Origin: Cupriavidus sp. WKF15
GTDB taxonomy: Bacteria > Pseudomonadota > Gammaproteobacteria > Burkholderiales > Burkholderiaceae
Assembly: GCF_029278605.1 (NCBI RefSeq)
Contig: NZ_CP119573.1
Location: forward strand, 1,550,001-1,614,000
Direction: 5' to 3'
DNA: 64,000 bases
The position numbers and the translations under genes are program-made. Below the pieces are notes generated by a model. That model was given only the letters and a program-made list of their open reading frames with translations. It did no database searches and was not told the DNA's origin. Numbering within the stretch: position 1 is the stretch's first letter; each line of letters starts with the position of its first letter. Positions 1-64,000 of this stretch are shown here, in pieces.

Positions 1-347
1 AGTCGCACGCGCTTCTGGGAGCCGACCGGCCTTACGCCATCAACATCCTCGGCGAGCGTCAGGCATTCCTTGGTCACTATTTCGCCAATCGCATGCCAGA
101 ACCCTGGAACCCGGCCTACGAATGGCACGAAGGCGCGCCCGTTCTGACAGGCACGATGGGCTGGTTTGTCTGCCGGCGCTGGGCTGCCTACGACGGCGGC
201 GACCACACCATCCTGGTGGGTGAAACCCTGAAGATCCAGCGCACTGACGAGCGGCCTCTGGTTTGCTGCCGGGGCGACTTTCACGCTTTGGGTGAAAAGG
301 TGGACGTCGTCCACCCCGGGGCTCAGGGCGCGAGGAGCACTGCGTGA
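1..347 (+). CDS. Flavin reductase domain protein, C-terminal part (5' end outside window)
   Basis: The reading frame is open from base 3 to the stop at 345-347, so only the C-terminal ~114 residues are here. They read like the C-terminal half of the FMN-binding flavin reductase family (HpaC/DIM6 type): 'PYAINILGE', a 'FAN' helix, the 'GDHTILVGETL' segment in which the Asp-His pair contacts flavin or substrate, and a terminal 'PLVCCRGDFHALG'. Such proteins supply reduced FMN or FAD to two-component monooxygenases. The partner oxygenase would have to lie upstream, outside the window. An internal ATG at 93 is not needed as a start because homology begins before it. The tail after 'HALGEK' is unrelated to the usual C-terminus and may be slightly altered. 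Confidence 0.75.
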   Translation, partial: SHALLGADRPYAINILGERQAFLGHYFANRMPEPWNPAYEWHEGAPVLTGTMGWFVCRRWAAYDGGDHTILVGETLKIQRTDERPLVCCRGDFHALGEKVDVVHPGAQGARSTA

Positions 348-380
348 GGTCTGGCTTCCCAGCGTAATGAGGACTGAATC

Positions 381-596
381 ATGACTACCACGATTACCCT
401 GGGCGACGACGGCCCATTGCAGGTCGCCGGTGACTTTGAGCTGGTCGACGAGGCCGGCGTACCGTTTCGTCGACGCAAGTCATGCTTGCTTTGTCGCTGC
501 GGCCACACCAGGCGCCCGCCATTCTGCGATGCCTCGCATCACGAGGCCGGCTTCAGCAGTTGTCCGCGTGCGCCACTGCGGGCGCCAACCCGTTAA
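381..596 (+). CDS. CDGSH-type iron-sulfur protein, first of tandem pair
   Basis: This 71-residue protein contains 'CRCGHTRRPPFCDASH', which fits the mitoNEET-type ligand pattern C-x-C-x2-(S/T)-x3-P-x-C-D-x-S-H; the usual Gly after the Asp is Ala. Family members bind a labile [2Fe-2S] cluster through three Cys and one His and act in electron or cluster transfer in the cytoplasm. The N-terminal half ('ITLGDDGPLQVAGDFELVD') closely matches that of the next gene, which starts 27 bp downstream, so the two are tandem duplicates. The ATG follows a 'GAGGA' ribosome site. The C-terminal 15 residues look less conserved than the core. Confidence 0.8.
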   Translation: MTTTITLGDDGPLQVAGDFELVDEAGVPFRRRKSCLLCRCGHTRRPPFCDASHHEAGFSSCPRAPLRAPTR

Positions 597-622
597 GGAC
601 GACTCGAGCGTCCGGAGTTTCC

Positions 623-847
623 ATGTCTACTACCAACATCCGCGTCCTGAACTCAGGGCCTCTCCATGTGACCGGCGAGTTCGAATTGGTCGATGCCGAT
701 GGCAACCGCTACCCCCACAAGGGCATCTTTTCGCTTTGTCGTTGCGGGTTGTCCGCCAGCAAGCCCTATTGCGATGGTTCCCATCGCGCCGAGCGCTGGG
801 AGAGTATCGTGCAGTCGGACAAGCCTGTCGCATCGACCGTGCCCTGA
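623..847 (+). CDS. CDGSH-type iron-sulfur protein, second of tandem pair
   Basis: This 74-residue protein carries the canonical 'CRCGLSASKPYCDGSH' cluster-binding motif at about residues 38-53. The ATG at 623 was chosen because it aligns the N-terminus ('IRVLNSGPLHVTGEFELVD') with the preceding CDGSH gene; an upstream in-frame start at 482 would lie inside that gene. The pair probably forms one transcript ending at the hairpin at 916-946. Bacterial CDGSH proteins of this short type are homodimeric or paired [2Fe-2S] carriers. Specific partners cannot be inferred, though the flavin reductase just upstream suggests a redox context. Confidence 0.85.
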   Translation: MSTTNIRVLNSGPLHVTGEFELVDADGNRYPHKGIFSLCRCGLSASKPYCDGSHRAERWESIVQSDKPVASTVP

Positions 848-915
848 CAGCATGCGCCCGCGGGGCGCTGATGAGGGTGATCTGGGGACGTAGCGACGTC
901 GCCAGACAAACACAA

Positions 916-946
916 CGGCGCCCCTCGGATAACCGGGAGGGCGCCG
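916..946 (+). terminator. GC-rich hairpin after the CDGSH pair
   Basis: Two arms, 'CGGCGCCCCTCGG' and 'CCGGGAGGGCGCCG', can pair across a short AT loop, giving a 12-13 bp stem with one mismatch. The hairpin is followed by 'CTCTTGTT', a poor U-tract. It lies 69 bp after the second CDGSH stop and before the convergent cupin gene, so it fits a terminator between converging transcripts. Confidence 0.6.
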
Positions 947-1072
947 CTCTTGTTAGCGTATCGGAATCTGCGGACTGCCGGACGGTCAGTCAGGAACTGC
1001 TTGCGGAAGAAGGTCGTGCACTGATCGACTCCCCTCGCTCTTGCGCGAGGGGGGCATGCCTGACCATGCGGA

Positions 1073-1471
1073 TCAGTTTGCCCCCACATGGTCCGTGGGT
1101 GGCACGGCCCCATCCTGGGATTTGCGTACGCGGGGCGGATCGTAGATGGTCAATAACACCAGATCTCGCTGTCCGGCATTGCGAACGGCATGGACGACGC
1201 CGCGCGGGATGCGGACGACCGCACCGGCCGTGGCACGATGGCAGACATCGGCGATGTCGATCTCGGCTTCGCCACCGAGGATGTAGAACGCGTGATTGTC
1301 AGGGTCGATGTGCGGTGGTGAGTAGCCGCCTTCTGCAACGCGAACGATATCGACAGAGTATGCGTCCGTGTATTCCCCGGCCAGGATGTCGAAGATGAAT
1401 TCAAACCCTTCCGACCCTTCGATCTTGTGCGGAATCCACAGTTTTTCGGTGATATGGGTAATGTGTTTCAT
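1073..1471 (-). CDS. Cupin-domain protein
   Basis: This 132-residue single-domain cupin has motif 1 around 'GGYSPPHIDPDNHAFYILGGEAEI' (about residues 48-71, with the metal-ligand His positions and Glu) and motif 2 around 'IPRGVVHAVRNAG' (about 88-100). The fold is a small beta-barrel, usually with a bound metal. The gene starts 41 bp after the stop of the MFS transporter gene, so the two form a minus-strand operon. This suggests the cupin acts on, or binds, the compound the transporter imports. Substrate unknown. Confidence 0.8.
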   Translation of the reverse strand: MKHITHITEKLWIPHKIEGSEGFEFIFDILAGEYTDAYSVDIVRVAEGGYSPPHIDPDNHAFYILGGEAEIDIADVCHRATAGAVVRIPRGVVHAVRNAGQRDLVLLTIYDPPRVRKSQDGAVPPTDHVGAN

Positions 1472-1512
1472 GGCTGCTTATACCTCGGTGGTTGTCAGAA
1501 GCTGCGCGCCAT

Positions 1513-2769
1513 TCACTGGCGTTGGCCTTCCTTGATAAATGCCAGGCAGAGGGCCCCGAAGAGCGGCCCGGCGGCAAGCACCGCGAACGCCAACGGGAAG
1601 GAATGCTGTGCCTGGAATACCAGGCCGACGAGTGCCGGGGACAGCGCGGAACCTAACTGCCACGCGGCGTTGGCGACGCCTGCCCCCGAGCCGGCCCTCG
1701 ACGGACCCGTCTGCTCGGCGACCATCGTGACCAGCAGCGGGCTGTAAACGAAGGCCCCGACACCAATAAAAGGGGCGGCCAGGCGGAACGTGGCCAGATC
1801 ATCGCCCTGGCCGAAGGCGAGCAGCGCCGCGCAAAAGAAGATCAGTGACAGAATGGCCAGCAGCTTCCGGCGTGCACCGAAGGAATCGGAAATCCAGCCG
1901 ATGGTGGGCTTCGCGAACAGGCCCGCAATCCCGGCCACTGCCAGGACATAGCCGGCCTGAACCGGCGAAACATGATGCGCCTTCACCATTAGAGGGATTG
2001 CCCATGCGGTGAAGCCAAGCGTCCCCCAGAACGCACCACATCCAGCCAGTGCCAGCAGGACGAAATTTCTTGTCATCAATGCGCGCGCGTCCGCGAGGAT
2101 CTGGCCATGCGCGCGAGCACGGTGGGTGTGGCGTTCTCCCGGTTGCGTTGCACCGCCAGTCGGGACCCGGTCGCGAAGGACCGCGACACAGACCACGGCC
2201 AGGAACACAGAGAGAACGCCGAGCAGGCGATAGCTCACGCGCCAGCTATAGGCCTCTACTAGTGTCGGCAGGATGGCGTTCGTCGCGATGACTGCGACCG
2301 ACGACGCGCTCATGAGAAGCCCCACGGCCCGGCCGCGTTCACGCTTCTCAAACCATGTCGTCACCAGCTTCACCCCTGCCGCGTAGTCAGCGCCGGCGGT
2401 CAGCCCCATGAGTGCCTGCAAGACCAGGCCAACCGTGAGCGTTGGTGTGTAGGAAAAGGCGTAAGTAGCGATGGCAAGGCTGACAAGCGAAGCGGAAAGC
2501 GCCACGCGGCCGCCAACGCGATCGATTGCAAACCCGCACACGAAGTTGGACAGCACATAGCCGACATAGAATGCCGTCACGAACATGCCGAGTGCGGCGA
2601 GCGGCAGCGTCAGCGACTGTCCCAACGGAATGGCCAGCGTTCCCCACGCCAGTCTGCAGACGGTCGAGAGGACGAGCGCCGCCCACGCCACCGTCAACAC
2701 AAGCCATCTGGTGCGTGAGTCTGTTCCATGCATGGGCACGGACAACCGGGTGGTGGTTTCACCGTTCAT
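1513..2769 (-). CDS. MFS transporter, about 12 membrane segments
   Basis: This 418-residue inner-membrane protein has the length and hydrophobic pattern of a 12-helix major facilitator. The loop 2-3 signature is visible as 'GFAIDRVGGRVALSASL' (about residues 79-95), and a matching half-repeat as 'GWISDSFGARRKLLAIL' in the second half. A cytoplasmic loop rich in His/Arg separates the two six-helix bundles. It is the first gene of a pair with the downstream cupin. Family members of this type carry organic acids or aromatic acids by proton symport; the substrate here is not evident. The decayed AraC gene upstream on the same strand may once have regulated it. Confidence 0.85.
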   Translation of the reverse strand: MNGETTTRLSVPMHGTDSRTRWLVLTVAWAALVLSTVCRLAWGTLAIPLGQSLTLPLAALGMFVTAFYVGYVLSNFVCGFAIDRVGGRVALSASLVSLAIATYAFSYTPTLTVGLVLQALMGLTAGADYAAGVKLVTTWFEKRERGRAVGLLMSASSVAVIATNAILPTLVEAYSWRVSYRLLGVLSVFLAVVCVAVLRDRVPTGGATQPGERHTHRARAHGQILADARALMTRNFVLLALAGCGAFWGTLGFTAWAIPLMVKAHHVSPVQAGYVLAVAGIAGLFAKPTIGWISDSFGARRKLLAILSLIFFCAALLAFGQGDDLATFRLAAPFIGVGAFVYSPLLVTMVAEQTGPSRAGSGAGVANAAWQLGSALSPALVGLVFQAQHSFPLAFAVLAAGPLFGALCLAFIKEGQRQ

Positions 2770-2954
2770 CGGGTCTCCTGGCGGTCACTATTGTTATGGC
2801 GGGCAGCGCATACAATCCTGCCCCGCTTCCATCATGATGCAACGATCTTGGGCCGGGAAACGCAAGTGGAATCGAACACCGTGTTGCGGCACTGGAACGC
2901 CGTGGATTGTTGCGTGTGCCTTCAGGTCGTCGGGCACGCGTTGCCCTTGAGCCG

Positions 2955-3505
2955 CTACGCGTGCCGCTTCTGAGTTTTGCGCGGCTGCTTATCGAAGCGC
3001 GCCGCGGAGTAGCCGGCAAATCGGCCCAGGTGCCCGAGACCGACCTCAAGTGCGGTTCCAGTGACGCCGGCAGCGGGATCGAGCAGCATCCGGGGCGCAC
3101 CGCAACGAGGCGTGCGTTGCGCAGCAATTCCATCGGCGATGCCGAAATGGCGATGGCACGGTGCGTTGAGCGTCCGACCGCTAATGCCGGCGGCGCGGGC
3201 TGGGTCCTCGAACGAGACCGGTGCGCTCAGGTGGGAGTCGATATAAGCCACCACCACGTCAATCTGGCGCGTGCCCCGGGTGGCGGGTTCGGGGGCTCTC
3301 GCCTGTAGCGGCAATGGAAGTGGCGAGGTATCCAGAGGTTGGTGCAGGAGCTGGAAGAGGGTGAGGCTCCAGATGTCCCACCCAGTTGGCTTGGATGGCG
3401 GAACGGTCCGCGCAGGAAATCAGGTTCCGCAGCGAATGCGCGATTAGTTCCCATTGCGCTTCCAGCGCGCGCGGCAGCAGAAGGTCGGAGGCGAGCAGGG
3501 CCGAT
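2955..3505 (-). pseudogene. AraC-family regulator remnant
   Basis: The minus strand encodes an AraC/XylS C-terminal domain in pieces. The last ~100 residues show the first helix-turn-helix ('ARAAGISGRTL') and the second half ('RMLLDPAAGVTGTALEVG', 'HLGRFAGYSAARF'), but the middle helices are scrambled and the second HTH is altered. About 65 residues of plausible upstream sequence ('LLASDLLLPRALEAQWELI') lie in another frame near 3420-3500. No intact start joins the two. I infer a frameshifted, truncated regulator, possibly once controlling the MFS/cupin operon that starts 186 bp downstream. Confidence 0.55.
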
Positions 3506-4430
3506 GAATCAGCGTCGAGGCCACCGGCCTAAAGGAGCAGGCTGTTGGGGATGCGCCGCTAGGCCCGCTTTTTGGTGTGGATCCGCCGTTCGAATGTCTG
3601 CCTGAAACCCTGGGCGAGCGTCCGCAGGTGGCCGACTACGGCCCGACGCTGAACACAACCCGAGGTCTCCTACAAGGAGGAAAGGCCTGCTCTTATACAA
3701 GCCCTTTAGGGGGGCAACTATCCCGCCTCCACCATCCGGAACTGTTGGACTGTTCCGCCAAAAAGAGTTCAGGGGCGGTTCCCGCAGCCAGAGGGTCTGG
3801 GCCGCCGCTGTAAGGCCGCGTCGTTGTGAGGTTTTTAACCGCTATCGGGTCGACGGTTCGCGGCCGATTTGTGTGCGAACAGGATGTTGGAAAGTGGAGC
3901 GCATGAAATCCAAGGAAAGGATTTATTTTTTCCTGAAATCCAGCGAATGCTTTACGCATGTGACGAGTTTAGCACCCGGACCTAAGAAAACATCTGGCGA
4001 AATCGTTTATTTTTGGTCGGGGAAATCGTTTAGCTGACAACGATGTCAGCTTGAGAACTCATTTCACGAAGAGAAGGTATTCGCTTTATTTTTTATGAAA
4101 CGGGTTCAAAGTGATTCTCCGGGCAATCCGGGGGATCGTGACGCCGGCGCGATCATCCGCGCTGTCGGCTCATCAATGAGAGGGCGAACTTGAACAGGTA
4201 CGCGAAAGCTCCGGTAATTCTTACATCGAATTGAAGCTAATCGGCTTGTAAGATTCACCCGCTATTGAACCCAGTGCTTGCCAATAGGCGCAAGGAATTG
4301 AAGAAAGGCAGAAGAAAGGCCAGCATTTCGGACGCTTGCGCGACCGCAAAGTCTTTCTTCGGTTGCATCCAACTCATTGGAAAGAGGCTGATGTGGGGGA
4401 TAGGGCGCGGCCATTGCGCGCCCCTGACGG
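3506..4430. other. Intergenic stretch without a convincing gene
   Basis: Short open frames exist on both strands, but none has a recognisable domain, a good ribosome site or consistent codon use. Bases 3900-4100 are notably AT-richer than the surroundings, with T-runs such as 'TTTATTTTTT', so this could be a regulatory or foreign segment. I see no repeat structure or RNA gene. Confidence 0.5.
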
Positions 4431-4643
4431 TCAACTGTTTCTGACGAGGTACATGGCCGCAGTTGGAACGTGAACCTCGGCCAGCGTGGTTCGCGTTGGC
4501 GTAACGAGGGAGGCATCGTTCTCCCCGCCGCCACAGCCAGCGAGCAGTAGCGCACCGATGGACATCGCGCATGACAGGCCGATCTTTACCGCATGGCGCT
4601 TGCGCTTGAGCCTGGTGATATCAATGATTGAGTGAATACGCAT
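4431..4643 (-). CDS. Short lipoprotein or truncated lipoprotein N-terminus
   Basis: This 70-residue protein has a basic n-region ('RLKRKRHAVK'), a hydrophobic stretch and a clear lipobox 'LLAGC' with the acylated Cys at residue 37, followed by a Gly-rich linker. Only 33 residues would remain after processing, with no recognisable domain. It may be a genuine small lipoprotein or the leftover N-terminus of a longer one disrupted downstream. A ribosome site 'GGAGAA' precedes the ATG. Confidence 0.5.
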   Translation of the reverse strand: MRIHSIIDITRLKRKRHAVKIGLSCAMSIGALLLAGCGGGENDASLVTPTRTTLAEVHVPTAAMYLVRNS

Positions 4644-5587
4644 ACCGGCATTCTCCTTTCGTCAGAGGACCTGTACGCGTCGAACGGAGATCGTCTTCGT
4701 AGCAGGTCGCTCACTGGCGTTCAGCATCCCCACTCCGTTCCTGGGGGAACTACCGTCCGGTCGCCGTGGTAAGCCATTGAGGCATGAGTGGCGGGGTACC
4801 GGCGACTGATGGATCAAGCTCTTCAACAGTAGTTGAGTCGAAAGCAAATCCATAGTGTTTCGCAACTGACCGCGCGGCGAAGGTACGCGACCGCGCCGTT
4901 CTTCACTACGTTGATAGTCGATAGTTGCGCGTTTTCTCACACTTGATACAGATGTGCGATATCGAGAAACGCTCGTGAGAGCGTTCTTGCATTCATGCGT
5001 CGTGAAGACACGAATACAGGGAAACAAGCTTGGTGCCTCTCCACAGTACGTTGCTGTGGCCAGATGTCATCCCGTTTGCGTCAATCCTCCATCGCCGTGG
5101 TCTATGGGCGCATGCCCTGACTGGATTTTCATCGTACCTATTGCCGCCTCATGGAATTTACAGTTCGCAGCTCCAATTAATTCGTGACTGGTGGCGAACA
5201 AAAATCGAGAATTTTTTTAGATCGCAAAAAAAGCAAGAAGAGTTCTTCTTATTCTCTTGTCAGTGGTGGAACGCCTTATCGCTTCCTGCCGCCGGAAATT
5301 CCAGACGGCCAGCGTGGGGCGCAGATTGAGCGGTTGCAACCGTGATACGGAATCAACCGGAATCCAAGCGCTATCCAGACGGGGGCGCGCCGGAATGGCT
5401 GAGACGCCACCGACCTTGCGCAGATGGCACAGACGTTGCGGCGTGCCCGACGTGCTGGCCTCCGGCTTTGATATCCCAGGGTGTGGAGGCGTCGCGTGTG
5501 CGGAGCGTGGAAGGCGATCGATCATCCCTTGCTCTCGAACTGGCGATCAGCATATCCCGGCGTGATTGCAGGACGAGGAGTCTCGAC
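4644..5587. other. Upstream region of the polysaccharide cluster
   Basis: No gene is supported here. Bases 5150-5260 are strikingly AT-rich ('AATTTTTTTAGATCGCAAAAAAAGC' region), bracketed by GC-rich DNA. Since wecB begins at 5588 and all following genes read the same way, this is the likely site of the cluster promoter and of H-NS-type silencing. No specific operator was identified. Confidence 0.4.
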
Positions 5588-6826
5588 ATGCAGAAGGTTC
5601 TCGCTGTGTTTGGGACGCGTCCCGAAGCGATCAAGATGGCACCGCTGATGCGGCGGCTGCGAAGTTCACCGGCATTCGATCTGCGGGTATGCGTGACGGG
5701 CCAGCACCGGCAGCTCCTCGACCCGGTGCTGCGCCTGTTCAGGATTGTCCCGGATTTTGACCTCAACGTGATCTGTAAAGGCCAGAGCCTTTCCGACATC
5801 ACAACCAGGGTGCTGGTCGGCGTACAAACGGTCATTGACGAGTTTATGCCCGACACCATGCTCGTTCACGGCGATACCACCACGACACTGGCCGCCACGC
5901 TGGCGGCCTTCTATCGGAGCATCCCCGTCGGCCATGTCGAGGCGGGCTTGCGAACTGGCGACATGAGCGCGCCCTGGCCCGAGGAGATGAACCGGCGCGT
6001 AACCGACATCATGGCCACGTGGCATTTCGCTCCGACGCAGCAGGCGCACGACACGCTGCTGCGCGAAGGTGCCAACCCGATCCGCGTCAGGATGACCGGC
6101 AATACAGGCATTGACGCCCTGCTCGAAGTCAAGCAACAGATCGACGCCGATGCCCAAGTGCGCACGCGCCTGGCAAACGGCTTTCCGTTCCTTGATGCAT
6201 CCCGGCGACTGGTGCTGGTGACCGGGCATCGACGCGAGAACTTTGGTGCACCATTCGAGCGATTCTGTGCGGCGCTGCGCATGCTTGCCGATCGGAACAA
6301 GGACATCCAGATCGTCTACCCGGTCCACCTGAATCCCAGGGTGCGCGAGCCGGTCAATGCCATCTTGAGCAAGCATCCCCGGATCCACCTGATCGAGCCG
6401 CAGGACTATCAGCCGTTCGTCTTCCTGATGTCGCTCGCCTATCTGATCGTGACGGACTCCGGCGGGATCCAGGAGGAAGCACCGGCTCTCGGCAAGCCGG
6501 TCGTGGTGACGCGCGAGACTACGGAGCGCCCTGAAGCGGTGGCTGCCGGTACGGCGCGGCTGGTTGGGACCGATACGGAACGAATTGTCATTGCTGTCGA
6601 GCTGCTGCTGCGCGATCGCGAGGTGTATTCCTGCATGTCGCGTGCCCACAATCCGTTTGGAGACGGGCGAGCGAGCGAGCGCATTGTCAGTGCCCTGCAG
6701 CTACCTGTCAAAACGATGTGTACCGCCGCTTTCGCTCGCGCGATGCACGCGGAACCGGATACGGATATGGATCCGCGCGCCATTCAGCTACCCGGCCACA
6801 CCGCAATCTGGAGGAAGCAATCATGA
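5588..6826 (+). CDS. wecB: UDP-N-acetylglucosamine 2-epimerase (non-hydrolysing)
   Basis: It interconverts UDP-GlcNAc and UDP-ManNAc in the cytoplasm. The family motifs run in order: '[14 protein letters not shown]' near the N-terminus, '[13 protein letters not shown]', '[11 protein letters not shown]', 'EEMNRRVTD', '[10 protein letters not shown]' (catalytic His region), 'VYPVHLNP', '[12 protein letters not shown]' and 'RETTERPEA'. The ATG at 5588 is chosen because homology starts there. At 412 residues it is ~35 longer than usual because of an unconserved C-terminal tail, which overlaps the next start (ATGA at 6823-6826). It opens the polysaccharide cluster and would supply UDP-ManNAc. No UDP-ManNAc dehydrogenase is present, so the product is likely used as the neutral sugar. 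Confidence 0.93.
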
Positions 6827-7152
6827 AATCTGCAACAACCCTGGCGGCGGCCACCCTATTGCTTGCCGGCGTGTGGACCGCGGGGCCGGCACGCGCTCAG
6901 TTGTCGGCGGAGGCGGCAGCGGTAATGTCCGGGCCGATTCTCTATCTCCCCGCGAGTCCGTCCGATCCCGGAGGCCTCAACGGCTACGACCACAACCGGC
7001 AGTTCGACTTCGCTATCGAAGCAGACAAGCCCGGCAAGAACAAGGCAGAGCGGGACAAGGTGTTGAAGAAGCCCAAGAAGGCTGTGGCTGGCCCCAAGGT
7101 CAAAGCGGGGACCTACACGCTGGGGGCGGCGCCAGGCCAGACCAAGAAATGA
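6823..7152 (+). CDS. Small exported basic protein of the polysaccharide cluster
   Basis: This is 109 residues with a clear Sec signal peptide ('[19 protein letters not shown]', cleavage probably after 'ARA' before Gln26). The mature part is about 84 residues, has one segment rich in Pro, Gly and Tyr ('[18 protein letters not shown]') and a Lys-rich second half ('[18 protein letters not shown]'). I recognise no family. Its ATG overlaps the wecB stop (ATGA), so it is translationally coupled to wecB. A basic periplasmic peptide could bind an anionic or partly deacetylated polymer, but that is inference only. Confidence 0.7.
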
Positions 7153-7260
7153 TCAGCCTGAGCCGCCCGGCGTCGAGCGGATGTTCGACGATGTCCTGCA
7201 CCTCTGACAGATGGGTGTCGACCCTATCGGGCCTCAGTTTTCCCCCTTCGCGTTCTGGAG

Positions 7261-9087
7261 ATGATCGTGTTCCATAAACTCCGTTTCATGCTGCAGCGAC
7301 TCAGTGCCCTGGTATTGATGGTCCTGTCTCTGGTCGCGGCTGGCTCCGTCCTGGCCGCCACCAACCAGATTGCGCTGGTGGTACCCGACAACTACACGCC
7401 GTCCGATCCGCGCATTACCGCGTGGCTCGACGCCGCACGCGAGGAGGGTCTTCAGATCACGTTGGTCACCGACTCGCAAGTGCTTCAGGGCGTCACCCCT
7501 GCGCAGTACCCGGGCATGATCCTGCCCGATACGGTACACCCCAATGCCAGCGACGGCATGGTGACCGCGATTGAGACCTATGCCAATCAAGGCGGCCATG
7601 TGATGCTCGTCTACGACTTCGGCGCGTTGACGACAACCGGCTTCTACGCGTCGCAGCAGAGTCGGTTCAGCAATCTGGCCGGCGTCAGCTACGTTCTCTA
7701 CGACCAGTTGGGCGGCAACATGATCGGCCTCGGTCCGATCACCGGCCTGAGCAGCACGCTGCGCGCCGTCCAGGTCCCTCCCGGCAAGTCCATGGCATGG
7801 ACGACCACATCGTCAAGCGACCCCGTGGAGGGAGTCTCCGGCTACGTATATGGCTTCCTGACCTACCCTAGCTTCGTCACGCAGGGGGCCTACTCGGGCA
7901 CCGCCTTCCTGACTGCCCCCAATTTCGGACTGGTTGCCGGTCTGCGTACTTTCGGTTCGGGTCAGGTGCTCTTCGTCAATCTTCCGCTGACCTACCTGAA
8001 AGGGCAGACCGACGGCATGCCGATGCACGGATTCGTGCGCTACTTCGGCGAAACGATGATGAACATGCCACGGCTATCGGCACAGCCCAAGGGCATCGGC
8101 GGCCTGGTGCTCAACATGCACTTCTGCGCCCGGGACCAGATCTGGCCGGCGTACAAGCTCAAGAGCTGGGGCATCTTCAACAATGGTCCGTTCTCCATCG
8201 TGATAACCGCGGGGCCGGACCAGGTCAACTTCGGCGATGGCCTGGGCATCAACCTTTCCCAGAACACCGGTGCCAGGCAGCTGGTCAGCTATCTGCTGAG
8301 CAAGGGACACCATGTCGGCGACCATGGCGGCTGGATACACGACTACTGGGGAGCAAATGCCAGCGAGACGAACCAGTCGACCTTCCAGCAGTACCTGGTG
8401 CTCAACAAGCAGAGCGTTCAGGGGGTGACCGGCGTACCGACAACCGAGTACGCAGCGCCAGAGGGAAATACGCCGCAATGGTCGATCGACTGGATGGAAG
8501 CCAACGGTGACACGGGATACTACTTCGTCGGCCATACCGGCATGCCGCCCACGCGCAGCTACCGCAACGGTGCCTTGCTCAATCAGACCATTCGCGCGTT
8601 CCCGGTCATGCCATTCGGCGCGAACGCGACGTTCGAGGAGTTTGAGGAGGCCAGCATACCAACGAGCAGCATCAGCGCCTGGTACAGCCAGCTGACGGAC
8701 TTCGTGGTGAAGAACCGAACCAGTCGACTGATCTACATGCATCCACTCGGCGCCATTGACTACCAGGGCGTGCTCAATGGCATCTTTTCCTATGCCGGCT
8801 CGCTCAAGTCGCAAGGGCTGTTCAACTGGTACACCATGAACGACCTGGCCGTATTTGCCCAGCGGCGCCAGCAAACCACCTGGCAGGCCAACGATATCGG
8901 CAATGCCTGGAGCTTCCAGGCCAGCAACCCCGCGGGCCTGACCGACCAGACCTGGGTGCTGCCCAAGATTGCCTACACGCAGCCGGTAGTGACACAAGGC
9001 GCTGCAAGCGTGACGTGGGACTCGACCAACTGGCTGGTCACGGCAGGTGCGGGCAACTCGCTGGCTTTTACAAGCGGCAAGCAATGA
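7261..9087 (+). CDS. Exported two-domain protein with divergent NodB-like deacetylase domain
   Basis: This 608-residue protein has an N-terminal signal segment (hydrophobic to about residue 33, 'VLAA'). Residues ~35-260 look like a Rossmann/class-I amidotransferase-like domain ('IALVVPDNYTPSDPRITAW', 'GGHVMLVYDFG'). Residues ~285-560 keep the order of polysaccharide-deacetylase motifs in divergent form: 'GPFSIVITAGPDQVNFGDG' where TFDDG is usual, 'GHHVGDHGGWIHD' in place of the His-x3-His metal site, 'AAPEGNTPQW' for motif 3 and 'IYMHPLGAIDY' for motif 4. It probably deacetylates or otherwise trims an N-acetylated polymer in the periplasm, with the role of PgaB or PelA. The reaction is inferred. 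It lies between wecB and the synthase. Confidence 0.65.
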   Translation: MIVFHKLRFMLQRLSALVLMVLSLVAAGSVLAATNQIALVVPDNYTPSDPRITAWLDAAREEGLQITLVTDSQVLQGVTPAQYPGMILPDTVHPNASDGMVTAIETYANQGGHVMLVYDFGALTTTGFYASQQSRFSNLAGVSYVLYDQLGGNMIGLGPITGLSSTLRAVQVPPGKSMAWTTTSSSDPVEGVSGYVYGFLTYPSFVTQGAYSGTAFLTAPNFGLVAGLRTFGSGQVLFVNLPLTYLKGQTDGMPMHGFVRYFGETMMNMPRLSAQPKGIGGLVLNMHFCARDQIWPAYKLKSWGIFNNGPFSIVITAGPDQVNFGDGLGINLSQNTGARQLVSYLLSKGHHVGDHGGWIHDYWGANASETNQSTFQQYLVLNKQSVQGVTGVPTTEYAAPEGNTPQWSIDWMEANGDTGYYFVGHTGMPPTRSYRNGALLNQTIRAFPVMPFGANATFEEFEEASIPTSSISAWYSQLTDFVVKNRTSRLIYMHPLGAIDYQGVLNGIFSYAGSLKSQGLFNWYTMNDLAVFAQRRQQTTWQANDIGNAWSFQASNPAGLTDQTWVLPKIAYTQPVVTQGAASVTWDSTNWLVTAGAGNSLAFTSGKQ

Positions 9088-9169
9088 CGCCTGGCAACGT
9101 ATCCGCGTTCATCCACCGGACGGCTGTGCCACGCCGTCCGGGCGTTTCGCAGCACTCATTGGATCATTC

Positions 9170-10711
9170 ATGTCTCGATCGCTTCGCACCATTCTTTTGC
9201 TCGGCGCGCTGTTTTCAGGGATAGGCTTTGCTCTGCCGAGCGCCGCGGAGAAGCTCATCGTGCACACTGTCATAGTGAGAAGGGCACCGCACGAGATCGC
9301 GCGCAACCATAGGGCTCCGGAGCGATCGATGCAGGAGGCTGCGGAGGTGGCGGCCGTGCGACTGCCACCAGGCAGTTACAAGGACGAAGAGGAGCTCGAC
9401 GAGCCCCCACCCGTTGTCTTCGACAAGGCGGAGACCGGCGCGAGCGCGGGTCAGGTCATTGTCTCCACGCTGACTGGGTTGCTGGCCATCATCATGTCGC
9501 TCATTGTGCTCTACGCAGTCCGGCACTATGTCTTTACGCTGAACCGGTTGTTTGGCAGGCAGAGGCATCCCTATCTCGATATCGATGTCGCGGAATGGCC
9601 ATCGCTGACGGTCCTGGTCGCTGCGCACAACGAGGAAGTGGTGATCGCCGGCTCTCTGCAATGCCTGCTGCGGGTGGACTACCCGGCGGACCGGCTGACC
9701 ATCATGCCCGTGAATGACCGCTCTAGTGACCGGACTCGCGAGATCATCGACGAGATTGCCGCGCGGCATCCCGGCCGGATCGTTCCGTTCCACCGGGTCA
9801 GCGGCAAGCCGGGCAAGGCGGCCGCGCTCAAGGATGCCAGCGAGACCGTGAGCACGGAAATCATTGTTGTCTTCGATGCCGATTACCTGCCCCCGTTCGG
9901 CTTGCTCAAGCAGCTGGTGGCGCCGTTCTTCGATCCTGAAGTCGGTGCCACGATGGGTCGGGTAGTGCCACTGAATCTTGGCAGCAACCTGCTTACCAGA
10001 CTGCTCGATATGGAGCGTTCCGGTGGTTACCAGGTGGACCAGCAGGCGCGCATGAACCTCTGGCTCGTGCCTCAGTACGGCGGCACGGTGGGCGGGGTCC
10101 GGCTGCGGGCACTGCGCAGTGTGGGGGGCTGGCACGATGACGTGCTTGCCGAGGATACCGATCTTACGTACCGGCTCATGCTGGGAAATTGGAAGACGGT
10201 CTATCAGAACTGGGCCGAATGCTACGAAGAGGTACCCGAAGCATGGCCAGTGCGGATCCGGCAGATCATGCGCTGGACCAAGGGCCACAACCAGTCGTTC
10301 TACCGTCACGCTCGTGGCGTGGTGACATGCCAGGGGCACGGACTGTTTGAAAGACTGGACGGCGTGGCGCTGCTCGCCATCTACACGATGGCACCGGTCA
10401 TGCTGTTGGGCTGGGCGCTGACAATTTTCCTGTTCTATACGAGCGGCTTCCCGCTTCATAGCACGCTCATCCTGCTCGCACTGATGTCCTATGGCACCCT
10501 GGGCAACTTCGCCGCATTCTTCGAAATTGCAGCGGCGGTTCACCTCGACGGTGGCTGTGAAAGAGTCCGGCTGCTGCCGCTGAACTATTTCGGCTTCCTT
10601 GTCAGTGCCTTCACGATCGCAAGAGCCACGTCCGATCAGGTGATCGGGGGTGTCCTGCTTCAACGCGAGCTGCATTGGGACAAGACGAAACGCTACCGAC
10701 AAGGGAGCTGA
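9170..10711 (+). CDS. Processive family 2 glycosyltransferase (polysaccharide synthase)
   Basis: This 513-residue inner-membrane enzyme has an N-terminal signal-like helix (residues 1-26), a periplasmic linker, one membrane helix ('VSTLTGLLAIIMSLIVLYAV'), a cytoplasmic GT-A domain and two or three C-terminal helices. Catalytic motifs are all visible: 'VLVAAHNEE', 'VNDRSSDRT', the DxD as 'VFDADY', 'EDTDLTYRL' (catalytic Asp of the ED motif) and 'QIMRW', the Q-x2-RW acceptor-channel motif of processive synthases such as PgaC, HasA and BcsA. The ATG at 9170 follows 'GGATCATTC' and begins a good signal helix. Together with wecB this suggests a polymer of N-acetylhexosamine. The N-terminal periplasmic segment is unusual for PgaC-like enzymes. 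Confidence 0.88.
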   Translation: MSRSLRTILLLGALFSGIGFALPSAAEKLIVHTVIVRRAPHEIARNHRAPERSMQEAAEVAAVRLPPGSYKDEEELDEPPPVVFDKAETGASAGQVIVSTLTGLLAIIMSLIVLYAVRHYVFTLNRLFGRQRHPYLDIDVAEWPSLTVLVAAHNEEVVIAGSLQCLLRVDYPADRLTIMPVNDRSSDRTREIIDEIAARHPGRIVPFHRVSGKPGKAAALKDASETVSTEIIVVFDADYLPPFGLLKQLVAPFFDPEVGATMGRVVPLNLGSNLLTRLLDMERSGGYQVDQQARMNLWLVPQYGGTVGGVRLRALRSVGGWHDDVLAEDTDLTYRLMLGNWKTVYQNWAECYEEVPEAWPVRIRQIMRWTKGHNQSFYRHARGVVTCQGHGLFERLDGVALLAIYTMAPVMLLGWALTIFLFYTSGFPLHSTLILLALMSYGTLGNFAAFFEIAAAVHLDGGCERVRLLPLNYFGFLVSAFTIARATSDQVIGGVLLQRELHWDKTKRYRQGS

Positions 10712-10712
10712 A

Positions 10713-11798
10713 ATGTGGCTGATCCTTCTGACTGTATTGACCCTGCTGGCCTTCAGTCTGCCCCTGGTGCCGGCATTCGCGGAATGGCGGCGGCCGCGTG
10801 ACATTTTGCCGCTCGCGATCGATGGCGAGCATACCCTGGATGTCTGTGCCGTGGCAGCGGAGTTCCGGGCAATGCTGGACACGAAGGCAGGCGCCGCGGC
10901 CAGGGCAGGGGCGTTTCGGGATCAGGTGCTGAAAGTCGGCAGTGCCTGGACACCGACATCCGCGGAGCATGCGCTGCGGCGCTGCGATCGCGTCGTGATT
11001 GCCCAGGGAGATCTGGAGTTGCCGGATCACTTCACCTTCAGGCGTGAGTTGTACGCGAAGCGCAATCTCAGCAGCGGGGTATCGAACTGCCTGCTGGCTG
11101 TCCTGGCCGAAGGCGGCCTGCTCCTGCGCCAGGGTAGCGTGCTGCAGCATTGGGCGCACGCGCGCCATGCGCGTGTCGAACCGCACTGCAGCCTTGAAGG
11201 GCCCTTGTCCGCCTGGCAGGAGATCCTCATTGAAGATGGCTGCGAGTTCACCGCGTTGACGGCAAGCGCGATCCGCTTTGGCAATCCGGACAATCGGGAT
11301 GGCGGCAAGAGTGCGGTTGCCGGTGGCGCGCGCCCACCCCCGCTGGAGCAGACAGAGCGAGCAGGCGCGACGTCATCCGATGAAGGCAGCCACCGGATTA
11401 TCGAGCATGATTACTTGCTGGCGCCTGGCATCCGCCACGACGGAGACCTGATTGTCCACGGCGACCTGAGGATCGGAACCGCCGCGCGGATTACGGGGAG
11501 CGTCAAGGCAACCGGCTCGATCCGGCTGGAGGACCATGTCCGGATCGATGGCGCGCTCGTGTGCGGTAGCGCGCTTTTCGTCGCACCCTGCTGCGCCATC
11601 ATGGGCCCCGTTATCGCGGAAGAATCGGTCAGCATTGCGGAAAACTGCCTGATAGGCCTCTTGTCGAGGCCAACCTCGTTAGCCGCTCCGGAAGTGTGTG
11701 TGTGGCGTGGCACGACGGTGCATGGCGCGGTGAGCGCAATTGTCGGAGGGAGGGCAATGCCGGCCGCCATGGCTGCGCCTTGCGACGAACATGACTAG
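10713..11798 (+). CDS. Membrane-anchored bactofilin-like protein
   Basis: This 361-residue protein has one N-terminal membrane helix ('MWLILLTVLTLLAFSLPLVP'), a mixed domain of ~190 residues and a C-terminal region (about 250-340) with the repetitive turns of a right-handed beta-helix ('LIVHGDLRIGTAARITG', 'SIRLEDHVRIDGALVCG', 'LIGLLSR'). This pattern is seen in bactofilins/polymer-forming cytoskeletal proteins. The start is 1 bp after the stop of the synthase gene and its stop overlaps the next gene, so it is coupled to both. I infer a scaffold that positions the synthase. Whether the beta-helix is cytoplasmic or periplasmic cannot be told. The middle domain is not recognised. Confidence 0.65.
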   Translation: MWLILLTVLTLLAFSLPLVPAFAEWRRPRDILPLAIDGEHTLDVCAVAAEFRAMLDTKAGAAARAGAFRDQVLKVGSAWTPTSAEHALRRCDRVVIAQGDLELPDHFTFRRELYAKRNLSSGVSNCLLAVLAEGGLLLRQGSVLQHWAHARHARVEPHCSLEGPLSAWQEILIEDGCEFTALTASAIRFGNPDNRDGGKSAVAGGARPPPLEQTERAGATSSDEGSHRIIEHDYLLAPGIRHDGDLIVHGDLRIGTAARITGSVKATGSIRLEDHVRIDGALVCGSALFVAPCCAIMGPVIAEESVSIAENCLIGLLSRPTSLAAPEVCVWRGTTVHGAVSAIVGGRAMPAAMAAPCDEHD

Positions 11799-12795
11799 AA
11801 TCCGCGGCCTTCTTCTGATGTGTGCGCTCCTTCTATGCGTGAACGGCCACGCTTCGGAACTGCGTCTCACCGGCTACCAGCGGTCCGACGGTGCGATCAC
11901 GACCTACTATGGCGGGGACACGATCGATCCCTACTTTGCCTCGAAAGCGTTGCTGTCCGCGTCGGACATCGGCCTGGACGCACGCGCCGCCGCACGCCGG
12001 TGGATCCGCTGGTTGTTGCCAAGACAGCTCAAGAGCGGGCAGTTCGAGCGCTATTGCCTGGTCCGCGGCCGCTTCGTGGGGTGTCGTCAGGCGGACGCGG
12101 ACGATGCCCTGCTTGCCACCTGGATGGAGTTGCTGGTGCGGTTTTCACCGCCAGAGGGCATGCCCCCCGCGTGGAAGCGAAGCTTCGATATGTCAAGCCG
12201 CTATCTCGACGGTCTGCGCGACAAACGGCTCGGTGTCTTCAATGTCGCCTCCGACCTGCCGGTTGCACTGATGATGGACAACGCGGAGATCTCCAGCGCC
12301 TTCAAGGCCGTAGCCAGATACGCGCAGGCCACCCATGACAAGGAAGCCGCCGAGCAGTGGACTCTCAAGGCGCAGCAGCTCGACCGCGACATCCTGCAAG
12401 TGTTCTGGCAGCCGGGCCGCGGCTTCGCCGTCAGCACCCAGGCGCGCGACAAGACCGAGTTCTATCCGGACACGGTGGCGCAGATATTTCCTATCCTGTC
12501 TGGAATCGTTCCCGACAACGAGCGGGCTTCCGCGCGTTACCACGCCTGGATGAAGCAACACCGCTTTGTCTGGCTGCAGATGCCCGAGACGGATTATCCG
12601 TGGGGCCTGGTGGCTCTGGTGGCTGACAAGATGGGTGACGCGGACGCGATCACCTGCTGGCGCGTGCGCGCGACCCAGTTCAGGCACGGGACGCACTGGA
12701 ACGTCCTGGAGGAGGCCTTGTATCAAGCGTTTGAATCCAGACTTACCCCGGAGCAGGCCGTGGCGCCCGTGCCGGGGGGCTTGCGATGTCGATAG
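11791..12795 (+). CDS. Exported six-hairpin (alpha/alpha)6 glycosidase-like protein
   Basis: This 334-residue protein has a signal peptide ('MTRIRGLLLMCALLLCVNGHA', cleavage near residue 21). The mature chain is all-helical in pattern with regularly spaced Trp/Tyr/Asp clusters: 'YYGGDTIDPYFASKAL', 'DADDALLATWMELLV', 'DNAEISSAFKAVARYA', 'EFYPDTVAQIFPILSG' and 'ETDYPWGLVALVADKM'. This is the layout of (alpha/alpha)6-barrel glycoside hydrolases or lyases such as GH8, GH105 or GH88-like. The start overlaps the bactofilin-like gene by 8 bp. Polysaccharide operons commonly encode such a hydrolase to clear or size the polymer in the periplasm (BcsZ, AlgL, PslG). Family and catalytic residues are not assigned. 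Confidence 0.6.
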   Translation: MTRIRGLLLMCALLLCVNGHASELRLTGYQRSDGAITTYYGGDTIDPYFASKALLSASDIGLDARAAARRWIRWLLPRQLKSGQFERYCLVRGRFVGCRQADADDALLATWMELLVRFSPPEGMPPAWKRSFDMSSRYLDGLRDKRLGVFNVASDLPVALMMDNAEISSAFKAVARYAQATHDKEAAEQWTLKAQQLDRDILQVFWQPGRGFAVSTQARDKTEFYPDTVAQIFPILSGIVPDNERASARYHAWMKQHRFVWLQMPETDYPWGLVALVADKMGDADAITCWRVRATQFRHGTHWNVLEEALYQAFESRLTPEQAVAPVPGGLRCR

Positions 12796-12879
12796 CCACT
12801 TCTTGCCGGTAATCCACAACAATCAAGCAGGGCTCCCAATGCGTCGAGCCGAAGGCATTGGGGTCATGACCACCGAAGA

Positions 12880-13743
12880 GTGATGACCATATGCGCCACA
12901 GAAACCGATTGGGAAAACCCGCCCACCGCAGCATTGCAAGCTGGCTTCCGCATGCTCGGCATGCTGATGGCGGTGGCGTCATCGGATGCCCTCGCCCAGG
13001 CGGAAGCCACGGCGCCGCGCGTCTTTGCACCGCTGCTGACGGGCTTCATCGAGGGCGGCCTCGGTCACGCCAACCTGACCGGCGACAACGCGAACTGGAA
13101 CGACCAGTACGTCCGTGTCGGCGCACATCTGACGCCCAACGACTACGTGACCGGCGAGGTCAGCCATCAGAGTCACTTCGGCGACCAGGTACCTTCTTTG
13201 GCCTGGGCTACACGCGGACTTTCAACGAGGACTGGTACGCATTCCTCAGTGGAGGCGCAGGCGCGGGCGGTTTTTTTTTGCCGCAATACCGGATTGACGG
13301 GATGATCTTTCGCAAGCTGCTGCCCAAGCGGAACCTGGTGGCGAGCCTGGGCTTCACCTACTACCGCGCCAAGGAAGTCTATGACGACAAGACGCTGCTG
13401 GTGGGCCTGATCTACTACTTCGACCAGCCCTTCATCGTCCACGTTCTCGGACGATTCAACCGCAGCGACCCGGGCAATGTCCGATCCAACCGTGGCGTGA
13501 TTGCGTTGACATATGGCCGGGACAAGGACCAATACATCACGTGGAAGTACGACGGGGGAGATGAATCAGCTGACTGGCGAACAGACCTTGCTGCGCGATT
13601 TCACAAGCCACGACGTCTCGTTGACCTGGCGTAAATGGATCACTAAGACGTGGGGGTTCAATTTGCGCGCGACCTACTATGAAAACCCGTCCTACAAGCG
13701 AAAGCAAGCGGAGGCCGGTATCTTCGTTGAGTTCCGATCATGA
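12880..13743 (+). pseudogene. yaiO: YaiO-family outer-membrane beta-barrel protein, frameshifted
   Basis: The product is readable only by changing frame twice. Frame A gives the signal region and 'GFIEGGLGHANLTGDNANW' up to 'SHFGDQ' (near 13188). A second frame continues 'GTFFGLGYTRTFNEDWYAF' to 'QYITWKYDG' (near 13550). Frame A resumes with 'EMNQLTGEQTLLRDF' to the barrel-type C-terminus ending in Phe-Arg-Ser. Both shifts fall at G-runs: one G missing in 'CAGGTACC', one extra in 'GACGGGGGAG'. Alternating amphipathic strands and aromatic girdles fit YaiO-like export barrels. A third shift near the start is possible, because a basic n-region sits in the other frame. The stop overlaps the next gene (ATGA). 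Either the gene is dead or these are sequencing indels. Confidence 0.7.
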
Positions 13744-14546
13744 CGCATCCATCCAGCCAGGCATCGGCTGCACCCGACAAAGGCGAGTCTCTGGGCCGTA
13801 CAGTGATCAGTGTGGCGCGGCACCGCTCACTGGATCGCCTCAATCTATCGGCACCGACCCTCGCCGGTATCGTGCTGGTGCCATTGCTGTTCAACGCGGT
13901 CGAATGGTTGCTGCATAACTATCTCAGTGCCGGCTGGACAGGCGTCTTCGCTTTTTGGCTCGGGAAACTCGAGATCCAGGGCGTGGTGGCCGAACGCCTG
14001 ACGAGCGTGGCCGGATTCGATCTGCCGTTGCCGCACCTTGACGCGATGGCGGCGCTGCCCGATCTGGAGACATGGTGCATGACCGCGGCGCTGACGATTG
14101 CCGCTGGCCTGCTCACGCTGCGCCTGCCTGCCAGGATGCTGCCGCTGCGCTACTTCCTCCTGTTTGCCCTCTTTATCCAGTTAACGGCGCTCGCCTTCTT
14201 TGCCGTGGTACCCGAGCAGTTCCCTTACACCGTGAGCAGCTATATCGACAACGGCATGAAGACTGCTGTCGGCTTCCTCGTGGTCCTGCCGTGGGCGCAT
14301 GCGCTGGTCTACTATGTCTTCGACTTCTCATGGTCACGGAAGATAGCGCTGACAGCGATGACGCTGGCCTTTATTGTCGTGGCCGTCCCGTTGCAGCTAT
14401 TGCTCCATGTCTACGTCGTGCAGAAATTTTCGTTGTTGTGGCTTCCTGTGCTGTCGTTTGTGTTTGGTCCTACGCTGATTGTTTTCGGCTGTATCGCACT
14501 GTATGGATGGGGGATGAGCTGGAAGCGATTGAGAGGACGAAAGTGA
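13740..14546 (+). CDS. Polytopic inner-membrane protein of the polysaccharide cluster
   Basis: This 268-residue protein has about six predicted membrane helices, for example 'LAGIVLVPLLFNAVEWLL', 'YFLLFALFIQLTALAFFAV', 'TAVGFLVVLPWAHALVYYV', 'MTLAFIVVAVPLQLLLHVY' and 'LSFVFGPTLIVFGCIALYG'. I recognise no named family. Its ATG overlaps the stop of the barrel gene (ATGA), so it was translationally coupled to it. By position it may be an accessory subunit of the synthase or an export permease. A role as exopolysaccharide membrane partner is inference from context. Confidence 0.65.
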   Translation: MTHPSSQASAAPDKGESLGRTVISVARHRSLDRLNLSAPTLAGIVLVPLLFNAVEWLLHNYLSAGWTGVFAFWLGKLEIQGVVAERLTSVAGFDLPLPHLDAMAALPDLETWCMTAALTIAAGLLTLRLPARMLPLRYFLLFALFIQLTALAFFAVVPEQFPYTVSSYIDNGMKTAVGFLVVLPWAHALVYYVFDFSWSRKIALTAMTLAFIVVAVPLQLLLHVYVVQKFSLLWLPVLSFVFGPTLIVFGCIALYGWGMSWKRLRGRK

Positions 14547-14732
14547 TTGCGGAACAGATGACTTTGCTTTCCGTTCAGTGCAGAGATCGGTTGCCGGCTT
14601 GAGTGAGGTAGTCGTGGGAATCCGCACCGGATCCCCGGGGCGTGCAGGCGCTGATCGCGGCGCCGTTGATGGTGCTTGGCGGCGGGCACCCGACGGCATC
14701 GAACCCAGCGTGTCGCGCCGCGGGAGTCAATC

Positions 14733-16216
14733 ATGTGTGGCATCGTGGGCGCGATCTCGTCGCGCAATATCGTCCCGGTTTTGGTAGAGGGTCTGCGCCG
14801 GCTGGAATACCGCGGCTACGATTCCTGCGGTCTGGCCGTGGTGCTCAAAGGCGCGCTCGAGCGAGCCCGTACCGTCTCGCGCGTGGCCGTGCTCGACGCG
14901 CAGAGCCAGGCGTGCGGCCTGGCCGGACAGGTCGGCGTGGCGCACACGCGCTGGGCCACCCACGGCAAGCCCGACACCGTCAACGCCCACCCGCACATCT
15001 CGGGCAAGACCATCGCACTGGTGCACAACGGCATCATCGAAAACTACGAGTCCTTGCGCGAGGAGCTGCGCGCGCGCTTGGTTACATCTTCGAGTCGCAG
15101 ACCGACACCGAAGTGGTGGCCCACCTGGTCCACCAGGGCCTACACTTGGCCGGACAGCGCCACGCGCGGCGACCCGTTCGCCTCGGTGCGCGCGATCACC
15201 AAGCGCCTGCACGGCGCCTACGCCATCGCGGTGGTCTCGAAAGACCAGCCCGATCGCCTGGTCGGCGCGCGCTCGGGCTCGCCGCTGGTGGTGGCGCTCG
15301 GCGAGAACGAATCCTTCCTGGCCTCCGATGCCCTGGCCGTGGCCGGTACCGCCAATCGCGTGATCTACCTCGAAGAGGGGGACGTGATGGAACTCACGCT
15401 CGACAGCGTGACGATCCGTGACGCCTGCGACCACGCCGTCGAGCGCGAGGTGCGCGAGGTGAAAGCGTACGCCGCCGCGGTGGAACTGGGGTCATACCGC
15501 CACTTCATGCAGAAGGAGATCTTCGAGCAGCCACGCGCGTTGAGCGATACGATCAATGGCATAGACGTCATCAGCCCGGACATGTTTGGCGAATGCACGG
15601 CGCAGACCTTCGCGCGGGTCGACAGCGTGCTTGTCCTGGCCTGCGGCACCAGCTACTACTCGGGCTGCACCGCCAAGTACTGGCTCGAATCGATCGCCAG
15701 GTCCCGACCCAGGTGGAGGTGGCCAGCGAGTATCGCTATCGCGAGACCGTGCCCAATCCGAACGCGCTGGTGATCGTGATCTCCCAGTCCGGCGAGACCG
15801 CGGACACACTGGCCGCGCTGCGCCACGCCAGGGAACTGGGCCACGCGCACACGCTGGCTATCTGCAATGTCGCGACAAGCGCCATGGTGCGCGAAGTCGG
15901 AATGTGCTTCCTGACGCGGGCCGGCATCGAGATAGGCGTAGCCTCGACCAAGGCCTTCACGACGCAGCTTGCCGCGCTGTATATGCTGACGCTGGCGCTC
16001 GCCAAGGTGCGGGGGCTGCTCCCTGAGCCGGCCGAGGCCACGGCCCTGGCCAACCTGCGACGCCTTCCGGATGCGCTGGGGGGCGTGCTGGCCCTGGAGC
16101 CGCAGATCATTGCCTGGGCCGAGGACTTTGCAAAACGGATAGAAAGCCATCGGCAAAAGGGTGGCGGGGCTGGGTCGCTGGTCCACCCGAGCATAGGCAT
16201 TTCGCGGCGTGGTTGA
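14733..16216 (+). pseudogene. glmS: Glutamine-fructose-6-phosphate aminotransferase, frameshifted and 3'-truncated
   Basis: The intact enzyme makes glucosamine-6-phosphate for UDP-GlcNAc synthesis. The N-terminal glutaminase starts correctly ('[10 protein letters not shown]', catalytic Cys2) and keeps '[10 protein letters not shown]'. Between about 15078 and 15165 the sense moves to another frame ('[16 protein letters not shown]') and then returns ('[19 protein letters not shown]'). A third shift near 15702 (one G missing in 'GCCAGGTCCC') leads into '[15 protein letters not shown]' and '[13 protein letters not shown]', the sugar-isomerase domain. Homology stops near 16145 ('AEDFAKRIE'), about 110 residues before the normal end, so the second SIS domain is lost. 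The copy cannot be functional as written. Its presence fits amino-sugar supply for the cluster. Confidence 0.85.
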
Positions 16217-16649
16217 CGCGCTATCCCCAATGCGTGGGGTGTGGCATTTGAGACAAGTTTCACGCTCGAGTTGAATCTTCAAACACGGAGTTGCGACTCT
16301 TTCCTCTGCAAAGAGTAAGAAGAGCATAGCGCTGTCCCTGTACGGGAAAACGGAGGTGTGCAGAACGTCACGTGAGAGCGCGACTAGCGCTAGCCACGAT
16401 TAGTCGCCAAATAAAATCCCGACCGGTCGGTCTTGATTTTATTTGCGTAACATTTGAGATACATCAAATTGTGATATTGCGCGCCATCATGCTGTGGATT
16501 AAGAGCGGGCCCATGCGTGGGTTTACCATGCCTTCCGGTTGTATTGAACATTATGTTTCGGGCAGCTAAGATGTTTTTCCGAGCGCCGAGACAGGCGCTC
16601 ACCAGCCAGACCTTCCGTGTAGTCGCCTAGCCGCATATCACGGACGGTA
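16217..16649. other. Gap after the truncated glmS
   Basis: No gene is supported. The glmS homology ends abruptly near 16145, so a rearrangement breakpoint lies at the left edge of this stretch. Bases 16410-16500 are AT-richer than the flanks. No insertion sequence or repeat was recognised at the break. Confidence 0.4.
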
Positions 16650-16895
16650 GTGATGTCCCGTAGCACTATTAAACCAATAGCTTGGGAGGCTGCTGTGCTG
16701 AGTCATCATGAGTTCGCCACTCTCGTACTGGTAAACGACAGCTCTGACCCTGCTGAGTTGGACAGGGCGGATGTGGAGGCATTGCTCGCGCGTGAGTTCG
16801 TCACGCTCGAGTCGGTAGGGCAAAAATGTAGCCGACCTCGGGTCACATACCGAGGCTCCGCTTATCTCAAAGCGATGGGCCGGGTTCGAGCATAG
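16650..16895 (+). CDS. Small hypothetical protein
   Basis: This is 81 residues with a coherent core: 'LSHHEFATLVLVNDSSDPAELDRADVEALLAREFVTLE' (read from about residue 17) followed by 'RPRVTYRGSAYLKAMGRV'. Spacing and composition look like a small winged-helix-like or ligand-binding protein with helix-strand-helix order. I do not recognise a named family. The start may be the ATG at 16650 or 16653, or a GTG near 16695. It precedes the phasin gene on the same strand by 200 bp. Confidence 0.5.
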   Translation: MMSRSTIKPIAWEAAVLSHHEFATLVLVNDSSDPAELDRADVEALLAREFVTLESVGQKCSRPRVTYRGSAYLKAMGRVRA

Positions 16896-17095
16896 GAATT
16901 CCGGCGCGCGCGGTCTGTCGATGAGCGACGCGCTCTGCCCCATAGAGACTCGCTGGCATCGATGCCTCCTTGGGCCTTCACACCGAAGTCCGCTGCCAGG
17001 GAGCAGCGCTGACGCTGCAATTGTCATTCACCCGATTCCCACCAAGGCCTTGCCAACGAATAGCTCAAGGGCGGGTCTCACTCAGGAGATGCAAG

Positions 17096-17665
17096 ATGGC
17101 TCAGTGGACAGCAGAACAATGCACGAAAGCGCAGTTGGCGGGCCTTGAAGTCCTCGTCGGACTCACCAACAAGGCCCTTGAGGGCTTTGAAAAGGTGATG
17201 GAGTTGAACCTGCAAACAATGAAGACGAGCCTGGCGCAGACCCGGGAGGGCGTCATGAAAGCCCTCTCAGTCCAGAATCCGCAAGAACTCGTCGAATTGC
17301 AAATCGAATTATTTCAGCCAGCAACCGACAAGGCATTGGCGTATCGCCGTCAGCTGTTTGACATTCTGGCCGCCACACGGGCTGACTTCGACAAGGTGGT
17401 CGAAGTTCAATACACGGCAGGCAAGCAGGGGCTGCAGGACTTCCTCGAAAAGGTGGAGAACAGCGCCCCATCAGGGTCAACGGCTCCGCTGGCCGCTTGG
17501 CAGGAGGCCCTAAAGGCGACCACTATGTTCTATGAGTCGGTACAGTCGACCGCAAGGCAGACCGTGGAGGTAGCCGAGAACAGTCTCAACACGGCTGCGG
17601 CGGCAGCCTCAAAAGGCGCGCGACATCGCGTAGCGCAGGCGTCTGCGTCAGCTGCGGCGAAGTAG
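17096..17665 (+). CDS. phaP: Phasin family protein (PHB granule surface)
   Basis: This is 189 residues, the usual phasin_2 length. The ATG at 17096 sits 8 bp after 'AGGAG'. The protein is nearly all amphipathic helix, with the family pattern 'LAGLEVLVGLTNKALEGFEKVMELNLQT' at residues 14-41 (first part shown in the family as a conserved helix), 'PQELVELQIELFQPA' and a Lys/Ala-rich tail of the PhaP1 type ('ASKGARHRVAQASASAAAK'). Phasins coat polyhydroxybutyrate granules and control their number. The gene is followed by phaB (130 bp gap, same strand), so the two probably form one PHB unit. Confidence 0.9.
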   Translation: MAQWTAEQCTKAQLAGLEVLVGLTNKALEGFEKVMELNLQTMKTSLAQTREGVMKALSVQNPQELVELQIELFQPATDKALAYRRQLFDILAATRADFDKVVEVQYTAGKQGLQDFLEKVENSAPSGSTAPLAAWQEALKATTMFYESVQSTARQTVEVAENSLNTAAAAASKGARHRVAQASASAAAK

Positions 17666-17795
17666 TTCCGCTTTGGCCCCCAGTTGGCACATTCACGGCT
17701 GGGGGGCGCCAAATTCTCGGAGATGCTGGGTCTCAGTGAGCAGCGCTAGCCGTGGCTCATCCGTGCGGTTATACCAAACACAGAGGATTGGACAC

Positions 17796-18539
17796 ATGAC
17801 GAAGAAGCTTGCCGTAGTCACAGGCGGGATGGGCGGTATCGGTGAGGCTATCAGCGTCCGGCTGCATCACGCAGGTTATACGGTGGCTGTCACGCATTCC
17901 CCGGCTAATAGCGGCGTCGCGAGCTGGCTGGGAAAGATGGAGGAAAGCGGGCGTAGGTTCCACGCCTATCCTGTCGACGTCGCTGACTATGACTCGTGCC
18001 AAGAATGCATTGCCAAGGTTCGGGCGGAGCTGGGCGCTGTCGACATTCTGGTGAACAATGCTGGCATCACGCGGGATGCCAGCTTCAAGAAGCTGGACAA
18101 AATCAACTGGGATGCGGTCATGCGCACCAACCTCGACTCGGTGTTTAACATGACCAAGCCTGTGTGCGACGAGATGGTGAAGCGCGGCTGGGGACGAATC
18201 ATCAACGTGTCGTCCATCATTGGTTCCAAGGGCGGCTTTGGCCAATCCAACTACGCGGCAGCCAAAGCGGGCATGCACGGCTTCACGAAGTCGCTGGCGC
18301 TCGAGGTGGCCAAGAGCGGCGTGACGGTCAATACGGTATCGCCTGGCTTTATTGCCACCAAAATGGTGACCGCTGTGCCACAAGAAATACTCGATACAAA
18401 AGTCATCCCTCAAATCCCAGTAGGTCGCCTGGGGAGGCCTGAGGAGGTTGCTGCGTTGATTGCGTATTTGTGCTCGGAGGAGGCCGCCTTCGTGACCGGG
18501 GCGAACATTGCCATCAACGGTGGGCAGCACATGCAGTGA
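17796..18539 (+). CDS. phaB: Acetoacetyl-CoA reductase (NADPH), PhaB
   Basis: This 247-residue short-chain dehydrogenase reduces acetoacetyl-CoA to (R)-3-hydroxybutyryl-CoA for PHB synthesis. The cofactor loop is 'VTGGMGGIGEAI' (about residues 8-19), followed by 'NNAGITRD', the catalytic Ser in 'INVSSIIGSKGGFGQ', and 'YAAAKAG' (Tyr-x3-Lys). The PhaB-specific stretches 'GQSNYAAAKAGMHGFTKSLA' and 'TVSPGFIATKMV' are present, and the C-terminus 'NGGQHMQ' resembles PhaB paralogues. No phaA or phaC lies nearby, so this is an additional copy rather than the main operon. The ATG at 17796 follows 'AGAGGA'. Confidence 0.92.
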   Translation: MTKKLAVVTGGMGGIGEAISVRLHHAGYTVAVTHSPANSGVASWLGKMEESGRRFHAYPVDVADYDSCQECIAKVRAELGAVDILVNNAGITRDASFKKLDKINWDAVMRTNLDSVFNMTKPVCDEMVKRGWGRIINVSSIIGSKGGFGQSNYAAAKAGMHGFTKSLALEVAKSGVTVNTVSPGFIATKMVTAVPQEILDTKVIPQIPVGRLGRPEEVAALIAYLCSEEAAFVTGANIAINGGQHMQ

Positions 18540-18837
18540 GGTCTGATGTGCCGTCCAGCGCCCCACACAGGGCCGGAGCGCTGGATATATAGTCTGCATT
18601 GACCGGAAGGAAGCGGTGCAGCCTTCCTGCGGGCAGCTAGGCGTGGTGGGTATCTCTGTCCTATGTCAACCCAATGACGGAGGCGCCAAAGCAACACAAT
18701 AGTTAACTCTGATATTAGAGTTATCTAATTCGCCTTTAAATTGAGCGCTGTAGGACCCACTACCACCAGCGTTACCACCCTCGGCAACGCGGGTTCTTTT
18801 TTGTAGGCGGCCGGTCAGCGACCCCGCACAAAATGCA
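18540..18837. other. Gap downstream of phaB
   Basis: No gene is supported. Near 18768-18803 a weak stem ('ACCC' with 'GGGT' around 'TCGGCAACGC') is followed by 'TCTTTTTTG', which could terminate the phaB transcript. Bases 18700-18745 are AT-rich. Confidence 0.35.
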
Positions 18838-19020
18838 TCAGAGCGGATTCTCGACGCTCACCGGCTCCGCGCGGTACACCGACCAGAAATAGTGCGAATT
18901 TCTATGGTGCCGGGCTCGCATCCGCTTTGCGAAGAAACGCACCCGTCCTGCATCTCCAGCGTCTATTTCGACCTCTTGATGAAGCTCCTGCGTTGATGCC
19001 GCAGGTGGCAGCAGATTCAC
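18838..19020 (-). pseudogene. Unassigned coding-looking remnant
   Basis: On the minus strand the stretch ending at 18838 reads as ordered protein sequence ('FAKRMRARHHRNSHYFWS', then 'VYRAEPVSVENPL' and stop) but has no start of its own and is fused in frame to sequence that is noise beside the IS21 fragment. I do not recognise the family. It looks like the C-terminal end of a gene whose 5' part was replaced. Confidence 0.3.
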
Positions 19021-19037
19021 GACGGCCGAAACATACT

Positions 19038-19121
19038 GCCCAGTTGCCGCGCGATCTCCGTTTTGGACAGGCCTTGCTCCAGATAGTGACGTAGTAGCAC
19101 GCGTTGTTCCCTCCCGTACAT
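19038..19121 (-). mobile_element. IS21-family transposase (istA) N-terminal fragment
   Basis: The minus strand from 19121 encodes a 28-residue stretch with the typical IstA start: 'REQRVLLRHYLEQGLSKTEI' followed by 'ARQLG', the N-terminal helix-turn-helix of IS21-type transposases. Homology stops after that. No DDE domain, istB or terminal repeats were found, so only a scrap of the element remains. Confidence 0.6.
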
Positions 19122-19242
19122 AGGCGGCTCCAAGGGCTCTTTCGGAGCTGCCACCTTGCCCGAGTGTGCAAATTTCGTCCGCCAGTACTGTGCAATTTAC
19201 GTCCGCCACCCACAACCGGTGAGGCGAAGTCTTCAGGGCGTT

Positions 19243-20436
19243 CTACCGTTCTACCCGCGCGCCATCCTGCGGCGTGTTGGCGGCGCCTGCCTCGGTCGTG
19301 TCGTACACGATGAACTGGTTCTTGCCCGCACGCTTGGCCATGTAGAGCGCCGCATCCGCCTGGCGGAAGAGTTCGTGCTGAGTAGTGCAATGGCGGGTGG
19401 TGTTCAGGGCAATGCCTACTGACGCGCTGCACGCGACCCGCTGGCCGTCCATAAGGTACGGTTCGGACATGGCCGAGACTATTGTTTGAGCGATACGCTC
19501 CGCCGTCTGTATCGAGGAGATGCCCTGGGCAATCACGGCAAATTCATCGCCACCAAATCGGGCCACAGCGTCAGTGGCACGGACCGCTGATTGGATGCGT
19601 ACGGCACACATTTTGAGCAGGGCGTCGCCAGCGGCATGCCCATGGCTGTCATTCACGGCCTTGAAGCCGTCGAGGTCGATAAGGAATAGCGCCAACTCAC
19701 GTTCGGCAGCACGGGAGTTTGTCAGTGCGGATGCCATGCGGCGGTCAAATCCCTTGCGATTCAGTAGCCGAGTCAAATGGTCGTGACCCACATGCCGCTG
19801 GACGCCGCCGATGATGAGTACCATCAAGAAGGTCGAGAAAAGGCCGACGCTCAAGGTCCATGCCAGGCGCGCTATGATTAGCTTGCGGCGCGTGGTGTTG
19901 ACGTCCTCGACATAGAGTTTTGCGGCTACCACCCAGTCCCAGCCAGGCAATGGACGCGCGGCGGAAATTTTTTCGGCCAGCGTGCGGTCCACCAGCCTGT
20001 CAAACGCGGCGACATGGCCCGTGTCATTGGTCCGTGCCAACGCTGCCAGTTCCACATAAGGGCGACGCCCCACGGCATCGGTGAGGTTCTCGACCGATTT
20101 GCCTACCAGCCTGGGCTTGCCAGGATTCAGCAACAGAACGTAGTCCCTAGTGAATGCATACACATAGCCGCTGCCGTGAAATCGCATCAGTTCCCATTGT
20201 GTGAGCACTGCCTTTTTGGCGTCGTCCTCAGTCAGTTCGCCTCTCGCGACGCGCTCCTGGTACGACTCCGCGATACGTATGGCGACGTCCAGTATATTGT
20301 GCAGACCTTGTCGGCGTTCGGTAAGTACTCGCTGGTGGGCATCAATGGCGCTTTCAACGCTTACGGCGAGTAAGCCGGTCCACATGAGCGCGAGTGCTAG
20401 CCACAGCTTTGTACCGAACGATATTCTTTGATGCAT
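19243..20436 (-). CDS. Membrane diguanylate cyclase with single Cache sensor
   Basis: This 397-residue protein starts at the ATG at 20436; a longer frame to 20601 lacks signal logic. An N-terminal membrane helix ('LWLALALMWTGLLAVS'), a periplasmic single-Cache domain of chemoreceptor type ('WELMRFHGSGYVYAF', 'GWDWVVAAKLYVEDV'), a second helix ('TLSVGLFSTFLMVLIIGGV') and a GGDEF domain follow in order. The active site is the intact 'RFGGDEFAV', and 'RATD' five residues before it is an intact product-inhibition I-site. It should make c-di-GMP in response to a small extracellular ligand. The nearby exopolysaccharide cluster is a plausible output, but no link is visible. It is monocistronic; IS21 debris lies downstream. 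Confidence 0.92.
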   Translation of the reverse strand: MHQRISFGTKLWLALALMWTGLLAVSVESAIDAHQRVLTERRQGLHNILDVAIRIAESYQERVARGELTEDDAKKAVLTQWELMRFHGSGYVYAFTRDYVLLLNPGKPRLVGKSVENLTDAVGRRPYVELAALARTNDTGHVAAFDRLVDRTLAEKISAARPLPGWDWVVAAKLYVEDVNTTRRKLIIARLAWTLSVGLFSTFLMVLIIGGVQRHVGHDHLTRLLNRKGFDRRMASALTNSRAAERELALFLIDLDGFKAVNDSHGHAAGDALLKMCAVRIQSAVRATDAVARFGGDEFAVIAQGISSIQTAERIAQTIVSAMSEPYLMDGQRVACSASVGIALNTTRHCTTQHELFRQADAALYMAKRAGKNQFIVYDTTEAGAANTPQDGARVER

Positions 20437-20687
20437 GTCACGCGTTGGCCTGAGCCGACCTTGCGCGGCGGCGCGCACGTGTTGGCTACAGGCATCTCCT
20501 CTTGTGCCAACGCAGCCTGTGCAACAGTATGTTGGCTTTCTATTTTTTGGGCGCCAGCCGATAGGCCATGTATGCCGGGCGTTCGAAAAGAGCGCTGTCA
20601 TTTAGTCATGCTTGCAGTCAAATATAAACCCCACCAGTGTGGGGCGATGCCGCTGATGACCTGTTGCCTTGGGCAACCTGGGACTCG

Positions 20688-20870
20688 ACCACTGCAAGCG
20701 CGCTTGAGGAGAACGCAGCGAGCATGGAGGAACTGACGGTCACGGTGAAGCAGAACGCTGATAATGCAGGACCGGCAAATCAGCTGGCCTCTGGCATCGC
20801 CGAGCGCGGCGGACCCGTAGTCGGTCAGGTAGTGACCACGATGCATGACATCGCTGCCAATTCCACCAAT
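20688..20870 (+). pseudogene. Methyl-accepting chemotaxis protein fragment
   Basis: About 60 codons read as the start of a chemoreceptor signalling domain: '[20 protein letters not shown]', then '[12 protein letters not shown]', '[15 protein letters not shown]'. The hairpin tip ('EAARAGEQGRGFAVVA' in intact receptors) and everything after it are missing, and there is no sensor or membrane region upstream. This is a remnant of the Burkholderiaceae Tsr-like receptor family. Confidence 0.7.
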
Positions 20871-20936
20871 CGGCGAAAAAAAGCGAACCGAAGTTCGCAC
20901 AAGAAGATTCCGACAGCGCGTGCGCGCAAGGAAATA

Positions 20937-21443
20937 CTATAGGGCAGGGCCAACACCTTTGTCGTGGGCCAAATGCTTTGTGGTGTTCTTGGCCATTTCG
21001 TCGGACGCGCCGGCGGGCGTCGAAAAGGCCGATTGCCATGCTGCTAGGATAGATTCGCTTCCTATGGGCGCGTTCTTCGCGAGGTTTTCGAATAACTCCT
21101 GTGTATCGCGTTGACATTGCTGGAGGTGCGCTTGGGCGGCCGTCGAGAATTCGCCTTGAATGCTCGACAGGATTTCGGAGACCTGCCGGCTGTACAACGC
21201 CGCCTTTTCGGCTATGGGCTGCGTCAGGTGCACAGGCAGGGCAACCCACTCTTGCTGGTCGTTGGCCGAAAGCATCTTGCCCAGGATTTCGCGATTTTCG
21301 GCGAAGGTTGATTTGACTGTTTGCAGATTTAGCTCAGTCAGCTTTTCGATGCCTTCGAAGGCTATGGTCGCCAGACCAAGGAGCCTTTCCACGCCCGCTT
21401 TCTGCGCGGAGATGGATTGTTCGGGGATAGGAGTGCTCATCAC
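20937..21443 (-). CDS. Phasin family protein, second copy
   Basis: This 168-residue helical protein has the phasin_2 pattern: '[20 protein letters not shown]', '[17 protein letters not shown]', '[20 protein letters not shown]' and a late '[15 protein letters not shown]'. It is clearly a paralogue of the phasin at 17096 (same helix order) but diverged and with a different tail. The start is the ATG at 21443 or the next one at 21440. It is monocistronic on the minus strand, opposite to the other PHB genes. Its presence with phaB suggests PHB granule management on this replicon. Confidence 0.85.
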
Positions 21444-21667
21444 TGTTCCATAGGGTGAGGCTGCGAGTGTTCGAGAGGACCTCTGAATCAGGGCACGAAT
21501 AGTGCGCCGCCAGGATGAAAGTTTTTGCTGCGTTGCGGCAAAATCATTCTAGGGGCGATTGCTCGGAAGTCAACTGTTTCTCGCGTGGCACGCTTGCGCG
21601 CACGAATCCGTTCACTCTCAGAAGAGTGCTGTACGATGTGAATACACCTACAACGAGGGAAATTTAA

Positions 21668-21980
21668 ATGGCGACTTACAAGCAGCTCATGGCAGAAAAG
21701 GAAGCGCTCGAGGCCCAACTCGCTGAAGTTCGCGCGAGCGAAATCGCTGGCGTCATCGAGAAAATCCAAGGGCTGATGGCAGAGTATGAGCTGACTGTTG
21801 ACGAAGCGTCGCCGTGGGCGACCCGCTGGCGATGTCAAGGCCAAGACTGCGGCGAAGGCTAAGTCGGAACTGCCGGCAAAATACATGGACCCGAAGACTG
21901 GGGCGACTTGGTCCGGCCGTGGACGAGCACCCGCTTGGCTTGGCAAAAACCGCACGAAATTTCAGATTGCAGAGGCCTGA
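21668..21980 (+). pseudogene. H-NS-like nucleoid protein, frameshifted
   Basis: The first frame (from ATG 21668, after 'CGAGGGAAATTTAA') gives the H-NS oligomerisation helix: 'MATYKQLMAEKEALEAQLAE' and 'IQGLMAEYELTVDE'. After about base 21803 the conserved continuation lies in another frame: 'KRRRGRPAGDVKAKTAAKA', then the DNA-binding end 'MDPKTGATWSGRGRAPAWLG' and 'KNRTKFQIAEA'. The shift equals one extra or two missing bases around 'GACGAAGCGT'. As written the product is 64 residues with no DNA-binding motif; such a protein could still dimerise with other H-NS copies. Either it is a real mutation or a sequencing error. Confidence 0.8.
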
Positions 21981-22011
21981 CGGGGGCTGCGTGCGGAGGG
22001 GGACTTGGGGG

Positions 22012-22431
22012 CTAGTCGGCGGGATGCTTTGACCTTCGTCTAATACCAAGCCTCCGCACGAATTTTTGTGACAGATTTATTTCTTCTGGCGAGTCCAGTT
22101 CAGGGGCTGAAAAGTCTTCGTCGCCGGCAGCAATAAGTACAGCTTTAGTACAGCCCTCTGCATGGGCGCCGGTTAGGACGGCGCCAACAAGGTCAGTGGT
22201 GATATGGCGGCCGTAATGCTCATGAGCGACGGCCACAGAACGCACAACCACTGTTTCGTCGTATTGCTCTGTACAAGCACAGCCCACCACTTGCTCGCCC
22301 AACACCGCGACCTGAAAGACGTGCGACGAATCTCCGACAACATCAGTTGGCAAGCCGCAGCTTTCTAAAATATCAACGATTGAAGGCCAATCGGTCGCCT
22401 TTGCTGCCCGAACCTGCACGCTCTTTACCAT
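22012..22431 (-). CDS. GNAT acetyltransferase, ArsN2-like (copy 1)
   Basis: This 139-residue GNAT protein starts at the ATG at 22431 ('MVKSVQVRAAKATDWPSIV'), where homology begins. The order matches small ArsN2-type acetyltransferases: 'ILESCGLPTDVVGDSSHVFQ' near the N-terminus, 'VLGEQVVGCAC', 'VVVRSVAVAHEHYGRHITTD' (beta4 and pyrophosphate loop; the usual Q/R-x2-G-x-G/A is degenerate) and 'CTKAVLIAAG'. The final 'FF...GF' part is reduced compared with the two paralogues at 31.0 and 31.7 kb. The substrate is unknown. ArsN proteins acetylate arsenical amino acids, but no ars gene is present. Confidence 0.75.
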   Translation of the reverse strand: MVKSVQVRAAKATDWPSIVDILESCGLPTDVVGDSSHVFQVAVLGEQVVGCACTEQYDETVVVRSVAVAHEHYGRHITTDLVGAVLTGAHAEGCTKAVLIAAGDEDFSAPELDSPEEINLSQKFVRRLGIRRRSKHPAD

Positions 22432-22881
22432 TGCGGTAACTCCCCGTGTTTCTTCGAGCTGAAGACGGAAATGCAGCAGGCACCTGCTATGTCGCGAGTC
22501 CGTTGAGCTCAGCCCCAATGGGACGCCACGCAGCCGGCGCCGTTCGTCCCCCCCTCTGATTGCCGCTTCTTGTTCCCATCTCGACAGCTTGAGGTTGCGG
22601 CTATGAGCGAGTGAGGCTATCACCGAACATCACTGCATTTTGTAAGCGATTGTAAGGCCACGAGTTGCGAGTACTCGGAACAAGAAAGTCCTTTGCAATG
22701 TGGGCCTGCTTCTATATTTTTACAGCTTGGGAATTTCCCCTTTCGTGGTGGTCGACGCTCCGGCAGTGTGGGCAGCGTGGCCAAGGCGAAGTTTTGTCCT
22801 GCGTCCACTGGCTTTGCACGTCGTCCTGAAATCCAGTAGTGAAAGCCCGAGGGGCGAACGTATGCGTCTGACGAGAGATTA

Positions 22882-23214
22882 ATGCAGCCTGAGCAATCCT
22901 CTCTACAAAACGACTTTTTGAACAGAGCGCGCAAGGAGCGACGGCCTGTCGAGGTGTACCTGGTCAACGGCGTGCGACTCAGCGGCTCAATCGTGTCGTT
23001 TGACCGATTCGTGGTGGTACTAAGCGCGCCCAGCGGTAGCACGCAGGCCATTTACAAGAGCGCGATATCCACGATTCAGCCACAAGGGCGGGGGCGCGAG
23101 CCGGGCTCAAGAGGTCATGCCGCCCAAGACAGTACTCCTGACAAAGAGCGTGCGACGCCTTACGTGGTCACCCGAAAGCGTCGGCCTCCAAAGTCTGGTG
23201 GGGAAGAGAGGTAG
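22882..23214 (+). CDS. hfq: Hfq-family RNA chaperone paralogue
   Basis: This 110-residue protein has a full Sm fold in residues 8-66: helix 'QNDFLNRARKERRPVEVYLV' leading into Sm1 ('NGVRLSGSIVSFDRFVVVLS') and Sm2 'IYKSAISTIQP' (canonical Hfq reads YKHAIST). The proximal-face residues are retained in type. The C-terminal 45 residues are basic and Gly/Arg-rich ('PQGRGREPGSRG', 'VTRKRRPPKSGGEER'), different from the chromosomal Hfq tail. Housekeeping hfq normally lies beside miaA or hflX; here it stands alone, so it is a second, mobile copy. It may modulate sRNA networks by mixed or separate hexamers (inference). Confidence 0.88.
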   Translation: MQPEQSSLQNDFLNRARKERRPVEVYLVNGVRLSGSIVSFDRFVVVLSAPSGSTQAIYKSAISTIQPQGRGREPGSRGHAAQDSTPDKERATPYVVTRKRRPPKSGGEER

Positions 23215-23381
23215 GGTTCTGCAGACGCCCCACGAGCACGTCAGCGTTCCGACGGTACCCGCAAGACTAGCGCCCGCGCATGCTAGGGTGCCGTCGGGGT
23301 CTGGACGACGGCCGACAGCGTGACAGCGTTCGATGACTTTTGGGGTTGCCCCGTTTCATCGGACAGATTCGCATTGGAATT

Positions 23382-24287
23382 TTATGTCGATGGGTTTTCT
23401 CCTTGTGATGGGGCAGTGTATGCCCGGTGTAGCGCCGGATTCATGCCATTGACGGGAAGCTTTTCAAACTCCTGCGGAGACCGATATCCCAGTGCGCTGT
23501 GCAGGCGATGCGAGTTGTACCAACCCTCGATCCAGGTGAACAATGCCTGACGGGCGTCGTCGTGCGTGGCGAAGCGCGAACGCATCAGCAGCTCGCATTC
23601 GAGCGTTGCGAAGAAGGACTCGCACATGGCGTTGTCGTAGGCATCGCCCACCGAGCCCATCGAAGGCTGAACGCCGGCCTCGCGGCAACGTCGCCCGAAG
23701 GCAACAGACGTGTATTGGCAGCCCTGGTCCGAATGGTGAATCACTGCGCTGGGATGTCGCTGCGCCAGCGCCATGTCCAGCGCTTGCAGCATCAGTGCGG
23801 TGCGCAGATGACTACCCATGGCCCAACCTACGATGCGCCGGCTGTACACGTCCAACACGACAGCCAGATAGTAAAAGCCGGCAACGGTCGGAATGTATGT
23901 CGCATCGGCGACCCACAGCTGATTTGGCGCATCGGCAGAGAAGTGTCGCTGCACCAGATCGGGCGCGGGTCTGCCCGCTGGCGCACGGTGGGTGGTGCAA
24001 ATGAAGCGCGGCCGGCAAGCCCCGCGCAGGCCGGCCTCACGCATCAGACGCGCCACGCGCTTGCGCCCGACGTGGATACCTTGGCGCAGCAGCATGGCAT
24101 GCACACGTGGCATCCCATAGGTACCGCGCGAGCGGGCGTGAATCTCACGGATTTGCGCGAGCAACAGCTTGTCACTCACGGCATGAGCGCTCGGACGTCG
24201 TTCCATCCATGCATGGAAGCCGCTGCGCGAGACCTTAAGCAGCCGCGCCATGGTGGACAGCGGAAAGCGGTCCTGATTTGCCTTCAT
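23382..24287 (-). CDS. IS3-family transposase OrfB (DDE integrase domain)
   Basis: 301 residues. An HTH_21-type N-terminus ('MARLLKVSRSGFHAWMERRP', 'YGMPRVHAML') is followed by the retroviral-type integrase core. Catalytic residues are visible: Asp in 'WVADATYIPT', Asp in 'HHSDQGCQYTS' and Glu in 'DNAMCESFFATLECELL'. The C-terminus has 'YNSHRLHSALGYRSPQEF'. The ATG overlaps the orfA stop (ATGA); in this family the active product is usually an OrfAB fusion made by -1 frameshifting, and an 'AAAAG' slip-like sequence occurs in the orfA end. The frame is intact, so the element may be active. Confidence 0.93.
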   Translation of the reverse strand: MKANQDRFPLSTMARLLKVSRSGFHAWMERRPSAHAVSDKLLLAQIREIHARSRGTYGMPRVHAMLLRQGIHVGRKRVARLMREAGLRGACRPRFICTTHRAPAGRPAPDLVQRHFSADAPNQLWVADATYIPTVAGFYYLAVVLDVYSRRIVGWAMGSHLRTALMLQALDMALAQRHPSAVIHHSDQGCQYTSVAFGRRCREAGVQPSMGSVGDAYDNAMCESFFATLECELLMRSRFATHDDARQALFTWIEGWYNSHRLHSALGYRSPQEFEKLPVNGMNPALHRAYTAPSQGENPST

Positions 24288-24598
24288 GAACTCGAACCCT
24301 TGTCGGGCAGCGTGTCGGTCTCCCGGGCAAACCAGGCCGCGGCTTTTGCAAGTATCTCCCTCTCCATTTTGAGTTGCCGGTTCTCACGGCGCAGCCGCGT
24401 GAGTTCCTGGCGCTCCGCCGTGGTCAGGCCGTCCTGACGAACGCCGGCATCGCGATCCGCTTGGGCAACCCAGTTGTAGATCGTCTGGGCCGTGGGTTCG
24501 AACTCCTTGGCCAGATCCTCCGGACGGCGACCTGCATGGACCAAGTCAACCATTTGCTGACGGAAGACCGCACTGTACGGTGGGCGCGTTTTCGGCAT
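24284..24598 (-). CDS. IS3-family OrfA (helix-turn-helix and leucine zipper)
   Basis: 104 residues. An HTH resembling transposase_8 ('FRQQMVDLVHAGRRPEDLAK', 'TAQTIYNWVAQ') precedes a leucine-zipper-like coiled coil ('ERQELTRLRRENRQLKMERE', 'ILAKAAAWFA'). It gives sequence-specific binding to the inverted repeats, and the zipper mediates OrfA-OrfAB contacts. It starts 51 bp inside the right inverted repeat. Confidence 0.93.
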   Translation of the reverse strand: MPKTRPPYSAVFRQQMVDLVHAGRRPEDLAKEFEPTAQTIYNWVAQADRDAGVRQDGLTTAERQELTRLRRENRQLKMEREILAKAAAWFARETDTLPDKGSSS

Positions 24599-24815
24599 GG
24601 TGCACCTCCTGCTTACTCAAGATAGGCACTGTCCGAAAAAGCGGGTCACCTCCATTTAGTTTTGAGAGAACGCACTGAGCAACACGACACTTTTAGTGCC
24701 TGAATCCGTGGTGCAGGCTGTGAATTCCAGACTTGCTCCGACGCATGCGCGACTCATAACGCCCAATCGGGCAGAGGAGCCCGCGTAAGCTAGCCGGGCT
24801 TGGTTAACTCCAAAA

Positions 24816-25103
24816 TCAGTGCTTCTGCGCGTGTTTGGTGTTGCGGTGCATGCGATTTTCTTGGGCCTTTTCGTGACTCGAACCTTCCAGACTTCTCCGG
24901 TCCTCAGCGCGCTGTTGGCCTTTGTCGCGGTCGCTGGCAAATGAGCCATTGGAATTTGTCATGGCCTGATTGCTTGCGTGGCCTGGAGCCGCGCTTCCGA
25001 AGTTGCCACCACCGCCTCCACCACCACCGCCACGCGCAGAAGCGGCAAAGCTCAAGCCAAGCAGCAGACTTCCGACTGCAACTACCAGTGTCCTTTTGAA
25101 CAT
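24816..25103 (-). CDS. Small exported glycine-rich protein
   Basis: 95 residues with a Sec signal peptide ('MFKRTLVVAVGSLLLGLSFA', cleavage after 'ASA') followed immediately by 'RGGGGGGGGGNFG' and a hydrophilic tail rich in Asn, Ser, Asp, Arg and His ('DRDKGQQRAEDRRSLEG', 'NRMHRNTKHAQKH'). The poly-Gly run is encoded by an unbroken (CCACCG/CCACCA) repeat on the plus strand, a likely slippage site. No family is recognised. The mature protein is probably disordered and periplasmic. A preceding 'GGGGACGTG' may be the ribosome site. Confidence 0.65.
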   Translation of the reverse strand: MFKRTLVVAVGSLLLGLSFAASARGGGGGGGGGNFGSAAPGHASNQAMTNSNGSFASDRDKGQQRAEDRRSLEGSSHEKAQENRMHRNTKHAQKH

Positions 25104-25393
25104 CACGTCCCCTTAGTAATATCGAGAGCTCACTCGCCCCAAATATAGCCTGAGATGGATTGGTGACGCGTAACAAACAGTAAGGCTAAGGACGCTTGTG
25201 CAACGAAGCAACAAATCGGTAATGAATGGAATGCTCGGGCCAAACTGCTTGTAGTGCGCCCCACCGGACCTTGCCGGCGTGCGTCGCGTACATCCCCGGT
25301 GGCCCGCCTCCCATATACACGGCAGTTCCCAGCACTTCCTCAAATTCGGGCCGCGACGCTCAGAAGCATTGAGTCAGAATGCTGGGTTGGTCC

Positions 25394-25424
25394 TAAAAAA
25401 GACAAAGCCCCCCGCAGGGGGCTT
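25394..25424 (-). terminator. Rho-independent terminator for the TDG-repeat gene
   Basis: Read on the minus strand: an 8-9 bp stem 'AAGCCCCC'/'GGGGGCTT' with a short loop, followed by 'TGTCTTTTTTA'. This is the strongest intrinsic terminator in the window and lies 86 bp after the stop at 25510. Confidence 0.85.
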
Positions 25425-25509
25425 GGGGAGGTGGAAGCTTGTTGCCGTTGATTCGTTCTAGGCCAGTTGGCACCGCGCCTCATTATCGGTAGCGCTCGTG
25501 GTTGGCGAT

Positions 25510-25749
25510 TTACGAACCATCCGTGAACATATCCCGCTTGTCCGTGACTCTGGCGCCGTCGGTTAACACATCCCTCCTGTCGGTGATTGCTCTACCTCCA
25601 TCCGTGAACGGGTCCCGTGGGCCCATCGCGCTTGAGCCATCCGTGTAAACGTCCCGAGTCCCGGTGCCAGCATACGCCGCACCAGCCTCCTTGTCGGCGG
25701 TTAAACGGGGCAATTTCTGTGTCTGCTGGCTCACATAAGTCAGTACCAT
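25510..25749 (-). CDS. Small protein of tandem R-D-x-(F/Y/L)-T-D-G repeats
   Basis: 79 residues. The second half is four imperfect repeats of 11-14 residues: 'RDVYTDGSSAMGP', 'RDPFTDGGRAIT', 'DRRDVLTDGARVT', 'DKRDMFTDGS'. The invariant core is Arg-Asp-x-hydrophobic-Thr-Asp-Gly. The N-terminal 30 residues ('MVLTYVSQQTQKLPRLTA') lack a signal peptide, though similar repeat proteins that I recall from Burkholderiaceae are exported, so the N-terminus may have been lost. Asp-Gly turns could bind metal or form a repetitive coat; function unknown. A strong terminator follows. Confidence 0.6.
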   Translation of the reverse strand: MVLTYVSQQTQKLPRLTADKEAGAAYAGTGTRDVYTDGSSAMGPRDPFTDGGRAITDRRDVLTDGARVTDKRDMFTDGS

Positions 25750-25797
25750 GAGATGTGTTTATGGAGATACTCTGGTCGTAAATAAGACGAGAGAATC

Positions 25798-26472
25798 ATG
25801 TGTGGACGCATCGCGCAATTTAGCCCATTTGAAGTATGGGAAGCCGAACTGGGTGTGCAATGCGTCCACTCGGGAACTAGGCAGAGTTATAACATCGCCC
25901 CCGACGACAGCCCTGTTGTGCTGCACAGACTACGTGATGAAGACGTTACAAGCGCCGAGTGTGTGCATTGGGGTTGTAAGCCATGTCGGCCCTATCCTAC
26001 GCATTTCGTTGTCAACGCACGGGTCGACCGAGTAGCCACAAGTGACTATTTCAAGCCGTTGTGGCGCAGGCGGCGGCGGGTAATTGTCCCCGTGGACGGC
26101 TGGTACGAATGGCCAACGATACAAGGCATCAAGCGGCCACAATATATAAGTCGCAAAGATGGACCATGTTTTCTCGCGGCCTTGGCATATTGGGAGCCCG
26201 GCGCAACGCTTCAACCTGATGGTGCGGGCTTTGTCATCATTACCGATGATGCCAAAGGAGGTCTCACCGACGGCCATGACAGCCGTCCAGTCGTATTACC
26301 GGCCGTCGATGCCTTAGCATGGATGGACCCCGAGCTAACCCCCCGGGGAGCGTCAGTATTGATGCACCACTACCTTCCCATCGAAGCCTTCCAGTGGTGG
26401 GAGGTGAGCTTGGCAGTCGGGAACACGCAGAATGATGGCAAGTGTCTGATACAGAAAGTTGTCAGCGCGTGA
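25798..26472 (+). CDS. yedK: SOS-response-associated peptidase, SRAP/YedK/HMCES family
   Basis: This 224-residue protein begins 'MCGRIAQF', where Met removal exposes the catalytic Cys2 that forms a thiazolidine link to abasic sites in single-stranded DNA. Other conserved elements are 'YNIAPDDSPVVL', 'HFVVNARVDRV' (active-site Asn), 'VPVDGWYEW' (active-site Glu) and 'GHDSRPVVLPAVDALAWM' (active-site His, with R-P instead of R-M-P). Length matches the family. The protein shields abasic sites during replication. It stands alone; the upstream 60 bp carry an AT-rich promoter-like stretch. No LexA box was identified with confidence. Confidence 0.93.
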   Translation: MCGRIAQFSPFEVWEAELGVQCVHSGTRQSYNIAPDDSPVVLHRLRDEDVTSAECVHWGCKPCRPYPTHFVVNARVDRVATSDYFKPLWRRRRRVIVPVDGWYEWPTIQGIKRPQYISRKDGPCFLAALAYWEPGATLQPDGAGFVIITDDAKGGLTDGHDSRPVVLPAVDALAWMDPELTPRGASVLMHHYLPIEAFQWWEVSLAVGNTQNDGKCLIQKVVSA

Positions 26473-27067
26473 GGGCCTCTGCTGAACTCTTCAGGCGACA
26501 GAAGAATGAAGCATCAACGACGCAGTGCGGCTTGCCATGCGCCTTTCAAGGCCGGTCGGCTGCACAGGTGACCTGGCTAAATAATCCATTACCGAAGAGC
26601 GGCGCCGAGCAGTACGAACTGCCCGACCTAAGGGGGATGTGCCGTTGCTACTCCCATGTTTCGAGGATGAAACACCCATCAGGTCCCGATTCGATAGCCC
26701 GTTTCATGAGGAAGCCTTAATCTTCGTGAAATCAAGTAGTTACTGCGATTGGCATTGTTTTCGCTTGGCAATCCACTTGCTACGGCTGGCACACTTTTCC
26801 TTTCAACTACTTGTGGCAGGTGTTCTCCACGGCAGTGAGCGGTGAGCAGGCGAAGCTGGGCCTGGGCCGCATGCCAGGAAAACCTCTCCTGAGGAAGAGC
26901 GACGTACAAGGCCATCGAACTCACAGCACATTCCCCACATCCCCCGCATCTGTGATTGTCGCTAGGGCGGCAGTATTAATCAGCGCCTCCATTCTCTTAG
27001 GCACGAAGCTTCGGCTGGCTGGAGGCAAGGGGACTTACGGTCTCCGCCTTGCAGTTAGGAGGAAAAC
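26473..27067. other. Gap without a supported gene
   Basis: Open frames of 60-95 codons occur here, but none shows a domain, good start or consistent codon pattern. The final 15 bp ('CAGTTAGGAGGAAAAC') form a strong ribosome site for the secreted protein at 27068. Confidence 0.45.
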
Positions 27068-27583
27068 ATGCGGAAAGCATCCACCACTCACATAAGGTTC
27101 GCGCTAGCCTTTGCGATGCTGACGGCGCTTGCGCTACCAGCTTGGGCCCAAAGCCCCCACTTCGTCGGGAAGGTCTCAGCGACGCTGCAGGAGGATGGCG
27201 ACTTGCAAGTATGTTTTAAGGAGGCTGGTCTTGGGAACAATCTGAACATTAACTACGAGGCTACTGCCGACGGCACAGCGACCTACGTTTGTACGAACAA
27301 TGGAGGGCAATGCCCCGATGCCTCCAATAAGATTACGACGAACGGCCCGGTGAGCAAGACTGGAACGTTCAATTCCGGGCAGAATGGCTCCATCAGCCAA
27401 TGCTTGGTGGTTTCGCCGCCGAGTGCTGGCAGCTTCACCTGCCCGGGCGGCCAGACGCTGACTTTGTCGCAAGTCAGCTATTCGGACATCGTGATTACGG
27501 ACACGTCAAATGGCGTCTCCAAGGACGCTACACCCTCTACGATTTCCGCTACGGTGTTTAGGTGCCCAGGACCAAAGCACTAG
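27068..27583 (+). CDS. Secreted protein of unknown function
   Basis: 171 residues. Signal peptide 'FALAFAMLTALALPAWAQ' (cleavage after 'AWA'). The mature chain begins 'SPHFVGKVSATLQEDGDLQV' and includes 'CFKEAGLGNNLNINYEA', 'YVCTNNGGQCPDASNKI', 'SKTGTFNSGQNGSISQ' and 'CPGGQTLTLSQVSYSDIVI'. It has at least six Cys, likely paired in the periplasm. I recall similar exported proteins in Burkholderiaceae and Pseudomonas but know no activity. A very strong Shine-Dalgarno (AGGAGG) precedes the ATG, suggesting high expression. It is monocistronic. Confidence 0.75.
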   Translation: MRKASTTHIRFALAFAMLTALALPAWAQSPHFVGKVSATLQEDGDLQVCFKEAGLGNNLNINYEATADGTATYVCTNNGGQCPDASNKITTNGPVSKTGTFNSGQNGSISQCLVVSPPSAGSFTCPGGQTLTLSQVSYSDIVITDTSNGVSKDATPSTISATVFRCPGPKH

Positions 27584-28722
27584 AGTTCTCTCTTGAAGCG
27601 CATTACGGCGGCTGGATGATGGGGCCAGCCGCCTCAACCTTGACTATTGGGAAACGTTACAAAACTGAAACGAATCCATCTCGGAATCTACGGGAGCTCT
27701 CTTCAGGTGGATACCGCGTTGTCCGCCGCCGCTCCGCTACTAGAAGCGCCTGCGCAAAAAGCCACCTCCCGCTAAAGCGTTTTCCAGGAAGTTATTTTGA
27801 GAATGGATTGCACCCTAAGCAACCCCTCTCAGCGGGATGAACATGGACTTGTACGGTTGAGGGAAGACTGCTACTGATACCGTCCCGGACAACCAAAGAA
27901 AACACATACACCCCGGACACAGAGAAGCAACTAGTCCTTACCCGCACGGATACGAACAGCACTCGAAAATAGCAAACTGCTGCATAACGCTCCCGAGCGG
28001 ATACGAAGAAACTGTCGCGGTGGAAAACAAGGTGCGCATTGCAGATGCAGATGCCCCGTTACCATCATGCCCATGCAGAGCTCGTCATGCAAGGCATGAT
28101 GGACTAGACGATGTAGCGACTGAGGGCACCGCGCGCGAGGGCGGCAGCTGCAGCGATGCACGTGGTTTTTGGAGCAACAGCGCCCACTTGTGTTGAGTTT
28201 TTGGACAAGCGCACTGCCATGCGCGGCGCGTATGCATGAGAATGCGACGCGGTCGCTGATAGCAAGCTGCAGGAGCGGCTATTGGGTTGGCATCCTTAGC
28301 CCACTCCTATTCAAGTGGTGTGCTACGCGGGACATTGAATGCAGCGATTCGGGGGGCGGCTTACGACCTCGCAGGTCGTTGAATTGCCTTGCAGGCCTAG
28401 TTGGGGGGAATCATTGCACGCGAAAGTCTATGCATAGCAGGTGAAACAGCATGCGCCGCCCCGAGTAGGGGTTCCATCTGGATTGGATGTTCTGCGGCGG
28501 CAGATAGAGAACCCCTTGGACTTGACCCTCTTGCGAGGCGCTGGAAATTGGTGGGCTCGAGCCAGACCGGCCCGAATCAACTTCCGTTGCATCTATATTC
28601 CAGTGTCCACGCGGGTGGTCCTCGATGAGTGTAGGCTCTCACGAGCTCTTTTTCTCACTTTCATCGCCACTTATTGAAATGGACATATGGCAGGCATGTG
28701 TCTCGTGTCAAAACGGCCCTGC
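27584..28722. other. Gap with only a PKD-protein remnant
   Basis: Apart from the fragment at 27792-27926, no gene is supported. Frames are short and interrupted on both strands. Scattered coding-like bits near 28000-28160 could be further debris, but I cannot assign them. Confidence 0.45.
27792..27926 (-). pseudogene. PKD-domain protein C-terminal remnant
   Basis: The minus strand reads 'FSVSGVYVFSLVVRDG' then 'SSSLPSTVQVHVHPAER' and ends 'GCLGCNPFSK' with a stop at 27792-27794. This aligns residue by residue with the end of the PKD protein at 33081-33502 ('APGLYVFSLVVRDM', 'GCLGCNPFSK'). No start or upstream PKD strand survives. Confidence 0.65.
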
Positions 28723-29001
28723 CTATTTTTGTTCTGGCGACAGATACCGCTTGCCGCCTTCAATTTGGGGAGCGGTAGTCCCCCCGCCCGTTGTGCTGGA
28801 AGCACTGTTCTCGCCAGGTTGAGCCGCCGCCGCCTTGTCCTTTCTTTTACCAAAGTCGTCGGTCGGTGCTGAGGCTTGGGTGGCGCGTTGCTGCTCGCTT
28901 AATGGAGGTTGGGGCTTGGTCTTGACAGGTTGCGCTAGGCAAGTGTGGTACTGCACGGTCATCAATGCGAGAAGCGCAACATTCCGGATCGCTCTTTTCA
29001 T
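28723..29001 (-). CDS. Small exported low-complexity protein
   Basis: 92 residues from the ATG at 29001 ('MKRAIRNVALLALMTVQYHT'), with a signal peptide ending near 'CLAQ'. The mature part is hydrophilic and probably disordered: 'PVKTKPQPPLSEQQRATQAS', then Lys/Ala, then 'GENSASSTTGGGTTAPQIEG', ending 'YLSPEQK'. A second family member is not seen in the window. Function unknown. The next gene upstream (29026) is only 24 bp away on the same strand, so the two may be cotranscribed. Confidence 0.55.
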   Translation of the reverse strand: MKRAIRNVALLALMTVQYHTCLAQPVKTKPQPPLSEQQRATQASAPTDDFGKRKDKAAAAQPGENSASSTTGGGTTAPQIEGGKRYLSPEQK

Positions 29002-29025
29002 AACAGTCGCCATTGCTGAAAATTG

Positions 29026-29595
29026 CTAGCCGACCAACAACGTGGACCCACTTGCCTTCGCATTGAATACGTGGCACGTATAACTGTCCAGCGTATTTGC
29101 CGCGATTGCCAGAATGATGTCCAGGATGTTTTCTTCACGATAGCCAGCATGCAAGAAGGTCTTGACCTCATTCTCGCTGGGGCGACCGCGATGTATGAAC
29201 ATGGCACGTGTGAAACTGACTAGAGCCCGAAGCCGGGCATCAGCGAGAGGCTTTCCGTGACGGATTGCTGCCACAATTTTTCTGAATGTCTCATTGGGGG
29301 TGCTGGCGCCCTCGGCAGAAGTCAGCTCGTCGTAGTTGCAGCCACTGGCAACCGCAAGTACAAGAAAGACCACTCGTTGTTCGAGCTGCGTGAGTGTTAA
29401 ATCCTGACTCATAGCGCGGCAGCAATTTTGGTACGTGGCAAATAGTGAGGGCGCAACGGCCATGGCGGCATTCATGGTCGGGACGGTTTCCGTCTTATCG
29501 ATTGCCTCGCAATGCGTGTCACTGTCATTGGCGGGCACGGCTTCCCGGCCGGCATCGCAGAGCGAAATGCCGGCACCAGCGAGCATGTTCTTCAT
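29026..29595 (-). CDS. AhpD/carboxymuconolactone-decarboxylase-like protein lacking the redox Cys pair
   Basis: 189 residues. The fold markers of the peroxidase-related AhpD-like family are present: 'LFATYQNCCRAMSQ', 'LTLTQLEQRVVFLVLAVASG', 'LADARLRALVSFTRAMFIHR', 'FLHAGYREENILDIILAIA' and 'NTLDSYTCHVFN'. Normally 'xxCxYCxxxH' follows the first conserved helix; here it is 'GCNYDELTSA', so the second Cys and the His of the active site are gone while the first Cys remains. The protein may have lost peroxidase activity. The start could be the ATG at 29595 or one at 29475. Confidence 0.7.
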   Translation of the reverse strand: MKNMLAGAGISLCDAGREAVPANDSDTHCEAIDKTETVPTMNAAMAVAPSLFATYQNCCRAMSQDLTLTQLEQRVVFLVLAVASGCNYDELTSAEGASTPNETFRKIVAAIRHGKPLADARLRALVSFTRAMFIHRGRPSENEVKTFLHAGYREENILDIILAIAANTLDSYTCHVFNAKASGSTLLVG

Positions 29596-29659
29596 AGCGC
29601 AAGTCCTGGTTGGGTGGTTGCTGCCTGGTCTCTGCTTGTGTCAATCGGTAATGAGCCGC

Positions 29660-29905
29660 TCACAAGGCAAGACAGCCGGCAATCATCCTCGGGACTGGAG
29701 GCGGAAACACGCGCCAGCATCCGTCATCGTGCCGAAAGAAGAACAACGCGCGCAACCCGGCCGGTTGCGCGCTCTCGACGCATACGTAGCGTCGTCGACC
29801 TGAGATGGTGCGACTGAATTCAACTACGCGGACCGATGCCGTGGAACCAGGCGCGAGCCATTTCTCGACCTGGAAACGCAGCGACTGCTCGTTCGTGCCC
29901 TTCAT
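29660..29905 (-). CDS. Small hypothetical protein
   Basis: 81 residues from the ATG at 29905. The chain is coherent: 'SLRFQVEKWLAPGSTASVRV', 'VEFSRTISGRRRYVCVES', 'LRALFFFRHDDGCWRVFPP'. It looks like a small alpha/beta protein with basic surface; I do not recognise a named family. It lies 64 bp upstream of the AhpD-like gene on the same strand and may be cotranscribed with it. Confidence 0.55.
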   Translation of the reverse strand: MKGTNEQSLRFQVEKWLAPGSTASVRVVEFSRTISGRRRYVCVESAQPAGLRALFFFRHDDGCWRVFPPPVPRMIAGCLAL

Positions 29906-30334
29906 GACCCCTCCAACATCCCAATGCTTTCTCTTTGCCGCGCTTATTGGGTCAACAACCGTCTTGGCCCTGGGGCGAAGGTGCCCGTGCGAGCCGATGC
30001 ACGGCAATGCACTTCATGACACCTACGCTTCGCGGTCGAATCTTGAGGGACAACTCTATGCCATAAACTGCCGCCGTGCGTAATTTTTTTTGGGGGAGTG
30101 AAATAGCAACAGCCGAAGGGCAGGAGGCTGCTCGCGCTTCTCTGGGATTGGGCAGAAGCCGAGCTCGTGGCCTGGGCTCAGAGCTCGGCAAGCGTCCAGC
30201 GAAGGAATTAAAAATCGTTTATGTCAGGACTAAGGCGCTCAGCCTTGTCGCTACCGTAGGCGGCGGCCACGGCCTCAAGCGGCGAAGCGGAGGCAACTCA
30301 TCAGCATGGCTCCGAATGAGCCGGTACGAGCGCC
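29906..30334. other. Gap without a supported gene
   Basis: No convincing frame. A run 'AATTTTTTTTGGGGG' near 30079 follows a short GC stem and could act as a weak terminator. Otherwise I see nothing in it. Confidence 0.4.
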
Positions 30335-30979
30335 TCAGCTAAGGCCCGTTACCGCGTTCAATGCTGCGTCGAGGATTGTTTCGGGTGGCAACGGCTGATT
30401 CGGGAATCGGAATCTCTTTCGAAGCGCGCCTGCTGCGTAGTCGACACCATAGCAATCGATGCCGAGTACGCGCACACCAGCTGGCACAATGCGTGAGACT
30501 TCCCGCACAAGATTGGCCTCAGTCTCTCCGGACAATTGGTCAACAAGGCACAGGTCAGCTTTATCCAGCCATCCCATCCGTCCGAGGCCCTCAATGAATC
30601 GGACTTTACTTGTGCTCAATCGGAAGAACATGAAGTCCAGCGCCAACAGTTGCTCCGTCCCTGGCTCATAGCGCAGGTAACGAGCAAGAAACGCAGAACT
30701 TGGTTCGAACCGCTCAGCATCGCCGACAACCGTCAGCCGGCGTGCAGTCTGAACGTCGGTGGCATCAGGTTGCAGCACTGACAAGCTCACCCTCGAATCC
30801 GTGAGCAAATTCTTAGTGTGCTCTGCCAAGGCGCTGATACAGACTACCGGACAATGGGCTTCGTCTGGAACATATTGCACCACAGTTGCATAGGGGTAAC
30901 CAGGCAGGGTCACTGAGTGGGTGGCCAGCGTGCCAAAAGCGGCTTCGTGTAGGAGATGGATGACGTGTCCAACAGACAT
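30335..30979 (-). CDS. HugZ-like split-barrel protein (pyridoxamine-phosphate-oxidase fold)
   Basis: 214 residues. The N-terminal ~140 residues match the FMN/heme-binding split barrel: 'LHEAAFGTLATHSV', 'GYPYATVVQYVPDEAHCPVV', 'ISALAEHTKNLLTDSRVSLS', 'RRLTVVGDAERF' and 'FFRLSTSKVRFIEGLGRMGW'. The C-terminal ~70 residues fit a DUF2470-like domain ('VREVSRIVPAGVRVLGIDCY', 'GVDYAAGALRKRFRFPNQPL'). HugZ-type proteins oxygenate or bind heme; others bind FMN. No heme-uptake gene lies nearby, so the ligand is uncertain. It is monocistronic, and the start is supported by the conserved first helix. Confidence 0.85.
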   Translation of the reverse strand: MSVGHVIHLLHEAAFGTLATHSVTLPGYPYATVVQYVPDEAHCPVVCISALAEHTKNLLTDSRVSLSVLQPDATDVQTARRLTVVGDAERFEPSSAFLARYLRYEPGTEQLLALDFMFFRLSTSKVRFIEGLGRMGWLDKADLCLVDQLSGETEANLVREVSRIVPAGVRVLGIDCYGVDYAAGALRKRFRFPNQPLPPETILDAALNAVTGLS

Positions 30980-31039
30980 TCTTCACACCGTTCTCTGGTC
31001 AACCGCATCTCGACGATGTCTGGTGCGACGCGGCACTTT

Positions 31040-31483
31040 CTATCCTAGCTCACATCTCATGCAAAGCGCTGATGTTCGAGCTGCACGCTGGACAGCTGGC
31101 AATAACTTGACTTCCTGTGGCACTTCTTCAGTCGCGACGAGCGAGAATCCCCAGCGAGCGAAGTACGCAGGAGCCACCGTAGAGAAAATATAGGCATCAT
31201 GAGCTTCTGTGCCGCGAGCCCGCATCAATAGTATTTCAACCAGGCGCGTTGCGATGCCGTTGTCTCGGTATGCTGGCTCAACTGCGACTGAGCGGATGAG
31301 CACATGCGAGCCGTGATATTCCGCTGCCGCACATCCAACAATGCCGTCTTCATATATCGCAACTTGGAAGTCTTCAATTAACTCATAGGTATCGGAGGTG
31401 GGGAGGCTGCATTGCTCAAGCAATGCAGCAATGTGATGCCAATCTGAACGAAGGGCCGAGCGCAAAACAATGTCGGTCAGCAT
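31040..31483 (-). CDS. GNAT acetyltransferase, ArsN2-like (copy 2)
   Basis: 147 residues from the ATG at 31483 ('MLTDIVLRSALRSDWHHIAA'). It has the complete small-GNAT order: 'LLEQCSLPTSDTYELIEDFQ', 'VAIYEDGIVGCAAAEYHG', 'LIRSVAVEPAYRDNGIATRL' (acetyl-CoA pyrophosphate loop R-D-N-G-I-A), 'AYIFSTVAPAYFARWGFSLV' and the ArsN2-like ending 'EEVPQEVKLLPAVQRA'. This is the best preserved of three paralogues in the window and the most likely to be active. Substrate unknown. Confidence 0.85.
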   Translation of the reverse strand: MLTDIVLRSALRSDWHHIAALLEQCSLPTSDTYELIEDFQVAIYEDGIVGCAAAEYHGSHVLIRSVAVEPAYRDNGIATRLVEILLMRARGTEAHDAYIFSTVAPAYFARWGFSLVATEEVPQEVKLLPAVQRAARTSALCMRCELG

Positions 31484-31662
31484 GATGATGTGTCTCCTGC
31501 GTGCGTCCTCTTCTGCCGAGAAGTCTGCGTCGCACATCTAATAATACTGAAGGCAATTATGTTGCCCTCGTTGTATGACAGTCCGGTGGTTATGCAACCT
31601 CAGATAGACCGTTCAGTAAGACTATCATCGAACAAGGGGAGCTCGTCTGCAAGTGATTGTGA

Positions 31663-32139
31663 TTGAGCTTCCCTGCACCGTGTCTACCGTGCGCAGCCGG
31701 ATGGTGCCTGAGGATTCGCGCTGCCGGGTCGGCAGACGTGGAAGCAATCTCGCAGGTGCTCCATTCCTGCGGTTTGCAGGGCAGCGACATTGACCCCTCG
31801 GCGGGCCTCTGCAGCCTGGCTGTCCTAGGTGAAAAGGTAATTGGCTGCGCCTGTGGCGAAATGTGTGGAGAGACGGTCATCATTCAAGCCGCTGCGGTTC
31901 TAGGTGAGTACAGGGGGCATCAGGTTGCTACGCATCTTGTTAGGGCCATCTTGATGCGTGCCCGCGCAACCGGCTGCACGAGGGCTGCGGTGCTCACGTC
32001 AGAGCATCCCGCGTTCTTTGCTCGCTTTGGTTTCACGCTCACCGCGTTGGACGGCATGCCACAGAGGATGAAGCTGTCCAAGGAATTCCTTCGGCGCTTT
32101 GGCGCAAGGACGCACTACATGTGCCGTCATCTCGACTGA
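31663..32139 (+). CDS. GNAT acetyltransferase, ArsN2-like (copy 3)
   Basis: Up to 158 residues; homology begins at 'LRIRAAGSADVEAISQVLHS' (about residue 16), before which the sequence is unconserved and starts with TTG. The true start may be disturbed: a better initiation context ('GTGTCTACCGTGCGC') is in another frame at 31680. Core motifs are present: 'SCGLQGSDIDPSAGLCSLAV', 'LGEKVIGCACGEMCGETVI', 'YRGHQVATHLVRAILMRARA', 'HPAFFARFGFTLTALDGMPQ' and 'RMKLSKEFLRRFGA'. It diverges from the copy at 31040-31483 with a 179-bp gap. Possible N-terminal frameshift. Confidence 0.7.
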   Translation: MSFPAPCLPCAAGWCLRIRAAGSADVEAISQVLHSCGLQGSDIDPSAGLCSLAVLGEKVIGCACGEMCGETVIIQAAAVLGEYRGHQVATHLVRAILMRARATGCTRAAVLTSEHPAFFARFGFTLTALDGMPQRMKLSKEFLRRFGARTHYMCRHLD

Positions 32140-32381
32140 TTTCCATAGCGACTAACGAGTACCTTGGTGCTGATAACAGCGGCGCTGGCTACTCTCGGCG
32201 ACGTGAGGAAATCTCAGCGCCAGAATTTGGCGGTAGCCTTCCCCTCTGCTTGCAGCTGAGTCCATGTCAAGGCCGGTAGCTGAACATGACCTTCCAGCAC
32301 TTGGCCGATGTGCTCGCACGACCAAGGAGGCCGCAGGCCGCATGTAGTTGGTCTGTTTACCGAGGGGGAAATAGGATGTCG

Positions 32382-32699
32382 CTATAGGTTCTGAGAGACG
32401 AGCCTGTCGGCGTCCGCCATCAATCGTCGACCCTGTTCCCTGATTCGCTGGTGAGTGAGCGGCGAAACCTCGAAGACCCCGCAAGATAAGCGTAGCCTTC
32501 TCAAACCTCGTGAAGTGCGCTGAAATATGAAATCAATCTCGCTCTCGGGAAAGTCGCCAAGGTTGTGGTATGCCATTCGCATTCTCTCCTGGTAGGCTTT
32601 CCGCTCGACCTCGGTCAGAGCGACCACACTAGCCAGCAGGGACCGCGAATGCCATTGTAGCCAGCGCCGTCTCCACGGCCCATAGTTCTCATCCATCAT
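32382..32699 (-). CDS. Small hypothetical protein
   Basis: 105 residues from the ATG at 32699 ('MMDENYGPWRRRWLQWHSRS'). It is helical and rich in Arg, Glu and aromatic residues: 'VVALTEVERKAYQERMRMAY', 'NLGDFPESEIDFIFQRTSRG', 'VFEVSPLTHQRIREQGRRLM'. I do not recognise a family. Sequence and start context look genuine. Nothing around it suggests a function. Confidence 0.5.
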   Translation of the reverse strand: MMDENYGPWRRRWLQWHSRSLLASVVALTEVERKAYQERMRMAYHNLGDFPESEIDFIFQRTSRGLRRLRLSCGVFEVSPLTHQRIREQGRRLMADADRLVSQNL

Positions 32700-33080
32700 C
32701 GACCCCTGCTTTGAAATCGCTCGTCTACACGCTGAAGCATTCAAAGGCCTCGATACGTGTGTGGCATATTCTGTAAAAACATCATAGTGTGAGATGAACT
32801 GTCTCACAACGGAGTGTGGAACACAGCGCCTCCTACCAAAAAGGGGGTAGGCTGTGCCCGTACGTCGAACTTTCGAACTCAAGAGTCCAACGCGCGCAGC
32901 CGATAGAGAAGAATTTGCAGGGGATTGGTATGAGGGCGGAGGAGGTACTTTTTTGAAGGAGATGCCACGAAGCGTCTGGAGTCGGACGTTCTCGAAGCGG
33001 TCGTCACTGCGATGCGGTATAACAAAAAAATGGTGACGCTAGTTCGCCAATGATGAACCCCGGGGGTAGGTGCTATGACT
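32700..33080. other. Gap without a supported gene
   Basis: No coherent frame. Bases 32750-32830 are AT-rich and could contain the promoter of the minus-strand small protein. Confidence 0.4.
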
Positions 33081-33502
33081 TCATTTCGAGAACGGATTGC
33101 ACCCCAGGCAACCACCATCCGCAGGCAGGACATTGACTTCTACCGTGGGGGGAGGCTGCTGACGTTCATGTCCCTGACCACAAGGGAAAACACGTAAAGT
33201 CCTGGCGCAGACGGTGTGAAGCTTGGGCTGACTGTCATCACACCCGTCAGTGTCACGGTGGCTGGGCCAGAGAGTTGTGACCACGCGTACGTCAACGGTT
33301 TCTGAGGGGAGGCCGGGGCATAGCTCCTTCGGCCATCGAGTACGATGCGGTCACCGACTTCGCCTTCCCGGTTGGAACCTGCATTCGCTATTGGCACGGA
33401 GATGCCCTCCAGTAAGATAGTGCCGGCGAGGGTTGTTGCACTCGTCAGCGCACCTATCACGAGAGCCAGCGCGCCAAGCCATGAAGGTTGAAGTCGATGC
33501 AA
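33081..33502 (-). pseudogene. Exported single-PKD-domain protein, frameshifted near the end
   Basis: A signal peptide ('MHRLQPSWLGALALVIGALT', then 'SATTLAG') leads into a PKD/Ig-like domain: 'PIANAGSNREGEVGDRIVLD', 'GRRSYAPASPQKPLTYAWSQ', 'LSGPATVTLTGVMTVSPSFT', 'PGLYVFSLVVRDM'. In the starting frame translation ends at 33140 after 'SSLPPR'. In the neighbouring frame the expected last strand continues 'PPTVEVNVLPADGGCLGCNP' 'FSK' and stops at 33081. The shift lies in the C-run of 'CCTCCCCCCAC' (minus strand). It is a paralogue of the remnant at 27792. PKD domains mediate polysaccharide or protein contacts at the cell surface. Confidence 0.7.
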
Positions 33503-33616
33503 AGTTATTCTTCCTCTCGGAAGGCGGGTAAAGGTTCACCGGCCCTGCCGTCAAGGTTGCCTTCAAGCGGGCGCGGCCAGGAGCCAGGCCCAAGTCCGTT
33601 CTACCTCTTGCTGCTC

Positions 33617-34170
33617 TCAGTCCCTGTGTCTGTAGTTGAGCGTTGCCGGGGCGCTCTTTTCTAAAGATTAAGTACCACGGATTCAGGAGGGCGCCACCAG
33701 CGGTGTTGGCCGGCACGATGACATCGCAAGCCTTTGTCTTGATGTTGCAACGCCGCAGCTGTCCTGCCGTCAAAGGGTTCTGGCCATTACTTGAGATGGG
33801 AATGAACAGGTTGCCTCCGGGCCCAAAAAGGATTGCATCCGCGAAGGCTCTAGGTTGGGGTGGTGTCCACAACTCGAGCTTGTCACGCTGGGCGCCAGTC
33901 TTGCCATCAAGTTGGAGGATTTTATCGGTGTCGCTCGCATCCGCTCGTAAGCTGGTGACCCACAGATTGCCTGAGCTATCAAAGACTAACCCGTTAGGTC
34001 GATGTAGGTTCGGAACAGTTGCAGTGGATGCGAATACATCGACAAGAGTCTTCGTGCTGGCATTGAAACGCAAGATGTAGCCGACCACGGGGTCAAAGTG
34101 TGGGTCTGATGGGTCGAGGCAACGTTCGGAGGGACATTTCGACTGAGGGAAAAGACGGCTAACGCTCTAG
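33617..34170 (-). pseudogene. SMP-30/NHL-type beta-propeller protein fragment, frameshifted
   Basis: The minus strand encodes propeller blades: 'SKCPSERCLDPSDPHFDPVV', 'GYILRFNASTKTLVDVFAST', 'LHRPNGLVFDSSGNLWVTSL', 'ILQLDGKTGAQRDKL' and 'FADAILFGPGGNLFIPISSN'. The frame is closed by a stop just upstream of 34170 and has no start of its own. Near the C-terminus the sense shifts frame after 'NPWYLIFRK', where the neighbouring frame gives 'SAPATLNYRHRD' and a stop at 33617. It is thus truncated at the 5' end and frameshifted at the 3' end. It lies just upstream of the PKD gene on the same strand, so both may descend from one secreted-protein operon. Confidence 0.65.
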
Positions 34171-34568
34171 GGGTCGGGGTTGCTCGTTGGACCGATGTTG
34201 TACCGGCAGCCCCAGACTATCTTTAGTGGAGACGCATCAACGTCATGTTTTGCCTCCGGCACCACTGCCAACGGGATTCGAGTCGTTGCGCTAGCAGGCG
34301 GAGGCGTGTGACAGCAGGCGGCTGCAAGAGTGGCTTTGGGGGTGGTACTCTTCGCTCACCCCGATACAACGGGTTGCATTGGGGGCACTTTGAACGCAGC
34401 TGCACGCAGAACTCCACTGCCGGCCTCCAAAGTTGTCAGTTGGTCACGGGTGGAGTGAAGAAAGGTAGGCGTTAGCGAAGGCGAGGTATTTTCTGCGCCC
34501 GCTCTGCGCAGACCTCGTCCATTTCCTTGGAAGAGCGCGGAGAGAACATGGTCTCCTAGCGCTAGGCC
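34171..34568. other. Gap left of the IS256 element
   Basis: No gene supported. It may contain the lost 5' part of the beta-propeller gene, but no consistent frame was found. Confidence 0.35.
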
Positions 34569-34577
34569 CCGGATGCA
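34569..34577. repeat. 9-bp target-site duplication, left copy
   Basis: 'CCGGATGCA' directly abuts the left inverted repeat of the IS256 element and is repeated exactly at 35944-35952. IS256-family elements make 8-9 bp duplications, so this marks a clean insertion. Confidence 0.9.
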
Positions 34578-35943
34578 GAGCCTGTCAGATTTTTAGTGTG
34601 CCGAGGTCATGAGACGATTACGGAAACGTCCAATGACCGACACGACAGTGAACAAGAAGAGCAAGAACCCGAAGGCACCGAAGCTGTTTCCCGATGAGCT
34701 GATCGATCAACTGCTGGCCCAGGTGCAGAGCAAGGATGCCGAGTCGATCCTGGGCGAATCGGGCTTGGCCGGCCAGCTCAAGAAGCAGTTGGCCGAGCGT
34801 ATGCTCGCCGCCGAGTTGAGTCACCATCTGGATAACGAGGCCGAGCAAGGCAAGACCGGCAACCACCGCAACGGCACCAGCCCCAAGACGGTCCTGACGC
34901 CCAACGGTGAGCTGAATCTGGATATTCCGCGCGATCGGCAGGCGACGTTCGAGCCCCAATTGGTCGGCAAGTATCAACGCCGGCTGCCTGGCTTCGACGA
35001 CCACGTCATCAGCATGTATGCGCGCGGCATGAGCGTGCGCGAGATTCAGGGCCATCTGCTGGAGCTGTACGGGCTGCAGGTATCGCCCGATCTGATTTCC
35101 ACGGTCACCGACGAGGTGCTGGCTGACGTCGAGCAATGGCAGCAACGCCCGCTCGAGGCCATGTATCCGATCGTGTACTTTGACGCGCTACGACTGAAGA
35201 TTCGCGACGAAGGCACGGTCAAGAACAAGGCGGTCTATCTGGCGCTGGGCATCCGCGCCGACGGCCGCAAGGAAGTGCTAGGTCTGTGGATCGAGCAAAC
35301 CGAAGGCGCCAAGTTCTGGCTGAAGGTCTTCAACGAACTGAAGAACCGCGGCTTGCACGACGTCCTGATCGCGGTGGTCGACGGCTTGCGCGGCTTCCCC
35401 GAGGCGATCGAGGCGGTCTATCCGGCCGCGCAAATCCAGACCTGCATCGTGCATCTGATCCGCAATTCGCTGAATCTGGCGAGCTGGAAGGACCGTAAGC
35501 CGTTGGCTGCCGCGCTCAAGCCGATCTATCAGGCCGCCACGGCCGAGGCGGCGGCCGCAGCGCTCGACACCTTTGCGGGAAGTGAGTGGGGACGCAAATT
35601 CCCTACCGTCGCGGCCATGTGGCAGCGCCAATGGGAACAGGTGATTCCCTTCTTCGTCTATCCGCCTGAGGTGCGTCGAATCATCTATACGACAAACGCC
35701 ATCGAGAGCATGCACATGCAGTTGCGCAAGATCGTCAAGAATCGCGGCCACTTCCCCAGCGACGAGGCCGCCAGCAAACTGCTGTATCTGGCCTTGCGCA
35801 ACATCGAAAAGGATTGGAAGATGCCACCTATCACCTGGCGGCAAGCAGTCAATCAGTTCGCCATTCTGTTTGGCGAGCGATTCACCTCCGCCATGAGCTG
35901 AGATTTTTTAACCGACCTCAGCACACAAAATTCCTGACACCTC
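34578..35943 (+). mobile_element. IS256-family insertion sequence, complete
   Basis: 1,366 bp. Ends read inward are 'GAGCCTGTCAGATTTTTAGT' (left) and 'GAGGTGTCAGGAATTTTGTG' (right), sharing the TGTCAG...TGTGC...GAGGTC pattern over ~29 bp. It is flanked by exact 9-bp direct repeats. One intact transposase gene fills the element. The perfect duplication and intact gene point to a recent insertion. Confidence 0.95.
34633..35901 (+). CDS. IS256-family (Mutator) transposase
   Basis: 422 residues from the ATG at 34633 (a GTG or ATG at 34609 is also possible). Family landmarks: 'AAELSHHLDNEAEQGKTGNH', 'RNGTSPKTVLTPNGEL', 'DIPRDRQATFEPQLV', 'SMYARGMSVREIQGHLLELY', first Asp in 'IVYFDALRLKIRDEG', second Asp in 'IAVVDGLRGFPEAI', the C/H motif 'QTCIVHLIRNSL', and Glu in 'IIYTTNAIESMHMQLRKIVK'. 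All DDE residues are present. It lies within intact inverted repeats and is presumed active. Confidence 0.96.
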   Translation: MTDTTVNKKSKNPKAPKLFPDELIDQLLAQVQSKDAESILGESGLAGQLKKQLAERMLAAELSHHLDNEAEQGKTGNHRNGTSPKTVLTPNGELNLDIPRDRQATFEPQLVGKYQRRLPGFDDHVISMYARGMSVREIQGHLLELYGLQVSPDLISTVTDEVLADVEQWQQRPLEAMYPIVYFDALRLKIRDEGTVKNKAVYLALGIRADGRKEVLGLWIEQTEGAKFWLKVFNELKNRGLHDVLIAVVDGLRGFPEAIEAVYPAAQIQTCIVHLIRNSLNLASWKDRKPLAAALKPIYQAATAEAAAAALDTFAGSEWGRKFPTVAAMWQRQWEQVIPFFVYPPEVRRIIYTTNAIESMHMQLRKIVKNRGHFPSDEAASKLLYLALRNIEKDWKMPPITWRQAVNQFAILFGERFTSAMS

Positions 35944-35952
35944 CCGGATGCA
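35944..35952. repeat. 9-bp target-site duplication, right copy
   Basis: Second exact copy of 'CCGGATGCA', directly after the right end of the IS256 element. Confidence 0.9.
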
Positions 35953-36062
35953 CGCTGTTAGATTTACTGACTACCTACGTCCAGGCGGTGCTACAGGTTA
36001 GCTCGCCCCTTGGATGGCAAATGTGTAACAACAACTTGCCTTTGCCGACCCTCAACCTACAG

Positions 36063-36353
36063 ATGCAAGGTATATCTTATGAAAAGTTTATTCGGTGCCT
36101 TATCACTGAAGTGAGAGACTGGAATACAACTACGAATGTTTTCGACCTCCTTCCAAACGGATTCATAAAGAAAGGCGTGCCCCCCACACCCCAAGCCTTG
36201 TTCGAAGAGTATCGCAAGCCTCGAATCATTGAGGCTTCTAGAGAGTGGTCACGCCAAGAGATATTCAGAAGGTTGCTCGAGGTGCGCCGGCGCTCGCGCT
36301 CGGCGGCCAGGGCGGACGCCGAGTTGTTCGCGCTGCTCGATATGCTGTTCTGA
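36063..36353 (+). CDS. Hypothetical protein, possibly a C-terminal fragment or chimera
   Basis: 96 residues from the first ATG; the frame is open back to the IS256 edge at 35953, so it may be the 3' part of a gene cut by the element. The first two thirds ('ISYEKFIRCLITEVRDWN', 'VFDLLPNGFIKKGVPPTPQA') use AT-rich codons. From about 36270 the DNA becomes strongly GC-rich and encodes 'VRRRSRSAARADAELFALLD' before the stop. The change in composition suggests a recombination joint inside the frame. No family is recognised. It converges with the aldehyde dehydrogenase gene 15 bp downstream. Confidence 0.4.
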   Translation: MQGISYEKFIRCLITEVRDWNTTTNVFDLLPNGFIKKGVPPTPQALFEEYRKPRIIEASREWSRQEIFRRLLEVRRRSRSAARADAELFALLDMLF

Positions 36354-36368
36354 CCGTGCGCGGCAAGC

Positions 36369-37946
36369 TCAGGCGCGTGCCGGCTCGCCGTCCTTCAGCC
36401 GCCACAGCGCCAGCGGATTGCCGTCCTGCAGCGCGGCCGGCAGCAGTTCGGCAGGCACGTTCTGGTAGCACACCGGACGCACGAAGCGGTCGATCGCGGT
36501 GGTGCCGACCGAGGTCGTGCGCGTGTCGGACGTGGCCGGGAAAGGCCCGCCGTGGACCATGGCATATGACACTTCCACGCCGGTCGGATAGCCGTTGAAC
36601 AGCACGCGTCCGACCTTGCGCTCCAGCAGCGGCAGCAGTTGCGCGGCCACGGCGTAATCGCCGCGGTCAGCCTGGACGGTGGCGGTCAGCTGGCCCTCCA
36701 GTTCGCGCGTGACGGCGAGCATGTCCTCGACATCGCGGCAGGCCACCAGCACGGTGGACGGGCCGAACACTTCGGCATGCATGCGCGGGTCGGCGATGAA
36801 GTGCTGCGCCGTGGTCTCGAAGACCGCCGCGCGGGCCTGGTTCGGGCCCGTGCTGGCCTGGCCGCTCACGATACGCGCGAGGCCGTCGATGTCCGACAGC
36901 TTGCTGATGCCGTGTTCGAATGCGTGCTGGATGCCCGGCGTCAGCATGGTGCCGGCCGGCTTTGCCGTCACGGCAGCGCCGGCTGCCGCGCGGAACCTGT
37001 CGAGTGCCGGGCCTTCAAGGGCGAGTAGCAGGCCGGGGTTGGTGCAGAACTGGCCCACGCCGAGCACCAGCGAATCGGCCAGGTCGCGCGCGATGGCTTC
37101 GCCGCGTGCCGCCAGCGCTTCGGGCAGCAGGAAGACCGGGTTGATGCTGCTCATTTCCGCGTAGACCGGGATCGGCTGGCCGCGGTTGCTGGCGACCTGC
37201 ATCAGTGCCAGGCCGCCGGCGCGCGAGCCGGTAAAGCCCACAGCCTGGATGGCCGGATGGGCCACCAGTTCCGTGCCGACGGTGTGGCCTGCGCCGGTCA
37301 GCAGCGAGAACACGCCTTCGGGCAGGCCGGCATCGGCCACGGCCTGGCGGATCGCGCGGCCGACCAGTTCGGACGTGCCAGGGTGCGCGGGATGGGCCTT
37401 GGCCACCACCGGGCAGCCGGCTGCCAGGGCCGAGGCGGTGTCGCCGCCGGCCACGGAGAAAGCGAGCGGGAAGTTGCTGGCGCCGAACACGGCCACCGGA
37501 CCGATCGCGATCTTCTGCATGCGCAGGTCGGGGCGCGGCGGCGAGCGCTCGGGCAGGGCGCTGTCAAGCGTGGCAGCCTGCCAGCGGCCGGCACGCAGCA
37601 CGGTGGCGAACAGGCGCAACTGGCCGGTGGTACGGCCGCGCTCGCCTTGCAGGCGGGCGAGCGGCAGCGCGCTTTCGGCGTGGGCGCGTTCGATCAGAAC
37701 GTCGCCGAGCGCCTCGATCTGGTTGGCAATCGCTTCGAGGAAGCTCGCGCGTTGCTCGGGCGAGGTCGCGCGGAAGGTATCGAATGCCGCTTCGGCCAGG
37801 TCGCAGGCACGCGCCACGTCAGCGCTGCTGGAACCGTGGAAGACCGGTTCCAGGGTCTCGCCGGTGGCCGGGTTGATGGCGTAGAAGGGTTCGTCGATGC
37901 CGTACACGGCGCTCGCGCCGATCAGCATTTCGCCGGTAATCGTCAT
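36369..37946 (-). CDS. Alpha-ketoglutaric semialdehyde (2,5-dioxovalerate) dehydrogenase
   Basis: This 525-residue NAD(P)-dependent aldehyde dehydrogenase is of the KGSADH class rather than the classical family: 'PVAVFGASNFPLAFSVAGGD' (nucleotide fold), 'PVVAKAHPAHPGTSELVGRA', 'AVGFTGSRAGGLAL', 'YAEMSSINPVFLLPEAL' (catalytic Glu) and 'GVGQFCTNPGLLLAL' (catalytic Cys). The length exceeds the ~480 of ordinary ALDHs, as usual for this group. It makes 2-oxoglutarate, the last step of hexarate and pentose oxidative pathways. It shares the locus with glucarate dehydratase. The aldolase/decarboxylase-type 5-dehydro-4-deoxyglucarate dehydratase (KdgD) that should link the two is not in the window. 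Confidence 0.9.
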   Translation of the reverse strand: MTITGEMLIGASAVYGIDEPFYAINPATGETLEPVFHGSSSADVARACDLAEAAFDTFRATSPEQRASFLEAIANQIEALGDVLIERAHAESALPLARLQGERGRTTGQLRLFATVLRAGRWQAATLDSALPERSPPRPDLRMQKIAIGPVAVFGASNFPLAFSVAGGDTASALAAGCPVVAKAHPAHPGTSELVGRAIRQAVADAGLPEGVFSLLTGAGHTVGTELVAHPAIQAVGFTGSRAGGLALMQVASNRGQPIPVYAEMSSINPVFLLPEALAARGEAIARDLADSLVLGVGQFCTNPGLLLALEGPALDRFRAAAGAAVTAKPAGTMLTPGIQHAFEHGISKLSDIDGLARIVSGQASTGPNQARAAVFETTAQHFIADPRMHAEVFGPSTVLVACRDVEDMLAVTRELEGQLTATVQADRGDYAVAAQLLPLLERKVGRVLFNGYPTGVEVSYAMVHGGPFPATSDTRTTSVGTTAIDRFVRPVCYQNVPAELLPAALQDGNPLALWRLKDGEPARA

Positions 37947-38045
37947 GTCTGGGTTTCCTGCAAAGGGAAAAGAGGAGCGGAGGCCGCCGTCGAACGGAGC
38001 GGTCCGTTCAGGCGTGCCGCGGCGGAGGTTTCATCTCGTAGGACA

Positions 38046-38053
38046 TCATATGA
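38046..38053. promoter_or_regulatory. Candidate GntR/FadR-type operator upstream of the semialdehyde dehydrogenase
   Basis: 'ATCATATGAC' (core palindrome TCATATGA) sits ~100 bp before the dehydrogenase start, between it and the regulator gene. A near copy, 'GTCATACGAC', lies in the regulator-glucarate dehydratase gap at 38901. Two similar sites at the two promoter regions of the locus suggest a shared operator. This is based on similarity alone. Confidence 0.4.
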
Positions 38054-38091
38054 CATGAGGCGGTTGACCGCAACCGCCCGGCTGCGGCCGC

Positions 38092-38829
38092 TCAGGCGGC
38101 GGCCGACGCCTTGCGCAGGCGCTCGCGGCTATTGGTCAGGTGCATGCGCATGGCGGCCTTGGCGGCTTCGGGATCGTGGCGCTCGATCGCGTCATAGATA
38201 TTCTCGTGCTCGAAATGCACGCGTTCAAGGTACTGGGCGCGTTCCTGCGCATTGACCTGCAGGCGGCTGCGCGGGATCAGCATGGTCCCCAGGTGGCCCA
38301 TGATGTCGGTGAAATAGCGGTTGCCGGTGGCGCGGGCGATGGACAGGTGGAACTCGAAATCCGCGCCGACGGCGTCGCTGCCTTCCGTGGCGCTGCGCTC
38401 CATGGAGTCGAGCGCGCGACGCATGGCGGCAAGCTGCTCGTCGCTGCGGCGCGTCGCGGCCAGTCCGGCTGCCTCGGCCTCCAGGCTGACGCGGAACTCC
38501 AGCATGGCCAGTACGTCCATGGCAGTGCCCATGGTAGCGGGGTCGATGCGGAACGGCGACGACGTTTCCGCCGGGCGCGCCAGCACGAACGTGCCAATGC
38601 CGTGGCGGGTTTCCACCAGCCCGCTGGCCTGCAGGCGCGACAGCGCTTCGCGTACCACGGTTCGGCTTACGCCGAAGCTGGCCATGACCTCCGACTCGGT
38701 GGGCAGCTTGTCGCCCGGCTTGAGCTGGCCCTGGCGGATGCTTTCGGTGAGGCCGCTCACGACTTCCTCGGCCAGCGTGCGGCCGCGGCGGCGCAGGGGT
38801 GCGGGAGGAGTCATCTGGGCGTCGGACAT
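38092..38829 (-). CDS. GntR family regulator, FadR/FCD subfamily
   Basis: 245 residues. Winged helix-turn-helix in residues ~15-80 ('LTESIRQGQLKPGDKLPTES', 'VMASFGVSRTVVREALSRLQ', 'ASGLVETRHGIGTFVLA'), followed by an FCD effector domain ('LEFRVSLEAEAAGLAATRR', 'ADFEFHLSIARATGN' with Asp/His metal ligands, 'EHENIYDAIERHDPEAAKAA'). It lies between the semialdehyde dehydrogenase (same strand) and glucarate dehydratase (divergent) and probably represses both until a hexarate or its catabolite binds. Two similar palindromic sites flank it. Confidence 0.92.
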   Translation of the reverse strand: MSDAQMTPPAPLRRRGRTLAEEVVSGLTESIRQGQLKPGDKLPTESEVMASFGVSRTVVREALSRLQASGLVETRHGIGTFVLARPAETSSPFRIDPATMGTAMDVLAMLEFRVSLEAEAAGLAATRRSDEQLAAMRRALDSMERSATEGSDAVGADFEFHLSIARATGNRYFTDIMGHLGTMLIPRSRLQVNAQERAQYLERVHFEHENIYDAIERHDPEAAKAAMRMHLTNSRERLRKASAAA

Positions 38830-38901
38830 GGGCGTGCGAAGGGCGTAGGGAAATTGCGGCCTTGACCTGGCCGGAATGTGGTCATTATACTCGGTTGTAA
38901 G

Positions 38902-38909
38902 TCATACGA
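38902..38909. promoter_or_regulatory. Candidate GntR/FadR-type operator in the divergent promoter region
   Basis: 'GTCATACGAC' lies between the divergent gntR and glucarate dehydratase starts, next to 'TTATACTCGGTTGTAAGTCA', an AT-richer promoter-like segment. It matches 8 of 10 bases of the site near 38046. Position fits autoregulation plus control of the dehydratase. Confidence 0.4.
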
Positions 38910-39016
38910 CGACTGATAACGTATGCTGTGAGATCGATGATGCGCAGCCAGCGATATATGCCGCGGCCCACGCCGCCGCGCCAACGAACGCCAATCAGAT
39001 TCTGGAGACAGCCCGC

Positions 39017-40378
39017 ATGAACGCTTCACAAGCCGCCAGCCAAGGTGACCATCCCGCCACGCCCGTCGTGACCGAACTCACCGTGGTGCCGGTCGCCGGC
39101 CACGACAGCATGCTGATGAACCTGTCCGGCGCGCATGGCCCGTACTTCACCCGCAATATCGTCATACTGCGCGACAGTGCGGGCAACACTGGCGTGGGCG
39201 AGGTGCCGGGCGGGGAGGGCATCCGCCAGACGCTGGAAGATGCCCGGCAACTGGTGGTGGGGCAGCCCATCGGCCAGTACCAGGCCATGCTCAACCGTGC
39301 GCGCGCCGCCTTTGCCAGCCGCGATGCCGGCGGCCGTGGCCTGCAGACCTTCGACCTGCGCATTGCCATCCATGCCGTGACGGCGCTGGAAGCCGCGCTG
39401 CTGGACCTGCTCGGCAAGCACCTGCAGGTGCCCGTGGCGGCGCTGCTCGGCGAAGGCCAGCAGCGCGACGCGGTGGAAATGCTCGGCTACCTGTTCTATA
39501 TCGGCGACCGCCGCCGCACCACGCTCGACTACCGCACGGAGCCGGAGGCCGGCAACGCGTGGTTCCGCCTGCGCAATGAAGAGGCCATGACGCCCGAGGC
39601 CATCGTGCGCCTGGCGGAAGCCGCCTACGAGCGCTATGGCTTCAACGACTTCAAGCTCAAGGGCGGCGTGCTGCGCGGCGACGAGGAGATGGAGGCGATC
39701 CTCGCGCTGCACGAACGGTTCCCGAAGGCGCGTGTCACGCTCGACCCGAACGGCGGCTGGCTGCTCAAGGACGCCATCCGCCTGTGCCGCGACAAGCATG
39801 GCGTGCTGGCCTATGCGGAAGATCCGTGCGGCGCCGAAGACGGCTACTCGGGGCGCGAAATCATGGCCGAGTTCCGCGCGGCGACCGGACTGCCCACGGC
39901 GACCAATATGATCGCCACCGACTGGCGCCAGATGGGCCACGCGGTGCGGCTGCAGTCGGTCGACATCCCGCTGGCCGACCCGCACTTCTGGACCATGCAG
40001 GGCTCGGTACGGGTCGCGCAGATGTGTGCCGAATGGGGCCTGACCTGGGGATCGCATTCCAACAATCACTTCGATATCTCGCTGGCAATGTTCACCCACG
40101 TGGCCGCCGCCGCGCCGGGACGTATCACTGCCATCGACACGCACTGGATCTGGCAGGACGGCGAGCACCTGACGCGCGACCCGCTGAAGATCGAAGGCGG
40201 CATGGTGCAGGTCCCGAAAACGCCGGGCCTCGGCGTGGAGCTCGACATGGAGGCGCTGGCACGCGCTCATGCGCTTTACCAGGAAAAGGGCCTGGGCGCG
40301 CGCGACGACGCGATCGCCATGCAGTTCCTGATCCCGGGCTGGAAGTTCGACAACAAGGCGCCCTGCATGGTCCGCTAA
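39017..40378 (+). CDS. gudD: Glucarate dehydratase (enolase superfamily)
   Basis: 453 residues from the ATG at 39017 after 'CTGGAGACAGCCCGC'; a longer upstream frame has no homology. It dehydrates D-glucarate or L-idarate to 5-dehydro-4-deoxyglucarate. Visible landmarks: '[20 protein letters not shown]', '[17 protein letters not shown]', the '[17 protein letters not shown]' segment (Lys-x-Lys-type catalytic base), metal ligands in '[11 protein letters not shown]', 'YAEDPCG' and '[14 protein letters not shown]', and '[15 protein letters not shown]' with the catalytic His. All are typical of GudD. It is followed at 58 bp by a Bug-type receptor that may bring in the sugar acid. Confidence 0.94.
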
Positions 40379-40436
40379 GGGACGCGTCGGCTGGCCCGGC
40401 AGGCAGCGACCAATCAAACCTCAACAGGAGACAACA

Positions 40437-41444
40437 ATGATCGATCTTTCCACGCTGCTGCGCCGCTGTGCCGGCGCGGGCATGGTCCTGGCAGCGGTAG
40501 CGGCCGTGACCGTCGCGAGCGGCGCGGCCACGGCGGCCAGCCCGGCCTGGCCGCAAAAACCGGTTTCGGTGGTGGTGCCGTTCCCCGCGGGCGGCTCGAC
40601 CGATACCATCGCACGCATGCTGGCCGTGCCGCTCAACGAGAAGCTGGGCCAGCCCTTTGTCGTGGATAACCGGCCCGGCGCGACGGGCGCGATCGGCGCG
40701 ACCTTCGTCAAGCGCGCGCCGGCGGACGGCTACACCATGATGGTGGCGTCGATCGGCGTCTATGCGGTGAATCCGTTCCTGCAGAAGAACCTGTCCTATG
40801 ATCCGGCCAGGGACTTCGACCTGCTCACCGTGGCAGTACGCGCGCCCAATGTGCTGGTGGCCAACCCGAACTTCCCGGCCAAGACCATGCAGGAACTGGT
40901 CGGCTACATGAAGAAGAACCCGGGCAAGGTCGCCTTCGCGACCTCGGGCGCCGGTTCGTCGGACCACCTGACTGCGGCCCTGTTCTGGCAGAAGAGCGGC
41001 ACCGAGGGTTTGCACGTACCGTACAAGGGCGGTGCGCCGGCCATCTCCGACCTGCTCGCCGGACAAGTCGATGTGTCGTTCCAGAACATCAACGCGGTGA
41101 TCCAGCATATCCGCAGCGGCAAGCTGCGCGCGCTGGCGGTGACGTCCGACAAGCGCGCGGCGGTGCTGCCGAACGTGCCGACCATGGCAGAAGGCGGCGT
41201 GAAGGACGTGGAAGTCTATTCGTGGCAAGGTGTCGCTGCGCCGCGCGGCCTGCCGCCCGACGTGAAGAGCCGCCTGCACGGCGCGCTGGTCGGCGCGCTC
41301 AACGAGCCGAAGATGCGCGACAAGCTGGCTGAAAGCGGCTTCGAAGTGGTGGCCAATACGCCCGAGCAGTTCGTGCAATTCGAGAACCAGGAGCTCAAGC
41401 GCTGGAAGTCGGTGATCGAGCAGGGCAAGATCACGATCGAGTAG
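40437..41444 (+). CDS. Bug/TctC-family periplasmic solute receptor
   Basis: 335 residues with a signal peptide (hydrophobic region 'AGMVLAAVAAVTVASGAATA') and the tripartite tricarboxylate receptor signature: 'WPQKPVSVVVPFPAGGSTDT', 'GQPFVVDNRPGATGAIGATF', 'PDGYT'-like 'PADGYTMMVASIGVYAVNPF', 'VPYKGGAPAISDLLAGQVDV' and 'LRALAVTSDKRAAVLPNVPT'. It is the second gene after gudD and is followed by a strong terminator. No TctA/TctB membrane subunits are adjacent, as is common for orphan Bug receptors in Burkholderiales. It likely binds a glucarate-like acid. Confidence 0.92.
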   Translation: MIDLSTLLRRCAGAGMVLAAVAAVTVASGAATAASPAWPQKPVSVVVPFPAGGSTDTIARMLAVPLNEKLGQPFVVDNRPGATGAIGATFVKRAPADGYTMMVASIGVYAVNPFLQKNLSYDPARDFDLLTVAVRAPNVLVANPNFPAKTMQELVGYMKKNPGKVAFATSGAGSSDHLTAALFWQKSGTEGLHVPYKGGAPAISDLLAGQVDVSFQNINAVIQHIRSGKLRALAVTSDKRAAVLPNVPTMAEGGVKDVEVYSWQGVAAPRGLPPDVKSRLHGALVGALNEPKMRDKLAESGFEVVANTPEQFVQFENQELKRWKSVIEQGKITIE

Positions 41445-41498
41445 TAGGCAGGCGAGTCATCTTGCCGGTCCCGCTGCCGCAAGGGAGCGGGGTGCCTC

Positions 41499-41528
41499 GA
41501 CAAGGGCGGCCATGAGGCCGCCCTTGTC
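41499..41528 (+). terminator. Strong hairpin terminator after the Bug receptor gene
   Basis: Perfect 13-bp inverted repeat, 'GACAAGGGCGGCC' and 'GGCCGCCCTTGTC', around an ATGA loop. The following 'ATTTCC' is a weak U-tract. It lies 55 bp after the stop and ends the gudD transcript before the glycine riboswitch unit. Confidence 0.85.
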
Positions 41529-41754
41529 ATTTCCGCCGGCCGCGAGCGATGCCGCGCATTTGTTTGCAGCAGTTTTGACTGTCGGGGAACTTCGGTCGCG
41601 GATGCGATGCTGGCGCAGGGCGTGATCTGAGGGCCTTGGCCTGGGCGTTGCTAGGGATAACCCGATTCCCCGCGCCCGGGCACTTCCAGATATCATCGCC
41701 ATGCGGCCAGGTTCAAAGCCTGCCGCAAAGCGGCGCCGGACCAACCCCCGGCGC

Positions 41755-41950
41755 CGTGCGACCTCGCAGGAGAGACCGGAACGCCGCCAGGCAGGTCCGG
41801 CGCCGACGGAGCAACCGCCCCGGAAACTCTCAGGCACCAAGGACTGTGGCGTCGCAAGTACAGATCTGGAGAGAGGCGCTTCGCGCCCACCGAAGGGGAC
41901 GGCATGGCCTGGCCATGTCCAAGCTCTCAGGTACCGCGGACAGATGGGGC
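41755..41950 (+). ncRNA. Tandem glycine riboswitch
   Basis: Two consecutive gcvT-type aptamers. Aptamer 1 spans the 'GCAGGAGAGACCGG' arm (41765) to 'CCGGAAACTCTCAGGCACCA' (41820). Aptamer 2 spans 'CTGGAGAGAGGCGC' (41866) to 'CACCGAAGGGG', then 'GCTCTCAGGTACCGCGGACA' and 'GATGGGG' (ends ~41949). The paired GAGAG/CTCTC arms and the 'CAGGYACC' core are diagnostic. The RNA ends about 50 nt before the ATG of the dadA-like gene, so glycine should control that gene, by attenuation or translation. In this class glycine usually turns expression on. Confidence 0.92.
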
Positions 41951-41998
41951 AGGGGACCGGCAACGGTCAAATTCATCCTTGCTTCAGGACAATCTGTC

Positions 41999-43249
41999 AT
42001 GTCTCACATGCTCGTCATCGGCGCCGGCATTACCGGCGTCACGACCGCCTATACCCTCGCGAAACAGGGCTATCGCGTTACCGTGCTGGACCGTCACCAC
42101 TATCCGGCGATGGAAACCTCGTTCGCCAACGGCGGCCAGCTTTCCGCATGCAACGCCGAGGTCTGGAACAATGCCGGCACGCTGCTCAAGGGCCTCAAAT
42201 GGATGATGAGGCGCGACGCGCCGCTGCTGCTCAACCCGCGCCCGTCGTGGCACAAGTATTCGTGGCTCGGTGAATTCGTCGGCAACCTGCGCAACTACCG
42301 CGCCAACACCATCGAGACCACGCGCCTGGCCATTGCCGCGCGCCAGCACCTGTTCGAGATGGCCGAGCGCGAGCAGATCGATTTCAATCTGGAGCGCCGC
42401 GGCATCCTGCACTTCTATCACGACCGTCCCAGCTTCGAGGCCGCGGGCCGCACCAACCAGATGCTGGTGGAAGGCGGCCTGGAACGCTATGCCGTCACGC
42501 CGGAAGAGATCCGTTCGATCGAGCCGACGCTGCAGGGCAACTACTACGGCGGGTACTACACGCCGTCCGATTCCACCGGCGACATTCACAAGTTCACGCG
42601 CGGCCTCGCACGCGCGTGCGAGCGGCTCGGCGTGACGTTCGTGCATGGCGTGAACGTGAAGTCGGTGGACCTGCGCAAGGATGGCGTCACGATGCGCGTG
42701 GCCGCGTCGGAAGCCGCCGTGGCTTCGGGGCAGGCTGGCGGTGAACGCGAGTTCGCGGGGACGGCGGTGGTGGTGTGCGCCGGCGTGGGCAGCCGTCACA
42801 TTGCGGCCATGCTTGGCGACCGGCTCAATGTCTATCCGGTCAAGGGCTACTCGATCACGGTGCACCTCGATGACGAGCGCAGCGTGAAGAACGCGCCGTA
42901 TGTGAGCCTGCTCGACGAGAGCGCCAAGATCGTGACCAGCCGGCTTGGGGCCGACCGTTTCCGCGTGGCCGGCACCGCGGAATTCAACGGCGACAATCGC
43001 GATATCCGTGCGGACCGCATAGCGCCGCTGGTGTCATGGGTACGGCGCAACTTCGATATCGAGACCTCGCGGTCGGTGCCGTGGGCCGGCCTGCGGCCGA
43101 TGATGCCCGACATGATGCCGCGGGTCTCGCGTGGCCGCGCCACGCGCGTGTTCTACAACACGGGACACGGGCACCTGGGCTGGACGCTGTCGGCCGCCAC
43201 GGCAGCGATGATCGCCCAGACCATCGCCGCGAGCCATCCGCTTCACTGA
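41999..43249 (+). CDS. FAD-dependent D-amino-acid/glycine dehydrogenase, DadA-like
   Basis: 416 residues from the ATG at 41999, directly after the riboswitch. N-terminal FAD-binding 'LVIGAGITGVTTAYTLAKQG' (GxGxxG) with the following acidic 'VTVLDRH', substrate-domain 'ETSFANGGQLSACNAEVWNN', and C-terminal FAD contact 'WAGLRPMMPDMMPRV' and 'YNTGHGHLGWTLSAATAAMI'. This is the DadA/small-subunit family. Control by a glycine riboswitch suggests that glycine or a glycine-derived amine is the substrate or product, so it may act as a glycine-disposal enzyme rather than D-alanine dehydrogenase. It converges with the sigma-54 regulator (3 bp gap). Confidence 0.9.
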   Translation: MSHMLVIGAGITGVTTAYTLAKQGYRVTVLDRHHYPAMETSFANGGQLSACNAEVWNNAGTLLKGLKWMMRRDAPLLLNPRPSWHKYSWLGEFVGNLRNYRANTIETTRLAIAARQHLFEMAEREQIDFNLERRGILHFYHDRPSFEAAGRTNQMLVEGGLERYAVTPEEIRSIEPTLQGNYYGGYYTPSDSTGDIHKFTRGLARACERLGVTFVHGVNVKSVDLRKDGVTMRVAASEAAVASGQAGGEREFAGTAVVVCAGVGSRHIAAMLGDRLNVYPVKGYSITVHLDDERSVKNAPYVSLLDESAKIVTSRLGADRFRVAGTAEFNGDNRDIRADRIAPLVSWVRRNFDIETSRSVPWAGLRPMMPDMMPRVSRGRATRVFYNTGHGHLGWTLSAATAAMIAQTIAASHPLH

Positions 43250-43252
43250 CCC

Positions 43253-44740
<1,488 letters not shown>

Positions 44741-44810
44741 GTTCTTATTCTCGAATTGGAGACGAATAGTCTCACAAGCGAGCGCGATCTTATGGGCGGG
44801 ATGTCCCGCA

Positions 44811-44835
44811 CTGTCTCGAAATCAAGACGCGACAG
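44811..44835. promoter_or_regulatory. Candidate activator sites between the sigma-54 regulator and the permease
   Basis: Perfect dyad 'CTGTC'-N15-'GACAG' at 44811-44835, with a second dyad 'GAGAC'-N5-'GTCTC' at 44759-44773. Both sit in the 288-bp divergent gap, upstream of the permease, where enhancer sites for the adjacent activator would be expected. I found only a near-miss to the -24/-12 consensus ('TTGGCAGGGCACTTTCGG' at ~44958). These are candidates only. Confidence 0.35.
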
Positions 44836-45028
44836 GGTCGAAGCGGCAGGGAAACTGGCTGTAAGAGGCATATTCGTCACGTTTAATGCTGGCATGCTCC
44901 GTGCGAAGTCACCCGGTCCCCGGACGCGCGGCCTGGCCGCGCTGCCTGTCATGAATGAAATTGGCAGGGCACTTTCGGGCGCCGGGGCCTATATTTCCCA
45001 GACCAAGAACAATCCTCGCGGAGACTTC

Positions 45029-46420
45029 ATGTCCTTTGTGATCGTCGTTGCTGCCCTTGCATTCCTGATGCTTGCCGCCTATCGCGGCTACAGCGTCATC
45101 CTGTTCGCCCCGCTGGCCGCGCTCGGCGCCGTGCTGCTGACCGAGCCGTCGGCCGTGGCGCCAGCCTTTACCGGCATCTTCATGGAGAAGATGGTCGGTT
45201 TCGTGAAACTCTATTTCCCGGTGTTCCTGCTTGGCGCCGTGTTCGGCAAGGTGATCGAGCTGTCCGGCTACTCGCGCTCGATCGTCGCGGCCGCCATCCG
45301 CTATATTGGCAGCTCGCGCGCGAACGCGGTGATCGTTGCCGTGTGCGCGCTGCTGACCTATGGCGGCGTGTCGCTGTTCGTGGTCGTGTTCGCGGTCTAT
45401 CCGTTCGCGGCCGAGCTGTACCGGCAGAGCAATATCCCGAAGCGGCTGATGCCGGGTGCGATCGCGCTGGGCGCGTTCTCGTTCACGATGGATTCGCTGC
45501 CCGGTACGCCGCAGATCCAGAACATCATCCCGACCACCTTCTTCAAGACCACCGCATGGGCGGCCCCCGTCCTTGGCGTGGCCGGTGCGCTGTTCATCAT
45601 CGTGGTCGGCCTGGGCTACCTGGAATGGCGCCGCCGCGCCGCGATGGCGAAGGGCGAGGGCTATGGCACGTCGCTGCTGAATGAGCCGGAACCGGTGGAG
45701 ACGGCCCAGTTGCCCAACCCGCTGCTGGCCCTTGCGCCGTTGGTGCTGGTGGGTGTTGCCAACTTTGTGCTGACGCGCAAGATCCCGCAGTGGTACGGCG
45801 CCACCAGCGCGCTGGAACTGCCGGGGCTGGCCAAGCCGGTGACCATCCCGACCGCCTCCGTGGTTGCGATCTGGGCGGTGGAGGGCGCGCTGCTGCTGGG
45901 CATCCTGCTGGTGGTGGTGACCGCGTTCGGCACCGTGCGCCAGCGCTTTGCCGAAGGCAGCAAGACCGCCGTGGGCGGCGCGCTGCTGGCAGCCATGAAC
46001 ACCGCATCGGAATACGGCTTCGGTGGCGTCATCGCCGCGCTGCCGGGCTTCCTGGTGGTGGGCGACGCGCTGCGTGCCATTCCCAATCCGCTGGTCAACG
46101 CGGCGGTCTCGGTGAGCGCGCTGGCCGGCATCACCGGTTCGGCGTCGGGCGGCATGAGCATTGCGCTGGCAGCCATGGGCGACACCTTCATCCAGGGCGC
46201 ACAGGCGGCCGGCATCCCGCTGGAGGTGCTGCACCGCGTGGTGTCGATGGCCAGCGGCGGCATGGACACGCTGCCGCACAACGGTGCGGTGATTACGCTG
46301 CTGGCCGTGACCGGCCTTACGCACCGCGAGTCCTATCGCGACATCTTCGCCGTCACCATGATCAAGACGATGGCGGTGTTCTTCGTCATCCTGGTCTACT
46401 ACATGACCGGCCTGGTCTGA
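45029..46420 (+). CDS. GntP-family organic acid permease
   Basis: 463 residues, about 12-14 membrane helices, from the ATG at 45029 after 'CGCGGAGACTTC'. Family features: 'YRGYSVILFAPLAALGAVLL', 'MVGFVKLYFPVFLLGAVFGK', 'LLTYGGVSLFVVVFAVYPFA', 'FSFTMDSLPGTPQIQNIIPT', and late 'ITGSASGGMSIALAAMGDTF' and 'SGGMDTLPHNGAVITLLAVT'. The GntP family carries gluconate, 3-hydroxybutyrate and similar acids by proton symport. The divergent sigma-54 activator and the PHB-related genes elsewhere make hydroxy- or keto-acids plausible substrates, but this is inference. Confidence 0.9.
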   Translation: MSFVIVVAALAFLMLAAYRGYSVILFAPLAALGAVLLTEPSAVAPAFTGIFMEKMVGFVKLYFPVFLLGAVFGKVIELSGYSRSIVAAAIRYIGSSRANAVIVAVCALLTYGGVSLFVVVFAVYPFAAELYRQSNIPKRLMPGAIALGAFSFTMDSLPGTPQIQNIIPTTFFKTTAWAAPVLGVAGALFIIVVGLGYLEWRRRAAMAKGEGYGTSLLNEPEPVETAQLPNPLLALAPLVLVGVANFVLTRKIPQWYGATSALELPGLAKPVTIPTASVVAIWAVEGALLLGILLVVVTAFGTVRQRFAEGSKTAVGGALLAAMNTASEYGFGGVIAALPGFLVVGDALRAIPNPLVNAAVSVSALAGITGSASGGMSIALAAMGDTFIQGAQAAGIPLEVLHRVVSMASGGMDTLPHNGAVITLLAVTGLTHRESYRDIFAVTMIKTMAVFFVILVYYMTGLV

Positions 46421-46534
46421 CCATTTGCCGCATCAAAGCCCCTGGCGGTTCGCTGGCCTCTTGCGCTGACAAGGGGGAGCGGACCCACGCGATTCACCAT
46501 ACGTCCGCCGCGTGAGCCTGCCTTCTCCAGCGCC

Positions 46535-47659
46535 TCACGCCATCTGGCTGATCGTCTTCCGGAACCGGTTCAACGACAGCGCAAACAATACCGTCCCGAT
46601 CCCCAGCAGCGCCAGGAACGGCTTCCAGACCACATCCAGCCCCGCGCCGCGAAACAGGATGGCTTGCCCGAGCGAGACGAAATGCGTGGTGGGCGCCGCC
46701 AGCATGATGTCCTGCACGATCTGCGGCATGCTTTCGCGCGGCGTGTTGCCGCCCGAGAGCATCTGCAGCGGCAGCAGGACCAGCACCATCAGCATGCCGA
46801 ATTGCGGCATATTGCGTGCCACGGTCGCCAGGAAGATGCCCATTGCCGTCGTGGCGAACAGGTGCAGCGCCACCCCCGCCATAAATAGCAGCAGCGAGCC
46901 CTCGATCGGCACGTGCAGCGCGCCGCGCACCACCACCACCAGCGACAGCATGGCGGCCATCATCACCACCAGCCCCATCGACCACACCTTGGCCAGCATG
47001 ATCTCGGTCGGCGTGACCGGCATTACCAGCAAATGCTCGATGGTGCCGTGCTCGCGTTCGCGGATCAGCGCGGCGCCGGTCAGGATGATCGACAGCATCG
47101 TGACGTTGTTGATGATCTGCGTGAGCCCGCCGAACCATGACTGCGTCAGGTTCGGGTTGAAGCGCGCGCGCAGCGCAAGGTCCACCGGCGGGGTGGCGAC
47201 GCCCCGGTATCGCTGCACGAACTCGTTCACTTCGTCGGTGAAGATGCGCTGGATATAGCCGCTGCCGCTGAACGCCTGGGTCATGCGCGTGGCATCCACG
47301 TTGAGCTGCACGGCGGGCGCGCGGCCGGCCAGCACGTCGCGCTGGAAGTTGGGTGGGATGTCCAGCGTGAAGGTATAGTCGCCCGCGTCCATGCCCTTGT
47401 CCATCTGCGCGGGCGAGATCGGCCGCGGCGGCGCGAACTGGGGCGGATAGAACGCGGAGACGATGCGCTCGGCCAGCGGCGACGCATCTTCGTTGACCAC
47501 CGCGATGGGCGCCATGTGCAGCGTTTCCGGCACGGCCGTGGCGCCGCTGTAGACCGACACGCTGAAGACGTAGAAGATCAGCACCAGCATGGTCGGGTCG
47601 CGCACCAGGCTCCAGAGTTCCTTGATGCCGAGGCGGTAGATAGTGGCCAGGTGCCGCAT
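46535..47659 (-). CDS. ABC-2 type exporter permease
   Basis: 374 residues. An N-terminal helix ('ELWSLVRDPTMLVLIFYVFS'), a large periplasmic loop typical of the YhhJ/ABC2_membrane_3 group ('MAPIAVVNEDASPLAERIVS', 'YTFTLDIPPNFQRDVLAGR') and five C-terminal helices ('GGLTQIINNVTMLSIILTGA', 'MGLVVMMAAMLSLVVVVRGA', 'LQMLSGGNTPRESMPQIVQD'). It is the last gene of the export operon, 2 bp after the ATPase-permease gene, and would pair with the permease half of that protein to form the pore. Confidence 0.9.
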   Translation of the reverse strand: MRHLATIYRLGIKELWSLVRDPTMLVLIFYVFSVSVYSGATAVPETLHMAPIAVVNEDASPLAERIVSAFYPPQFAPPRPISPAQMDKGMDAGDYTFTLDIPPNFQRDVLAGRAPAVQLNVDATRMTQAFSGSGYIQRIFTDEVNEFVQRYRGVATPPVDLALRARFNPNLTQSWFGGLTQIINNVTMLSIILTGAALIREREHGTIEHLLVMPVTPTEIMLAKVWSMGLVVMMAAMLSLVVVVRGALHVPIEGSLLLFMAGVALHLFATTAMGIFLATVARNMPQFGMLMVLVLLPLQMLSGGNTPRESMPQIVQDIMLAAPTTHFVSLGQAILFRGAGLDVVWKPFLALLGIGTVLFALSLNRFRKTISQMA

Positions 47660-47661
47660 GG

Positions 47662-50409
47662 TCAGCGCTCCTGCTTTTTCAGCAGCGCCGCGGTGGCGGC
47701 GAAGATCACCGGCACGGCGACGAGCATTGGCCAGAACGATGCGCCCAGGTCATGCAGCCCCAGTGCCTTGTTGAATACGCCACGGCTGATGGTAAGCATG
47801 TGCGTGGCCGGGTAGGCCAGGCCGGCCAGCCGCGCGGATCCTTCCAGCGACGACACGGGCACCAGCATGCCGCAGAACTGCACGGCCGGGATCATGGTGC
47901 CGATGATCGCGAAGAACATCGCGGCGATCTGGCTGCGCGTGAACGTGGAGGCCAGCATGCCGATGCCGGTGGCGCAGAACGCATAGATCAGCGCGGCGAG
48001 CGTCAGCGTCGGGAAACTGCCCTTGACCGGCACGCCGAACACGGTGACCGCCAGCAAGGCCATCAGCAGGAAGTTGAACATGGCCAGTGCCACGTAGGGC
48101 AATTGCTTGCCCAGCAGGAATTCCGTGCGCGTGACCGGCGTCACGTACAGGTTGGTGATGGAGCCGAGCTCCTTTTCCCGCACCACGGCAAGCGCGGTCA
48201 GCATGGCCGGCAGCATCAGCAGCAGCAGCGGGATCACCGCCGGCACCATCGCGGGCAGGCTCTTCACGTCAGGGTTGTAGCGAAAGCGCGTTTCCAGCGT
48301 GGCGGCGCTCACGGCGTCCTGCCCGTAGCGGTGGCGCATCTGGTCGAGCAGCCAGCCCTGGTGCATGCCCTGCGCATAGCCCTGCACGGTCTCCGCGCGC
48401 GACGGCATGGAGCCGTCGATCCACACGCCGACCTGCGCCCGCGCGCCGCGCTGCACGTCGCGCGCGAAGCCGGGCGGAATCTCGATGGCCAGCGCCAGTT
48501 CGCCGCTGCGCAGGCGCCGGTCCAGGTCGGTGTAGTCCGTGACCGGCGGGCGCTCGATGAAATAGCGTGACCCCGACAGGTTCAGCGCATAGTCCTGGCT
48601 CAGCACGGTCTGGTCGTGGTCGAGCACGGCAAAGCGCAGGTCTTCCACGTCCATGCCGATGCCGTACCCCATCGCGAACAGCAGCACCAGCGAGCCGACC
48701 AGCGCGAGCGTGGCGCGCACCGGGTCGCGGCGCAGTTCGAGCGCTTCGCGCCACATATAGGTGAACGCGCGCTGCAGGCTGAAGCGCCGGCGCTGCGCGG
48801 CGGGCGCGGCGCTGATCGCGGGCGGCGCGGCCCTGGCGGGGGCTTCGGCCGGTACTTCGGCCGGCGCCGGCGCGCTCGCATCGGTCAGGTAGGCGATGAA
48901 TGCCTCTTCCAGCGTCGCGGCGCTGCGCCGGCGCACGAGGTCTGCCGGCGTGTCGCTGACCAGCACGCGGCCGGCGTGCATCAGCGAGATGCGGTCGCAG
49001 CGCTCGGCCTCGTTCATGAAGTGCGTGGAGATGAAGATGGTCACGCGCTCGTTGCGCGACAGGCCGATCAGCAGCCGCCAGAAGCTGTCGCGGGCGACCG
49101 GGTCCACGCCGGAAGTCGGTTCGTCCAGGATCAGGAGTTCCGGCCTGTGCACCATCGCCACGGCCAGCGACAGTCGCTGGCGGATGCCCAGCGGCAGGTT
49201 GGCCGGGAGCGTGTCGAGCACGTCGGACAGCGCAAAGCGCTCCACCATGTCGGCGACGCGCGCGGGGATTTCCGCGGCCGGCACCGCGAACAGCCGTGCA
49301 TGCAGTTCCAGGTTCTGCCGCACAGTCAGTTCGCCATACAGCGAGAACGCCTGCGACATATAGCCCACGCGCTTGCGGGTATCGATATCCTTCGGATCGA
49401 TCTCATGGCCGAACAGCCAGGCCTGGCCTTCGCTGGCCGGCAAGAGGCCGGTCAGCATCTTCATCGTGGTGGACTTGCCGCAGCCGTTGGAGCCCAGGAA
49501 GCCGAAGATCTCGCCTCGGCGGATGCGGAAGCTGACCTTGTCCACGGCGACGAAATCGCCGAAGCGCATGGTGAGGTCCCTGGCCTCGATGGCGATGTCC
49601 GCTTCGTCGCCAGCTTCCAGCGGCGTGATGGTGACTTCGGTGTGCCCGCGCCGTCGCGATTCCGGCAGCAGAGCGATGAACGCAGCTTCGAGCGATGTGG
49701 TGCCGGTACGCGCGAGCAGTTCGGCGGGGGGGCCGGTATCGAGCACCCGGCCGGCATCCATGGCCACCAGCCAGTCGAAGCGCTGTGCCTCGTCCATATA
49801 GGCCGTGGCGACGATCACGCTCATGGCGGGGCGCGTGGTGCGGATGCGGGCGATCAGCTCCCAGAACTGCGCGCGTGCGAGCGGATCCACGCCGGTGGTC
49901 GGCTCGTCCAGGATCAGCAGGTCGGGGTCGTGGATCAGTGCGCAGCACAGCCCGAGCTTCTGCTTCATGCCGCCGGACAGCTTGCCGGCCGGGCGGGCCA
50001 GGAACGGGTGCAGGCCCGTGCTGCGCGTCAGGTCGTCGATGCGCCGGCGGCGCTCGGCGTCGTCATGCCCGAACAGGCGCCCGAAGAAGTGCAGGTTTTC
50101 TTCCACCGACAGCGTCGGATAAAGGTTCTTGCCGAGGCCCTGCGGCATGTAGGCGATGCGCGGGCAGACGGCGTCGCGGTGCTTGCGGCTGCGCATGTCG
50201 CCGCCGAAGGTTTCCACCACGCCTTCCTGTACCGCGCGCGCGCCGGACAGCAGCGACAGCAGGCTCGACTTGCCCACGCCGTCGGGGCCGATCAGCCCGA
50301 TCATGCGGCCCGCCGGCAGGTCGAGGCCGATGCCGTCCAGCGCCACCGTCTTGCCGTACTTCAGGCTGACGCCGGCGAGCCGGGCGACCGGGGGCAGGGC
50401 GGCATCCAT
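47662..50409 (-). CDS. Double-ATPase/permease ABC exporter subunit (RbbA/YhiH type)
   Basis: 915 residues from the ATG at 50409, 2 bp after the adaptor stop. Domain order: ATPase 1 (~10-240; Walker A 'GPDGVGKSS', signature '[11 protein letters not shown]', Walker B '[13 protein letters not shown]'), ATPase 2 (~275-510; Walker A 'GSNGCGKST', degenerate signature '[11 protein letters not shown]', Walker B '[13 protein letters not shown]'), Pro/Ala linker, then an ABC-2 membrane domain (~550-915) with a periplasmic loop and about six helices. The degenerate second signature is characteristic of RbbA-type proteins. Two fused nucleotide-binding domains plus one membrane domain explain why only one further permease is needed. 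Genomic context argues for drug or solute export rather than a ribosome role. Confidence 0.93.
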
Positions 50410-50411
50410 GG

Positions 50412-51482
50412 CTACTGCGGCACCTTCACCGCCAGGTTGGCCGGCCATTCCGCCTTCGGGTCGAGCTTGACCCACGCCACGCCGGGCACGCCGGTCTTGA
50501 CCTGCTTGAGGTGCTTCCTGAGCAGTTCACGGTCGATCTGGGCCTTGACGCGGAACATCAGCTTCTCGCGCTCGCTGGCCGTCTCGACGGTCTTGGGCGT
50601 GAACTGCGCGGTGCTGGCCACGAACGAGACCGTGGCGGGGATCACGTAGCCGGGCGCGGCATCGAGCAGGATGCGCGCCTCGGCCCCCAGTGGCACGCGG
50701 CCGGCCACGGTCGCGGGCAGGAAGAGGGTCATGTACACATCCGACAGGTCGACCAGGTTCAGCACCTTGCCGCCAGCGCCGAGCACTTCGCCGGGCTGGG
50801 CGATGCGGTACTGCACGCGCGCGTCGCGCGGCGAGGTGAGCTGGCTGTCGGCGATGTCCGCCTCGATGCGCGCCACGGTGGCCTTGGCCGCGATGATGGC
50901 CGAGCGTGTGCCGACGAGCTGCGCGCGCGCCGCCTCGATGGCGGCCTGCGCGGCGGCCACCTGCGCCTTCGACGCCGCCACGGCCGCCTGGGCGCTGCGC
51001 ACGCGCGCGCGGTCATCGTCGAGTTCCTGGATCGACGAGGCGCCTTCGCGCGACAGCGTGCTCGAACGCGACAGGCGGCGCTGGGCCGCGTCCAGTTCGC
51101 TCTCGCGCTGCGCCACGACCGCCTGGGCCGCGGCCTTGTCGCTTTCGCGCACGGCAACCTGCGCTTGCGCGCTGGCGGCGGTATTGACCGCCTGTTGTTC
51201 CTGCGCGCGCGCCTCGTCGCGCTGCGCTTCGAGCACCTGGACCTGCATGCGCGCGAGCGGCGCGCCGGCGGCAACGAAATCGCCTTCATTGACGAGGATG
51301 GTGTCGATGCGTCCGGCGAGCTTGGTCGCCACGTCGATCTGGGTGGCCTCGATGCGGCCGTTGCCGCTGGCGAAGCCCGGGCCGGGACCGGTTTCGCGCA
51401 TGGCATTCCAGCCATACACGCCTGCCGCGACGGCCAGCGCCACGGCGGCGAAGGGAATCAGCTTGCTGGCAGGGAATCTCAT
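50412..51482 (-). CDS. HlyD-family periplasmic adaptor (membrane fusion protein)
   Basis: 356 residues. N-terminal anchor ('[18 protein letters not shown]'), lipoyl-like half '[20 protein letters not shown]', a long alpha-hairpin (about 85-215, Ala/Gln/Arg-rich: '[16 protein letters not shown]', '[20 protein letters not shown]'), return lipoyl half '[20 protein letters not shown]' and beta-barrel '[20 protein letters not shown]'-type strand. It bridges the ABC exporter to the outer-membrane factor. The ATG overlaps the stop of the outer-membrane factor gene (ATGA at 51479-51482). Confidence 0.93.
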
Positions 51483-53032
51483 GATGGCTTGTCTGGGAAT
51501 GGGAGCGGCGCGGGCATGCCGGCAGTCTCGTCAGTTTCGTCAGTCTCGTTAGCGTAGACGCGCGTGCCGCCGCCCAGCGCGGTGTAAAGGGCGACGCGGC
51601 TCGACAGCAGTGCGCGGCGGGTCTGCACCAGCAGCTGCTGCGCGCCCAGCAGGTCGCGCTGGGCATCCAGCACTTCCAGGTAGGGCGTGGCGCCGTTGTC
51701 GTAGCGCAGCCTCGCCAGCCGCTCGCGTTCGGCCTGAAGCTCCAGCGTGGCCTGCAGGTCGGTGACCTGTTCGGCCAGGCGCTCGCGCGCGGAAAGCGCG
51801 TCCGAGACATCGCGGAAGGCGGCCTGGATGGTCTTCTCGTACTGGACGATGGCCTGGTCGCGCCGCACCTCGGCCAGCTTCAGGTTGTTGCGGTTGCGCC
51901 CGGCATCGAAGATCGGCACGGACAGCGACGGGCCGAAGCTCCAGGCGCGGCTGGGGCCGGTGAACAGATTGTCCAGTTCCACACTGGCCGTACCGAAGGT
52001 GCCGGTCAGCGTGATGCGCGGGAAAAACGCGGCGCGCGCGGCGCCGATATTCGCGTTGGCGGCGGCAAGCTGGTGTTCCGCGGCGACGATGTCGGGGCGG
52101 TTGGTCAGCAGTTCGGAAGGCAGCCCGGGCGCCATGTCGCGCAGCACGATACTGTCGTCGAAGCGGCCGCTCTGCGGGGACAGCGGGGGCAGGGCCACCG
52201 GCGCGCCGACCAGCAGCGCCAGCGCATTGGCCTGCGCCGCGCGTTCCTGCCGCAGTTGCGAACCAAGCGTGCTCGCCTGGCGCCACAGGGCTTCTACCTG
52301 CGTCAGGTCGAACTTGGAGGTCGAGCCCATTTCGTAGCGCCGCCGGAAGATGCGCAGCGACTCCGCGCGCGAGGCAATGGTCTGGTCCGTGAGTTCGATG
52401 CGCTCGTCCAGCTCGCGCAGCACCAGGTAGCCGTTGGCGACCTGGCCGATCAGGCTGACGGTGGCCGCTTCGCGCGCGGCATCGGTGGCCAGGTAGTTCT
52501 CGAGCGCGGCGTCCTTCAGGCTGCGCACGCGGCCCCAGAAGTCGAGCTCCCACGCATTCATGCCGACACCGGCCTCGAAATCGTTCAGGGTCAGCGGGCG
52601 CCCGGTGGGGCTGAAGTCACCCGGCGTGCGCGAGCGCGTGGCGCTGGCGCTCACGCCGATGGTCGGAAACTGTTCCGAGCGCTGGATGCCGTACAGTGCT
52701 TGCGCCTCTTCGACGCGCAGCATCGCCGCACGCAGGTCGCGGCTATTGGCCAGGGCCTGGTCGATCAGCGCCCGCAGCGCCGGGTCGGCGAAGAAATCGC
52801 CCCAGGCGGTCGCGGCGGCGGGCGAGGGCAGCGTGGCGCCGGCTTCCGCGCCGGCATAGGTGGCGGGGACTGGCGCGGCGGGCCGTTCCAGCGGCGGCGC
52901 CATCGACACGCAGGCGGACAATGCCATGGCCAAGGCGGCTACCGTGGCGGCAGCCGGCCGTGGCGGGGAGTTTCGGGGTGGCAGTGGCTGCCGGAGTGTG
53001 CGGGCGGATCGTCTGGGAAGCACTGCACCCAT
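51479..53032 (-). CDS. NodT-type outer-membrane efflux lipoprotein
   Basis: 517 residues. A signal peptide ends in the lipobox 'MALSAC' (Cys at ~41), followed by '[10 protein letters not shown]'. Two OEP repeats: '[20 protein letters not shown]' with '[20 protein letters not shown]', and '[20 protein letters not shown]' with '[20 protein letters not shown]'. '[20 protein letters not shown]' is the classic NodT/OprM strand. The C-terminus carries a short acidic repeat '[10 protein letters not shown]', an insertion beyond the usual end. It forms the outer-membrane channel of the exporter. Confidence 0.95.
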
Positions 53033-53035
53033 CGC

Positions 53036-53200
53036 TCAGCCTCGGAGCGACGGGTCCTGTGGCCTGCGGCGGGTCTGGATCGGGACGCGCCGCGGCGCGC
53101 GCTTGGGCAGACGCCGCAGTGCGGCGCGGGTCAGGACAACGGAGACGATGGCCGGGATGGCAAGGAAGGCGACGGCGTATACAAGGACTGGGGCGCTCAT
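53036..53200 (-). CDS. Small single-helix membrane protein at head of the export operon
   Basis: 54 residues: 'MSAPVLVYAVAFLAIPAIVS', continuing 'VVLTRAALRRLPKRAPRRV', an N-terminal hydrophobic helix followed by a very basic tail. It lies only 3 bp upstream of the outer-membrane factor start, so it is translated with the operon. I do not recognise a family. It could be a small regulatory subunit of the exporter or a leader whose translation affects the next gene. The ATG at 53200 is the only one that places a helix at the start. Confidence 0.5.
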   Translation of the reverse strand: MSAPVLVYAVAFLAIPAIVSVVLTRAALRRLPKRAPRRVPIQTRRRPQDPSLRG

Positions 53201-53584
53201 TTGCGTTTTCCGGTAATTAACTACAACATTACTGTAATGATCTTGCGGCCCCTGCTTCTTGATAAAAATCAAGGCGTTCCGGACCGGCCGCGCTGCTGCG
53301 GGACGCAGGGCCCCCGCCAGGATCGAACGCAGCGGGTGCGCAAGGGCGGCAGGACAGCCGGGTCGACAAAACCGGCGCGCCGCCACCATGGCGTGGAGCA
53401 GGACTACAGGACTGTGGGGAAGTCGTCGCCAGACATCGGGCTTCGCACGCTGCGCGGCGGCGTGGGCAGCGAGGCGATCACGCGTCATTCAGCACGGCGG
53501 CCAATGCCTGGCGCGCCGCGCTCATGCCGGATGCGGTGCGGGACCCTGGCGAGCCTGTCGCTCGCGGGTCCCGCCAAGCTCGGC
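53201..53584. other. Promoter region of the export operon
   Basis: No gene is supported. The part next to the operon (53200-53260) is AT-rich and holds the dyad at 53228-53238. The rest is GC-rich without structure I can assign. Confidence 0.5.
53228..53238. promoter_or_regulatory. Perfect 11-bp palindrome in the export operon promoter
   Basis: 'ATTACTGTAAT' is a perfect dyad 28 bp upstream of the first start of the operon, followed on the minus strand by 'GTTGTAGTTAATTACC'. TetR- and MarR-type repressors of efflux operons bind such dyads, but no such regulator gene is adjacent. Confidence 0.45.
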
Positions 53585-54010
53585 TCAGCTTGACTTCGGC
53601 TTGAGCAGGCTGCCCGCCTCCTGCAGGTTCTGCTGGGCACGGTTGCCGATCACGGCCATGGCGTCGGCTTGCGACTTGCGGGCCATCTCTGCCAGTTCGC
53701 GCATGTTCTCCAGGGCCTGGTGCAGCGCCTTCTGCACGAACTCGTTCTGCCTGGTCATGGCCTCCGCCGGGTTGCCGCCGGCTGTCATCTGCTGCGCCGC
53801 GGACTGGATCTGCTGCATGGCCTGGCTGAAGATCTCGGCCTGCTTCTGCATCAGGGCCTGCATGCCCTCATAGGCGAGCTTGTTCGCTTCGCCAAGCGCC
53901 TCGATGTCCTTGCGCCGTGCTTCCATCACGGCGCCCATGTCCATGCCGGGAAGCTGGAATTGCTCGAGCATCTTGGTGAAGTCCGTGAATGGGTTGGGAG
54001 GGGTAGTCAT
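53585..54010 (-). CDS. Phasin family protein, third copy
   Basis: 141 residues from the ATG at 54010 (upstream sequence has no homology). Helical, with the short phasin pattern 'FTDFTKMLEQFQLPGMDMGA', 'RRKDIEALGEANKLAYEGMQ', 'ALMQKQAEIFSQAMQQIQSA', 'NEFVQKALHQALENMRELAE' and 'MARKSQADAMAVIGNRAQQN'. This is the PhaP/TIGR01985-like type rather than the longer PhaP1 type at 17.1 kb. It ends with 'LLKPKSS'. Monocistronic, between two unrelated operons. Confidence 0.88.
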   Translation of the reverse strand: MTTPPNPFTDFTKMLEQFQLPGMDMGAVMEARRKDIEALGEANKLAYEGMQALMQKQAEIFSQAMQQIQSAAQQMTAGGNPAEAMTRQNEFVQKALHQALENMRELAEMARKSQADAMAVIGNRAQQNLQEAGSLLKPKSS

Positions 54011-54234
54011 GCGGTTACTCCTTGTCATCGGGGGAAATCGGAGGGGCGGTTCGTACTGCATGTCTACGAATACTCTAGGTGGTGTAGGGGGCGGCCGGCA
54101 AGGAGAGGGAGGGGGGAGCAGCATCTGGAAGGACGGCAAAACAGGCAAGCATCGCTGGTTGCGCGGCGCACGCTTGCCCTGGTTTGCCGCCTTCGGCAGA
54201 TCGTGCCCGAAGGCGAGCGACGGCCGGACGAGGC

Positions 54235-55188
54235 TCAGAGATCCAGGACCAGCCGCTGCGCCTTGCTGCGCGACACGCATAGCATGATCGTCTTCTGCGC
54301 AGCCTTTTCCTCGTCGCAGAGGTAGTTGTCGCGGTGGTCCGCTTCGCCTTCGATAATGGCCGTCTCGCAGGTCCCGCAGATTCCTTCACGGCACATGCAT
54401 TCCACCTTGACGCCGGCCTTCTCGATCACGCGCAGGAGCGTGTCGTCGGGGCCGACCTGCAGGGTCAGTCCGCTCTTGCGCAGCGTCACCTCGAAGGCTC
54501 CGCCAGTCGCATCGACCTCGTTGCGGAACTGCTCGAAGTGAATGCGCGAAGCGTCCCAGCCGGCGGCCCGGGCAGCATTGATGACGGCGTCGTTGAGCGC
54601 GGACGGGCCACAGACGTAGACGTGGGCGTCCGCCGGCTGGTTGGCAATCAGAACGGCGATGTCGAGCTGGACGCCGGTGTCGCTCTCGTATTGATGCCAT
54701 TGGCCCGGGCTCAGCATGGCTGGCAGCGTGTCGAGAAACGCGGCGCTGGCGCGGTTGCGGAAGCAGTAGTGCAGCTCGAAAGCGGCGCCCTGGCGCTTGA
54801 GCGTCTGGATATGCGTCATGAACGGCGTGATACCGATGCCGCCGGCGATCAGCAGGTGCTTGCCGGCGCCCTGGTGCAGGGCAAACAGGTTGCCTGGGCG
54901 ACCGATCTCCAGCTCGTCGTGCTCGCGCACGGACTCGTGCAGAAAGCGGGAGCCGCCGCGCGAGGCTTCCTCGAGCCGGACGCTGATCTGGTAGCGGCTG
55001 TCGTCGTTGAGAGCGCTGGTCAGGGAATAGGCGTTGCGGTAGCGGCCGTTGTCCATGTGGACGACGATGTGGCTGCCGCTCTCGAAGGCGGGCAGCGCGT
55101 CGCCGTCGCATGGCTGCAAGGTGAAACGCTTGATGCCGGCGGCAAGTTGCTCGATGCGGCCGACGCGCACGCGGAGGGTGTCGTTCAT
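54235..55188 (-). CDS. Rieske-oxygenase reductase (FNR-like with 2Fe-2S ferredoxin domain)
   Basis: 317 residues from the ATG at 55188. Flavin domain: 'GSHIVVHMDNGRYRNAYSLT' (R-x-Y-S flavin motif), NAD domain: 'HLLIAGGIGITPFMTHI' and 'YVCGPSALNDAVINAA', and a C-terminal plant-type [2Fe-2S] domain with Cys ligands in 'CMCREGICGTC' and 'IMLCVSRSK'. Order and length match CntB/YeaX and vanillate-demethylase reductases. It should pass electrons from NAD(P)H to the Rieske oxygenase encoded at 61901-63022. It is the last gene of the operon, far from its partner, which is unusual. Confidence 0.93.
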   Translation of the reverse strand: MNDTLRVRVGRIEQLAAGIKRFTLQPCDGDALPAFESGSHIVVHMDNGRYRNAYSLTSALNDDSRYQISVRLEEASRGGSRFLHESVREHDELEIGRPGNLFALHQGAGKHLLIAGGIGITPFMTHIQTLKRQGAAFELHYCFRNRASAAFLDTLPAMLSPGQWHQYESDTGVQLDIAVLIANQPADAHVYVCGPSALNDAVINAARAAGWDASRIHFEQFRNEVDATGGAFEVTLRKSGLTLQVGPDDTLLRVIEKAGVKVECMCREGICGTCETAIIEGEADHRDNYLCDEEKAAQKTIMLCVSRSKAQRLVLDL

Positions 55189-55268
55189 TGCGGAACCTCG
55201 GGAATGCAAGTAGGGAGGGAGGACCGGCGGGGTGCCGGTCCTCGTGGGCGGAGGGCGTCGGGCCGGGA

Positions 55269-56906
55269 TCAGCTAATGACCGTCAGCTTGGCAGCCAGCC
55301 AGACCACCAGCGCGCCGGCGACCAGGGCGGCGTAGGGCAGCCACGCGGCGCGGGCATGGGGAAGTTCCATGTCCCGGCGCATCGACTCGGGAAAGCGGCC
55401 CTTGTCCTGCACGTAATGGCGGTACACGAACACCGGCACGATCAGGAACGTGGCGATCAGGCCATTGCGCAGCGTGTTCTCGCCCTGGAAGTTGGCGCCG
55501 GCGCCGACGAAGGCCAGGTCGAAGAAGCCGCAGATCGCGCCGAGCGCCAGCAGCCAGTTCTTGCATTTGTATGGGCGCGGCCATTCGGCGCGGTCCAGGC
55601 GGTGAATCCATCCCGACTGCAGGTTCAGGAACACGAAGATCATGTAGCAGACGTTCGAGATGGACAGCACCGCCATGTAGTTCGACATGAGCAGCAGGAA
55701 CAGGTTGAACACCAGGTCCGTCCACATGGCGCGGGTCGGGGAGCCGTGCTCGTTGACGTGCGAAAGGTAGCGCGGCAGCCAGCCGTCGACCGAGGCCTGG
55801 TACAGCGTGCGCGACGAGCCCATCATGGAGGTCATCACGATCAGCAGGATCGCGAGCACCAGCATCACCACGATCACGTTGAACACCACCGCGCCACCGC
55901 CCACGAATTTCGCCATGGCCGCGCCCACGCCGGTGCCGTCGACGATGGACGGCTCCAGCATGCCATGCAGGCCCAGCGAACCCTGGAACGCAATCGGTAC
56001 CGCGATGAACATGAACAGGCACAGCACGCCGGACCAGAAGATCGCACGGAAGGTGTCCTTCTGCGGATCCTTGAACTCGCGGGTGTAGCAGACCGCGGTC
56101 TCGAAGCCGAAAGTCGACCAGCAGGCGAGGAACATCGCGCCCATCGCGGTGCTGATGCCGGCCGCATTCCAGCTGCCGAGCACGGCGGCACCGGAAGTGT
56201 CGTGGGTCAGCGGCAGCAGGGGCATGAAGCTCGTCGATGGCATGTCGCCCGTGAACATCGGCACCAGCGCGATGACCACCAGCGGCGTCAGCGACGCAAT
56301 GCCCAGGATGCGCTGCGTGGTCGCCGCAGCCGAGGCGCCGCTGTGCTGAAGCTTGAAGGTAACGAGCAGGAATGCGGTGGCGAGCACGAAGGTCGAGTTC
56401 ACCCGCAGCGTCAGGCCCTTGCTGATGAAGTCCAGGTCGACCAGCGTGAGCTGCCACGTGTTGATCACCGAGTCGGGCGGGAACAGGCAACTGAGCATGT
56501 AGCCGGCCGCGAGACTGGTGCCGAGCGCCAGCATTGGCGACCACGCGATCCAGTTGCACCACACCGACACCGGTGCAACGAACTTGCTGTATCGCACCCA
56601 GCCGAGCGCGCCGTAGACCGACGCGCCGCCCGACTTGTGCGGATACAGGCCGGAGATCTCCGCGTAGACGAAGCTCTGCGCGAAGCCGACCAGGATCGCG
56701 AGGATCCAGATGACCCACGCCGGGTTGCCGATCGTGGCCGATACGCCGCCGATGGTGAAGAGCACGCCCGCGGGCACGCCGCTGGTGACCCAGAAGGCAT
56801 CCTTCCAGGTCAGCGTGCGCTGAAGTTCATGATGTTGATGCGAAGGGGCGGATGAAGCGGCCGGCGCGTCCGCGCCGATCGAAAGTACATCTTTCTGTGA
56901 AAACAC
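55269..56906 (-). CDS. APC-superfamily amino-acid/amine permease
   Basis: 545 residues, starting with GTG at 56906. About 12 membrane helices: 'VTSGVPAGVLFTIGGVSATI' (helix 1 unwound region), 'WVIWILAILVGFAQSFVYAE', 'YPHKSGGASVYGALGWVRYS', 'MFLACWSTFGFETAVCYTRE', 'MTSMMGSSRTLYQASVDGWL' and 'YMIFVFLNLQSGWIH'. The N-terminal ~30 residues are hydrophilic. In the operon it probably imports the quaternary amine. Carnitine and betaine are more often carried by BCCT or ABC systems, so an APC member here is notable. It lies between the reductase and the small membrane protein. Confidence 0.9.
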   Translation of the reverse strand: MFSQKDVLSIGADAPAASSAPSHQHHELQRTLTWKDAFWVTSGVPAGVLFTIGGVSATIGNPAWVIWILAILVGFAQSFVYAEISGLYPHKSGGASVYGALGWVRYSKFVAPVSVWCNWIAWSPMLALGTSLAAGYMLSCLFPPDSVINTWQLTLVDLDFISKGLTLRVNSTFVLATAFLLVTFKLQHSGASAAATTQRILGIASLTPLVVIALVPMFTGDMPSTSFMPLLPLTHDTSGAAVLGSWNAAGISTAMGAMFLACWSTFGFETAVCYTREFKDPQKDTFRAIFWSGVLCLFMFIAVPIAFQGSLGLHGMLEPSIVDGTGVGAAMAKFVGGGAVVFNVIVVMLVLAILLIVMTSMMGSSRTLYQASVDGWLPRYLSHVNEHGSPTRAMWTDLVFNLFLLLMSNYMAVLSISNVCYMIFVFLNLQSGWIHRLDRAEWPRPYKCKNWLLALGAICGFFDLAFVGAGANFQGENTLRNGLIATFLIVPVFVYRHYVQDKGRFPESMRRDMELPHARAAWLPYAALVAGALVVWLAAKLTVIS

Positions 56907-57162
56907 GTTGTCTCCTTGTTTCCAGGTTGCCGTTTGTGCGGAGCTGGCTCCGTCACGGTCTGCCGTCTGGGCTGTGGGTGCCTTTTGTGGGACGCCGGAG
57001 GCGTAGGAGGCACTTCTTTAAGGGGAGCCGATATTGGGGACGGCCTGGAAACGTATGAGGGGGATTGTGGGGGCAGTTCTCATCGTTGTCTCCTGTTGTC
57101 ATTCCGGGGTTGCCATGTCGTGAAACATCGTTTCCCCCATGGCGTGGGGGTGATGAAGTGCT

Positions 57163-57483
57163 CTAGACGCTGTGATGCGAGGCTGCCCTGCGGGATGCCT
57201 CGCGTACCGGCTTCCCCGCAGGCGTAGCCGCCCGGCGGCTTTTGCGGCGGTTGCGCCACCAGCCGAGCAGCGTCAGGCCGAGCCAGAAGCACTGCGTCAG
57301 GAAGGAAGCGAGGTTGAAGGCATCCGTGAGCGAGACCAGGATGCAGACCGGCCCGATGACATTGAGGGCGACGGCCAGCCTGCCGGTTGGCGATTTGTGC
57401 AGGACCTGCACGGCGAAGTGCGCGGCAACGTAGGCGGCGACGCCGACAAGACCGGTTGCATCGGTAAGACCCAGGGAAGCCAT
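57163..57483 (-). CDS. Small membrane protein, CBU_0592 type
   Basis: 106 residues with three hydrophobic helices ('ATGLVGVAAYVAAHFAVQVL', 'LAVALNVIGPVCILVSLTDA', 'FLTQCFWLGLTLLGWW') and a basic C-terminal tail ('RNRRKSRRAATPAGKPVRE'). The pattern 'GRLAVALNVIGPVCILVSL' and 'NLASFLTQCFWL' is that of the small CBU_0592 membrane family. Function unknown. It lies in the amine-degradation operon between the porin and the permease, so it may assist transport. Confidence 0.8.
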   Translation of the reverse strand: MASLGLTDATGLVGVAAYVAAHFAVQVLHKSPTGRLAVALNVIGPVCILVSLTDAFNLASFLTQCFWLGLTLLGWWRNRRKSRRAATPAGKPVREASRRAASHHSV

Positions 57484-57524
57484 GGTGTTGAGTTGGTTGA
57501 GGCGGTGAAATCAGCGGGGGCGCG

Positions 57525-58421
57525 TCAGAACGTCTTGGTCAGCGAGACCAGGAAGGTGTTTGCCAGTGGATTCGAGACAGACGGGTTGCCCGCCGAATCC
57601 AGTGCGCCGGTGGTGTAGTGGTCGTAGACGTCGGAGCGCCCCCAGCCGCGCGTATAGGCGCCGGTGAGAGTCCAGCCGCCGTCGAAGGCCTTGGAGAGCG
57701 CTACGCGCACGTCGCGGAAGCCGTAGGCGGCGAAGTTGCGCACGCGCTCCTGTCCGTAGTGCAGCAGCAGCGAGACGCCGTAGCCGAGCTCGAAGGTGCC
57801 ATTGATGTCGAGGTAGCCCGAGCCGCGGCTGTGCAGGTCGTTGCCGGTGCCAATGGAGGCGCTGTTGTAGCCGAAGTAGTCGGGCGTATAGGTCAGCCAG
57901 TACTTGATGTTGAGCCACTTGTACGTCAGCGAGGCCACGGCTTCCCCGTAGTTGTACTTGGTCTGCGCGGACTGCAGCTTCGCACCCGGGTAGAGGTAGT
58001 AGTAGATCTGGCCCGCATAGACGAAGTCGCCGATGGTGCCGGTGTAGCCGCCGTAGAGGTCCCACTCGACGGTGCCGCCTTCGATGAACTTGTCGCTGAC
58101 CGTCGACATCCACGTGCCGGCGGACCAGCCACTCGGGTGGGCGTAGTCGACGCCGCCCTGCACCGCGGGCTTGCCCCAGGTCTGGCGGAAGCCGCGCGAG
58201 ACGTACTGCGAGGTCAGCGTCATGTTGGCGCTGAGCGGTGAGGGCGAGGCCGCCTGTTCCGGCGGTACGGTGGCCGTGACCTGCGGCACGGGTGCGGCGG
58301 CGACCGTCGTCTCCCCGCTGCCGGATTGGGCATGCGCGGCGACGGCCTGGCACAGCAGCAGCGCGCCGGTGGCGGCGGCCAGGCAAGGCTTGTGGCGTAC
58401 TGCAAAACGCTTGCACAGCAT
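57525..58421 (-). CDS. TorF-family putative outer-membrane porin
   Basis: 298 residues from the ATG at 58421 ('MLCKRFAVRHKPCLAAATGA', signal peptide ending 'AHAQ'). The mature barrel shows the TorF pattern: 'MTLTSQYVSRGFRQTWGKPA', 'VQGGVDYAHPSGWSAGTWMS', 'TVEWDLYGGYTGTIGDFVYA', 'YYLYPGAKLQSAQTKYNYGE' and a C-terminal Phe ('TFLVSLTKTF'). A Pro/Ala-rich linker precedes the barrel. It would give outer-membrane passage for the amine substrate handled by the operon. Confidence 0.88.
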   Translation of the reverse strand: MLCKRFAVRHKPCLAAATGALLLCQAVAAHAQSGSGETTVAAAPVPQVTATVPPEQAASPSPLSANMTLTSQYVSRGFRQTWGKPAVQGGVDYAHPSGWSAGTWMSTVSDKFIEGGTVEWDLYGGYTGTIGDFVYAGQIYYYLYPGAKLQSAQTKYNYGEAVASLTYKWLNIKYWLTYTPDYFGYNSASIGTGNDLHSRGSGYLDINGTFELGYGVSLLLHYGQERVRNFAAYGFRDVRVALSKAFDGGWTLTGAYTRGWGRSDVYDHYTTGALDSAGNPSVSNPLANTFLVSLTKTF

Positions 58422-58623
58422 CAATGTCTCCCCTTGGCCGGTCCTTGCTTGTGTCGTAGGGGCTGGCCGGCCTTTGTCATATGGGTGGATGTGGATCGCC
58501 AGGGGCGATGCGCAGGGGCGCGACGCTGCCTCCGGGCGTGCGGTGTCCTCCGGGACCGTCGGTCCCGGTGTCATCGTTCGTCAGAGGAGATGCGGGTTGA
58601 TTCCCGCCGGCGTCGCGCCGTCG

Positions 58624-60357
58624 TCAGGCTGGCGCGAACATGGGCATCGCCGCCGTCCGCACCTGTGCCCCGGGCGGGTTTGCCGCCTGTCCGCGGATCG
58701 GCGTCGCCTTGTAGTAAGGCGCGTTCGAGCGCTGCAACGGTGCCCGTCCACGAATCACGTCGGCCAGCTTCTCGGCCATCATGATCGTCGGCGCGTTGAG
58801 GTTGCCGGTGACGATCTTCGGCATGATCGACGCATCGACCACGCGCAGGCCGGACAGCCCATGCACGCGGCCCTGGTTGTCGACCACCGCCATCGGGTCC
58901 GACGCGTCGCCCATCTTGCAGGTGCAGGACGGATGCAGTGCGGTCTCGGCGTGTTCGCGCACGAAGGCATCGATCTCGGCGTCGGACTGGATCATCATGC
59001 CGGGCTTGATCTCGCGGCCGCGGAACTGGTCCATGGCTTGCTGGGCGATGATCTCGCGCGTCAGGCGCACGCCGGCGCGGAACTCGCGCCAGTCCACGTC
59101 GTGCGCCATGTAGTTGAACAGCAGCCGCGGTTTCACGCGCGGGTCGCGGCTGGCCAGCTTGACGAAGCCGGTGCTCGGCGAACGCATCGAGCCCACGTGG
59201 CACTGGAAACCGTGCGACTGGACCGGGTTGCTGCCGTCATAGTTCATCGCCAACGGGATGAAGTGGTACTGCAGGTTCGGGAAGTCGAACTCGTCGCTGC
59301 TGCGGATGAAGCCGCCCGCCTCGAAGTGGTTCGACGCCGCGACGCCGGTGCCGCGCAGGTACCACTCGATGCCGATGCCCGGCTTGTTCCACCACTTCAG
59401 CGAGGGGTACAGCGATACAGGCTTGGTGCATTCGTACTGGAGGTACATCTCCAGGTGGTCCTGCAGGTTCTCGCCCACGCCCTTCAGGTCGATGACCGGG
59501 TCGACGCCGAGCACGCGCAGTTCGTCCGCATTGCCCACGCCGGAGCGCAGCAGCAGTTGCGGCGAGGCGATGGCACCGTTGCTGACGATGACTTCGCGGC
59601 GCGCGCGCGCTTCGCGCACGTAATCACCCTGTATGTAGGAGACGGCGGTGGCGCGGGTGCCGTCGAACAGTACGCGGTCGGCCAGCGCGCGGGTGTGAAC
59701 CGTGAGGTTCGGACGGTCCTTCGCCTGGTCGAGATAGGCGAGCGACGTGCTGCAGCGGCGGCCCTTCGCGGTGGTTGTGCGATCCATCGGGCCGAAGCCT
59801 TCCTGGCGGTAGCCGTTCAGGTCGTCCGTGCGGGCGTAGCCGGCCTGCTCGCCGGCCGCGATGAAGGCGTCGAACAGCGGGCTGATGCCGGCCTTGGGCG
59901 TGGTGACATGCAGCGGGCCGTTGCCGCCGTGGTAGTCGTTGGCGCCCTTGTCGTAGGTTTCCGCCTTGCGGAAGTAGGGCAGGCAGTCGGCGTAGCTCCA
60001 GTTCTCCAGCGACTTGTTCGCCGACCAGCCGCCATAGTCCATCGCATTGCCGCGGATATAGACCATGCCGTTGATCAGCGATGAGCCGCCCAGGCCCTTG
60101 CCACGGCCCTGCGTCATGCGGCGGCCGTTCATATGCGGCTCCGGCTCGGTGACGTAGGCCCAGTTGTAGGTGGTGCCCTGCAGCGGGTAGGCCAGTGCTG
60201 CCGGCATCTGCGTGCGCCAGTCGAGCCGCCAGTCCGGGCCGCCCGCTTCGAGCAGCAGCACCGTCACGTCGGCATCCTCGGTGAGCCGCGTGGCCAGCAC
60301 GCAGCCCGCCGACCCGGCGCCGACGATGATGTAGTCGTATTCGTGGATTGCGCTCAT
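58624..60357 (-). CDS. GMC-family choline dehydrogenase-like oxidoreductase
   Basis: 577 residues. N-terminal FAD fold '[20 protein letters not shown]', GMC signature 1 'YRTQ'-like region with '[20 protein letters not shown]', signature 2 '[20 protein letters not shown]', and C-terminal 'HPSCTCKMG' (active-site His) with '[20 protein letters not shown]'. BetA-type length (usually ~560) and motifs. It oxidises an alcohol such as choline to the aldehyde, which the next enzyme of the operon would take on. In a carnitine pathway an alcohol dehydrogenase step is not essential, so choline or another hydroxy-amine is also likely a substrate. Confidence 0.92.
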
Positions 60358-60400
60358 CGAGCTGTCTCCTCCTGATGAGTGATGTAGGCGATACCGGCGC

Positions 60401-61867
60401 TCACGCGCCGAACCACCCCATCGCCTTCGGTGCGAGGTTGATATAGCTGTGCTTCAGTTCGGTGTACTCGTCCAGGCCGATGCGCGCCAGCTCGCGGCCG
60501 ATGCCGCTCGCCTTGTAGCCGCCCCACGGTGCTTCCGGGAAGTACGGATGGTAGTCGTTCACCCAGACCGTGCCGAAGCGCAGCGCGCGCGACATGCGGT
60601 TGGCCTTGTCGAGATCGCGCGTCCAGACCGCGGCGGCGAGGCCGTACGGCGTGTCGTTGGCGGCACGCAGCGCTTCGTCCTCGGAGCGGAAGCGTTCCGC
60701 GGTAATCACGGGGCCGAAGATCTCTTCCTTCGCGATGTTCATGTCGGCGGTCACGTCGGCGAGCAGGGTCGGCTGCAGCCAGTAGCCCTTCCGGTATACG
60801 TCACCTTCGGGCCGCTTGCCGCCGTGGACCAGCCGGGCACCTTCCGCGACGCCTGCCTGCACCATGCGCAGGATCTTCTCGTGCTGCTGGGCCGACTGGA
60901 CCGGCCCCATCTGCGTCTCGGCGTGGAAGCCATTGCCGATCGCGATGCGTGGCAGGCGCTCGGCCAGCTTTGCCACGAAGGCATCGTAGATGCTGTCTTC
61001 GATCATCAGGCGCGAGCCTGCCGAGCAGACCTGGCCCGCATGGAAGAAAGCGGCGTTCAGCGCATAGTCGACGGCCACGTCGAGGTCGGCATCGGCGAAG
61101 ACGATGTTCGGGTTCTTGCCGCCCAGCTCCAGGCCGATGCGCTTGAAGTTGCCGGTCGCGGCCTTCATGATGCTTTCGCCCGCGAAGGCACCGCCGGTGA
61201 ACGAGACCAGGTCGGCGTCGCGGCTCTCGGCCAGCTCGGCGCCCACTTCGGCGCCGCCCGTAACGAGGTTGAAGACGCCGGCCGGCAGATCCAGTTCGGC
61301 GATCAGCTTCGTGAAATGGTGCGTGGTAAGCGGCGTCAGGTTGCTCGGCTTGATGATGACGGTATTGCCCGCGCCGAGTGCCGGGGCAATCTTCCACGCG
61401 GCCTGCAGCAGCGGGTAGTTCCACGGCGTGATCAGGCCGCATACGCCGACCGGCTCGCGCAGCGTGCGGCTGATGACATGGTGCGGCGCCTCGTTCACGG
61501 CGCCGGACTCCGAGGCCACCAGTCCCGCAAAGTAGCGGAACGTGGCGGCGATGTCGCCCATATCGGTGCGGCTTTCGGTGAGCGTCTTGCCGGTGTTCAG
61601 CGATTCGAGACGGGCGAGTTCCTCCGCGTCGCGATCGATCAGTCCGGCGATGTTGTTCAGCAGTTTGGCGCGGTCGCGGATGCTGGTCTGCCGCCACGGG
61701 CCGTCGAAGGCCTGGCGGGCGGCGGCAATGGCCAGCCGGGCATCGGCGCGGGTACCCTCGGCGGCCTGGGCGATCACGGCTTCGTCGGCGGGGTTGAGGA
61801 TGTCGCGCGTGCCGCCTTCGAGTGGCGACCGCCACTGGCCGTCAATATAGAGCTGGGTCTGGATCAT
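60401..61867 (-). CDS. Betaine-aldehyde-dehydrogenase-like NAD aldehyde dehydrogenase
   Basis: 488 residues, classic ALDH: '[20 protein letters not shown]', '[20 protein letters not shown]', NAD fold '[18 protein letters not shown]', catalytic Glu in '[20 protein letters not shown]', catalytic Cys in '[17 protein letters not shown]', and '[13 protein letters not shown]'. Close in style to BetB. Within this operon the substrate may be betaine aldehyde (from choline) or malic semialdehyde (released by a CntA-type oxygenase from carnitine). The start is 33 bp after the oxygenase stop. Confidence 0.93.
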
Positions 61868-61900
61868 GGTTCTGGATTCCTTCTTCTATGGGGGCGCGTG

Positions 61901-63022
61901 TCAGGCGGCGAGGGCGTCTAGCACCATTTGCTGGAAGTGCTGCACGCCGTGCTCGCCGATGGCGGACGTACGATCGTCGGTGACCAGCAGCGGGCCTTGT
62001 CCGTTGCGATAACCTCGCGACTTCAGGCCGCGCTGCACCGACTCGACGATGCTCAGGTCTTCCGGCTTCAGCACATTCTTGTAGTAGTCGATGAGCTGCT
62101 CCTGCTCGGCGGTCGGCGTGGCGTCGCGGAAGTAGAACTCGAAGTGCTGGATGGTGGTGTCGGCGTCGACCGGGAACATGTAGAAGACGCCGTAGTTGCC
62201 GTCGCCAGGCAGCACGTTCAGCGTGACGTTAGGCCACAGCCAGTAGGCGGCGAAATCGGTGTTGGGAGCGTCGCTGTCGTAGGTAAATGCGTCGCTGCCC
62301 GAGCGGGTCTTGCCGACCTGGCTCGTGTAGATGCCGCGCACCTCGTGCCGGTAGGTCTCCATCTGGATGGACTCGACCAGCGCCGGGTGGGCGGTCTGGC
62401 AGTGCAGGCATTCGAGATAGTTGTCGACCACGACCTTCCAGTTGGCCTTCATCTCGTAGGTGAGCCTGCGCGCGGGGACGAGCTTGTCCACGTCGGGGCA
62501 GCGCGCGCGGATCTCGTCGTTCAGGCCGGGCGCCAGTTCGGCCAGCGGTTTGGCGTTCATATCGAGGTTGACGAAGATCAGGCCGCAGAACTCTTCCACG
62601 CGGACCGGGGTCAGGCCCGCGTTGTCCTTGCAGAAGCCCGGCACGTTTTCGGCATTGCGCACGTGGATCAGCTTGCCGTCCAGGCCGAAGGACCAGGCGT
62701 GGTAGGGGCACGTGATGACGTTCTTCGCCTTGCCGGCGCCTTCGGGAAACAGTTCATGGGCACGGTGCGGGCACACGTTGTAGAACGCCCGCAGGACGCC
62801 ATCGCGGCCGCGCACGACGAAGACATTCTCGCCGGCCACATTGACCGTGGCGTACTGGTTCGGCTCGGCCACCTGGCTGCGGTGCATCACGCAGATCCAG
62901 TTGCGCGCGAAGATGGTCTTCTTTTCGTGTTCGAAGATGTCCTGCGAGGTGTAGTAGTGCGCCGGCAGGGTGTAGCCCAGTTCGCCGGAAGCGGGGCAGA
63001 CGGGGGCAGTCGCTTGTTGCAT
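61901..63022 (-). CDS. Rieske non-heme iron oxygenase, CntA/YeaW type (carnitine monooxygenase-like)
   Basis: 373 residues. Rieske cluster: 'VCPHRAHELFPEG' and 'ITCPYHAWSFGLDG' (Cys-x-His...Cys-x2-His). Catalytic domain: 'WKVVVDNYLECLHCQTAHPA', with the iron-ligand His pair. The bridging position holds Glu ('NYLEC') rather than the Asp of most Rieske oxygenases, as in CntA carnitine oxygenase. The C-terminal 'PEDLSIVESVQRGLKSRGYR' and 'GEHGVQHFQQMV' closely match the CntA/YeaW group. It should cleave or oxidise a quaternary amine such as carnitine, releasing trimethylamine, but the exact substrate is inferred. First gene of the operon; regulator divergent. Confidence 0.92.
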   Translation of the reverse strand: MQQATAPVCPASGELGYTLPAHYYTSQDIFEHEKKTIFARNWICVMHRSQVAEPNQYATVNVAGENVFVVRGRDGVLRAFYNVCPHRAHELFPEGAGKAKNVITCPYHAWSFGLDGKLIHVRNAENVPGFCKDNAGLTPVRVEEFCGLIFVNLDMNAKPLAELAPGLNDEIRARCPDVDKLVPARRLTYEMKANWKVVVDNYLECLHCQTAHPALVESIQMETYRHEVRGIYTSQVGKTRSGSDAFTYDSDAPNTDFAAYWLWPNVTLNVLPGDGNYGVFYMFPVDADTTIQHFEFYFRDATPTAEQEQLIDYYKNVLKPEDLSIVESVQRGLKSRGYRNGQGPLLVTDDRTSAIGEHGVQHFQQMVLDALAA

Positions 63023-63059
63023 GGCGTGTCTCCTTTGGGGTTCTTTACGTACCAGAGTG

Positions 63060-63076
63060 ATTCACTGATAGTTAAT
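63060..63076. promoter_or_regulatory. Direct repeat near the Rieske gene: candidate operator 1
   Basis: 'ATTCACTGATAGTTAAT', 38-54 bp before the oxygenase start. It matches 15 of 17 bases of the repeat at 63226, next to the divergent regulator gene. It extends into the AT-rich dyad 'GTTAATTAAATAAC'. The two copies flank the 238-bp divergent gap symmetrically, as operator sites for the adjacent HTH-PAS protein would. Confidence 0.6.
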
Positions 63077-63225
63077 TAAATAACTTGTGGTGATGTGAGA
63101 CGAAGTCTAGTGACTCAAGCGCCGGCCAATCAATCTCAAAAAATCGATTGATTTTGTGGAATTGATGGCTGATTTCTATCAGGAACGCCAAAAAGCGGCG
63201 AATGCTGTATGGTTCTGGTTGTGTA

Positions 63226-63242
63226 ATTCACTGACGGTTAAT
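63226..63242. promoter_or_regulatory. Direct repeat near the regulator gene: candidate operator 2
   Basis: 'ATTCACTGACGGTTAAT', ending 18 bp before the regulator ATG, and overlapping the small dyad 'TAATCGGAGATTA'. Same orientation and sequence as the copy at 63060. It suggests autoregulation. Confidence 0.6.
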
Positions 63243-63260
63243 CGGAGATTAGGGAAAGCG

Positions 63261-64000
63261 ATGACGGAAGACACATTCGCCGCCCGCTTCAAGGGTGTAC
63301 TGGAGGGCAAGCGCATCATGCTCAAGCAGGTGGCCGAGGCCCTGTCGGTGTCGCCGTCGGCGGTCCACAAATGGACGCGCGGCGGCGAAATCGAGTACGA
63401 ACGGCTGCTCGCGCTCGCGAAGTTTCTCGGCGTGAACTGGCTGTGGCTGCGTTATGGCGAGCGTGCCATCGCGGATCTGGAGGCCAGCAGCATCACCGAC
63501 CCGCACATGCGCGGACTGCGCCAGAAGCACCTCACGGAGATCATGGAGAGCGAAGCGCGGATGAAATTCGCGCAGGAGGTCTCGGGCATCGTCACGTGGG
63601 AATGGAACGTGCTGACGGACAGCGTGACCTATTCGCCGAACGACATCACCCTGTTCGGCCGCCATATCAGCACCATGGACGACTTCTGGGCCTGCGTGCA
63701 TCCATCCGATGCGGCGCGGCTGCGCGAGGTGCTGCAGCGCGCGCTGGGAGCGCCGGAAATGCATGAGTGGGAGTTCCGCGTGGTGCACGAGAACGCGACG
63801 CGCTGGATCTCGTCCCGCGCAACGCTGGTGCACGACTTCGCACAGCGTCCCGTGAAGATGATCGGCGTGAGCCTCGACATCAGCGAACGCCGCCGCGCCG
63901 AGGCGGCCCTGCGGCAGAGCGAGGCGCTGCTGGCCAAGGCCCAGGAAATCGCCCACCTGGGCGGCTGGTACTGGAACATCCAGACCGACGACTGCTCGTG
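63261..64000 (+). CDS. HTH-PAS regulator, 3' end outside window
   Basis: The frame is open from the ATG at 63261 (after 'GGGAAAGCG') to the window end, at least 246 residues. Residues ~18-65 form an XRE/Cro-type helix-turn-helix with 'LKQVAEALSVSPSAVHKWTR' and 'LLALAKFLGVNWLWLRYGE'. A linker helix follows, then one PAS/PAC domain (~97-205; 'WEWNVLTDSVTYSPNDITLF', 'WEFRVVHENATRWISSRATL', 'IGVSLDISERRRAEAALRQS') and the start of a second ('AQEIAHLGGWYWNIQTDD'). The output domain is not seen, so it could be a plain transcription factor, a hybrid kinase or a GGDEF/EAL protein. It is divergent from the Rieske operon and probably controls it. Confidence 0.85.
   Translation, partial: MTEDTFAARFKGVLEGKRIMLKQVAEALSVSPSAVHKWTRGGEIEYERLLALAKFLGVNWLWLRYGERAIADLEASSITDPHMRGLRQKHLTEIMESEARMKFAQEVSGIVTWEWNVLTDSVTYSPNDITLFGRHISTMDDFWACVHPSDAARLREVLQRALGAPEMHEWEFRVVHENATRWISSRATLVHDFAQRPVKMIGVSLDISERRRAEAALRQSEALLAKAQEIAHLGGWYWNIQTDDCS

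Follow-up and report, generated by a model that had tools for sequence, protein, structure and literature searches.

PNAG is an amino-sugar polymer that undergoes periplasmic deacetylation, and GT2 enzymes carrying a QxxRW-type motif and C-terminal hydrophobic segments are typical of processive synthases. Five synthase-dependent exopolysaccharides had been counted by 2020 (PMC7112194). Known deacetylases include PelA, whose catalytic residues are D528/D530 and H600-x3-H604 (PMC12022489), and Agd3. PMC7229062 describes bacterial Agd3 homologues, including those of Burkholderia, many of them in or near uncharacterised exopolysaccharide operons in which a GH114 gene is highly consistent.

The locus analysed here belongs to Cupriavidus sp. 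WKF15 and lies at positions 5588..16216 of the window, that is, the whole stretch of 64,000 nucleotides that was analysed (NZ_CP119573.1, 1,550,001-1,614,000). The preliminary description had claimed a series of genes facing one way, most of them coupled, and the open reading frames agree with this (Table 1). According to their coordinates, ATGA overlaps occur at 6823 (wecB and the 109-aa gene) and 13740 (the last yaiO piece and the 268-aa gene), a 1-bp gap separates the GT2 and bactofilin-domain genes (10711/10713), and the latter overlaps the glycosidase-like gene by 8 bp at 11791. The families recognised by Pfam and NCBIfam were Epimerase_2/wecB, GT2, Bactofilin (below cut-off), MGH1-like_GH, YaiO and GATase. 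We interpret the locus as an operon for a synthase-dependent, partly N-deacetylated amino-sugar exopolysaccharide that has no name in the literature searched, and assign this interpretation a probability of roughly 0.7.

Table 1. Features of the locus, in window coordinates.
Feature	Coordinates	Strand	Evidence
wecB, non-hydrolysing UDP-GlcNAc 2-epimerase (412 aa)	5588..6826	+	TIGR00236 482.9 bits, cut-off 210.15
109-aa protein, signal-like N terminus	6823..7152	+	family homologous to insert within deacetylases of other genera
Divergent polysaccharide deacetylase-like protein (608 aa)	7261..9087	+	weak Polysacc_deac_1; low-confidence fold matches; conserved H287, H360, H494
GT2 synthase	9170..10711	+	Pfam GT2 families; D183, DxD 236-238, ED 328-329, QxxRW 365-369
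Bactofilin-domain protein (361 aa): N-terminal hydrophobic helix, beta domain, C-terminal bactofilin domain	10713..11798	+	
Six-hairpin glycosidase-like protein (334 aa)	11791..12795	+	MGH1-like_GH 31 bits, cut-off 27
yaiO, encoding an outer-membrane barrel; two frameshifts interrupt it in this copy	12952..13734	+	pieces 12952-13185, 13188-13568, 13558-13734
268-aa multi-spanning membrane protein	13740..14546	+	five hydrophobic segments; no known family
glmS remnant, frameshifted, without about the last 145 residues	14733..16135	+	matches residues 1-323 and 316-460 of 605

The gene set is a conserved operon. We examined 35 distinct loci, chosen by a match to the GT2 or the deacetylase, and 27 of them hold all seven families (wecB, GT2 synthase, bactofilin-domain membrane protein, six-hairpin glycosidase-like protein, YaiO barrel, multi-spanning protein and divergent deacetylase) in four gene orders; at six loci the deacetylase occurs without the other families nearby. 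Since the same families are co-located in relatives, the set is more than a chance assembly, and the preliminary description, which had staked its claim on gene order being conserved elsewhere, is upheld on this point. Its functional parts list had left out the 109-aa and 268-aa proteins, both of which are conserved. The WKF15 genome contains three copies of the operon. The closest sister of the window copy is intact and encodes proteins 56-82% identical to those of the window, and the reading frames are open in both other copies. The type I operon of Cupriavidus is also carried by the C. necator strains A5-1 and UYPR2.512, although wecB looks split in the latter. The deacetylase was found in a single record of the plasmid collection, at two places in Cupriavidus sp. 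P-10. Of 398 genomes, four contain the 268-aa family, and these are also the four with a strong deacetylase match. We refer to g11 as Burkholderia because the DNA flanking one of its loci, L130, shares roughly 80-90% identity with records of B. cenocepacia and B. arboris; the stretch of those records that aligns to the flanks gave no match to the operon proteins.

The GT2 protein has C-terminal hydrophobic segments, and its D183, DxD, ED and QxxRW motifs (numbered from the start at 9170) all fall within invariant columns of a ten-sequence alignment. The operon thus encodes a membrane GT2 synthase with processive-type motifs, as synthase-dependent systems do. The suggestion that this synthase belongs to no named exopolysaccharide system was sustained, as it scored below the cut-off of all 12 NCBIfam synthase-type models that it matched. 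Such systems also carry modifying enzymes in the same operon, represented here by the putative deacetylase-like and glycosidase-like proteins, whose linkage is conserved. The MGH1-like_GH model matched only one of nine glycosidase-like members scanned, and the glycosidase sequence profile found no match among solved structures. The 361-aa protein reached 22.2 bits with the Bactofilin profile, under the 27.9 cut-off, and Foldseek returned no match to its model under E 0.001; comparison with VIA-align did show bactofilin, so that the guess of a bactofilin-like protein holds well and a bactofilin beta-helix domain is present. No Pfam or NCBIfam family matched the 268-aa protein at E 0.001. In Pfam it stayed without a match even when E values up to 10 were allowed, and its relatives in the family matched only at E 1.4 or worse.

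At E 0.001 the 608-aa protein, too, was without a match in Pfam and NCBIfam. Polysacc_deac_1 was weakly detected in all nine members of the deacetylase family, with a best E of 1.8e-6 and an E of 0.004 for the window protein. The predicted model, with a mean pLDDT of 52.4, probably comprises a Rossmann-like N-terminal domain, a NodB/CE4-like barrel and a beta-rich C-terminal domain. Its best Foldseek match was the heparan sulfate N-deacetylase NDST1, and it aligned to PelA (9cgy, residues 280-847) over residues 32-608 with an rmsd of 7.8. Among solved structures, the deacetylase sequence profile retrieved nothing credible, and no Agd3 match at E up to 1. The structure comparison lends weak backing to the idea of a NodB-like deacetylase. 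The adjoining 109-aa family is homologous to an insert in 15 of the 35 deacetylases, the best match of each scoring 34-58 bits against at most 25.4 bits in 200 shuffles of one member. This suggests that the 109-aa protein is probably a deacetylase-internal domain of other genera that was split off in Cupriavidus, an event described here as new. Such natural domain fission implies that the 109-aa protein and the deacetylase probably work together.

We propose the following pathway. WecB would supply UDP-ManNAc, or a mixture of UDP-ManNAc and UDP-GlcNAc, and the membrane GT2 would polymerise the sugar and push the chain across the inner membrane, with the membrane-tethered bactofilin and the multi-spanning protein as its likely inner-membrane partners. 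In the periplasm, the three-domain deacetylase and its split-off 109-aa domain may remove some of the N-acetyl groups, while the six-hairpin glycosidase may trim or clear the chain. The outer-membrane step would be taken by the YaiO barrel. Of the four wecB genes in this genome, three belong to the three copies of the operon. The preliminary description had argued for a ManNAc- or GlcNAc-containing neutral or partly deacetylated polymer from the missing UDP-ManNAc dehydrogenase; this argument is weak because three genes clearly of the UDP-sugar-dehydrogenase type, an assignment made at the level of type, lie elsewhere in the genome.

The window copy itself is a diverged duplicate with a broken yaiO. 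The pieces of yaiO are 71-80% identical to the intact sister gene, and the ORFs holding them scored 33.5, 101.8 and 48.3 bits with TIGR04390 (cut-off 32); the YaiO family had thus been named correctly, for a gene that is here in three pieces. Because yaiO carries two frameshifts, the window copy is probably decaying. It may even be dead, a relic of a duplicated operon with yaiO and glmS broken, beside insertion sequences, which we rate at slightly better than an even chance and which is compatible with our interpretation of the operon. Three frameshifts in two genes occur here, the other two copies showed none in their operon genes, the end branch of the window GT2 is longer (0.36 versus 0.19), and the DNA further downstream carries an IS3-type integrase and an IS256 transposase. 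However, seven other genes of this copy have open frames, and their comparison indicates purifying selection, though mostly as a signal of older time, and base-calling errors are a possible source of frameshifts in an assembly sequence examined apart from its reads. No repeats of at least 40 bases were reported in window positions 1-36000.

The role in precursor supply previously given to glmS did not survive for this lineage. The gene is a remnant here, and we reject it as part of the Cupriavidus-type set because no glmS adjoins the operon at the other 12 distinct type I loci, although the sequence of one of them, L012, stops short of the relevant position. At all six g11 operon loci, glmS does regularly flank the operon. 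By identity, the remnant does not derive from a transferred Burkholderia-type copy, since its pieces are 59-60% identical to Burkholderia-type glmS, versus 69% for the complete glmS of the genome.

The presumed active site of the deacetylase-like protein departs from the CE4, CE18 and CE21 motifs. In motif 1, placed by sequence pattern, Asn/Asp-x-His replaces the Asp-Asp of catalytic base and metal ligand, position 285 being Asn in 32 of 35 deacetylases and Asp in three. Motif 2 reads HxxxxH rather than HxxxH; its second His is present in 35/35, and the first (H355) in 33/35, with Gln in the other two. Because of the absent Asp-Asp, Asn285 and the change of H355 to Gln, the protein could be inactive or work differently. 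It might then be a pseudoenzyme that binds glycan and guides the growing polymer. In line with this view, the presumed base is Asn in 32 of 35, the presumed metal Asp is replaced by His, the first motif 2 His is lost in two sequences, and a CE4 pseudoenzyme is among the fold matches. We consider this unlikely, as H287, H360 and H494 are invariant in all 35 sequences, seemingly more than a pure binding protein needs.

A short envelope-decorating glycan instead of a secreted polymer, with YaiO and bactofilin anchoring or placing enzymes, is quite improbable. One glycosyltransferase and one epimerase would suffice for it, short glycans are common substrates of six-hairpin glycosidases, and YaiO, conserved in the operon loci and modelled over 230 positions by TIGR04390, is in our judgement small for a polymer pore. 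Against this, the GT2 is of the processive QxxRW type with C-terminal hydrophobic segments, and the combination of deacetylase, hydrolase and barrel is the synthase-dependent pattern. A divergent member of the PNAG, Pel, cellulose or alginate systems is very unlikely: PgaC/IcaA is the nearest NCBIfam model for the GT2 (116.9 bits) and the layout of the deacetylase model resembles PelA, but none of 13 genome matches to TIGR03937 (PgaC/IcaA) reaches its cut-off of 422.3 bits, PelG (PF16933) has no match in the genome, and the GT2 scores 52.6 with TIGR03030 (CelA/BcsA) against a cut-off of 699.1, so that PNAG, Pel and cellulose identities are rejected. PelG was chosen for Pel because the GH114 model may miss PelA-type hydrolases. 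wecB, YaiO and bactofilin are not known as parts of these four systems. A separate cellulose-synthase-like gene is present elsewhere in the genome.

Our interpretation, an unnamed synthase-dependent operon, can be set beside several known systems. In the E. coli yaiO-yaiX-yaiP-yaiS genes, YaiO is encoded next to a putative acyltransferase and a GT2, and the GT2 gives a profile match with a probability of 98.2%; however, YaiP sits on a very long branch, YaiS has no similarity to the deacetylase, and the yaiO stretch of E. coli K-12 has no wecB, glycosidase or multi-spanning gene. PelA (CE21) resembles the 608-aa protein in that a single chain combines the deacetylase with an additional N-terminal domain and a beta-rich one, but no hydrolase domain was seen in the 608-aa chain, and the PelA catalytic residues are replaced. 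The three-domain layout is also that of Agd3 (CE18/CBM87), whose D377/D378 and H510-x3-H514 lack conserved counterparts in this family; with GH114 (PF03537) giving no match in the WKF15 genome, an Agd3-type operon is rejected. NDST1 likewise joins a Rossmann-like N-terminal domain to a deacetylase (PMC10864358), but uses D319, D320, H389, H393 and H529, and the window operon is without a sulfotransferase. The pgaABCD operon provides the nearest synthase model. YaiO and bactofilin presumably stand here in place of PgaA, PgaB and PgaD. We tentatively suggest a further synthase-dependent class, in which a polymer of ManNAc or ManNAc/GlcNAc would be made by a synthase complex containing bactofilin and partly N-deacetylated by an enzyme whose metal site has been rewired (Asp to His, HxxxxH) and which acts together with a split-off secreted subunit. 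If our reading is true, the operon would tie bactofilin to polymer synthesis and would add a system present three times in one genome to the five counted earlier.

Our analysis revealed that the gene set to which the preliminary description drew attention, with its GT2/deacetylase synteny, recurs in other genomes: all seven families (wecB, GT2, bactofilin-domain protein, glycosidase-like protein, YaiO, 268-aa multi-spanning protein and deacetylase) occur together in 27 of 35 distinct loci, a fraction that refers to loci selected by a GT2 or deacetylase match and is not a genome-wide rate (38 rows were compared, three of which duplicate DNA of named loci). In the 64,000-nt window, eight consecutive genes on the + strand begin with wecB, followed by genes for a small protein (109 aa), a deacetylase-like protein (608 aa), GT2, a beta-helix protein and a glycosidase-like protein; yaiO and the gene of a 268-aa membrane protein complete the series, with glmS pieces after them on the same strand. 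The overlaps and the 1-bp gap previously described between these genes are correct. The same description named yaiO and glmS as operon parts; both are present, but two frameshifts break yaiO into pieces, and glmS carries a frameshift and is truncated.

Four gene orders were distinguished. Type I, in Cupriavidus, is wecB-small-deacetylase-GT2-bactofilin-glycosidase-YaiO-membrane (13 loci, 12 complete; L012 is cut by a contig end). Type II is wecB-GT2-bactofilin-glycosidase-deacetylase-YaiO-membrane (6/6). Type III is GT2-bactofilin-YaiO-membrane-deacetylase-glycosidase with wecB on one side, in eight loci: six of g11 (Burkholderia), where wecB is divergent and glmS comes after the glycosidase, and two of relative group g25, for one of which (L131) the bactofilin was seen in another search and not in the 38-row comparison. 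Type IV, GT2-bactofilin-glycosidase-wecB-YaiO-membrane-deacetylase, comprises L154 and L016, the latter without the deacetylase. L154 also holds a second, insert-bearing deacetylase and a second glycosidase-like gene.

In a quick-search GT2 tree without bootstrap and with a very distant E. coli outgroup, types I, II and III are each set apart by a branch with 99–100% SH-aLRT, while the two type IV rows are long branches of unsure placement. The closest named relatives of the window GT2 are from Cupriavidus. Type I Cupriavidus GT2s have an N-terminal extension of ~70–90 residues, absent in L010 (a copy in this genome), group g24 and L016.

At family level, 32 of 299 genomes matched the deacetylase profile; at order level it was 6 of 349 and at phylum level 5 of 398, each including one weak match, in overlapping samples. 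The 268-aa protein was found in 4 of the 398 phylum genomes, the four with strong deacetylase matches. Six loci (L128, L133, L135, L136, L138 and L153) hold an insert-bearing deacetylase without other operon families within ~8–9 kb. The flanks of L130 resemble those of L177 and L178 (B. cenocepacia and B. arboris), which hold different genes between them; the operon seems to be variably present at one site.

The stretch bounded by the positions that correspond to window K176 and V196 comprises 118–138 residues in 13/13 g11 and g25 deacetylases. It measures 75 residues in the L153 protein, 138 in one L154 deacetylase (of two) and 15–21 in the other 20. All 15 inserts match one of eight separate small proteins at 34–58 bits, against at most 25.4 bits for 200 shuffles of the L009 small protein. 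In the 13 Cupriavidus deacetylases the insert is missing, and the small gene lies directly upstream. The remaining seven also lack the insert, and no small gene was found alongside by tblastn at E 1e-4; since this threshold also missed six inserts, a diverged small gene may lie beside them. In a quick-search deacetylase tree that left out the insert columns, the separate-gene state forms one group (98%), nested among insert-bearing deacetylases on the assumption of a root towards rows with neither state. This nesting points to domain fission in Cupriavidus, in which the insert domain split off as the small gene, and to a partnership of the small protein with the deacetylase. In the g25 deacetylases of L131 and L132, the first motif-2 His is Gln and position 285 is Asp, an apparent ligand change.

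The genome (7.38 Mb, three contigs) contains two strong GT2 paralogues, 74% (L009) and 63% (L010) identical in the GT2 search. L009 holds all eight genes in window order with open frames; L010 holds seven in a different order, the 109-aa protein gene not being found there at E 1e-4. Three of the four wecB genes of the genome belong to the three operon copies (window, L009 and L010). Window and L009 proteins share 56–82% identity, with dN/dS of 0.11–0.27 across seven genes, ratios that are rough because dS (0.8–2.0) is close to saturation. The yaiO pieces give 0.11–0.19, which suggests that the frameshifts postdate most of the divergence. The end branch is longer for the window GT2 (0.36) than for that of L009 (0.19). 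The wecB of L015, from a C. necator strain, lies in two pieces, which suggests that the operon copy of that strain may be damaged as well.

Positions of operon copies and neighbouring features
Location	Position	Strand	Feature
Genome	C2:1550001-1614000		Window
Genome	C2:2040920		GT2 paralogue, L009
Genome	C2:333457		GT2 paralogue, L010
Window	16970-18539 and 20937-21443		Two phasin genes and short-chain dehydrogenase, beside operon
Window	19243-20601	-	sCache-GGDEF diguanylate cyclase, ~4.7 kb past last operon gene
Window	23382-24287	-	IS3-type integrase
Window	34609-35901	+	IS256 transposase, DNA 94% identical to B. cenocepacia plasmid copy
L009	17500-19944		814-aa gene, presumably cellulose-synthase-like by its motifs, directly downstream of intact sister operon
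L015	6097-7208		wecB in two overlapping pieces

Exopolysaccharides are often under c-di-GMP control, and a diguanylate cyclase gene lies near the operon. The short-chain dehydrogenase beside the phasin genes resembles acetoacetyl-CoA reductase. Between the integrase and the transposase there are few long ORFs and reduced G+C. The presence of wecB, together with glmS in g11, points to an amino sugar as a polymer component. The missing UDP-ManNAc dehydrogenase had been taken to point to a neutral or partly deacetylated polymer; three clear UDP-sugar-dehydrogenase-type genes elsewhere in the genome weaken this argument as regards neutrality.

Among the matches listed, in partial literature coverage, no paper about this gene set was found by title and abstract. 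The parts seen of the C. metallidurans genome paper cover pel and other clusters, this set not among them (PMC2864759). Bacterial Agd3 homologues, including those of Burkholderia, have already been reported in uncharacterised exopolysaccharide operons, and these may touch relatives of the gene set described here (PMC7229062).
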